Shown piece by piece: positions 1 to 34,238 of a stretch of 34,238 nucleotides of DNA. This DNA comes from an uncultured Treponema sp. (lineage in GTDB: Bacteria > Spirochaetota > Spirochaetia > Treponematales > Treponemataceae). The notes beneath the pieces were generated by a model. It was not told where the DNA came from. It searched no databases and saw only the letters and a list, made by a program, of their open reading frames with translations. A program made the position numbers and the translations under genes. The stretch covers positions 1 to 34,238 of the forward strand of contig CAMOWQ010000011.1 in NCBI GenBank assembly GCA_946628495.1, in the 5' to 3' direction. Position 1 is the stretch's first letter; each line of letters begins with the position of its first letter.

Positions 1-157
1 TCGGTGCCTGTGTATCTACTGCGGATCCAAGACCGATTGTACAAGATGAGAAAAATCCTAAAATTAAAAATATAAAACAAGACACTCCCAAAAGTCCTGT
101 TTTCCAATTCTTCCCCTCATCAGAATTCTTAAAAAAAATGTTACTCTTTTTTACCAT
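1..157 (-). CDS. Lipoprotein, N-terminal part only (runs off the window)
   Basis: Only the first 52 codons are inside the window. Translation from the ATG at 155-157 gives a charged N-region (MVKKSN...), a hydrophobic stretch at about residues 22-36 and a lipobox-like FFSSC with the cysteine at residue 39, followed by TIGLGSAVDT. This is a lipoprotein signal peptide of the relaxed spirochaetal type, so the mature protein is probably anchored in an envelope membrane. A strong purine-rich ribosome-binding site (AAGGAAGGA, 163-171) precedes the ATG at normal spacing, which supports the start. The mature domain is missing, so function is unknown. It is divergent from argA. Confidence 0.72.
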   Translation of the reverse strand, partial: MVKKSNIFFKNSDEGKNWKTGLLGVSCFIFLILGFFSSCTIGLGSAVDTQAP

Positions 158-415
158 AAATCGATCCTTCCTTAAGTTGCTAACAAATAAAATCCCAAAA
201 AATTAATTTATAAGTAACTACCTTAGATGTCATTAAAGTAAAGTTATGGAATTCTTAGAAAATTATAACAAAACATTATTTTTCATCGTAATTATAACAC
301 TGTGTTATATATTTTCAAATTTTTTTATTTTCGACGCATAATATTTATTTCATTACCCATTTTTATAATGCCTTTCTTTATTCTTACTGAAATAAGTGCA
401 TGTTCTTTTTAAATA

Positions 416-424
416 TGCTATATT
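416..424 (+). promoter_or_regulatory. Extended -10 promoter of argA, predicting a leaderless mRNA
   Basis: TGCTATATT matches the extended -10 form TGNTATAWT. Exactly 6 nt separate the -10 from the argA ATG at 431, so transcription should begin at or next to the start codon. No Shine-Dalgarno sequence precedes that ATG. No good -35 is visible. The rest of the 158-430 gap is AT-rich and I see no gene in it. Confidence 0.4.
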
Positions 425-430
425 TTCAAT

Positions 431-1768
431 ATGAAAAACTTTCAGACCAAAAAAGCCGAAAACATCAGGAATGTAATCCGCTATTTACAGAAATTTAAGA
501 ATGCACTCGTAGTTATATATATAGATGATAAAACTATTGAATCACCTTTATTTTCATCACACATAAGGGATATTGCTCTTATTCACGAAGCAGGATTAAA
601 AGTTGTGATTATTCCAGGCGCACGAAGCCGCATAGACGAACTGCTTTCTTCGGCAAATATAAAATGGTCTGTTACCGAAAGCATAAGAATCACACCTTCA
701 GAAGCAATGCCTATTATAAAAATGGCAGCTTTTGATGTTTCAAATTCCGTAATGACAAGCCTTGCTGCAAACAATATTACGGCAATCATTGGTAACTGGG
801 TGCGGGCACGTGCAAAAGGAATTATAAACGGTCTTGATTATGGTACGGCCGGTGATATAGAACGCCTTCAGACAGATGCAATCCGTACTGTTTTGAACGA
901 CGGTTTTATCCCGATTTTCCCTTGCATCGGATGGAATGCAGTTGGACATCCTTACAATATTTCTTCAACAACTCTTGCACAAAAAGTTGCAATCGCACTT
1001 AATTCCGACAAACTTTTCTATTTAACATTCGACGGCGGCATAAACACAGAAAATTTTAATATTCCTTCAGGTTTCTCGCTTTCAGAAAATGGTGATGTTC
1101 CTGCCATGAATATAGATGAAGTTGATGAATTTATTTCTAAAAATCCGCCTGAAAATTCAAAAAATTCCGAAATCATTTCCCTTTTAAAACTTGCTAAAGA
1201 AGCCTGTCTTAACAACGTTTCGCGAGTTCATATTTTAAATGGAAGACAAGATGGAGTTCTTCCATGCGAAATTTTCAGCGACCTTGGTTCAGGAACAATG
1301 ATTTACACAAGCGATTACGGCAAAATCCGCCCGATGGTTCAAACCGATATTCCGTCCGTTTTGCGTGTAATGAGGCCTTTTGTAGAAAACGGCAAACTTT
1401 TACCGCGTACAGAGCAGCAGCTTAACGCCACAATTAATGATTTTATTGTTTACGAAGTTGATGGAGGCGTTCATGCATGCTCCTGCCTTCACGAATACTC
1501 CGACGGTCAAATGGAAATTGCAGCCGTTGCCGTTGATGAAAGTTTTTCTCACATGGGAATCGGCCCTAAAATGATTCATCACTTTATAGAAACCGCCCGT
1601 GCCAGAAAAGCAAAATCTGTTTTTATAATGACAACTCAAGCTGCCGACTGGTTCGAAAAACTCGGTTTTGAACAGGATGATATTTCATCGCTCCCCGACG
1701 AACGCCGCCAGAAATGGACTCAAGAAAGAAATTCTAAAGTTTTCCGTCTTAAAAATTTGAATGAATAA
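431..1768 (+). CDS. argA: Amino-acid N-acetyltransferase (N-acetylglutamate synthase)
   Basis: Makes N-acetylglutamate from glutamate and acetyl-CoA, the first step of arginine synthesis, in the cytoplasm. The 445-aa length and end-to-end layout match classical ArgA (E. coli 443 aa). An amino-acid-kinase fold fills about residues 20-290, with the nucleotide/arginine-site-like stretch IIPGARSRIDELL near 60-72. A GNAT domain fills about 300-440, with the acetyl-CoA loop SFSHMGIG near 371-378 and TTQAADWFEKLGF near 411-423. The kinase-like domain normally senses arginine rather than acting as a kinase. The start is fixed by alignment of the first 25 residues with ArgA, although no ribosome-binding site is present. 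No other arg gene is nearby. Confidence 0.92.
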   Translation: MKNFQTKKAENIRNVIRYLQKFKNALVVIYIDDKTIESPLFSSHIRDIALIHEAGLKVVIIPGARSRIDELLSSANIKWSVTESIRITPSEAMPIIKMAAFDVSNSVMTSLAANNITAIIGNWVRARAKGIINGLDYGTAGDIERLQTDAIRTVLNDGFIPIFPCIGWNAVGHPYNISSTTLAQKVAIALNSDKLFYLTFDGGINTENFNIPSGFSLSENGDVPAMNIDEVDEFISKNPPENSKNSEIISLLKLAKEACLNNVSRVHILNGRQDGVLPCEIFSDLGSGTMIYTSDYGKIRPMVQTDIPSVLRVMRPFVENGKLLPRTEQQLNATINDFIVYEVDGGVHACSCLHEYSDGQMEIAAVAVDESFSHMGIGPKMIHHFIETARARKAKSVFIMTTQAADWFEKLGFEQDDISSLPDERRQKWTQERNSKVFRLKNLNE

Positions 1769-1830
1769 TACTCAAAATTATGTTATTTCTATTTATATAC
1801 AATTAATTTGAATAAAATGGAGAAGAAATC

Positions 1831-2988
1831 ATGAAACTTTATGCAGCAGACTTAAAATGGTACGGACGCACACTCGACAACGACGGAATCAGATATTTTG
1901 ATTATTCATCATCAGCATTTGAATTCTGTTTTATCGGAAAAAAAGCCTCATGCATTCTGAAAAGCGACCCCGAAAACGGTGACAATACAAACCTTGGAGT
2001 TGTTGCAGTTTATGTTTCTGAATTGAATTCTCCAGATGAATATAAAGGCAATTCATATTGGGAACACCTTGCAGAAAATCCTGTTAAAAAAATAATTCTC
2101 GATAAAAAGGAAAACAACTGCATTCTGTATGAATCTGACACAGAAAAAACAGTTGTAATTAAAGTTATAAAAATAAGCGAAGCAGCCTTCGGATATGCTG
2201 GCTTAAAAGAAGTAGAAATTGATGGAAAGCAGATTTTGCCAAAAGTAAAGGCTTCGGATAAAGCTGCCGCAAAAAATGGCACTGCAGACAACTCAACAGG
2301 CAATGCACACTCAAAAAATGCCCCGAAAATCGAAATAATCGGTGATTCCATAACATGCGGCTACGGAATAGAAGGCGTTTGGGAAAAAGACACCTTTACA
2401 ACTTCTCAGGAACGCGCAGATAAATCTTATGCCTTCTTAACCGCCCGTGCCCTCAATGCAGAATTCCAGTGCGTAAGCTGGAGCGGCATAGGAATCATTT
2501 CAAAATACGTAGACGCTTCTGTAAACCTTCCAGACAATCAGATTGTAATGCCGCTCTTGTGGCCATATACAGACCGCAATCTTTCAAGAAAACTTGGAAT
2601 TGAACCGGAAATCTGGAATTCAGAACGATTTTCACCAGATATAGTAATCGTTCATCTTGGAACCAACGACGCAAGTTTTACAAGAAAAATCGAAGAACGG
2701 GTTTCTGCTTACATTTGCGGATTACGACAGTTTTTCGAAGCAATTCACAGGCGTTCTCCAAATGCAAAAATCTGCGCATGCCTTGGCGTAATGGGACAGG
2801 ATTTATGCGATCCTGCACAGAAAGCCCTGGAAGAATTCAGCATGGATTTCCCAAGCGTGCCTGTAAAGTTTGTAAAATTCCCTGTTCAGGATGAAAAGGA
2901 CGGCATCGCAGCAGACTGGCATCCATCCGCAAAAACACACGAAAAAATCGCAGGAATTCTTACAGAAGAACTTAAAAAGTGGAATTAA
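1831..2988 (+). CDS. SGNH-fold carbohydrate esterase, CE2-like acetylesterase
   Basis: A 385-aa protein with the two-domain plan of family CE2 deacetylases: an N-terminal beta-sandwich (about 1-140), a low-complexity A/K/N/S/T linker (about 141-163) and a C-terminal SGNH hydrolase domain. Visible catalytic features are GDSITCGYG with Ser173, HLGTNDAS with Asn279 in the oxyanion hole, and DWHPS with Asp362/His364. CE2 enzymes remove acetyl groups from plant polysaccharides or their oligosaccharides. There is no signal peptide, so I infer it acts in the cytoplasm on imported acetylated oligosaccharides. GGAG lies a normal distance before the ATG. It follows argA by 62 bp with no terminator seen between, but the functions are unrelated. 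Confidence 0.85.
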   Translation: MKLYAADLKWYGRTLDNDGIRYFDYSSSAFEFCFIGKKASCILKSDPENGDNTNLGVVAVYVSELNSPDEYKGNSYWEHLAENPVKKIILDKKENNCILYESDTEKTVVIKVIKISEAAFGYAGLKEVEIDGKQILPKVKASDKAAAKNGTADNSTGNAHSKNAPKIEIIGDSITCGYGIEGVWEKDTFTTSQERADKSYAFLTARALNAEFQCVSWSGIGIISKYVDASVNLPDNQIVMPLLWPYTDRNLSRKLGIEPEIWNSERFSPDIVIVHLGTNDASFTRKIEERVSAYICGLRQFFEAIHRRSPNAKICACLGVMGQDLCDPAQKALEEFSMDFPSVPVKFVKFPVQDEKDGIAADWHPSAKTHEKIAGILTEELKKWN

Positions 2989-3000
2989 TCGTATAAGATT

Positions 3001-3213
3001 TTACTCCACCCCATCCTCCGTTTCAAAAAATAATTCATCTGCGTTTTTAAGACGATTGATTGTTCCCATGCAAATTTCTTGCGCACTGTCTGCTTCTATT
3101 TTCTGTTTGATATAGCGGACATAAGCGGCAAAAAGTTCTGCATTCATCGACATTCCATTTTTCAAAATCGTTTTCAGCAGAAGATTCAAGATAATTATCT
3201 GCAATTTCAGAAA
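3001..3213 (-). pseudogene. 3' part of a small decayed gene, cut off by the IS element
   Basis: Read leftwards, this holds the C-terminal half of a protein of about 100 residues ending ...RLKNADELFFETEDGVE. Its 5' half lies on the far side of the transposable element (6229-6322). When the element and one copy of the 8-bp duplication are removed, a frame runs across the junction as LFISEIADNYLESSAENDF. A further frame change is needed after FEKW to enter the frame of the C-terminal part, so the gene carries damage besides the insertion. I do not recognise the family. Confidence 0.6.
3206..3213. repeat. Target-site duplication, left copy
   Basis: TTCAGAAA abuts the left inverted end and is repeated exactly at 6229-6236 next to the right end. 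Eight base pairs is the usual duplication length for the IS1595 family. Confidence 0.88.
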
Positions 3214-3238
3214 GGCTATGTCTTGAAATAAAGTGGTT
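3214..3238 (+). repeat. Left terminal inverted repeat of the IS1595-family element
   Basis: Begins GGCTATGTCTTGAAAT. It matches the inverted right end (6204-6228) at about 22 of 25 positions. It directly abuts the left copy of the target duplication. Confidence 0.85.
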
Positions 3239-3263
3239 ATGTTTAAATATTAACTAATTATGT

Positions 3264-3674
3264 ATGGGAATAAATAAAAACGAATTAAACTTAATGTTTG
3301 AAGCGGTTTATTCTCTTGCTAAAAAGTTGCAAGAGGGTAAAGGACTTAACGATACTGTCTATTTAATTTATCAAGCGAATGGACATTGGGGGTTCGTACC
3401 TAGGCTTGACGAAAATCAGAAGGAAGCGCCTGAACTAGGTAAAAAAGGTCGTTCCAAAACAACAGCCAGCTTAAATCACATAACATACACAGTAGAACGT
3501 TCTGAATTAAAAGAAGAAAAGTCAAAACAAGCCGTATTAGCAAATTTAAAAGCAGAAGTTGAGAAGCTCTGCAAGGACAACGTTATTTCTGAAACTGTTC
3601 TTGCCGGATACAATAATCATAAAGTAATTTGGTGTTTCGGTGACAAGCTTGCAGAAAAAGGTCTTAAAGTGTAG
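3264..3674 (+). CDS. Hypothetical passenger protein of the IS element (136 aa)
   Basis: Not recognised. A soluble, lysine- and glutamate-rich 136-aa protein with no signal peptide or membrane segment. Residues about 1-25 and 75-120 look helical, and a central aromatic stretch reads NGHWGFVPRLDE. It starts only 26 bp inside the left inverted repeat and has no clear ribosome-binding site, so the ATG at 3264 is the best available but unproven start. It faces away from the left end and converges with the 259-aa gene (16-bp gap). A role in transposition, or as cargo useful to the host, is possible; nothing in the sequence decides. Confidence 0.6.
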   Translation: MGINKNELNLMFEAVYSLAKKLQEGKGLNDTVYLIYQANGHWGFVPRLDENQKEAPELGKKGRSKTTASLNHITYTVERSELKEEKSKQAVLANLKAEVEKLCKDNVISETVLAGYNNHKVIWCFGDKLAEKGLKV

Positions 3675-3689
3675 CTTATTTTGAAGCAA

Positions 3690-4469
3690 TTATAACAGTC
3701 CGTCAATGTCATAATCTGACGGACTAACGCCAAAATAACTACTAACAGTTGCCAAGCTTTGGCTAGGAAGTTCTGTGTACCAATAGGGCTTCTTGTTTTT
3801 CATCTCTATTGGTAAATCTAATCCGTTCTTTGTTACCTTGCAAACCCTTGTATTATCAAAGCTTGAAAAATTATAATTTTCTTCAAAACAGATTACATAA
3901 GTGTCATAACCATTTTCTTCGTCTTCTGTAATTGGGGTATAATGCAACCCGTCCTTTGGAAATTCTTTCCAAGTAGAGTTACGTGCGTAGCTAAAAATGG
4001 TTTTACTCAACTCTTTATCCGTAATAGATTGTTCTTCAAAAATCTTATTTTTGAACATTAATTTCTTTTCAAGCTGGTGGTATCTAACCTTCAAAAGGCG
4101 ATTCATGTAATTATTATAGTAATCCATACTATAGACAGAAATACATCCTTTCATAAAAGAAAGTGGCAGTTTGTATGTGTTTATAGGTCTTATGGTTGTA
4201 AATTCATAGCAAAGATTGAGTTTTGTATTTAACCAGAGAAAATGATTCGGATGCTTTCGGTTTGGATTTAGCCATTTAGGTATGTAAATAATTTTAACGT
4301 CTTTCCAGTTTCTAAGCTTTGCTTTTATTGCTTCAAAAAGACAGTTTGAAATAAAAGGCTTAGAGTGTGGAGTCCCAGATTTAGCTAAAATTTCAGGTGT
4401 TTCTAGTTCTTTAATTGAAAACTGAAAAAGTACATTGTCTACTACTGTTGGAACTACGTTTTTTCGCAT
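3690..4469 (-). CDS. Hypothetical passenger protein of the IS element (259 aa)
   Basis: Not recognised. It is rich in Tyr, Asn and Lys, with no signal peptide, no convincing membrane segment and no catalytic motif I can name. Distinctive stretches are IIYIPKWLNPNRKHPNHFLW near residues 60-79 and a C-terminal SSYFGVSPSDYDIDGLL. A good ribosome-binding site (AGAGGT) precedes the ATG at 4467-4469. It lies between two genes of the opposite strand, all inside the transposable element. The 143-bp gap to the 170-aa gene must hold both divergent promoters. Confidence 0.65.
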   Translation of the reverse strand: MRKNVVPTVVDNVLFQFSIKELETPEILAKSGTPHSKPFISNCLFEAIKAKLRNWKDVKIIYIPKWLNPNRKHPNHFLWLNTKLNLCYEFTTIRPINTYKLPLSFMKGCISVYSMDYYNNYMNRLLKVRYHQLEKKLMFKNKIFEEQSITDKELSKTIFSYARNSTWKEFPKDGLHYTPITEDEENGYDTYVICFEENYNFSSFDNTRVCKVTKNGLDLPIEMKNKKPYWYTELPSQSLATVSSYFGVSPSDYDIDGLL

Positions 4470-4612
4470 TATTTTACCTCTTTTAGTTTAAATATTATAA
4501 TTCTTCATACATTTACCCTGTAAAACTATCTATTCAAAAAAACTCCATCTATTTAAGATAGTGCAGTTTTTGCATTTCGTAAAACTAAATTCATTAGTGA
4601 GGATATTAACTA

Positions 4613-5125
4613 ATGAAAATTGAATTTACAAAACTGCCAACTATTGGTGGAAAAATTCAAGTTAGCTTAGATGGTGGACAATCTTTCACAGATTATAACA
4701 TTGAAGACATACATGATTCTGGTATCCCTTTGGACGATAACCAGGATTATGAGAAAATCCAAATTCGAGGTCCGGCAAACCTTCTTAAAAATTTGAATGT
4801 ATTGAAAAACATAAAAATAGATGGAACAAACGGAAGCTCCTCAGAAAATACGATAGATAGCCGTTTTATAGAAATTGAAAGGTATGAGACCTTTGAGGAG
4901 GGACAAACCTATGTAGGTTATAGTAAAAACCCTACAAAAGGTGGCGGATGGCATGAGTCTTCTATGATTTTTGTAGAGGGACCATCTGGGTATTATTCCA
5001 TTCTATATGGTAATGATTGTATTTCATCAGTAGAAATAATTAGTTCAGATGTAAATGATTTTGAACGTAATGGTTATGTTCTTCCGCATCAAAGGATTTT
5101 TAAGCTTAATACACGTGGCTTTTAA
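4613..5125 (+). CDS. Hypothetical passenger protein of the IS element (170 aa)
   Basis: Not recognised. An acidic 170-aa protein with an apparent N-terminal beta-rich part: VSLDGGQSFTDYNIEDI near residues 18-34 resembles short beta-sandwich modules, and the EKIQIRGPANLL stretch follows. A second part (about 85-165) has VGYSKNPTKGGGWHESSMIF and GPSGYYSILYGND. No signal peptide, so it is not obviously exported. GTGAGGA about 10 nt before the ATG supports the start. Its stop codon directly abuts that of the convergent transposase, so the two are packed with no spare base, as expected of a co-evolved element rather than a chance capture. Confidence 0.65.
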   Translation: MKIEFTKLPTIGGKIQVSLDGGQSFTDYNIEDIHDSGIPLDDNQDYEKIQIRGPANLLKNLNVLKNIKIDGTNGSSSENTIDSRFIEIERYETFEEGQTYVGYSKNPTKGGGWHESSMIFVEGPSGYYSILYGNDCISSVEIISSDVNDFERNGYVLPHQRIFKLNTRGF

Positions 5126-5134
5126 TTAAGCCAC
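5115..5134. terminator. Hairpin between convergent passenger and transposase genes
   Basis: Stem GTGGCTT / AAGCCAC (7 bp) with a 6-nt AT loop spans both stop codons. T-rich tracts are weak, so it is at best a short bidirectional terminator or mRNA-end stabiliser. Confidence 0.4.
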
Positions 5135-6157
5135 TGGCAAAGGGCTTCTTTCGGAAAGTTCTTTAGATTTTACGGTTTTATTCGTGCAGAACACGAAAGC
5201 CGATAAGATTTCAGATTTCTTTTCGTAAGGGTCTTTTGCCCAGTTCACGAAATTATGCCATACCAAATAGTTATCCAGGTATTTGGTCGCTACGCCATGA
5301 AAGCGGACTATCCAAGTTTTCAAAATACTGTGATAACTGTTGATGTGCTGAACGTGAAAAATTCCTTTCTTAGATTTTCCAGTTTTTAACTGGATAAGTT
5401 CAAGTTTATTTTCCTTAGCAAACTTCTGATAAGAATGGTGTGCATCTGCACATAAAACTGAATTAATGGCGATGTGTCCAGAAAAAACTTCCGAAAGATT
5501 TTTAGTAGAAACACGTCCCAAGTTTGAAGGCTTTGCAATAGATAGCCCTTCTTGTGTAACTGCACAAGGAACGCATACTTTTTCGTGTGAAATACCACGG
5601 ATGTGTGTATCATTTCCACGCTTGTGTGCTTCACGCGGCATAATGAATCCGTCCATTCTGTGATTACCTTTAAATGATACTGCAAAGAAAGTTTCGTCGG
5701 CTTCTACTACGCCAGAAAGTTCTACGGAATTGTGCATTACTTGTAATGCGTCCAGAATCTTGTGTCGCCATTTGAAAGCTGTGTCTTTGCAGATGCCACA
5801 GATGGCTGCCGATTTTCTAACAGATAATCCAGAAATCATGCAGTCTACGTATTTCTGCCAGATTTCCAAAGTCTTCTTGCTTGAATGTGTGATTGTATTT
5901 GTAGATGCAGAAAAACTCTTTTTGCAGTCTGCACAGAAGAAACGCTGCATAGTTTTGTTGAAGCCGTTTCTGCGAACTTTTTTAGAATTGCAACGTGGAC
6001 AGAAAACGCCTGTACCGAAACGCTTTTCTGTGATAAAATCACTGAACGAAGCGTCAAAAAGTTTAAGGCTTTTGATTGCGTCGATTACTTTTCGTGCTTC
6101 GGCTTTTGGTAAAGACTGGATTTTGCTTATTATTTCTTATGTGATTACGTCTGTCAT
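5126..6157 (-). pseudogene. IS1595-family (ISXO2-type) transposase, stop codon at codon 7
   Basis: The frame encodes a DDE-type transposase of the ISXO2/IS1595 kind. It has a zinc-ribbon (CPRC...CADC), a helix-turn-helix-like SGLSVRKSAAICGI segment, VEADETFF (first Asp), CADAHHSYQKF (second Asp) and the family's C-terminal pattern HINSYHSILKTW...FHGVATKYLDNYLVWHNF. The natural ATG appears to be at 6155-6157, but codon 7 is TAA (6137-6139). From there the frame is open through the whole zinc-ribbon and catalytic domain. The first ATG after the stop (5948-5950, 274 aa) would cut the zinc-ribbon in half. I see no good alternative start between. Either a recent nonsense mutation or initiation at a rare codon. 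Confidence 0.85.
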
Positions 6158-6180
6158 AACACTTTATAACATAGTGCGTT

Positions 6181-6196
6181 TTTGACAAACGTCAAA
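6181..6196. promoter_or_regulatory. Inverted repeat upstream of the transposase
   Basis: TTTGACAAACGTCAAA has a 6-bp stem around AAAC and lies 24 bp upstream of the transposase ATG. The same interval holds TGTTATAAA, an extended -10-like element 5 nt before that ATG. The repeat is well placed for autoregulation. Confidence 0.35.
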
Positions 6197-6203
6197 TTTT
6201 CCT

Positions 6204-6228
6204 ACCACTTTTTTTTCAGAACATAGCC
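6204..6228 (-). repeat. Right terminal inverted repeat of the IS1595-family element
   Basis: Read inwards it begins GGCTATGTTCTGAAAA, the inverted partner of 3214-3238. It is followed outward by the second target duplication copy at 6229-6236 (TTCAGAAA). Confidence 0.85.
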
Positions 6229-6322
6229 TTCAGAAATAAACAGCCCTTCTATACCGTCAACAACCATCCTAAGCAGCAATTTCATTTTTTTGTTTTTCCG
6301 TAAAAGTCTTAAATTTTTGCAT
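6229..6322 (-). pseudogene. 5' part of the small gene interrupted by the IS element
   Basis: An ATG at 6320-6322 follows AGGAG by 5 nt and opens as MQKFKTFTEKQKNEIAA before a stop. A shift in the A-run after ...TEKQK would instead enter the frame MKLLLRMVVDGIEGLFIS, which continues into the 3' piece at 3205 once the IS is removed. The gene therefore has at least two frame breaks and the insertion. Intact, it would encode roughly 100 residues. It lay just downstream of the AAA-ATPase gene in the same direction. Confidence 0.55.
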
Positions 6323-6327
6323 AATAA

Positions 6328-6358
6328 CTCCTGTGAGAGCCCACCCGGCAGGCAGATT
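6328..6358 (-). repeat. Leader hairpin/ribosome-binding-site repeat, copy 1
   Basis: On the minus strand this reads TCTGCCTGCCGGGTGGGC, then CTCTCACAGGAG, just before the pseudogene ATG. It is the more diverged relative of the 34-bp units at 8093-8126 and 16436-16469. All three are GC-rich hairpins ending in CACAGGAG. Confidence 0.55.
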
Positions 6359-6361
6359 TTG

Positions 6362-7933
6362 TCACTCGATAATCCATTCATTCAGCTGTTCATCCGCACT
6401 GGAATAATTTGCTGCAATTTTCACAATTTTCCGACCATCAAGTTCTTCATTTTTATATGCAATCGGATAATCTTTACTGTTTATCTGCTCCATTGCTTCT
6501 TTTGCAGTTTTATCCATCTTGAACTCAAAAATATAAACTGCATCTTTTTCCCAGACAACAGCATCACTTCTGCCCTTACCGTTTTGCACTTCACACAGAA
6601 CAAACTCACCCATCAATTTAAAGATGAGCCAGACAAATGCCTGACAGTTTAATTCATAATGTCGCTGATTTGTCTGCTTTGGAGCGGCGGCGAATATATT
6701 ATTAATCCGCTGCATAAATTCATTTACTTTGCCGGCACAAAGCTCGCGAATAAAATTCAAAACTTCAATATTACTTGTTTTTTCTTCATAACCCGCATAT
6801 AACGGAATAAGATTTTCGTAAAACCCGTATTTTACTTCTTCATTCGGGAGTCCAAGCGTAAAGCTTCTAAAATCCTTGTCATAAGATTTTATAGTGATGT
6901 ATCCAGTCTGATAAAGCATTGGAACCGGGTCAGTTGCTGTAAGGCGATAATTTTCTAGAGTTCTATAACCAATTTCAATTTCATTTTCAAGGGTTGTGAA
7001 ATCAAAATCAATATCTCGAATCATTTTTGTAAGGAATGTTGGAGTACCTGTTGAGAACCAGTAACTGCCAAAAGATTTATTGAAGAATGCATTCATCAGA
7101 CTGAATGGATTATAAATATCTTCTCTGGTATCTGGTGAAAAATGATATCCATCATAATTCTTTTTAAGCTCAGAAAGGCACTGTTCTTCAGTCATATCAT
7201 TATTTTGTGCCATTTCTTTGATTTCCGGAACAAATCTTTCTTTAAGTTCAGACTGTGATATTCCGCAAACTGTAGAAAAATCATCGGAAAGTGAAATATC
7301 ATTCAGATTATTCAAATCAGAAAAAATACTTACCTTATCAAACCTCGTAACTCCAGTAATAAATGCAAACCTGATATATTTATCTTCGCTTTTCAGATTT
7401 CCATAAAAACCTTTGAGGGCATCACGAATTTCGCCTTTAAGATTAGAATCAATCACATTCTGCAAAAGTGGTTTGTCATATTCATCCACCAGAACAACAA
7501 CCTGATTTCCTGTTTTTTCAAAAGCAGCTTTTATAAGATTTCTAAAACGTATTGCAATATCTTTTGATTCTGTACGCTTTCCATATAACTCTTCATATTC
7601 AGAAAGCATGTCATCCATCTGTATGAGTAAATCTTCATAGGTTTTATAATTTTTGCCAGTAAAATCCAGATAAATGACAGGATATTGTTTCCATTCAGTT
7701 TCAGTTTCTGAGATTGAAAGTCCATCAAATAAGTCTTTACGGCCTTCAAAATAACTGCGCAAAGTGGAAAGAAAAAGCGATTTACCAAAACGACGGGGAC
7801 GACTCAGAAAATAAGGTTTTCCTACACGCACCAGTTTTTCAATAAACTGAGTTTTATCAACATAAATACAGTTCTTTGTGCGGAGTTCTTCAAATGTCTG
7901 AATGCCAATCGGCAGGTTTCGTCTTTCGCTCAT
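6362..7933 (-). CDS. AAA-ATPase-like protein with C-terminal PD-(D/E)XK nuclease-like domain
   Basis: A 523-aa member of the large AAA-ATPase_like / PDDEXK_9 family common in gut anaerobes. It opens with the family signature LPIGIQTFEELRTKNCIYVDKT. It has a Walker A SRPRRFGKSLFLSTL near residue 45, a Walker B VVVLVDEYDKPLL near 145 and the FITGVTRFDKVSIFSDLNNL stretch. The C-terminal domain has GRSDAVV...YIFEFKMDKTAKEAMEQI, the D-(E)FK core of a PD-(D/E)XK nuclease-like fold. The physiological role of this family is unsettled; it is often multicopy and proposed to be mobile or defence-related. I chose the ATG at 7931-7933, where the conserved signature begins, over an upstream one that would add 25 unlike residues. 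Confidence 0.85.
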   Translation of the reverse strand: MSERRNLPIGIQTFEELRTKNCIYVDKTQFIEKLVRVGKPYFLSRPRRFGKSLFLSTLRSYFEGRKDLFDGLSISETETEWKQYPVIYLDFTGKNYKTYEDLLIQMDDMLSEYEELYGKRTESKDIAIRFRNLIKAAFEKTGNQVVVLVDEYDKPLLQNVIDSNLKGEIRDALKGFYGNLKSEDKYIRFAFITGVTRFDKVSIFSDLNNLNDISLSDDFSTVCGISQSELKERFVPEIKEMAQNNDMTEEQCLSELKKNYDGYHFSPDTREDIYNPFSLMNAFFNKSFGSYWFSTGTPTFLTKMIRDIDFDFTTLENEIEIGYRTLENYRLTATDPVPMLYQTGYITIKSYDKDFRSFTLGLPNEEVKYGFYENLIPLYAGYEEKTSNIEVLNFIRELCAGKVNEFMQRINNIFAAAPKQTNQRHYELNCQAFVWLIFKLMGEFVLCEVQNGKGRSDAVVWEKDAVYIFEFKMDKTAKEAMEQINSKDYPIAYKNEELDGRKIVKIAANYSSADEQLNEWIIE

Positions 7934-7939
7934 ACTAAT

Positions 7940-7948
7940 ATTATACCA
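7940..7948 (-). promoter_or_regulatory. Extended -10 promoter, leaderless start of the AAA-ATPase gene
   Basis: On the minus strand TGGTATAAT is a perfect extended -10, and 6 nt separate it from the ATG. Transcription should start on the ATG. No Shine-Dalgarno sequence is present. The geometry is the same as at argA. Confidence 0.5.
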
Positions 7949-8092
7949 CAGAACATTAGTAATTACACCACAAAACATTTTACACTGCCTGACACACCTC
8001 TTCTCCACAAAATTCCAAATTTTTTAATAAAAATGTACTTTTTTTTGATATTCAATCTAATCTGTATAGAATGTATACTTAACTAATTAAAA

Positions 8093-8126
8093 CACCGGTC
8101 GCTTGCCAGGCGGCCTTACACAGGAG
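8093..8126 (+). repeat. Leader hairpin/ribosome-binding-site repeat, copy 2
   Basis: A 34-bp GC-rich unit that matches 16436-16469 at 30 of 34 positions. Stem GTCGC/GCGGC with a 7-nt loop, then CTTACACAGGAG, which supplies the ribosome-binding site for the gene at 8136. The T in the stem forms a G-U pair, so folding is conserved although the sequence varies. Confidence 0.65.
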
Positions 8127-8135
8127 AATGTGACA

Positions 8136-9602
8136 ATGAATAAAGTTTTCTTAAAAGAATGTCCATGCGCACTTGATATGGGCGACGGAAGCGAACGCGG
8201 TCTTTATGTAAATCAGGATTATATTTTGCAGAAAATGCGAAAAATTCACCGCGGTATAAGCCTTATGTATACCTATTATCCAAAAGACAAAACCTGGCCT
8301 TTGCGTGCAAGCGTTGCATGTCCTCAGGACACTCCTACAGGAGCATGGGATTATCCTTACGAAGATTATTTTCCATACCGTGGCGGTGTAGAAGGCAAAC
8401 ACGACGATGAACCATTCTGTTTTATGAAAGAAATTCGTCAGCGTGGTATGGATGTTGTTCTTACCCTTACAATTGACCCAGACTTAACTGAAGAAGATTT
8501 AATTCCTATTGCAAACGATTTAAGACCTTACGGCCGCATTCTTTTACGTGTTAATCATGAATGTACGGGAACCTGGTTCTGCTTTAATAAACGTGCAACT
8601 TATCAGAAACTTGCTGATTTCTTCGTTCTTGTCTGCAAAGTAATGCACGAACATGCACCAAACGTTAAAGTTATTCTTTGTGCAGGTATGTATGAAGATG
8701 CCACAGGCAAACTCGAAATGGAAGATATTTTTCTGGAAGCACACAAGGCAGCCGATATCTGGTCGGGTGATAAATACCTTGCCCTTCACTGGGGTTGGCC
8801 TGTTGATGTTGCAACAAAGGATACAAAAAATTACTGCTGTTATGATGTAGATGCAGTTTACGACACGGCAAAGAAAACCCTAAAACGTCTGCGCGAAATT
8901 ACAGGTCAAGATAAACCAATGGTTCTTTCCGAACTTAATGCCGACGGTGATGTTACAGGCGCTTATGAACAGGCAAATATGATGCGTCATTTTATGGAAC
9001 GCCTTGAACAGGATGATGAAAAATGGCTTTCTGCTTTTACATTCTATCAGTTCCGCGATGACGGCCGCCTTGGTCTTGAAATCACAGATCCTAACAATCA
9101 TGATGTTGGAATTGAACAGCCTATTCTTGCAAGCTACCGAAAATCATTGCACAGGGAATTCTTTAGTCAGAAGCTTGTTTCCGATAAGCCTATAGAACTT
9201 CCTGCAAAAATGCGCTGGGCAAGTTCCGAAGATGCCGAAGGCGTAGAAATTGATGTTAAAGTAGAAAAAAATCCACATTATGCAGAATTGTATTTTGAAG
9301 ATAATCTTAAAGATATGAATCTTATGATTGAATTTGGCGGTTACTGGTTCTATAAAGCACCAGGCGTTAAATTTGTTGATTTGATGAGTTATTTCTTTGA
9401 AAATCCTGTTGAATCTGCAAAAACGTTCAAACTTAGATTCTTTGCACCTCCTGCAGACGGTTTAAATCATCCACAGGATGGAAGCGACCCTTACACAGCG
9501 GCAATTGGCGAATGGATGTACAACTATGAAACTGAACTTCCTGCCTTGCCAAAAATCCGCATTGAATACGAGCCAGTTTCTTTATTCAAACACTACGACT
9601 AA
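8136..9602 (+). CDS. TIM-barrel glycoside hydrolase-like protein (clan GH-A type)
   Basis: A 488-aa protein that I read as a clan GH-A-like (beta/alpha)8 barrel (about 1-360) followed by a beta-rich C-terminal domain (about 370-488). RILLRVNHECTGTWF near residues 140-154 resembles the strand-4 acid/base Glu motif of GH26-type enzymes, and KPMVLSELNADGD near 270-282 resembles the strand-7 nucleophile. LALHWGWPVD and FTFYQFRDDGRLGLE are further strand-end motifs. I cannot place it in a named GH family and the substrate is unknown. There is no signal peptide, so it is probably cytoplasmic. The ATG at 8136 follows AGGAG by 9 nt; that ribosome-binding site is part of the leader repeat. Confidence 0.68.
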   Translation: MNKVFLKECPCALDMGDGSERGLYVNQDYILQKMRKIHRGISLMYTYYPKDKTWPLRASVACPQDTPTGAWDYPYEDYFPYRGGVEGKHDDEPFCFMKEIRQRGMDVVLTLTIDPDLTEEDLIPIANDLRPYGRILLRVNHECTGTWFCFNKRATYQKLADFFVLVCKVMHEHAPNVKVILCAGMYEDATGKLEMEDIFLEAHKAADIWSGDKYLALHWGWPVDVATKDTKNYCCYDVDAVYDTAKKTLKRLREITGQDKPMVLSELNADGDVTGAYEQANMMRHFMERLEQDDEKWLSAFTFYQFRDDGRLGLEITDPNNHDVGIEQPILASYRKSLHREFFSQKLVSDKPIELPAKMRWASSEDAEGVEIDVKVEKNPHYAELYFEDNLKDMNLMIEFGGYWFYKAPGVKFVDLMSYFFENPVESAKTFKLRFFAPPADGLNHPQDGSDPYTAAIGEWMYNYETELPALPKIRIEYEPVSLFKHYD

Positions 9603-9609
9603 TTTTTTC

Positions 9610-9646
9610 CGGACGTTTATTTTTATATTAATAAGATAAACGTCCG
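9610..9646. terminator. Bidirectional terminator hairpin between the glycosidase and proB genes
   Basis: Perfect 11-bp stem CGGACGTTTAT / ATAAACGTCCG with a 15-nt AT loop, flanked by T-rich and A-rich runs. It sits between convergent genes. Confidence 0.7.
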
Positions 9647-9658
9647 TATTTCATCCAA

Positions 9659-9690
9659 TTTTATATGTTTGATGTTTTATATGTTTGATG
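9659..9690. repeat. Perfect 16-bp tandem duplication at the proB 3' end
   Basis: TTTTATATGTTTGATG occurs twice with no spacer (9659-9674, 9675-9690). The proB stop codon is inside the second unit. As 16 is not a multiple of 3, the duplication may have altered the last residues of ProB. Confidence 0.85.
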
Positions 9691-10489
9691 ATTCTGTTAA
9701 AAACAAAGTACCTTTGGCAGAACCGTCAAACAGCTTATCCAGAATCTTTTCGTGAGCTCCATTCGTTAAAAGCATTTCAATTCCATAAACAGTAGTTTTT
9801 TCCGCAGCCTGAAGTTTTGTTTCTATACCGCCAGTTCCAAATGCATTTGTTTCGCCAATTTTGATTTTAGAACGCAAATCAGAAATTGAATGTACAACTT
9901 CTATAAGTTTTGCATCAGGATTTGTCTTAGGATTATCTGAATAAACGCCATCTATATCACTAAAAAGAACAAGCATATCAGCGGACCACAAAATTGCCGT
10001 TAATGCCGAAAGGTTATCATTATCACCGATTTTAATTTCATCATAAGAAACTGAATCGTTTTCATTTATGATTGGAACAACTCCTTCATCAATCAAAGTA
10101 AAAAGTGTATTACGGATATTCAGCGAACCATGCTCATTTTCAAAATCATCTTTTGTTAAAAGCAGCTGCCCGATATGAATTCCCTGCATACCAAAAGCTT
10201 TACGCCACTGATGCATAAGTTCAACCTGTCCTATTGAACTCAATGCCTGTCTGTAATGAACATCCTTCTTCCGCGCCCATTCCCTGGTAATAGACACCCC
10301 TGCAACCTGCGCGCCCGATGATACAATCACAATCTGTTTTCCGGCTTTTATAAGACGTGCACACTGTTCTGCAAAACTAATCATAAATTCTATATTCTGC
10401 GTACCGTCTGCCTTTGCAAGCGTATTTGACCCGATTTTTATTACAATTTTTCTTGCTTCGTTAAGTGCCTTTTTTATTTCTTCGCTCAT
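9677..10489 (-). CDS. proB: Glutamate 5-kinase, short form without PUA domain
   Basis: Phosphorylates glutamate to gamma-glutamyl phosphate, the first step of proline synthesis, in the cytoplasm. The 270 residues cover the amino-acid-kinase fold only: IVIKIGSNTL near residues 16-25, IVIVSSGAQVAG near 50-61, PIINENDSVSYDEIKIGDNDNLSA near 133-156, VLFSDIDGVYSDNP near 165-178 and GTGGIETKLQAAE near 207-219. Many ProB proteins (E. coli 367 aa) carry a C-terminal PUA domain; it is missing here, as in some other bacteria. The ATG at 10487-10489 follows GAGG at good spacing, better than an ATG nine codons upstream. It lies 59 bp downstream of proA and is probably co-transcribed with it. Confidence 0.93.
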   Translation of the reverse strand: MSEEIKKALNEARKIVIKIGSNTLAKADGTQNIEFMISFAEQCARLIKAGKQIVIVSSGAQVAGVSITREWARKKDVHYRQALSSIGQVELMHQWRKAFGMQGIHIGQLLLTKDDFENEHGSLNIRNTLFTLIDEGVVPIINENDSVSYDEIKIGDNDNLSALTAILWSADMLVLFSDIDGVYSDNPKTNPDAKLIEVVHSISDLRSKIKIGETNAFGTGGIETKLQAAEKTTVYGIEMLLTNGAHEKILDKLFDGSAKGTLFLTESSNI

Positions 10490-10548
10490 ATTAAATCCTC
10501 GCTTTTCTAGCGTCATATTATAATCTTTTTTTGTTGAATTGCCCTTTT

Positions 10549-11835
10549 CTACCGCCGGATTTGTCCGTCTCCGTCAATCAGATATTTAGTAGTTGTCAAC
10601 GCTTTTATTCCCATCGGTCCGCGTGCATGCAATTTTTGAGTACTTATTCCAAGTTCTGCACCAAAACCAAATTCGCCGCCGTCTGTAAAACGCGTAGAAG
10701 AATTTACGTAAACGCACGCTGCATCAACCTTTGCCTGGAAAATTCTTGCATTATTGCGGTCATTTGTCACGATGCATTCCGAATGTTTTGTATTGTGCGT
10801 ATTAATAAAATCAACTGCTTCTTCTACATCCGAAACAACTTTTACCGCACAAATAAAATCAAGGAATTCAAAACCAAAATCTTCTTCATTTGCAGGAATA
10901 ATCTTTTTATTATATTCAGGCTTTTCACATTTTTTCATTATTTCGTATGATTCTTTATCGCAGCGCAACTCAACTTTACCCGCAAGTTTTTCAACAAGCA
11001 TCGGCAAAAATTCATTGATGATTTTTCTGTTTACTAAAATACATTCAATCGCATTGCAGGCACCCGGACGCTGAGTTTTAGCGTTATATGCAATTTCGCA
11101 GGCATTCTCCAAATCTGCCGTGCCGTCTACATAAAGATGACAAACTCCAGCTCCCGTCTGAATTACAGGAACCTTTGCTTTTTCTACAACCATGTTAATT
11201 AATTTTGCCCCGCCTCTTGGAAGTGCAACGTCAATAAGTCCAACCGCACTAAGAATTTCTTCTACTTCATCATGATTTTCGCAAGGCGCAAGTTCGATTG
11301 CCTCTGGAACACCAAACCCCTGTGCTTCTTGTGAAGAAAGACCTTCTTTTATTGCAGAAACAAGGGCCTTGTTAGAAGTGAGTGCCGAAGAGGAACCACG
11401 CAGCAATATTGCATTTCCACTCTTGTATGCAAGGCTGAACGCATCGGCGGTTACGTTCGGACGGCTTTCGTAAATAATGGCAACAATTCCAAGAGGAACT
11501 CTAACCTGTCTTATTGTCATACCGTCAGGTGTTTTCCAACCGGCAATCTCTTCTCCAACCGGATCATTCTGTGCAATGATGATTTTTATGCTTTCTATAA
11601 TTCCGTTGATTTTTTTATCATCAAGAGCAAGCCTTTCTACAAGTGCTTGAGACATTCCTTTGGCACGGGCAGCTTCTACATCTTTGTTATTTGCTTCAAG
11701 AATCTGCTGTCTGTTTTTTTCTATAGAATTAATTACTGCATTCAACGCAATATTTTTCTGACTCGCAGTCTGCAATGCAAGTTTCTGATTTCCTGTTCGT
11801 AATCCTTTACAAATATTTTTTATATCCATACGCAA
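10549..11835 (-). CDS. proA: Gamma-glutamyl phosphate reductase
   Basis: Reduces gamma-glutamyl phosphate with NADPH to glutamate semialdehyde, the second step of proline synthesis. The 428-aa length is usual for the family. Visible signatures are VPLGIVAIIYESRPNVTADA near residues 113-132, GNAILLRGSSSA near 138-149, VALPRGGAKLI and the catalytic-cysteine motif TQRPGACNAIE near 253-263. The C-terminal FGFGAELGISTQKLHARGPMG is also typical. AAGGA lies at good spacing before the first of two close ATGs, so I keep 11835. Gene order is proA then proB, the reverse of the more familiar proBA. Confidence 0.95.
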   Translation of the reverse strand: MRMDIKNICKGLRTGNQKLALQTASQKNIALNAVINSIEKNRQQILEANNKDVEAARAKGMSQALVERLALDDKKINGIIESIKIIIAQNDPVGEEIAGWKTPDGMTIRQVRVPLGIVAIIYESRPNVTADAFSLAYKSGNAILLRGSSSALTSNKALVSAIKEGLSSQEAQGFGVPEAIELAPCENHDEVEEILSAVGLIDVALPRGGAKLINMVVEKAKVPVIQTGAGVCHLYVDGTADLENACEIAYNAKTQRPGACNAIECILVNRKIINEFLPMLVEKLAGKVELRCDKESYEIMKKCEKPEYNKKIIPANEEDFGFEFLDFICAVKVVSDVEEAVDFINTHNTKHSECIVTNDRNNARIFQAKVDAACVYVNSSTRFTDGGEFGFGAELGISTQKLHARGPMGIKALTTTKYLIDGDGQIRR

Positions 11836-11881
11836 TCCTTTACTAAAAATTCAAAAAGTTTTTCAAAAAGGTATTTAAAAC

Positions 11882-11912
11882 AAAAAAACCGGAGCTTTAA
11901 AAGTCCCGGTTT
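11882..11912 (-). terminator. Rho-independent terminator of the 175-aa gene
   Basis: On the minus strand, stem AAACCGG / CCGGTTT is extended by an inner CTTT/AAAG stem and followed by seven T. It lies 13 bp past the stop codon of the gene at 11925 and ahead of proA. Confidence 0.8.
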
Positions 11913-11924
11913 CACAATTAACAA

Positions 11925-12452
11925 TTAGTAGTTCGCAAGGAAATACATACCAAGCATCATCGCTACCCGACACTTTTCTTCCGACCAGTTTGCCTTTTCG
12001 GGCAAATTAGAAATGTACCACCAGAAAATTCCAAATTCGGGGTCAATGCGGATAGTATATTCTGCAAAATCATCAGAGTCAGTTGGCTGTCCAAACATAA
12101 GGAATACTGCATCATCAATGATTCTACGGAACAAATCGTAATTAGAGAGCCAAGTTGTATCTTTTGTAAAGAAATCTTCCAGCTGATTCAAAAGTCTGTC
12201 TTTAGAAGCCATATCAGATTTTTCAACCCAAGTTTTTTGAATCAACAATCGTAAATTATTTTTAAAACTTGAAAGAAGCTTTTTATTTTCCTGTTCATCG
12301 TTTGTAGAAATAATTGAACAATCTGCTCCGAACAATTTTGCAATATTATTTGCCGAAGTTACATAATCACTTTCGGACTCAATAAACGAATCCAATGAAG
12401 CAACAGTCTGTTCATCTACAAAATCCAAGATGTATTCGTTCTTATTTACCAT
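11925..12452 (-). CDS. Hypothetical cytoplasmic protein (175 aa)
   Basis: Not recognised. An acidic, mostly helical-looking 175-aa protein with no signal peptide or membrane segment. The C-terminal third is aromatic-rich: YTIRIDPEFGIFWWYI near residues 131-146, then SEEKCRVAMMLGMYFLANY. It has its own terminator and a well-spaced promoter, so it looks like a single-gene unit divergent from the acyl-carrier-protein operon. No Shine-Dalgarno sequence precedes the ATG (12450-12452), which is 6 nt from a -10-like hexamer. Confidence 0.7.
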   Translation of the reverse strand: MVNKNEYILDFVDEQTVASLDSFIESESDYVTSANNIAKLFGADCSIISTNDEQENKKLLSSFKNNLRLLIQKTWVEKSDMASKDRLLNQLEDFFTKDTTWLSNYDLFRRIIDDAVFLMFGQPTDSDDFAEYTIRIDPEFGIFWWYISNLPEKANWSEEKCRVAMMLGMYFLANY

Positions 12453-12458
12453 AACACG

Positions 12459-12487
12459 ATATTAATTTGTTATAAATATTTGTGCAA
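12459..12487 (-). promoter_or_regulatory. Promoter of the 175-aa gene, possibly leaderless
   Basis: On the minus strand: TTGCAC, a 17-bp spacer, TAATAT, then 6 nt to the ATG. Spacing is ideal although the hexamers are imperfect. It is the third gene in the window with the 6-nt -10-to-ATG arrangement. Confidence 0.4.
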
Positions 12488-12558
12488 GTAGGTAATTTTG
12501 CACCCCTGTTTTAGTCTAATTGAAAATTTTGCAGTTTATTTGAAATTCTCGCAATAGG

Positions 12559-12587
12559 TTGCTTTTTTTTCATTCATTTAATAAAAT
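12559..12587 (+). promoter_or_regulatory. Candidate promoter of the acyl-carrier-protein/Ape-like operon
   Basis: TTGCTT, 17-bp spacer, TAAAAT, giving a leader of about 35 nt to the ACP gene start. It is divergent from the promoter of the 175-aa gene. Confidence 0.35.
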
Positions 12588-12628
12588 AACCTCATTATCT
12601 CTATTAATCTTTTATAAAGAGGGAAAAT

Positions 12629-12880
12629 ATGTCTAAAGAAGAAATTTTTGACAAACTTAAAAACATCTTAGTTTCAGAATTTGAACTGGATGAGTCTGAT
12701 GTTACTCCTGAAGCTCTTCTCGCAGATGACCTTGATTTGGATTCAATTGATTCAATTGATCTGATTGTAAAAATGAAGGAATTCATGCCTGCTGACAAAG
12801 GAAACGTAGACCCTTCAATTTTCAAAACAGTAAAAACACTTCAAGATGTTGTTGATGCCCTTGTTCCTTACATGGCATAA
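12629..12880 (+). CDS. Acyl carrier protein
   Basis: An 83-aa acidic ACP. Ser39 in DLDLDSIDSIDL is the 4'-phosphopantetheine attachment site, at the usual place at the start of helix II. It carries growing acyl chains between the enzymes of a type II fatty-acid/polyketide system. AGAGGG before the ATG supports the start. Its neighbours downstream (ApeI-like dehydratase, LolA, MMPL exporter, DUF3261, ApeP-like dehydratase, ketoreductase, ketosynthase) make it more likely the dedicated carrier of an aryl-polyene-like pathway than the housekeeping AcpP. A strong terminator-like hairpin right after it could allow higher ACP expression than the enzymes. Confidence 0.9.
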   Translation: MSKEEIFDKLKNILVSEFELDESDVTPEALLADDLDLDSIDSIDLIVKMKEFMPADKGNVDPSIFKTVKTLQDVVDALVPYMA

Positions 12881-12898
12881 ACTTAATTTTGGAAAATC

Positions 12899-12965
12899 AA
12901 AAGCCGGGAATTAAAAAAGTTTATCTGATTGTTTCATGCTTTTTTAATGAACCGGCTTTTTTTTT
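12899..12965 (+). terminator. Large terminator or attenuator after the ACP gene
   Basis: Two-part stem AAAAGCCGG + AATTAAAAAAG pairing with CTTTTTTAAT + CCGGCTTTT, followed by more T (to 12965). It lies inside the presumed operon, so partial read-through would give more ACP message than downstream enzyme message. Confidence 0.75.
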
Positions 12966-13022
12966 CAAACATTCATTCGTTATCATTTATTCTATTTTTT
13001 TCCTAATTAACAGGTGAATTAT

Positions 13023-13391
13023 ATGACAGCTAACTTACACAGTATCGAAAACGAAAAAATCTTAACACAGGAAGAAAATCATATCGTTCTTGAATTTGTA
13101 ATTCCAGAAGCTAGTGATTTTTTTGACGGACATTTTCCAGAATACAAACTTCTTCCTGCAGTTGCCCAGTTCGAAATAGTAACTCGTTTTTCGCGAAAAT
13201 ATCTTAACACACAAAGATTCGTTCCAAGCATCAAAAGAATTAAATTTTCCGCACCAATCCGTCCGGACACAAAAGTTACTTTGGAACTTACAAAAAATAC
13301 AACAAAAAATACGGTTGCTTTTTCAATTGTAGATTCAAACGTTAAAGATAAAACTTATTCATCAGGTTCTTTTAACTATCTTGAACAATAA
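13023..13391 (+). CDS. Hot-dog-fold dehydratase, ApeI-like
   Basis: A 122-aa single hot-dog domain. The FDGHFPEYKLLPAVAQFE segment (about residues 34-51) matches the ApeI/FabA-FabZ-like signature FDGHFPxxPxLPGVAQ, including the catalytic-type His37; Ala replaces the usual Gly after LP. RIKFSAPIRPDTKVTLEL near 75-92 is the family's second core strand region. In aryl polyene clusters this protein dehydrates 3-hydroxyacyl-ACP during chain growth. AGGTG sits correctly before the ATG at 13023; a GTG nine bases earlier overlaps that site and is rejected. It is the first gene after the ACP terminator. Confidence 0.8.
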   Translation: MTANLHSIENEKILTQEENHIVLEFVIPEASDFFDGHFPEYKLLPAVAQFEIVTRFSRKYLNTQRFVPSIKRIKFSAPIRPDTKVTLELTKNTTKNTVAFSIVDSNVKDKTYSSGSFNYLEQ

Positions 13392-13435
13392 TTGTTAATT
13401 TACAAGCTGAAGCAGAGTTTATGAGGAGGATAAAA

Positions 13436-14071
13436 ATGAAAAAAATTACAAAAGTATTTATTTCGGTTCTAACAGGATTTTATCTTACGACAAGTTTATC
13501 TGCTCTTGATTTACAACAAGTTACAAATCAGCTTGCAAAGCATCCTATTACAACAGGAACTTTTTCGCAGGTTAAGACAATGAGTACAGCCAAAGGAAAC
13601 AGAAATCTTAAATCATCTGGCTCATTCATTTTTAGCCTTGACGGAATAATGTGGAAAACAGAAAAACCGTTTCCTTCATCAATCGCCGTTACAAAAAAAG
13701 CCGTAATACAGACTGCCGCAGACGGAACAACAACTGTAATCGATACCTCTGGTAATCAGGTTTTTGCAAGCATTGCTTCTTCACTTACAGCTGTTTTTTC
13801 AAATGATTTAACAGAACTTCAGAAAATTTTTAACACTGATTTTGCTGAAACAAAAGACGGCTGGACTATCACTTTGACACCAAAAGATTCTACTATTGCA
13901 TCTTCACTAAAATCAATAAAAATGACAGGCATTTCTGATTCTGACTATGCAACATTGAATTCCATCCAGATTCAGGAAAATGAATCAAGTTCTATAACTT
14001 ACAATTTCCAAAATCACAAGTATCCACAGGAGCTTACTGCCGATGAGAAAAATTTCTTTACATCTAAATAA
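13436..14071 (+). CDS. LolA-like outer-membrane lipoprotein carrier, periplasmic
   Basis: A 211-aa exported protein with signal peptide MKKITKVFISVLTGFYLTTSLSA and a likely cut after TSLSA. The mature part has the LolA pattern: a GTFSQVKTMSTAKGNRNLKSSG strand region, a FSLDGIMWKTEKPF motif like the LolA PGxFRWxxxxP core, and a repeated beta-strand layout. LolA homologues are a constant part of aryl-polyene/flexirubin clusters, where they are thought to help carry the lipid-like product across the periplasm with an MMPL partner. The strong GAGGAGG site favours the ATG at 13436 over one five codons upstream. The last 29 bp overlap the exporter gene, implying coupled translation. Confidence 0.8.
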   Translation: MKKITKVFISVLTGFYLTTSLSALDLQQVTNQLAKHPITTGTFSQVKTMSTAKGNRNLKSSGSFIFSLDGIMWKTEKPFPSSIAVTKKAVIQTAADGTTTVIDTSGNQVFASIASSLTAVFSNDLTELQKIFNTDFAETKDGWTITLTPKDSTIASSLKSIKMTGISDSDYATLNSIQIQENESSSITYNFQNHKYPQELTADEKNFFTSK

Positions 14072-16418
14072 ATTTTCAAACAAACATTTTCTTTTGATAT
14101 GGCTTATTTTTCATATTGCCATTCTAACCTATTTTGCATCTTCCTTTATTGCACATCGCGGAAATATTTCTATTGATGCAGATTTGTTCAATATTTTCCC
14201 GGATCCAACAACAAACGAAGCCATTAGAAAAGCCGATGATTCTCTTCTGGAAGCAACGGCTCAGAATATTTATATTCTTGTTTCTCATAAAGATTTTGAC
14301 ACTGCAAAAAAAACCGCAGAATCAGTTTATACACAATTAAACGGAAGCGACAATTTTAAAACCCTTTCGCTTTATACAAATTTTTCCAGTGTTGAAGATA
14401 TTTATGATTATCTTTATAAATACCGCTACAATCTTTTGGACGACGAAACAATCAATAAAATCAATGCTGATGGCGGCGAATCGTTTGCAATGAATGCATT
14501 GGCAACAGCTTACAGCGGTTTTACCCTTCTTCCTCTTGATGATTTGGATTCTGACCCGTTCATGCTTTCTGAACATAACCTGAACACTTATCTTAATCTG
14601 GTTCAGTCAACAGGAACTTCTATGTCTCTTAAAGACAATGTTCTTGCATCAGAAAAAGACGGTGTCTGGTATATAATGCTTACAGGCATTCTCAGCAAAA
14701 AAGGTGCCGCACTCGCAAATAAAAACAACGGTGTTCAGGAAATTTACGACGTTTGTCTGCCTTTGGAAAATGATGAAACAAAATTTGTATTTTCCGGTAC
14801 ACCTTTTTCAAGTCATCAAAATTCAAACTCTGCAAACAAAGAAATTACGATTATTTCGACAGTTTCTATTCTTATTGTAATAATTCTTCTGTTTACAGTA
14901 TTTGGCTCTCCAATTCCAATTTTATTTTCACTGCTTTCAATTTTACTTTCGATTGTAAGTGCAATTCTTATGACAATGGGCTTTTTCCACAAACTGCACA
15001 TTCTTACTCTGGTTTTTGGAACATCGCTTATTGGTTCATGTATTGATTACAGCATTCACTTTTTTACACATTGGGCTGGCAACAAAAAATTAAATTCCGG
15101 TGATGAAATTCGTAAACATCTTTTGCCTGGTCTTACCCTCGCAATCGTTTCGTCGGTTTTGTGCTATGCAATCCTTATGTTTGCGCCTTTCAATCTTTTA
15201 AAACAAATGTCGCTGTTTTCACTTACAGGTTTAACAAGTTCTTTCCTTACAACAATAGGTCTTTTCCCATATATTAAGATGCCGCAGGGCGAACGAAAAA
15301 TTAAAGTTTCTGCAATTATTAAAAACTCAAATCATCCGACAGCTAAAAAATGGGTTGGACGTGCAGTAATCACATCATTTTTTGTAATTTCAATCGGTTC
15401 TATTTTGATTTTCCACAAACGCCTTACTATCGAAAATGATGTTAATAAACTTTATAAAGATAAAGGTCGTCTTGCAATTGATTTGCCAAAAGCATACGAA
15501 ATTCTTAATTATGATCCAACTACATGGCTTATTGTAAGCGGCGAAACTCCAGAAGATGTATTCCAGCTTGAAGAAAGAATGAGGAATAAAATTGACCATG
15601 ATGAACATAAAAATCCTTATATTAGTCCGACAATTTTTATTCCTTCAATTGAGCATCAGAAAAAATCTCGTGCAGCATGCTTAAAACTGCTTTCACGTTC
15701 CGAAGAACAGCTTGAATATCTTGGATTTGACCCTGCTGATTCTAAAAAAATTCTTTCTGATTTTTACTCTAAACAGAATGATTTTATTACTATTGATGAC
15801 CCTGCAATTCCAGAAGTTGTAATGTCTCTTATTTCCATTACATGGCTTGGACAGATAAACGGAACTTATTATTCGGTAATTCTTCCAAATAATTCGGATA
15901 ATGCTTCATTTTATAAAGAACTTGAAAAAGAAAGCCCGAATCTGCATTTTACAAATAAACTTTATGATATGAGCCGCGATCTTGATAAACTTACTATTCT
16001 TGAATTAAAGTTCTTCTCGATTGCATACATCATAATTTTTATTATTCTTAAACTTTTTTACAAACTCAAACAGGCTCTAAAAATTATTTCAATTCCTCTT
16101 TTGATTGTTCTTATAACTACAGCAGTTTACGTAATTTTCAATATCAAACTGGAATTCTTTACAACAACAGGGCTTATTCTGGTGTTTGGACTTGGACTGG
16201 ATTATATAATCTATATGATGGAAAACGAACAGCACAAAGGTTCAAACACAAGTACGCTTGAACCATTTGCAATAATGCTTTCATTCATTACAACGATTAT
16301 TTCATTCGGTGCACTTTCTTTAAGTTCATTCCCTCCGGTTCATTTAATGGGTCTGTCTATTTTCCTTGGACTTACTACATCGTATACAAGTACAATGTTC
16401 TACGACAGGTCTTTATAA
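14043..16418 (+). CDS. MMPL/RND-family exporter, inner membrane
   Basis: A 791-aa membrane protein with the duplicated RND plan. TM1 lies near residues 14-38, followed by a large periplasmic domain (about 40-270) and a five-helix bundle near 272-405. TM7 is near 435-457, with a second periplasmic domain (about 460-665) and a C-terminal five-helix bundle to the end. The TM4-type stretch GTSLIGSCIDYSIHF and its second-half copy GLGLDYIIYMME carry the Asp/Tyr pair typical of the proton relay in MMPL proteins. In Ape-like clusters this transporter moves the polyene lipid out of the inner membrane. It overlaps the LolA gene by 29 bp. AGGAG lies 10 nt before the ATG. Confidence 0.88.
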   Translation: MRKISLHLNKFSNKHFLLIWLIFHIAILTYFASSFIAHRGNISIDADLFNIFPDPTTNEAIRKADDSLLEATAQNIYILVSHKDFDTAKKTAESVYTQLNGSDNFKTLSLYTNFSSVEDIYDYLYKYRYNLLDDETINKINADGGESFAMNALATAYSGFTLLPLDDLDSDPFMLSEHNLNTYLNLVQSTGTSMSLKDNVLASEKDGVWYIMLTGILSKKGAALANKNNGVQEIYDVCLPLENDETKFVFSGTPFSSHQNSNSANKEITIISTVSILIVIILLFTVFGSPIPILFSLLSILLSIVSAILMTMGFFHKLHILTLVFGTSLIGSCIDYSIHFFTHWAGNKKLNSGDEIRKHLLPGLTLAIVSSVLCYAILMFAPFNLLKQMSLFSLTGLTSSFLTTIGLFPYIKMPQGERKIKVSAIIKNSNHPTAKKWVGRAVITSFFVISIGSILIFHKRLTIENDVNKLYKDKGRLAIDLPKAYEILNYDPTTWLIVSGETPEDVFQLEERMRNKIDHDEHKNPYISPTIFIPSIEHQKKSRAACLKLLSRSEEQLEYLGFDPADSKKILSDFYSKQNDFITIDDPAIPEVVMSLISITWLGQINGTYYSVILPNNSDNASFYKELEKESPNLHFTNKLYDMSRDLDKLTILELKFFSIAYIIIFIILKLFYKLKQALKIISIPLLIVLITTAVYVIFNIKLEFFTTTGLILVFGLGLDYIIYMMENEQHKGSNTSTLEPFAIMLSFITTIISFGALSLSSFPPVHLMGLSIFLGLTTSYTSTMFYDRSL

Positions 16419-16435
16419 AAAAACAGGCCGACAAC

Positions 16436-16469
16436 CACCGGCCGCCTGCCGTGCGGCCTTACACAGGAG
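16436..16469 (+). repeat. Leader hairpin/ribosome-binding-site repeat, copy 3
   Basis: A 34-bp unit matching 8093-8126 at 30 of 34 positions. Stem GCCGC/GCGGC with a 7-nt loop, then CTTACACAGGAG as ribosome-binding site of the DUF3261-like gene. It is GC-rich in an otherwise AT-rich intergenic stretch. Confidence 0.65.
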
Positions 16470-16480
16470 TTATTTGAGTT

Positions 16481-17155
16481 ATGATGAAAAAGATTTTACT
16501 TCGCGATAAACATTTTAATTTTTCAAATAGGCTCATTAATGCCAGACATTTTTTACCGGCCGTTTGTGCTTCAATTATGATTTCTTTTGTTTCCTGCGCA
16601 ACAGTAAAACATCTGCCTGGCAATATCGACCCTGTTTTTATTACAAATACAAAATCTGTTAATCTTTTAGCACCAGAAAATATTTCTACACTGCTTGATT
16701 CAATGATTCTTCTTGAAATTAAATTCGGCAGTGAAAATTTTTCCGTTCTTTCTTATGTTCAGGCTGATGAAAGCGGCATTTTCATAACTCTCATGAATGA
16801 TTTTGGAACAGACATGGGAACTTTGGAATACGATGGAAATTCAATTCAACTTGACTGCCAGTTATTCCCAAGCAACATCAAACCTGAATATATTGTCGCT
16901 GATTTTCAAAATGCATTTTATACCGCAGAATCCCTTACCACAAATTTAAAGGCATCGCGTCTTACATTTACAGAAGAAACTGCCGCTGCAGATACAGATG
17001 ACAATTCAAACTCAACCGTCACTCAAGACCCTGTAACTGTCAGGAAAATATTCAGCGGTTCAAAACTAATTGAAGAAATCACAATTGAAAACGCAAAAAT
17101 CAATATAAAAAATTATCTTCGCGGATATGAATACAATCTGACAGTCGAAGAATAA
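16481..17155 (+). CDS. DUF3261-like lipoprotein of the Ape-like locus
   Basis: A 224-aa protein with a long basic N-region, a hydrophobic core (about residues 24-37) and a lipobox ISFVSC with Cys39, so probably a membrane-anchored lipoprotein. The mature part fits the DUF3261 pattern seen in aryl polyene clusters: a strand pair FSVLSYVQADESGIFITLMN near 87-106, then GTDMGTLEYDGNSIQL, then a YIVADFQNAFYTAESL segment near 141-156. A 20-residue acidic low-complexity insert (about 168-186) precedes the final strands. The role is unknown; the usual place, after the MMPL exporter, suggests product transport or assembly in the envelope. Family assignment is from pattern memory. Confidence 0.68.
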   Translation: MMKKILLRDKHFNFSNRLINARHFLPAVCASIMISFVSCATVKHLPGNIDPVFITNTKSVNLLAPENISTLLDSMILLEIKFGSENFSVLSYVQADESGIFITLMNDFGTDMGTLEYDGNSIQLDCQLFPSNIKPEYIVADFQNAFYTAESLTTNLKASRLTFTEETAAADTDDNSNSTVTQDPVTVRKIFSGSKLIEEITIENAKINIKNYLRGYEYNLTVEE

Positions 17156-17197
17156 AATTTGAAAAAATTGGCAATGCTATATAAGGAGTATTAATTT

Positions 17198-17692
17198 ATG
17201 GAAGCAAAAAAATTACCACAGTTTATTGATCACGATGAACTTATTAATCTGCTGCCTCATAAAGGAAAAATGTTTCTGCTTACCCGTGTTATTCAGCATG
17301 ATACAAACAATCATACTATAACAAGCGAATACGACATTACCGAAAATTGTATTTTCTACGAGCCTGAATTTGACGGTGTACCAACTTGGGCAGGCTTTGA
17401 ATTTATGGCACAAGGCATTTCCGCATTAACAGGAATTACTAACCGCGAAAAAGGCCGCGAACCATTGCCAGGATTTATTCTTTCGGTTATGGAATTTAAA
17501 GCAGATATCGGTTATCTTAAAAACAACACGACAATCAAAATGAAAATTCGTGAAGATTATCGTGAAGAAACAACTCACATTTACAGATATATTTGTGAAC
17601 TTTATGCCACAAAGGATGATGAAAAACCTTCTGTAACAGCAAAAATCTCCGTTATGGAAACAGAAGACATTCATTCTTTATTCGGTGATTAA
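17198..17692 (+). CDS. Hot-dog-fold dehydratase, ApeP-like
   Basis: A 164-aa hot-dog protein. LLPHKGKMFLLTRVI near residues 18-32 and VPTWAGFEFMAQGISALTG near 61-79 match the ApeP/FabZ-like family, with His21 and Glu68 as candidate catalytic residues. LPGFILSVMEFKADIGYL near 93-110 is the third conserved block. With the ApeI-like protein it would give the pathway two distinct dehydratases, as in aryl polyene synthesis. AAGGAG lies 10 nt before the ATG. Directly followed by the ketoreductase gene. Confidence 0.82.
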   Translation: MEAKKLPQFIDHDELINLLPHKGKMFLLTRVIQHDTNNHTITSEYDITENCIFYEPEFDGVPTWAGFEFMAQGISALTGITNREKGREPLPGFILSVMEFKADIGYLKNNTTIKMKIREDYREETTHIYRYICELYATKDDEKPSVTAKISVMETEDIHSLFGD

Positions 17693-17743
17693 TCATAATC
17701 ATTAAACAACCTCAAATTGAGGCATACACAAGGAGAAAAAACT

Positions 17744-18487
17744 ATGAACGAAGACAAAAAAATTCTTGTTACTGGTGCAAGCGGTGGAATCGGACGTGCA
17801 ATTGCTGTAGAAGCTGCTAAAGCCGGATATTATGTAATCTGCCATTATAACGGAAGCAAGGGCAAGGCTGAAGAAACATTAGCTCAGATAAAGGAAAATG
17901 GTGGACAGGGTGAACTTATTCAGTTTGATGTTTCTAACCGCGAAGACTGCAAGGCAAAACTTGATGAAATTACTGCAAAATATGGAGCCCTTTGGGGAAT
18001 TGTAAACAATGCAGGAATTACACGCGACAACACATTTGCAGCCCTTTCTGGTGATGATTGGGATAAAGTTATCCACACAAACCTCGACAGTTTCTACAAT
18101 GTAATTAATCCACTTATTATGCCTATGGCAAGCCGCAAGAACAAACGCGGTGGACGAATCATTACAATTTCTTCTGTTTCAGGCGTAAACGGAAACCGCG
18201 GACAGACAAACTATTCTGCAGCAAAAGCCGGAATTATCGGTGCAACAAAAGCACTTGCCGTTGAACTTGCAGGCCGCGGAATTACCTGTAATGCAATTGC
18301 ACCAGGCGTTATCGAAACAGAAATGACTAAGGCAATTGACCCACAAGTTTACGAAATCATCATGAGTACAATTCCTATGAAACGTGCCGGAAAACCCGAA
18401 GAAATTGCATCTGCTGCAGTATTCCTTCTGAGCGAAGGTGCAGCATATATTACACGTCAGGTTCTTACTATCGACGGTGGAATGTAA
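17744..18487 (+). CDS. 3-oxoacyl-ACP reductase, FabG/ApeQ-like
   Basis: A 247-aa classical short-chain dehydrogenase. It has the nucleotide-binding TGASGGIG near residues 10-17, NNAGITRDN near 87-95, the catalytic Ser in ITISSVSG near 140-147, the Tyr-x-x-x-Lys in NYSAAKAG near 157-164, and APGVIETEM near 188-196. The C-terminal IDGGM is typical of FabG. It reduces 3-oxoacyl-ACP with NADPH before dehydration. Placement after the ApeP-like gene matches the ApeP-ApeQ-ApeR order, so a pathway-specific reductase is more likely than the housekeeping FabG. The ATG at 17744 follows AAGGAG; a TTG nine codons upstream is rejected. A small hairpin (CCTC/GAGG, 17710-17722) lies just before the ribosome-binding site. 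Confidence 0.9.
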   Translation: MNEDKKILVTGASGGIGRAIAVEAAKAGYYVICHYNGSKGKAEETLAQIKENGGQGELIQFDVSNREDCKAKLDEITAKYGALWGIVNNAGITRDNTFAALSGDDWDKVIHTNLDSFYNVINPLIMPMASRKNKRGGRIITISSVSGVNGNRGQTNYSAAKAGIIGATKALAVELAGRGITCNAIAPGVIETEMTKAIDPQVYEIIMSTIPMKRAGKPEEIASAAVFLLSEGAAYITRQVLTIDGGM

Positions 18488-18494
18488 AGAATTC

Positions 18495-18531
18495 AAGATG
18501 CCTTATAAGTTAATACCTTATAGGGCATCTT
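18495..18531 (+). terminator. Long hairpin after the ketoreductase gene
   Basis: A 15-bp stem (AAGATGCCTTATAAG with its complement ending GGGCATCTT, one G-T pair) and a 5- to 6-nt loop, 8 bp past the stop codon. There is no T tract, so it may stabilise the mRNA end or act in Rho-dependent termination. Confidence 0.5.
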
Positions 18532-18829
18532 AAGTGTTAATACCCCATAATTCATTCCTTAATGTCTATTTTTCCTGAAAACATTTTTTAATACGATTCT
18601 TTCTTAAAAATTTCTAATAATTAAAATCAAAAATTTTCTTTTTAATAAAAAAATTCTGTTATATCTTATTGAAATATATTTTATATCTTAATTATAATTA
18701 AAGCTAATAATAAAGGGCTGTCTAATAAATAAGAGATACATTGATTGGCTTTTTCGAAACTGTCACATAAATAAGTGTATACTCTAAACTTATTAATCAT
18801 CCCTTTATAAAATCAAGTTTCCTGAAACT
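18532..18829. promoter_or_regulatory. AT-rich control region before the chemoreceptor gene, with a 42-bp-spaced direct repeat
   Basis: No gene is seen here. Two direct repeats of form CTGTCNNATAAATAAG lie at 18718-18733 and 18760-18775, exactly 42 bp (four DNA turns) apart, so they present the same face to a bound protein. TATACT at 18778-18783, directly after the second repeat, is a candidate -10. This suggests the chemoreceptor has its own regulated promoter. Confidence 0.4.
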
Positions 18830-18859
18830 ATGAATTTTCAATATCAAGGAGAGAGAATT

Positions 18860-21013
18860 TTGAAAAATCATAAAATCACTATTTCTACAAAATTTTCATC
18901 TAGTACTATTCTGGTAATAATTGCAATTGTTGCAATTTCTCAATTAACAACAAGTTTTTTCTTTTCTAAAAACTGCCTTGAAAATTTTTATGGCGGTGCA
19001 AAATCAAATTTATCAGAATTTTCAGATTCGATAACGATGTTTTATTCAGCAAAAGAAGTTGAACTTAATGTTTTTACCGACTCTGATGCAATAAAAGCAG
19101 CCGACGATACTATTCATTCATACATAAATGAAAACGGAACAATTCATATCACCAGCTACGAAAAAAGTCCAACCGAAGAAGCAATCCGAAAAGTCTGTAA
19201 AATTATTGCTAAACAGGACAGCGATATTGCAGAAATTTACATTGGTACAAAATGGGGCGGTTACGCAACAAACTCCGACGGCACAATGAATGGCGGATAC
19301 GATCCTAGAAAACGAGGCTGGTACGAAACGGCCTTAAAAGGCAATGGCGGCGTAATGATTACCGATGCATTTGCTTCCACAATCGGGACTACTGTTGTAG
19401 GAATTACCCGCTGTGCCTATGATGAAGCTGGAGCTTTTATTGGAAATACATCAATTGAAGTTGCCCTAGATACATTAACAAACATTCTAAAATCAATGGA
19501 TTTTGGCGAAAACAGTTTTGTAATGATGATTCAAAATGATGGAACAATTTTAGCAGATACTCTTGATTCAAAAAATAATTTCAAAAATATCTCCGAAATT
19601 AATCTTCCTGAATTAAAAAATATTCTTTCATCAAAAGAAAATTCAAATACAATTAATATAAATGGCAAACAATTCTTTACCGAATACATCACAAATAAAA
19701 AAACCGGCTATCAAATTATTGCATTTAGTCCAAAAGAAGTTGTTTTCGAAGCCTTTTATAAAACCCTTAAAATTACAATTTTAATCTGTTCTATCATCGG
19801 AATTTTAATTGCAATTGCAACCGCTATAATTACAACTCATATAATGAAGCCTTTAATATCCATTCACGACGGAATCAGCCTTACAGCAGAACAAATTGCA
19901 AATGGTAATGCCGACCTTACAAACCGTCTTAAAATTACTTCGCATGATGAAATTGCCGATGTTGCGGTAAGCTTTAATATGTTCTCCGATAAACTTCAGG
20001 ATATCATTCAAAGCATGAAAGATTCAAAAATTTCGCTGAATCAAGCAGGTGGAAAACTTACAAATACCACAAGAGATGCTATGAAAGCAATTGCGCAAAT
20101 CAACAAAAATATTCTGACTCTAGATAGTGATTTAAGAAGCCAGAACAATAGCGTTAAGCAAACTTCTCAATGCATTACAAAAATTCTGGAAAGCATCAGC
20201 TCTCTTAAAGAACTTGTAACAGAACAGGCAAAATCGGTAAGCAATGCCTCAGCTGCCGTAGAACAGATGATTAAAAATATTAGTAATGTAAATCTTTCTG
20301 TAGATATAATGGCACAATCTTTTGGAAGGCTCGAACAGGATGCACAAAGCGGAGCTAAAACTCAGGAACAGCTACAACAGCAAATTGCAGAAATTGAAAA
20401 CCAGTCAAAATTATTAAGTGAAGCTAACGCTGTAATTGCAAATATTGCAAGTCAAACTAACCTTCTTGCCATGAATGCCGCAATCGAAGCTGCACATGCA
20501 GGAGAAGCAGGAAAAGGATTTGCCGTCGTTGCAGATGAAATTAGAAAACTTTCCGTTACTTCATCAACACAATCAAAAACAATCGGAGACCAGCTTAAAC
20601 ATATTCAGGCAACAATTGGAACTGTAGTTCAGGCAACTCAAAACGGAGTAAAAGGATATTCAACACTTGCAGATGAAATTCATGAAACAGACAACCTTGT
20701 TCGACAGATTAAAACTGCAATGACAGAACAGCAGCAAGGTTCTGCACAAATTACCGATGCACTTCATGGCTTAAACGAAAGCACATTAGAAGTTCAACAA
20801 GCCTCTAAAGAAATGACTGATGATAGTCACATCATTATTGAACAGGTAACAACTTTGCAGCAAAAAACACAGGCTATGCAAATCAGTATGGACGAAATGA
20901 GTTCAAATTCAGCAAAGATTGATACAACAGGCTCTGCCCTTTCGGAAATTTCTTCGCTTATGGAAAAATCAATCAGCGAAATTGGAAAACAGGTAGATCA
21001 ATTTAAGGTTTAA
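18860..21013 (+). CDS. Methyl-accepting chemotaxis protein with dCache sensor
   Basis: A 717-aa chemoreceptor. TM1 lies near residues 12-33, followed by a periplasmic double-Cache domain (about 35-290) with [12 protein letters not shown] and VMITDAF, and TM2 near 298-320. A HAMP domain (about 321-375) and a cytoplasmic signalling helix bundle to the end follow; the CheA/CheW tip is [20 protein letters not shown]. The DPRxRxWY piece is part of the amino-acid-binding dCache motif, but the following Tyr appears to be Phe, so the ligand is uncertain. AAGGAG sits 8 nt before a TTG at 18860, favoured over an ATG 10 codons upstream with no ribosome-binding site. It has its own promoter and terminator and divides the Ape-like locus. 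Confidence 0.9.
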
Positions 21014-21111
21014 TTTCTGAACCATACAATTGTGACAGGACACCAAATTTTACAATATTTTTAGAATGCATTTGTCCTGAATTTCGCATTAGTTGTTCTT
21101 TATGTCAATTT

Positions 21112-21148
21112 AGTGTAATCTATTCTATAGGTTACACTTTTTTATTTT
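21112..21148 (+). terminator. Rho-independent terminator between chemoreceptor and ketosynthase genes
   Basis: An 11-bp stem (GTGTAATCTAT / ATAGGTTACAC, one G-T pair) with a 3-nt loop, followed by T6-A-T4. It isolates the chemoreceptor unit, so the ketosynthase needs a further promoter or read-through. Confidence 0.85.
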
Positions 21149-21167
21149 AAATAAGGATGTATTTATT

Positions 21168-22433
21168 ATGGAATTTACAAAACCAAACGGAAAACGCCGC
21201 GTTGTTGTTACTGGCGGTGGAATGGTTTCTGCACTCGGACGCGATTGGGAAACTGCTTATGCTAATTTAAAAACCTGCAAAAATAAAATCCGCTATATGC
21301 CGGAATGGGAACGCTACACAAAAATGAACACACGACTTGCCTGTCCTTATGACGGTGAGATTCCAAGTTTCCCACGCAAAAAGATTCGCGGTATGGGACG
21401 CGTTGCTTTGCTCGGGCTTCTTTCTACACATGATGCTTTGCAGATGGCAGGTTTACTTGCAGAAGACGGTGAAGATGTTATTGAAGAATTGAAAAACGGA
21501 CGCACTGGTATTGCTTACGGAACCTGTATGGGAAGTATGGATGCAATCGGCGACCTTGCAAAAATGGTTGAAACTGGAGATTCTTCACATCTCAACAGCC
21601 AGACTTACATCAAAGCCATGCCACAGACAAATGCCTGCAACATGAGCGTTTACTGGCAGATTCGCGGCCGTGTTATCATCACTGATACAGCTTGTACTTC
21701 TGGTTCACAGTCTATCGGTTATGGCTACGAAGCAATTGAAGACGGACGTCAGGACATCATGATTTGTGGTGGTGCTGAAGAGCTTTCTGCTCCAGACGCT
21801 GCAATTTTTGATACACTCGGTGCAACATCTTGTTTGAACAAAACTCCAGAACAGACACCAAAATGCTTTGATAAAGACCGCGACGGACTTGTAATTGGTG
21901 AAGGTGCTGGAACTTTAATTTTGGAAGATTTGGAACACGCTGTAAAACGCGGTGCAAAGATTTATTGTGAAGTTGTTGGATTTGCAACTAATATGGACGG
22001 TTCACACATCACTTCACCAAACAGCGAAACACAGGCAAAATGTCTTGAAATGGCAATCGAAGACGCTGGAATTTCAAAAGACCAGATTGCTTATGTAAAC
22101 GCTCACGGAACTGCAACTCCACACGGAGATATTTCTGAAACCCAGGCAGTTTGGAAGGCATTCGGAAAAGCAGTTCCAATTTCTTCTACAAAATCATATA
22201 TCGGACATATTCTTGGTGCCTGCGGTTGTGTAGAAAGCTGGCTTACAATCAACATGATGAACGAAGGATGGTTCCATCCGAATGTAAACTTGGTAAACAT
22301 TGACCCAGAATGCGCACCACTCGACTACATTACTGGCGAAGGCCGCAACATTGATGCAGAATACGTTATGGCTAACAACTTTGCATTCGGCGGTGTAAAT
22401 ACCTCGCTGATATTTAAAAAGTGGTCTGAATAG
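21168..22433 (+). CDS. Beta-ketoacyl-ACP synthase, ApeR/FabF-like
   Basis: A 421-aa thiolase-fold condensing enzyme that adds two-carbon units from malonyl-ACP to an acyl-ACP. The full catalytic triad is present: Cys176 in DTACTSGS, His313 in NAHGTATPHGD and His347 in KSYIGHILGACG. VVVTGGGMVSALGRDWE at the N-terminus and a C-terminal NNFAFGGVNTSLIF are family hallmarks. An intact triad means a true ketosynthase, not a chain-length factor. Order and similarity point to ApeR, the last gene of aryl polyene clusters, rather than housekeeping FabF. AAGGATG before the ATG supports the start. Its 3' end has been partly duplicated just downstream (22487-22530). Confidence 0.9.
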   Translation: MEFTKPNGKRRVVVTGGGMVSALGRDWETAYANLKTCKNKIRYMPEWERYTKMNTRLACPYDGEIPSFPRKKIRGMGRVALLGLLSTHDALQMAGLLAEDGEDVIEELKNGRTGIAYGTCMGSMDAIGDLAKMVETGDSSHLNSQTYIKAMPQTNACNMSVYWQIRGRVIITDTACTSGSQSIGYGYEAIEDGRQDIMICGGAEELSAPDAAIFDTLGATSCLNKTPEQTPKCFDKDRDGLVIGEGAGTLILEDLEHAVKRGAKIYCEVVGFATNMDGSHITSPNSETQAKCLEMAIEDAGISKDQIAYVNAHGTATPHGDISETQAVWKAFGKAVPISSTKSYIGHILGACGCVESWLTINMMNEGWFHPNVNLVNIDPECAPLDYITGEGRNIDAEYVMANNFAFGGVNTSLIFKKWSE

Positions 22434-22530
22434 CAAATGCATTAAAAAAGACAGTCCGTCGTGACTGTCTTTTAGCATTTACGATAAAATACCTCGCGAG
22501 ATTTATCGAGCGGGTCTGAATAGCAAATGC
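22397..22530. repeat. Imperfect 44-bp direct repeat of the ketosynthase 3' end
   Basis: Copies at 22397-22440 (coding the last 12 residues and stop) and 22487-22530, exactly 90 bp apart. The outer 11 bp and last 18 bp (GGTCTGAATAGCAAATGC) are identical and the middle has diverged. The second copy still reads NTSRDLSSGSE then stop, a vestige of a tandem duplication of the gene tail. Confidence 0.8.
22446..22473 (+). terminator. Terminator of the ketosynthase gene
   Basis: A perfect 10-bp stem AAAAGACAGT / ACTGTCTTTT with an 8-nt loop, 12 bp past the stop codon and between the two copies of the duplicated tail. Confidence 0.75.
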
Positions 22531-22543
22531 GTTATCAATTGAA

Positions 22544-22578
22544 GACGCCTTTCGTGTTAAACGAAGGGCGTTTCTTTT
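22544..22578 (+). terminator. Second terminator downstream of the ketosynthase gene
   Basis: Stem GACGCCTTTCGT / ACGAAGGGCGTT (12 bp with wobble pairs), 5-nt loop, then TTCTTTTATT. It lies past the duplicated gene tail and may have served the ancestral, undisrupted transcript. Confidence 0.8.
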
Positions 22579-22679
22579 ATTCCTTAAAAATCCTTATGAA
22601 TTCAAAATATTTTTTTGCACTACTAAAAATTCTGCGTTATCATAAAATTACTTACGAATTTTTTTGAGGAGAAACTTTT

Positions 22680-23606
22680 ATGGCAATGAGATTAGTAACC
22701 CGCTCAGATTTTGATGGGCTTGCCTGCGGTGCACTTTTACTGGAAGCAGGCGTAATTGACCATTGGACTTTTGCACATCCTAAAGATTTACAGGACGGTC
22801 TTGTACCGATAAATGAAAACGATTGCCTTGCAAACGTTCCATTCGTTCCAGGATGCGGCTTGTGGTTTGACCATCACTCCAGCGAATTTGAACGCAACGA
22901 ATTAAAAGGAAAATATAAAGGCGAAAGCAGAATCACTCCGTCTTGTGCAAGAATCATTTATGAGTATTATGGCGGCAAAGAAAAATTCCCGAATTATGAT
23001 GATATTATGGAAGCCGTTGATAAAGTGGATTCAGGCAATCTTACAATCGACGAAATTCAAAATCCTAAAGGATGGATATTAATCGGTTTTCTTATGGATC
23101 CGCGAACAGGTTTAGGAAGATGGAGACAGTTTACAGTTCCTAACTATGCACTGATGGAAAAACTGATGGTTGCCTGCCGCGATAAATCAACCGAAGAAAT
23201 TCTTAATATGCCTGATGTAAAAGAACGAATTGAAGTTTACAACGAGCAGACTGAAAAATTCAAAGAGATGGTAAAGGCTCATACAGTTGTAGACGGAAAT
23301 CTTATAATTTCAGACTTGCGTGGCGTTGATCCTATTTATACCGGAAACCGCTTTTTAATTTACAGTATGTATCCGGAACAAAATATTTCTGCATGGATTG
23401 TAAGCGGAAAAGGCGGACAGGGTTGTTCAGCAGCAGTTGGTTACAGCATCCTTAATAAAACTTCAAAAGTGAATGTCGGAAGCCTTATGCTTAAATACGG
23501 CGGCGGCGGACACGAAAAAGTTGGTACCTGTCAGTTCACAAATGAAAACATGAACGATGGACTTCCAAAAATGCTGGACGAGCTGAAAGCCTTGGCAAAC
23601 GCATAG
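22680..23606 (+). CDS. DHH-family phosphoesterase
   Basis: A 308-aa protein of the DHH superfamily. Metal-binding motifs are RSDFDGLACGALL near residues 8-20 (DxDG type), LWFDHHSSE near 61-69 and EAVDKVDSGN near 110-119. The C-terminal substrate-binding motif is KYGGGGHEKVGTC near 280-292 (GGGH). The family contains exopolyphosphatases, oligonucleotide phosphatases and cyclic-dinucleotide phosphodiesterases. This short cytoplasmic form, without membrane or PAS domains, is closest in layout to stand-alone exopolyphosphatase/nanoRNase-like members, but the substrate cannot be told. GAGGAG precedes the ATG. It is a single-gene unit with its own terminator. Confidence 0.82.
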   Translation: MAMRLVTRSDFDGLACGALLLEAGVIDHWTFAHPKDLQDGLVPINENDCLANVPFVPGCGLWFDHHSSEFERNELKGKYKGESRITPSCARIIYEYYGGKEKFPNYDDIMEAVDKVDSGNLTIDEIQNPKGWILIGFLMDPRTGLGRWRQFTVPNYALMEKLMVACRDKSTEEILNMPDVKERIEVYNEQTEKFKEMVKAHTVVDGNLIISDLRGVDPIYTGNRFLIYSMYPEQNISAWIVSGKGGQGCSAAVGYSILNKTSKVNVGSLMLKYGGGGHEKVGTCQFTNENMNDGLPKMLDELKALANA

Positions 23607-23633
23607 AAAATCATTTATCATACAAATCATAAA

Positions 23634-23673
23634 AACAAAGGATGTTCTATAAAACGGGGCATCCTTTTGTTTG
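23634..23673 (+). terminator. Rho-independent terminator of the DHH phosphoesterase gene
   Basis: Stem AACAAAGGATG / CATCCTTTTGTT with a single bulged T and a 15-nt loop. It lies 27 bp past the stop codon. Confidence 0.75.
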
Positions 23674-23708
23674 TCTAAACTAACAAAAAAAACACACCAT
23701 TACACAAT

Positions 23709-25964
23709 ATGCCTTTAGAAGAATTAAACGAAGAACAATTTCAAGCAGTAACAACTACAGAAGGATTCGTGCGTATCATAGCGGGCGCCGGCTCTGGAAA
23801 AACAAAAGCCCTTTCAAACAGATTTGCCTACCTTGTAAACGAAATCGGCATTCTGCCATCGAACATCCTTTGTGTAACATTTACAAACAAAGCTGCAGCC
23901 GAAATGCGTTCCCGAATCCGAAAACTTACCGACGATAACGATACAGGCTTTATTTCAACATTTCATGGTTTTTGTGTTTCAGTTCTACAGGAAGATTCAA
24001 ATGCAGTTTCATATCCTAAAAGCTTTCTTGTACTAGATAATTCAGATATAGATTCAATGCTTGATATTATTTATGATGAGCGGAATCTTACATTACGGCA
24101 GATGACTTACTCAAACGCCCGTGACATGATAGAAATGCGCAAGCTTTTTAAAGAACCCGATTACTACCAGTTCATGATAAAAATGTCGCTCGACGAAATC
24201 CATCAAAAATATCTTAACGCGCAAAAACCCGACGATATAATTTTTTACGGTTATCTTTATCAGGAAAAAAAATGCTTTGGACTGGATTACAACGATTTGC
24301 TAAAATTCGTACTTTATATTTTCCAGACAAACGAAGAAATAAAATTAAAATGGCAGAAACGGCTCGAATATATAATGATTGACGAGTTTCAGGATATTGA
24401 TGCAATTCAATATGAATTGATGAGCGTGCTTTGCGATTATCACAAAAACCTGTTTGTGGTTGGAGATCCGGATCAGACAATTTATACCTGGCGAGGAGCA
24501 GACATCCGTTATCTACTTGATTTTGACAAAAACTTCGAAAATGTCAAAACAATCATAATGAATAAAAACTATCGTTCTACACCAGAAATTCTCAACGCAG
24601 CAAATACGTTAATCAACAAAAATAAAATCAGAATCAATAAAGAACTTAAAGCCGCAGATCGCAAAGAAACTTCCACAAAAGTCGACGCAAGCACAGCATC
24701 AAAATCGGCGGGAAAAAATGCAACAACAGCCGAAAATACATGCAACAGCAATACACCAACAGATTTTTCCACAACCTCATGCAAACCAGAATATTTTCAT
24801 GCAAAGACCGCCGAAAAAGAAGCAGAATTTATCGCAGACGAAATTGAACGGTTACAAAAGCAAGGCTTTTCATATCATCAGATTGTAATTCTTTACAGGG
24901 CACATCACGTGTCCAGAACGATTGAAGAAATTTTTCAAAAGCGGAAAATTCCATACAGCCTTAACTCAGGAGTTCCATTTTTCAATCGGGCAGAAATTAA
25001 AGACAGCCTTTCTTACCTTAGAATGATTACTTACAAAGATGACCTTTCTTTTTTGCGAATTGCCAATAAACCAAAACGAAACCTCGGCGAACGCCGCATT
25101 GCAGCCTTAAAAGAATATGCCGCCGAACACAAAACAACACTTTACAATGCATTAAAAGCCTGTGCAGATACAGAATTATTTTCGAATACAAAATCACATC
25201 AATTTATAGATTTAATAGAAAAATATTCCTCTTCGCCTTCCCAAATGCAGATTTCCGAACTGTTCAATCATCTTATTTATGAATCAGGCTACGAAACAGC
25301 GCTCAGAACCGAAGGAAGCCAGGAACGTCTTGATAACCTTGCAGAACTTAAACAATCAATTTATGAATACGAAACCAGCTGCGGCGAAGAATGCAATCTG
25401 GAAAATTATCTTACACACGCCGCGCTTTTTACAAATGCCGACATAGAATCAAAAAAAGATGACATTCGCCTGATGACCGTACATACTGCAAAAGGTTTGG
25501 AATTTTCGGTTGTATTTTTAGCAGGCATGAACGAAAATATATTTCCAAGCAAAAAAACAGACTCGCAGGCAGCAATGGAAGAAGAACGCAGACTGGCATT
25601 CGTTGCAGTAACGCGTGCACAACAAAAATTATACGTTAGCGATGCAGAAGGCCTTTCAAACGGGTACAATTTCCGTATTCCTTCCCGATTTATCTTCGAC
25701 ATGGAAGACTCTTTAAACTACCTCCAGCCGCTACCAGAAAACCTTTTGAATACAGCAAAAAAATACATAGAATTAAACAGCCAGAACCTCCAGAAAATCC
25801 AAAGCCTTTCGTCGCTGCAAATCAATGACCGCGTAAAACACAACATCCTCGGCACAGGCATCATAATTCAAATTGATCAGACAAAACACAATTACACAAT
25901 CCAATTCGACCAGATTCCAACGCCAAGAATAATGAGTTTCAAAGCACCTCTGACAAAAATCTGA
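23709..25964 (+). CDS. UvrD/PcrA-type superfamily 1 DNA helicase
   Basis: A 751-aa 3'-to-5' helicase with the full SF1A set: motif I IIAGAGSGKTKAL near residues 23-35, Ia VTFTNKAAAEM, II IMIDEFQDIDAIQ near 222-234, III VVGDPDQTIYTWRGAD near 250-265, V VHTAKGLEFSVVFLAGM near 587-603 and VI EERRLAFVAVTRAQQKLYVS near 624-643. The family unwinds DNA in nucleotide-excision and mismatch repair and removes proteins from DNA. A Ser/Thr/Ala/Lys-rich low-complexity insert of about 50 residues (about 310-360) lies between domains 1A and 2A. No Shine-Dalgarno sequence precedes the ATG at 23709. The N-terminus LNEEQFQAVTTTEG is typical, so the start is sound. Confidence 0.93.
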   Translation: MPLEELNEEQFQAVTTTEGFVRIIAGAGSGKTKALSNRFAYLVNEIGILPSNILCVTFTNKAAAEMRSRIRKLTDDNDTGFISTFHGFCVSVLQEDSNAVSYPKSFLVLDNSDIDSMLDIIYDERNLTLRQMTYSNARDMIEMRKLFKEPDYYQFMIKMSLDEIHQKYLNAQKPDDIIFYGYLYQEKKCFGLDYNDLLKFVLYIFQTNEEIKLKWQKRLEYIMIDEFQDIDAIQYELMSVLCDYHKNLFVVGDPDQTIYTWRGADIRYLLDFDKNFENVKTIIMNKNYRSTPEILNAANTLINKNKIRINKELKAADRKETSTKVDASTASKSAGKNATTAENTCNSNTPTDFSTTSCKPEYFHAKTAEKEAEFIADEIERLQKQGFSYHQIVILYRAHHVSRTIEEIFQKRKIPYSLNSGVPFFNRAEIKDSLSYLRMITYKDDLSFLRIANKPKRNLGERRIAALKEYAAEHKTTLYNALKACADTELFSNTKSHQFIDLIEKYSSSPSQMQISELFNHLIYESGYETALRTEGSQERLDNLAELKQSIYEYETSCGEECNLENYLTHAALFTNADIESKKDDIRLMTVHTAKGLEFSVVFLAGMNENIFPSKKTDSQAAMEEERRLAFVAVTRAQQKLYVSDAEGLSNGYNFRIPSRFIFDMEDSLNYLQPLPENLLNTAKKYIELNSQNLQKIQSLSSLQINDRVKHNILGTGIIIQIDQTKHNYTIQFDQIPTPRIMSFKAPLTKI

Positions 25965-25974
25965 TTTCTTTTAA

Positions 25975-26150
25975 TATTCAGGGCGAAATCCCAACACCCA
26001 CTCGCCTTCCGCTATTCCCTAACGGTCAGCCGCTTCGCACGCTGCAATATCCCCTTTTCCACTCCTAAAAAAACAATCATACGCAGCGTGCTCCAGTGGC
26101 CGCCTTTCGGCGCAGCTCCACGCTCGACGCATATGCCTCTATAAGTGTTT
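25975..26150. other. GC-rich non-coding island at the edge of the parS region
   Basis: About 175 bp of clearly higher G+C than anything around it. It contains an inverted repeat GCACGCTGC / GCAGCGTGC (26037-26045, 26083-26091) and a CGCC/GGCG hairpin. No open frame is evident. It may be a dispersed repeat unit or transcription barrier after the helicase gene. Confidence 0.5.
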
Positions 26151-26162
26151 ATCCAAACTGAC

Positions 26163-26178
26163 TAACAAACGTTTGTTA
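26163..26178. promoter_or_regulatory. Perfect 16-bp palindrome, LacI-like operator type
   Basis: TAACAAACGTTTGTTA is a perfect palindrome with the central CG typical of LacI-family operators. Its 14-bp core recurs at 26280-26293, and a related CTAACAAACGTTAG lies at 28397-28410, so the motif brackets the parS/oriC region. Confidence 0.5.
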
Positions 26179-26279
26179 TATTAATTCTATTACGTAGCGT
26201 TTTGCATAAAAACTACGCTATATATACCGTTTACGTTCCAAAATTTCCTGTTTTAGTAATTAATATGATTTACAAAGTA

Positions 26280-26293
26280 AACAAACGTTTGTT
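26280..26293. promoter_or_regulatory. Second copy of the AACAAACGTTTGTT palindrome
   Basis: A perfect 14-bp palindrome identical to the core at 26164-26177 and 37 bp before the first parS-like site. No gene starts nearby, so the role is more likely structural or origin-related than promoter control. Confidence 0.5.
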
Positions 26294-26779
26294 AGTTTAA
26301 ATTTTATTGAATTCCTACTGTTCTGAAATTGTTTCACATGAAACATTAAAACTAGAAAACTTCTGTGTAAAAAATACACCTTTCAAGCAAAATATCCAAA
26401 TTATTCATATATATCGTTGTTTCACATGAAACAAATTTTATTATAGATTATGCGTAAGACTTTCAGAATTCTTTATTACAAGCACCCATTTCTGACAAAT
26501 CAAAATTCTTTATGCGCAAAATCAATAGCATCATGTTTCATTACAAAATGTTTCATGTGAAACATATATTTTAATTATAAGCAATAATCAAAATCATAAA
26601 ATAATTGCGCTTCATACGATTTTCATAAGCATACAGCCTTTATTCAAAATGTTTCATGTGAAACACTTAAAAAAAATCTTCTACATAAAATAATCCAATC
26701 CCGCACAAAAGATTCTGGTTTATAATATACATACTATTGTTTCATGTGAAACATTCTTATTTTCTCAGATAATTCCTAT

Positions 26780-26795
26780 CGTTTCACATTAAACA
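26780..26795 (+). repeat. Degenerate parS-like site
   Basis: CGTTTCACATTAAACA differs from form A at the first and eleventh positions. It is only 42 bp after the preceding site, the shortest interval of the array. Confidence 0.55.
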
Positions 26796-27755
26796 TTTTA
26801 TTCGCAAATAATTATGTTCTGGCTACACGGATATAAAAAATAAAGATACTTTTTTCATTTTGTTGAATATTACGGCAATATTTTCTTTTTCTTACATTAT
26901 TAATTTAAACAGGCGCTAAGAACTGTCATTTGCTTTATATTCAAAGAGTTTCACATGAAACATTCTGATTTTCTATTACAAAAACTATATTTCACCCGAT
27001 TTTATTACATAAATTGTTTCATGTGAAACATACGGTCATCTCTGAACAAAAGGCGTATAGCAGGCGAGCCTGATGTTTCGATAAGTTGTTTTTACGACTA
27101 GAAGCCGTTTTTTTTTGATACAGTCACCGAATTTCAAAAACTGGATTCAGGATTATTTAATTTACCGTAAATTTTTTATGTTATGTGTTTCACATGAAAC
27201 AATTTTACGAATTATTCATATATGTTTTCTTATAAAAAAAAATAAAAACATCCGATATTTTACAAAAAGGCAGCAGAAATTCCATATGTAATTAGATTCT
27301 ATAAACATATATACTTCGTCGCATAAAATTAATGTTTCATGTGAAACAATTCTTTCATAGTCCAGCTGGATTTTTTCAAAACATGTATAAAGCATCTTTT
27401 GTCACGCTCGATTATTTACTTCGATTTATTTAATTCCAATCAAGTGTTTCATGTGAAACATAAAGTTATCTGTGCAAAAATTATTCCCGCTCCATTCTAA
27501 GAAGCTTCTTTTCACATACAAATTTTTACACTAAAAATTTTTCCAGTATAATCATGTTTCACATGAAACATTAACAATATTCGCTCCTACCCGTTTTTAT
27601 CATCGCAACAAATATTCTCAAAAATCAATTGTATTTCCTGCTGTCGCTTAATATCAAAAATTTCGTAAACTCATCTTTATCAAAAAAGTTTCACATGAAA
27701 CATTCCGACTTCCAATCAATGCCGTATCTCCAGAAAATTTTTCAATCTCACCAAT

Positions 27756-27771
27756 TGTTTCATTTGAAACA
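27756..27771 (+). repeat. Degenerate parS-like site
   Basis: TGTTTCATTTGAAACA differs from form B by one central base (G to T). Confidence 0.6.
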
Positions 27772-27991
27772 GTTCTCCCCTATATCATCAAAAATTATCG
27801 CATAATTTTGTACTTTCTAAATATTCATTCTTCATTCAATTCGGTGTTTCATGTGAAACAATTTTTTCTATAAATTATCCTGCTTTGTTATCAGGGAATT
27901 AATCAAAAATAAAAACCGCAAATTTCTTCACACATGAATGTTTCACATGAAACAAATATCTTAAATTCATTGGAAATTCACTTTATCAAAT

Positions 27992-28000
27992 TTATCCACA
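27992..28000 (+). promoter_or_regulatory. DnaA box, perfect
   Basis: TTATCCACA, the consensus bacterial DnaA-binding 9-mer, 37 bp past the last parS-like site. Confidence 0.75.
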
Positions 28001-28031
28001 TTCTATTAACAATGTTGATATCTTCTAAAAG

Positions 28032-28040
28032 TTATCCACA
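28032..28040 (+). promoter_or_regulatory. DnaA box, perfect
   Basis: TTATCCACA in the same orientation, 40 bp from the first box (about four helical turns, same face). Confidence 0.75.
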
Positions 28041-28065
28041 AATTTTCATAATCAATAACTAAAAG

Positions 28066-28074
28066 AAATCCACA
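28066..28074 (+). promoter_or_regulatory. DnaA-box variant, left arm of an inverted pair
   Basis: AAATCCACA within an 11-bp arm AGAAATCCACA (28064-28074), paired with the inverted arm at 28087-28097. Confidence 0.5.
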
Positions 28075-28086
28075 TTGTGTATTTAT

Positions 28087-28095
28087 TGTGGATTT
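28087..28095 (-). promoter_or_regulatory. DnaA-box variant, right arm of an inverted pair
   Basis: TGTGGATTT is the exact inverse of the box at 28066-28074, 12 bp away. The pair may hold two facing DnaA protomers next to the AT-rich stretch. Confidence 0.5.
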
Positions 28096-28238
28096 CTCAA
28101 GATTAGATATTTTGTCTGGATTTTTGTATTTTTACGAATAAAAATGAGCATCTGAAAAGTTAATAAATCACTATATATTGTTTACTATACGTTTTACTTG
28201 CTTTTTATATTTTGTTTAGAAAAGGAAAATATTCATTT

Positions 28239-28307
28239 AAAATCAAAAGGGTCCATCCAAGATAGAAATCATAAAAGTAAGAAAATCGATTTCCATTGGA
28301 TAGACCC
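28239..28307 (-). terminator. Terminator downstream of gyrA, facing the candidate origin
   Basis: On the minus strand, a long hairpin (GGGTCTATCCAA pairing with TTGGATGGACCC, one mismatch, plus an inner GAAATC/GATTTC stem) is followed by TTTTGATTTT. It lies about 110 bp past the gyrA stop and would stop gyrA transcripts from entering the candidate origin. Confidence 0.65.
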
Positions 28308-28390
28308 ATGCCTGATGTATGATCACCCTAAACTGTATTATTAGTTTACCCTTATATTAATTATTTATTAAATAATCATTTTTGTCAATG

Positions 28391-28416
28391 AAAGAACTAA
28401 CAAACGTTAGTTCTTT
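28391..28416. terminator. Perfect hairpin at the gyrA 3' end
   Basis: An 11-bp perfect stem AAAGAACTAAC / GTTAGTTCTTT around an AAAC loop, abutting the gyrA stop codon. On the gyrA strand the T tail is short, so it may be a weak terminator or mRNA-end stem. It contains CTAACAAACGTTAG, related to the palindromes at 26163 and 26280. Confidence 0.5.
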
Positions 28417-30903
28417 TTAGTTCTCTTCATTTTCACTCTTATCGCCAATCTTATCAATTCCGACAAGATAATCAGGTTCAGAAATTTTTACAACTTTAAT
28501 TCCAGATGCACCCTGTCCCTGTTCCTTAATTTCGGAAGCCTTAAAGCGAAGAGTTTTTCCCTGACTTGTCATACAGACAACTTCATCAGAATCTTTAATA
28601 TTCATAGCACCGATAATTTCACCTTTGCCATCAATATTTCCAAAGATTCTCTGGCCACCAGTTCCACGACCGTGAACAGAATAATTATCAAAAGAAACTC
28701 GCTTGCTGTAGCCCTTTTCGGTAATAAGAATGATATTAGAATCTTCTTCAACTTTTACCGCAGAAGCAATCTCATCACCTTCTGAAAGTTTCATGCCTCT
28801 TATACCGCAGCTTGCTCTTGTCATAAGCCTTACTGTATCTTCAGAAATTCTCAAAGCCTTTCCGCGTCTTGAAACAAGCACGATATCAGATTTACCCTGA
28901 GTTGTTACGGTACTAATCAGCTTATCACCAGTATTCAATTTTATACCGATAATTCCTCTTGTCTTTGCATTAATGAATTCTGTAGAACGAACCTTCTTAA
29001 CAACGCCCTGTGCAGTAACCATAAACAGATACAAATCATCAGAAAATTCTTTGAACGAAACAATTGTCGTAATTTCTTCATCAGCAGTAACCTGCAGCAA
29101 TCCCTTGATGTTTGCACCTCGGCTTGTTTTTTCGGCTTCCGGAATTTCGTGAATCTTTATCCAGTATGCCTTACCGATATTCGTAATGAACAGCAGGTAT
29201 TCTTTGGTAGAACCGATGAACAGCTGATTGATAAAATCATTTTCGAGAAGCGACGTACTGTTACTTCCTGTTCCTCCCCTACCCTGCTTTTTATATTTTA
29301 CAACCGGCACTCGTTTGATATAACCAAGGCGGGAAATCATTACAACCATATCCTCGTCTTTAATCATATCTTCAACATTGATTTCTTCAACTTCGTCGTG
29401 AACGATATCGGTACGCCTGTCATCACCATATTTTTTAACAAGCTCGTCTGTATCGGTTTTAATGATTTGAAGAATCTTTTCGTGATGATCAAGCAAATCC
29501 TGAAGATAATCTATCCATGCCTGGAGTTCCTTAATTTCGTTCTGCAAATCTTCAATCTGCAAATGAGTAAGGCGTTTGAGCTGCATATCAACAATTGCCT
29601 GTGCCTGCTCATCATCAAAATTAAAGCGTTTCTCCAATGCAAGTTTTGCGGCTTCAGTATCACGGCTTTCTTTTATGATTTTAATTACTTCATCAATATT
29701 ATTGATTGCAGTAATCAAAGCTTCCAAAATATGCATTCTGTGTTTTGCAACTTTTAAATCATAAATTGTGCGGCGTGTAATAACTTCATCACGATGATTT
29801 ACAAAATACTGAATGAGCTGTTTAAGAGTAAGAACTTCTGGTTTTAAATAACGTGTTCCATCAGGTTTTGCTACAGGAACAAGCGCAAGATTTATTACAC
29901 CAAAATTCGACTGCAATTCTGTTTTTGCAAAAAGCTGATTCAAAACAATTTTTGTAATTGCACCACGTTTCAAATCAACAACAAGACGCATACCTGTTCT
30001 GTCTGATGATTCATCGTTTGCATTAACAATTCCTTCTATCTGCTTATCGCGCACCAGTTCCTTAATTCTACGGATAATATTGGTTGTGTTTACGCCGTAC
30101 GGAACTTCTGTAAATACGATTGATTCGCGTCCATGCTTATCTGTTTCTATAGTAAACTTTGAACGGATTACGATTTTTCCACGACCGGTTGTGTATGCCT
30201 TTTTAATTCCAGATGTACCATAAATTATACCGCCAGTTGGAAAATCAGGTCCTTTTATATAGTGCATCAATTCTTCAACTGTAATATCTGGATTATCAAT
30301 ATATGCAGAAATCGCGCCGGCAACTTCCTTTAAGTTGTGAGTAGGCATATTTGTTGCCATACCAACTGCAATACCCGTTGTACCATTACAAAGAAGGAAC
30401 GGAAATTTTGCAGGAAGAACTGCAGGTTCATCACAAGTATCATCAAAGTTACGAACCATATCGACAGTTTCTTTATTGATATCTGCCGTCATTTCTTCTG
30501 TAATCTTTGACATTTTAGCTTCGGTGTATCGGTAAGCAGCCGGAGGGTCACCTGCGATTGTACCAAAGTTTCCCTGAGGAACTACAGTTGTATAACGCTG
30601 AGCAAAATCCTGACCAAGACGTACCAATGCATCGTAAACAGAAGCATCTCCATGAGGATGATAATGACCCAAAACTTCACCGACGATGGTAGCACATTTT
30701 TTTGTTTTTCCACCGCTCGCAAGATGAAGGGTATCCATTGCATACATGATTCTTCGGTGAACCGGCTTTAATCCATCGCGGACATCTGGCAATGCACGCT
30801 GAACGATTACCGACATAGAGTAGTCTATATATGCCTGCTTAACTTCATCTTCAATCGGAATTTTTATGAGAGAGCCACCTTCGGCAGTTTTGATTTCTTC
30901 CAT
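28417..30903 (-). CDS. gyrA: DNA gyrase subunit A
   Basis: The breakage-reunion subunit of gyrase (828 aa), which with GyrB introduces negative supercoils. The N-terminal domain has YSMSVIVQRALPDVRDGLKP near residues 28-47, the helix HYHPHGDASVYDALVRLGQD near 80-99 and the catalytic Tyr126 in AAYRYTE. A coiled-coil region precedes the C-terminal beta-pinwheel (about 500-810), which opens with a GyrA-box-like QGRGGTG. Residue 87, equivalent to E. coli Ser83, is Ala, a change associated with lower fluoroquinolone binding. GGAG lies 5 nt before the ATG at 30901-30903, favoured over an ATG one codon upstream and a TTG further out. It runs towards the candidate origin. Confidence 0.96.
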   Translation of the reverse strand: MEEIKTAEGGSLIKIPIEDEVKQAYIDYSMSVIVQRALPDVRDGLKPVHRRIMYAMDTLHLASGGKTKKCATIVGEVLGHYHPHGDASVYDALVRLGQDFAQRYTTVVPQGNFGTIAGDPPAAYRYTEAKMSKITEEMTADINKETVDMVRNFDDTCDEPAVLPAKFPFLLCNGTTGIAVGMATNMPTHNLKEVAGAISAYIDNPDITVEELMHYIKGPDFPTGGIIYGTSGIKKAYTTGRGKIVIRSKFTIETDKHGRESIVFTEVPYGVNTTNIIRRIKELVRDKQIEGIVNANDESSDRTGMRLVVDLKRGAITKIVLNQLFAKTELQSNFGVINLALVPVAKPDGTRYLKPEVLTLKQLIQYFVNHRDEVITRRTIYDLKVAKHRMHILEALITAINNIDEVIKIIKESRDTEAAKLALEKRFNFDDEQAQAIVDMQLKRLTHLQIEDLQNEIKELQAWIDYLQDLLDHHEKILQIIKTDTDELVKKYGDDRRTDIVHDEVEEINVEDMIKDEDMVVMISRLGYIKRVPVVKYKKQGRGGTGSNSTSLLENDFINQLFIGSTKEYLLFITNIGKAYWIKIHEIPEAEKTSRGANIKGLLQVTADEEITTIVSFKEFSDDLYLFMVTAQGVVKKVRSTEFINAKTRGIIGIKLNTGDKLISTVTTQGKSDIVLVSRRGKALRISEDTVRLMTRASCGIRGMKLSEGDEIASAVKVEEDSNIILITEKGYSKRVSFDNYSVHGRGTGGQRIFGNIDGKGEIIGAMNIKDSDEVVCMTSQGKTLRFKASEIKEQGQGASGIKVVKISEPDYLVGIDKIGDKSENEEN

Positions 30904-30923
30904 CATTTTCTCCAAGCATTAAT

Positions 30924-30939
30924 CAAGGAAAGTTCCTTG
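30924..30939. promoter_or_regulatory. 16-bp palindrome in the gyrA leader
   Basis: CAAGGAAAGTTCCTTG: 7-bp arms around AG, between the promoter and the ribosome-binding site. It could be a repressor operator or a leader stem; gyrase genes are often supercoiling- or repressor-controlled. Confidence 0.4.
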
Positions 30940-30966
30940 TGCATAAAATTCTTATATAATTGTTCT

Positions 30967-30975
30967 ATTATAGCA
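30967..30975 (-). promoter_or_regulatory. Extended -10 promoter of gyrA
   Basis: TGCTATAAT on the minus strand, giving a leader of roughly 57 nt that contains the palindrome at 30924-30939. An A-rich run lies directly upstream. No strong -35. Confidence 0.55.
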
Positions 30976-31099
30976 TTTTTTTTTAGTTTAGTCTTTAACT
31001 TGTTCAAACTAATGAAAGGTAGTTTGTTAAGATTTTTTAGTTTTTATATATGTGTTTTTCGTATTTTTTCAATGAGAGTTTTATTTTTATAATTCGCGA

Positions 31100-32761
31100 C
31101 TATCCGTTTTCCTGTAACATTTTTTCGGGATTTATTTTTCCGTTTTCAATAAGCCTGATAAGAATTGAAACTAATTTTGGATCAAACTGAGAGCCCGACC
31201 ATTTTTGTAATTCATCTTTTACAAGATTGATATCCAATCCTTTGCGGTAAATGCGGTTGGATGTCATAGCATCAAAAGCATCTGCAATTCCGATAATTCT
31301 TGCATTAAAAGGAATATCTTCGCCCTTAAGTCCCATAGGATAACCGCTTCCGTCATAACGTTCATGATGATATTTTGCACCTTCATCAACATGCGGAATG
31401 GACGTAAAATCCTTCAAGATTTCGCTGCCAATTAAAGCATGCGTTTTCATTATTTCGTATTCTTCTTCTGTAAGCGTTGTAGGTTTATTAAGAATTGCAT
31501 CAGGAACACCGATTTTTCCAATATCATGAAGAAGACCTGTTTTACGAAGCTGCTCTTTTTCTTCCTCATTAAAACCTAATTCTTCTGCAATCAAAACCGC
31601 ATACTGTGCAACTCGAAAAGAATGCCGACCGGTTCTTTTATCTCTTGCTTCAACTGCATTTGCAATTGAAAAAATAGTTTCATTACTTAATCTTACCTGA
31701 TTTTTGTAATTTTCAATTTCGAGCTGCTGAATTCTGGTTTCTTCTTTTTCTTTCAGATATCTGATATGTTCTGTTTCATCAATCAAAGTGTAAACTTTGC
31801 CAAAATTTTTTCCGCCTTGAATTAATTCATTTTCTTCTGCCAGAAAAAAACGTTCTTCAATTGTAATTGTTTCCCGATTAAGTTTTTCTTTGATTTTTTT
31901 ACCGTCTTCAAGCATTGTGATTACTTTCTGCGGAATTTTTTTATCACCGATTTTTAATTCAGGAAATAAATCCTGTGCAGGCTTATTAAAATATTGAATC
32001 ACACCTTCATTATCAACCGCGATTATTCCTTCAGAAAGCCTGTCTATCATGAATTTTTCTGCAAGCTCACGGGTATTCATCAAATCATAACGAAGAATGG
32101 CAATATACTGGAAAAGAGTGCCGATTAAACATCCAATCATTGTAACATCGTAATAGCCCTTAAGACCTTTAATTCCAATCATTTCGATAATAAAAAATAT
32201 CGACTGGGAAATCATAGACAAAATGACAAACAGGAATTTCTTTTTTTCCAGCCTATTATTCGTTTTATGTAATTCACTAAAAAGCCATATAAAAATGACA
32301 ATCATATAAATTGCCTGAACAACCATAAACAGATTATGCCATTGACTATTCTGCCTTATAAGTCTTGGAAATAATCCGTCTGTAGAAAATCCTGTAATGG
32401 TGTAATAAAGATTGTTTCTTCGCGTTGTGATGATAAATCCATAAGTTATTGTATTAAATAGCATTATAATTGTTTTTATGATTGTAGGAATTGTTTTTTT
32501 GCATAACTCGGCCGTAAACAAAAGAAGCGTAAATGCATACCAAACCCGCCCTGCATAAGAAAGTTGAATTGCCGTTATGTAAGAATCGATTGTTTCCGTA
32601 TACAATGCGGCAAGATACCCGAGCGTATTCAAGAAGCCTGTAATGCAACTTAAAAGCAGGTAAGAATACAGCATAGACTTCCAATGTTTGATAAGGTAAA
32701 TGCTTTGGTTAAAAAGACTAATACAACATATAAATTGAATTGTAAGAAAGAAGTATCTCAT
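31100..32761 (-). CDS. Membrane-bound HD-GYP domain protein, likely cyclic-di-GMP phosphodiesterase
   Basis: A 553-aa protein. The N-terminal third has about seven membrane segments (about residues 1-225), as in the histidine-kinase-type 7TM sensor module. A PAS-like domain (about 235-335, SEGIIAVDNEGVIQYFN) and a short coiled coil follow. The HD-GYP domain (about 350-545) has RTGRHSFRVA, LLHDIGKIGVPDAIL and HHERYDGSGYPMGL. The HD pair and the GYP signature are intact, so phosphodiesterase activity on cyclic-di-GMP (or a related dinucleotide) is expected. This would link an unknown membrane signal to motility or envelope behaviour. GGAG before the ATG supports the start. It is a single-gene unit. 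Confidence 0.9.
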   Translation of the reverse strand: MRYFFLTIQFICCISLFNQSIYLIKHWKSMLYSYLLLSCITGFLNTLGYLAALYTETIDSYITAIQLSYAGRVWYAFTLLLFTAELCKKTIPTIIKTIIMLFNTITYGFIITTRRNNLYYTITGFSTDGLFPRLIRQNSQWHNLFMVVQAIYMIVIFIWLFSELHKTNNRLEKKKFLFVILSMISQSIFFIIEMIGIKGLKGYYDVTMIGCLIGTLFQYIAILRYDLMNTRELAEKFMIDRLSEGIIAVDNEGVIQYFNKPAQDLFPELKIGDKKIPQKVITMLEDGKKIKEKLNRETITIEERFFLAEENELIQGGKNFGKVYTLIDETEHIRYLKEKEETRIQQLEIENYKNQVRLSNETIFSIANAVEARDKRTGRHSFRVAQYAVLIAEELGFNEEEKEQLRKTGLLHDIGKIGVPDAILNKPTTLTEEEYEIMKTHALIGSEILKDFTSIPHVDEGAKYHHERYDGSGYPMGLKGEDIPFNARIIGIADAFDAMTSNRIYRKGLDINLVKDELQKWSGSQFDPKLVSILIRLIENGKINPEKMLQENG

Positions 32762-32860
32762 CTTTTCGCTCCTTATGCATCCTGCCTATGCTTTTTTTTC
32801 TGCATTCTACGGTAGAAGTTTTCAGAACTTTAGATTTCACCCTCTCAGATTTGTAAAAGT

Positions 32861-32869
32861 ATTATAGCA
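32861..32869 (-). promoter_or_regulatory. Extended -10 promoter of the HD-GYP gene
   Basis: TGCTATAAT on the minus strand, identical to the gyrA element, with a leader of about 90 nt. That leader contains a TTCTAC-G-GTAGAA palindrome (32803-32816 region). Confidence 0.5.
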
Positions 32870-32923
32870 TAGTTTTTTAAACCGAAGGTTAAAATCTTCA
32901 AAGAGAGTCTATATTTTTTTGAT

Positions 32924-33310
32924 TTAGAGTTTTTGTACGGTTATTTCGTCGATATAATCAAAATCGCTGTCTGCCGTAATAAGAGTTAAATCTGCTGCAT
33001 GGCAAGTTGCGGCAATCCAGATATCATTTTCTGGAATAGGTTTTCCTTTTGCTTTTAACGAGGCTTTTATTTTTCCATAACTTTTTGAAACTTCTAAATC
33101 TGGATAAATAACTTTCATCTGTTCACAAAAGTTAAAATAATTTTCTTTGTTAAAATCAGTTTTTTTAGAAAGCTCCGCTACATACATCAATTCTCCTACA
33201 GAAATAGATGAAATATACAGATTATCCATATCATCAAAAAGAGAAAAAAGTTCTGTTTCGCCTTTGAAAAAACGGATAATCACATTTGTATCTACAAGCT
33301 TACCATTCAT
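32924..33310 (-). CDS. vapC: PIN-domain toxin, VapC-like ribonuclease
   Basis: A 128-aa PIN-domain nuclease that, when free of its antitoxin, cleaves RNA (tRNA or rRNA in studied cases) and stops growth. The acidic metal site is complete: Asp in LVDTNVII near residue 7, Glu in VGELMY near 41, Asp in ENDIWIAAT near 94 and Asp in TADSDFDYI near 112. Its ATG (33308-33310) lies inside the end of the antitoxin gene (overlap 11 bp), so the two are translationally coupled. A second ATG two codons upstream is also possible. The longer frame to 33364 is not supported by homology. Confidence 0.9.
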   Translation of the reverse strand: MNGKLVDTNVIIRFFKGETELFSLFDDMDNLYISSISVGELMYVAELSKKTDFNKENYFNFCEQMKVIYPDLEVSKSYGKIKASLKAKGKPIPENDIWIAATCHAADLTLITADSDFDYIDEITVQKL

Positions 33311-33593
33311 TTTCATCAACCTTGCGACACTCCGCAACAGCAGCTTCCATTTGAGCAGCCTCATCTTTATCTATACTTCCAAAAAAATCTTTGACTGATT
33401 TTTGATTGGAAAGGCTTGCACGTAAAACTAGATTTTCATATTCATCAATTGGAAGCACAACCGCCTGCATTTCGTTATTGCGGATAATTGCAATTTTTTT
33501 TAGTTTTCTATTTGTCAATTCCGTCAGGAAGTTTGAAAACTGGCGAACGAGTTGAGTTGCAGAGACAATTTCTTTTTTTTCAAATGTCATCAT
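33300..33593 (-). CDS. vapB: Phd/YefM-type antitoxin of the VapC pair
   Basis: A 97-aa antitoxin. The N-terminal Phd/YefM DNA-binding part reads KEIVSATQLVRQFSNFLTEL, then KKIAIIRNNEMQAVVLPIDEYENLV. The C-terminal part (about 58-97) is acidic and helical and should wrap the toxin. It binds and inhibits the downstream PIN toxin and represses its own promoter. AGGTG precedes the ATG. A Phd-type antitoxin with a PIN toxin is a common pairing; the symbol is used in that general sense. Confidence 0.88.
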   Translation of the reverse strand: MMTFEKKEIVSATQLVRQFSNFLTELTNRKLKKIAIIRNNEMQAVVLPIDEYENLVLRASLSNQKSVKDFFGSIDKDEAAQMEAAVAECRKVDENEW

Positions 33594-33613
33594 AAAATCA
33601 CCTCTTACATATT

Positions 33614-33641
33614 ATTATACATAGTATTTTGTGTATTACAA
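33614..33641 (-). promoter_or_regulatory. Promoter of the toxin-antitoxin pair with overlapping inverted repeat
   Basis: TTGTAA, 16-bp spacer, TATAAT on the minus strand. An ATAC-TAT-GTAT inverted repeat overlaps the -10, well placed for antitoxin autoregulation. Confidence 0.6.
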
Positions 33642-33654
33642 GAGATAATTTTTA

Positions 33655-33687
33655 CAAAAAAAGTCCAGTCTAAGTTTGACTGGACTT
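33655..33687 (-). terminator. Rho-independent terminator of the exported hypothetical gene
   Basis: A perfect 10-bp stem AAGTCCAGTC / GACTGGACTT with a 7-nt loop. On the minus strand it is followed by six T; on the plus strand by TTATT. Confidence 0.85.
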
Positions 33688-33708
33688 TTATTAATTTATA
33701 AAGCTGAA

Positions 33709-34219
33709 CTATTTTTTTATAAAAGTTTTTCCACCCCATGAAACAGAAGTTGCATCTTTATTCGGAATTACAAAAGTCTGAGAACCTACAGAAGCTCCAT
33801 ACTGTCCTTCAACATCAAGATAATTCTTTGTCACCTCATAAGGGCCTGAATAAAGAGATGTTTTTGTACCAGATGTAGTCATGTAATAATCTACAGTCTT
33901 ATTGTTACTAAATTTTATTGTAGTAATAACTATTCCCATATTTCCAGTATCTGCTTCCCATGTTGTACCGGCAAATGGATCTTCTGCATTATTCGATGTA
34001 TTTGCAGTTTCTTCTGTAGTAGTTTCTGTTGTATTAGTAGAGAATTTGAATAAGTTATAAAATCCAACTAGCACAAGTAAATCTTCATTAAGTTTTTCCC
34101 AATGTATTGCTATTCTGTCACCACTCAATTCATAATCATAAAGGCTGCTTTCATCTGCCTTTGCTACCCATGGGAAAAAAATAAATATAGAAAAATAATA
34201 GCAAAATTACAGATAACAA
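33709..34219 (-). CDS. Exported hypothetical protein; signal peptide possibly frameshifted at a T run
   Basis: Residues read from 34128 leftward give a 139-aa protein: a Thr/Asn/Glu-rich linker, then a compact beta-rich domain DPFAGTTWEADTGNMGIVIT...SYGGKTF-like with repeated strands, resembling small lipocalin-like domains of exported proteins in layout only. The frame stays open upstream to about 34207 (...VAKADESSLYDYE) without an ATG. One frame over, a TTG at 34217-34219 begins a strongly hydrophobic run ending IYFFP. Removing one T of the T7 run near 34180 would join them into a signal peptide with cleavage after VAKA. Either an inactivating slip, phase variation or a base-call error. 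The family is not recognised. Confidence 0.5.
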
Positions 34220-34238
34220 TATTTATTAATTATTTTAT

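Follow-up and report, generated by a model that had tools for sequence, protein, structure and literature searches.

The closest described systems lie in clan GH-A of the glycoside hydrolases. Family GH26 (PF02156; e.g. Clostridium thermocellum Lic26A, 2bv9/2bvd, and Cellvibrio japonicus Man26A) has the clan GH-A barrel with a glutamate nucleophile at beta7, an R-x-x-HE-x-x-G-x-W-F sequence with its HE acid/base motif, and a beta6 D-x-x-[SG]-x-D-x-Y pattern; the protein described here resembles it in all of these. GH113 also belongs to clan GH-A (PMC9032380). In Faecalibacterium, a cytoplasmic GH113 and a CE2 esterase process imported manno-oligosaccharides (PMC8262883). The GH113 of the F. 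prausnitzii mannan locus is a second point of reference, being, like the protein described here, a cytoplasmic clan GH-A enzyme partnered with CE2 (PMC8262883).

The window is the whole analysed stretch of 34,238 nucleotides from an uncultured Treponema sp. (contig CAMOWQ010000011.1). GH* is the label used here for the protein of the open reading frame at 8136–9602 and for the family around it.

The GH* gene and its predicted fold

The GH* gene (8136–9602, forward strand) encodes 488 aa and is present as a single copy within its own genome. The frame opens with an ATG at 8136 and closes with a stop at 9600–9602; a Shine-Dalgarno sequence, AGGAG (8122–8126, forward strand, read directly), ends 9 nt upstream of the ATG. 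A longer alternative start is offered by a TTG at 8103; the proteins of relatives start at or near the ATG position. The original prediction had named this frame and quoted two motifs from it, and both are found as quoted: RVNHECTGTWF at residues 138–148 and VLSELNADGD at residues 263–272.

AlphaFold2 modelling with the family alignment gives a confident structure, both for the full-length protein (pLDDT 91.2, pTM 0.92) and for the barrel modelled alone (pLDDT 92.8, pTM 0.91). The models (pLDDT 91–93) place a (beta/alpha)8 catalytic barrel at residues about 12–343 (8169–9164), followed by a predicted C-terminal beta domain of about 130 residues (residues about 346–477 by DSSP of the model; 9171–9566), which is the two-part architecture first read from the sequence. 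The beta4 motif RVNHECTGTWF (8547–8579) carries E142, the predicted acid/base, which is invariant and aligned to the GH26 glutamate. The beta6 motif DIWSGDKY (residues 207–214; 8754–8777) resembles GH26 DIIGEDIY, and its Y214 is the likely helper tyrosine. The beta7 motif VLSELNADGD (8922–8951) carries E266, the predicted nucleophile, likewise invariant and aligned to the GH26-type nucleophile.

In the model, E142 follows beta4 and E266 follows beta7, the clan GH-A layout. With the (beta/alpha)8 barrel and the invariance of both glutamates, this places GH* in clan GH-A and bears out the catalytic pair originally proposed; Foldseek matches also belong to clan GH-A almost throughout. E142 and E266 are invariant across 42/42 homologues, among which the lowest identity is 43%, and such constancy at this divergence indicates a selected feature rather than chance. 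They are among 14 acidic residues invariant in the 42 sequences; R138, H141 and many acidic or aromatic pocket residues are invariant as well. That GH* might be a catalytically dead GH-A barrel serving binding or regulation is scarcely credible against the invariance of E142, E266, R138, H141 and so much of the pocket.

The window protein has no signal peptide, and a hydrophobic N-terminus was found in none of the 42 members; the same test detected a hydrophobic N-terminus in 20 of 23 mostly secreted GH26-type ORFs, used as a positive control. The cytoplasmic placement in the original prediction agrees with this result.

Relation to GH26 and other glycosidase families

Profile searches leave GH* unassigned. 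The window protein matches no family in Pfam or NCBIfam, and 31 members searched against Pfam return no match of any kind, GH113 included; PF02156 is silent even at E<=10, so that no member reaches its gathering score. Searches of PDB sequences with the window protein and with family profiles found no solved homologue. A beta-agarase (8h97) that appeared at E=0.1 with the first family profile was lost with the second and was rejected as a sequence relative. A description of the family was looked for in the literature, and none was found.

With the full model, the top Foldseek match in the PDB is GH26 2bv9 (E=2.8e-10), followed by GH79, GH86, GH53, GH30 and GH39; with the barrel alone, it is GH26 2bvd (E=2.6e-10), followed by GH53, GH39, PslG, GH113 and GH10. 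The structure prediction suggested as a check on the original reading thus yields a confident GH-A barrel with GH26 as its top structural neighbour. In these alignments, TM-scores are 0.39–0.65 and identity is about 12%, values that are at the level of clan mates and not of family members. Matches in the Foldseek viral library are mainly GH5-type phage barrels.

The active-site motifs point in the same direction. The beta4 pattern R..HE..G.W[FY] occurs in 42/42 GH* members and 4/6 classical GH26 sequences, vs 0/28 GH5 and 0/30 GH10; the beta6 pattern D[IVM].[SG].[DN].Y occurs in 37/42 and 5/6, again vs 0/28 and 0/30. Because both patterns were written after the sequences had been seen, their weight rests on the GH5 and GH10 controls. 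In profile–profile comparison (hhalign), the full set of 23 divergent Lachnospirales proteins that match PF02156 aligns with GH* at a probability of 87% (P=3.7e-6) over 199 columns, with both catalytic glutamates aligned; a subset of this set, picked partly by score, together with two scan hits gives 97% (P=3.9e-10). The match to classical GH26 reaches 11% and spans the motif only; controls give 0.8% for GH5, 5.6% for GH10 and at most 0.4% for reversed alignments. A scan of 391 Clostridia genomes with the family profile returned only two matches outside the family, both PF02156 proteins. The earlier claim that the protein matches no nameable family therefore stands for the profile databases (no Pfam match for any member, no NCBIfam match for the window protein) and gives way on kinship, where motifs, Foldseek and profile comparison point to GH26.

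GH* might accordingly be read as a divergent member of GH26, e.g. a cytoplasmic oligo-mannanase or lichenase, listed or listable there by CAZy. The common beta4 and beta6 motifs and the top rank of GH26 among structural neighbours speak for such membership; it is nevertheless unlikely, since PF02156 misses every GH* member searched even at E<=10, the profile match to classical GH26 is confined to the motif, and the low TM-scores and identity are joined by an extra C-terminal beta domain. GH* appears to be a GH26-like sister family and not a GH26 member, because the GH26 profile failed and the domain layout differs.

Distribution, CE2 partner and gene neighbourhood

A genome scan recovered 35 loci with GH* relatives, at 62–81% identity in gut and rumen Treponema/Spirochaetaceae and 46–49% in Lachnospiraceae/Oscillospiraceae. 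The gene is present in 13 of 36 gut Treponema genomes (the window genome and 12 of 35 others of the genus) and absent from all 23 genomes of other genera in the same order (59 relatives scanned). Outside Treponema, carriers number 20 of 392 genomes for the Lachnospirales-type order and 5 of 391 for a sample of the class Clostridia; plasmids, phages and viral contigs searched held no relative. Over this range the family is coherent, at 43–80% identity. In a midpoint-rooted tree without an outgroup, Treponema GH* forms one supported clade within the Clostridia diversity, and this nesting suggests transfer from Clostridia into Treponema.

The linked partner of GH* in the window is a CE2-like acetyl esterase gene (1831–2988, forward strand), whose product has both the CE2_N domain (PF17996, E=3e-10) and a GDSL/SGNH domain (PF13472) above cut-off. 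Of 31 Treponema loci, 23 have CE2 beside GH* or close to it, mostly in convergent orientation, at times codirectional or on the opposite side of GH*. An orthologue (45–61% identity to the window copy) is found in 11/13 GH*-positive vs 0/23 GH*-negative Treponema genomes (Fisher p=1.3e-7, uncorrected for genome relatedness), and the two positive genomes that lack CE2 and GH130 alike are incomplete MAGs. The pair has stayed together despite rearrangements, which points to a functional link. A CE2 match is absent from 11 of the 21 GH*-positive Clostridia genomes tested; CE2 is therefore not an obligate partner, and a link beyond Treponema was rejected. The proposed CE2 association thus holds within Treponema and is not universal.

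In the window, about 5.1 kb lie between CE2 and GH*, and the orientation of GH* is the reverse of that seen in most relatives. The interval (3264–8008) contains a transposase of IS1595/ISXO2 type (5126–5950) and a second gene of the AAA-ATPase-like/PDDEXK_9 kind, with a PD-(D/E)XK domain. The inversion and the transposase-bearing interval indicate that a rearrangement or insertion happened there. Near GH* in other Treponema, two large ORFs (L025:713–5707, 1664 aa; L032:10327–13131, 934 aa) have no Pfam match at E<=1e-5.

GH* does not lie within a sugar-utilisation operon. Across 24 Clostridia loci no conserved partner gene was found around it: neighbours are mostly housekeeping, unrelated genes, and the gene stands alone. 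In single loci, the neighbourhood includes a gene for GH31 or GH43.

Elsewhere in the window, a gene run at 13014–22433 resembles an aryl-polyene or related fatty-acyl pathway. It includes an ApeI-like dehydratase, a LolA-like carrier, an MMPL exporter, a DUF3261 lipoprotein, a FabA-like dehydratase and a ketoreductase, with a ketoacyl synthase further on (identified by reading) and a methyl-accepting chemotaxis-like protein (18830–21013) in between. A PIN-domain protein (PF01850) at 32924–33364 is possibly the toxin of a toxin-antitoxin pair.

Proposed role and comparison with known systems

The genomes that carry GH* are fibre degraders. GH10 is present in 13/13 GH*-positive vs 8/23 GH*-negative Treponema; GH5 at E<1e-50 is present in 21/21 positive vs 7/20 negative Clostridia, with the threshold set after the data were seen and the negatives hand-picked. 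GH130, a marker for mannan, follows GH* in Treponema (11/13 positive vs 5/23 negative) but shows no such association in Clostridia (16/21 vs 11/20). Common ancestry and lifestyle are confounders in all such correlations with genome content. Oligosaccharides derived from xylan, glucan or mannan are all possible candidate substrates.

Specificity for beta-manno-oligosaccharides, with GH* standing in place of GH113 beside CE2 and GH130, would fit the CE2 pairing, which parallels the Faecalibacterium mannan pathway (PMC8262883), and the GH130 counts in Treponema. It is rather doubtful, given that GH130 is absent from the two incomplete Treponema MAGs and from five GH*-positive Clostridia and that GH10 and GH5 track GH* better; since GH130 is not tightly linked to GH*, a mannan-only role is unlikely. 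An endogenous substrate, namely a cytoplasmic glycan (storage or envelope precursor) rather than oligosaccharides imported from fibre, would suit a stand-alone gene beside housekeeping genes, without transporters or PUL partners and with no tie to CE2 in Clostridia. This is distinctly improbable, as the patchy range is limited to fibre-degrading gut anaerobes and the gene apparently moved from Clostridia into Treponema.

The preferred reading is that GH*, as a sister group of GH26 within clan GH-A, is probably a retaining beta-glycosidase that works in the cytoplasm and would act on imported hemicellulose or beta-glucan oligosaccharides; catalysis, retention, substrate and cooperation with CE2 are all predicted features. 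It builds on what was observed for GH*: the predicted fold, conservation of the catalytic pair, the absent export signal, the GH26 relatedness and the CE2 co-occurrence. The distant kinship with GH26 and the usual presence of an acetyl-removing esterase as a neighbour make it probable that GH* degrades imported fibre fragments. Under the proposed mechanism, a double displacement with E142 as acid/base and E266 as nucleophile would cleave short oligosaccharides of plant fibre (hemicellulose or mixed beta-glucan) after their import. The CE2 esterase, which is co-inherited with GH* in Treponema, would remove the O-acetyl substituents of these oligosaccharides there and so open them to cleavage by GH*.

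GH* is probably annotated as hypothetical in most genomes. If the prediction holds, it supplies an unannotated intracellular step of fibre breakdown in rumen and horse-gut Treponema and in Lachnospirales, as well as a defined enzyme–esterase pair; with its GH26-like motifs set in another two-domain frame, it would also help to show how families of clan GH-A split. A bolder and tentative reading, with chances short of even, makes GH* the founder of a new clan GH-A family in CAZy, a sister of GH26. In the cytoplasm, it would have a specificity (e.g. decorated, freshly deacetylated hemicellulose oligosaccharides) covered by no described family, and fibre-degrading Treponema and Lachnospirales would have come to share it via gene transfer.

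Compared with the F. prausnitzii GH113 mannan loci, the GH* locus is without an ABC transporter, GH36 and GH130. GH39, GH79, GH30 and GH86 have the same layout of barrel and beta domain and give strong Foldseek matches, whereas identity to them is 8–13%, no profile matches, and the GH26-type HE motif belongs to GH*. Unlike GH26, GH* lacks a Pfam match and a GH26-like W-rich beta8, carries the extra C-terminal beta domain, is cytoplasmic, and has full-length profile similarity to divergent PF02156 proteins only. Four of these divergent secreted Clostridia proteins (L096, L116, L159 and L160) are likewise uncharacterised. Most of this group differ from GH* in their hydrophobic N-termini, and in the members read the beta4 glutamate stands without the preceding GH26 histidine and no C-terminal domain of the GH* type is seen; their profile nevertheless aligns with that of GH* from about beta2 to alpha8, with both catalytic glutamates in register.
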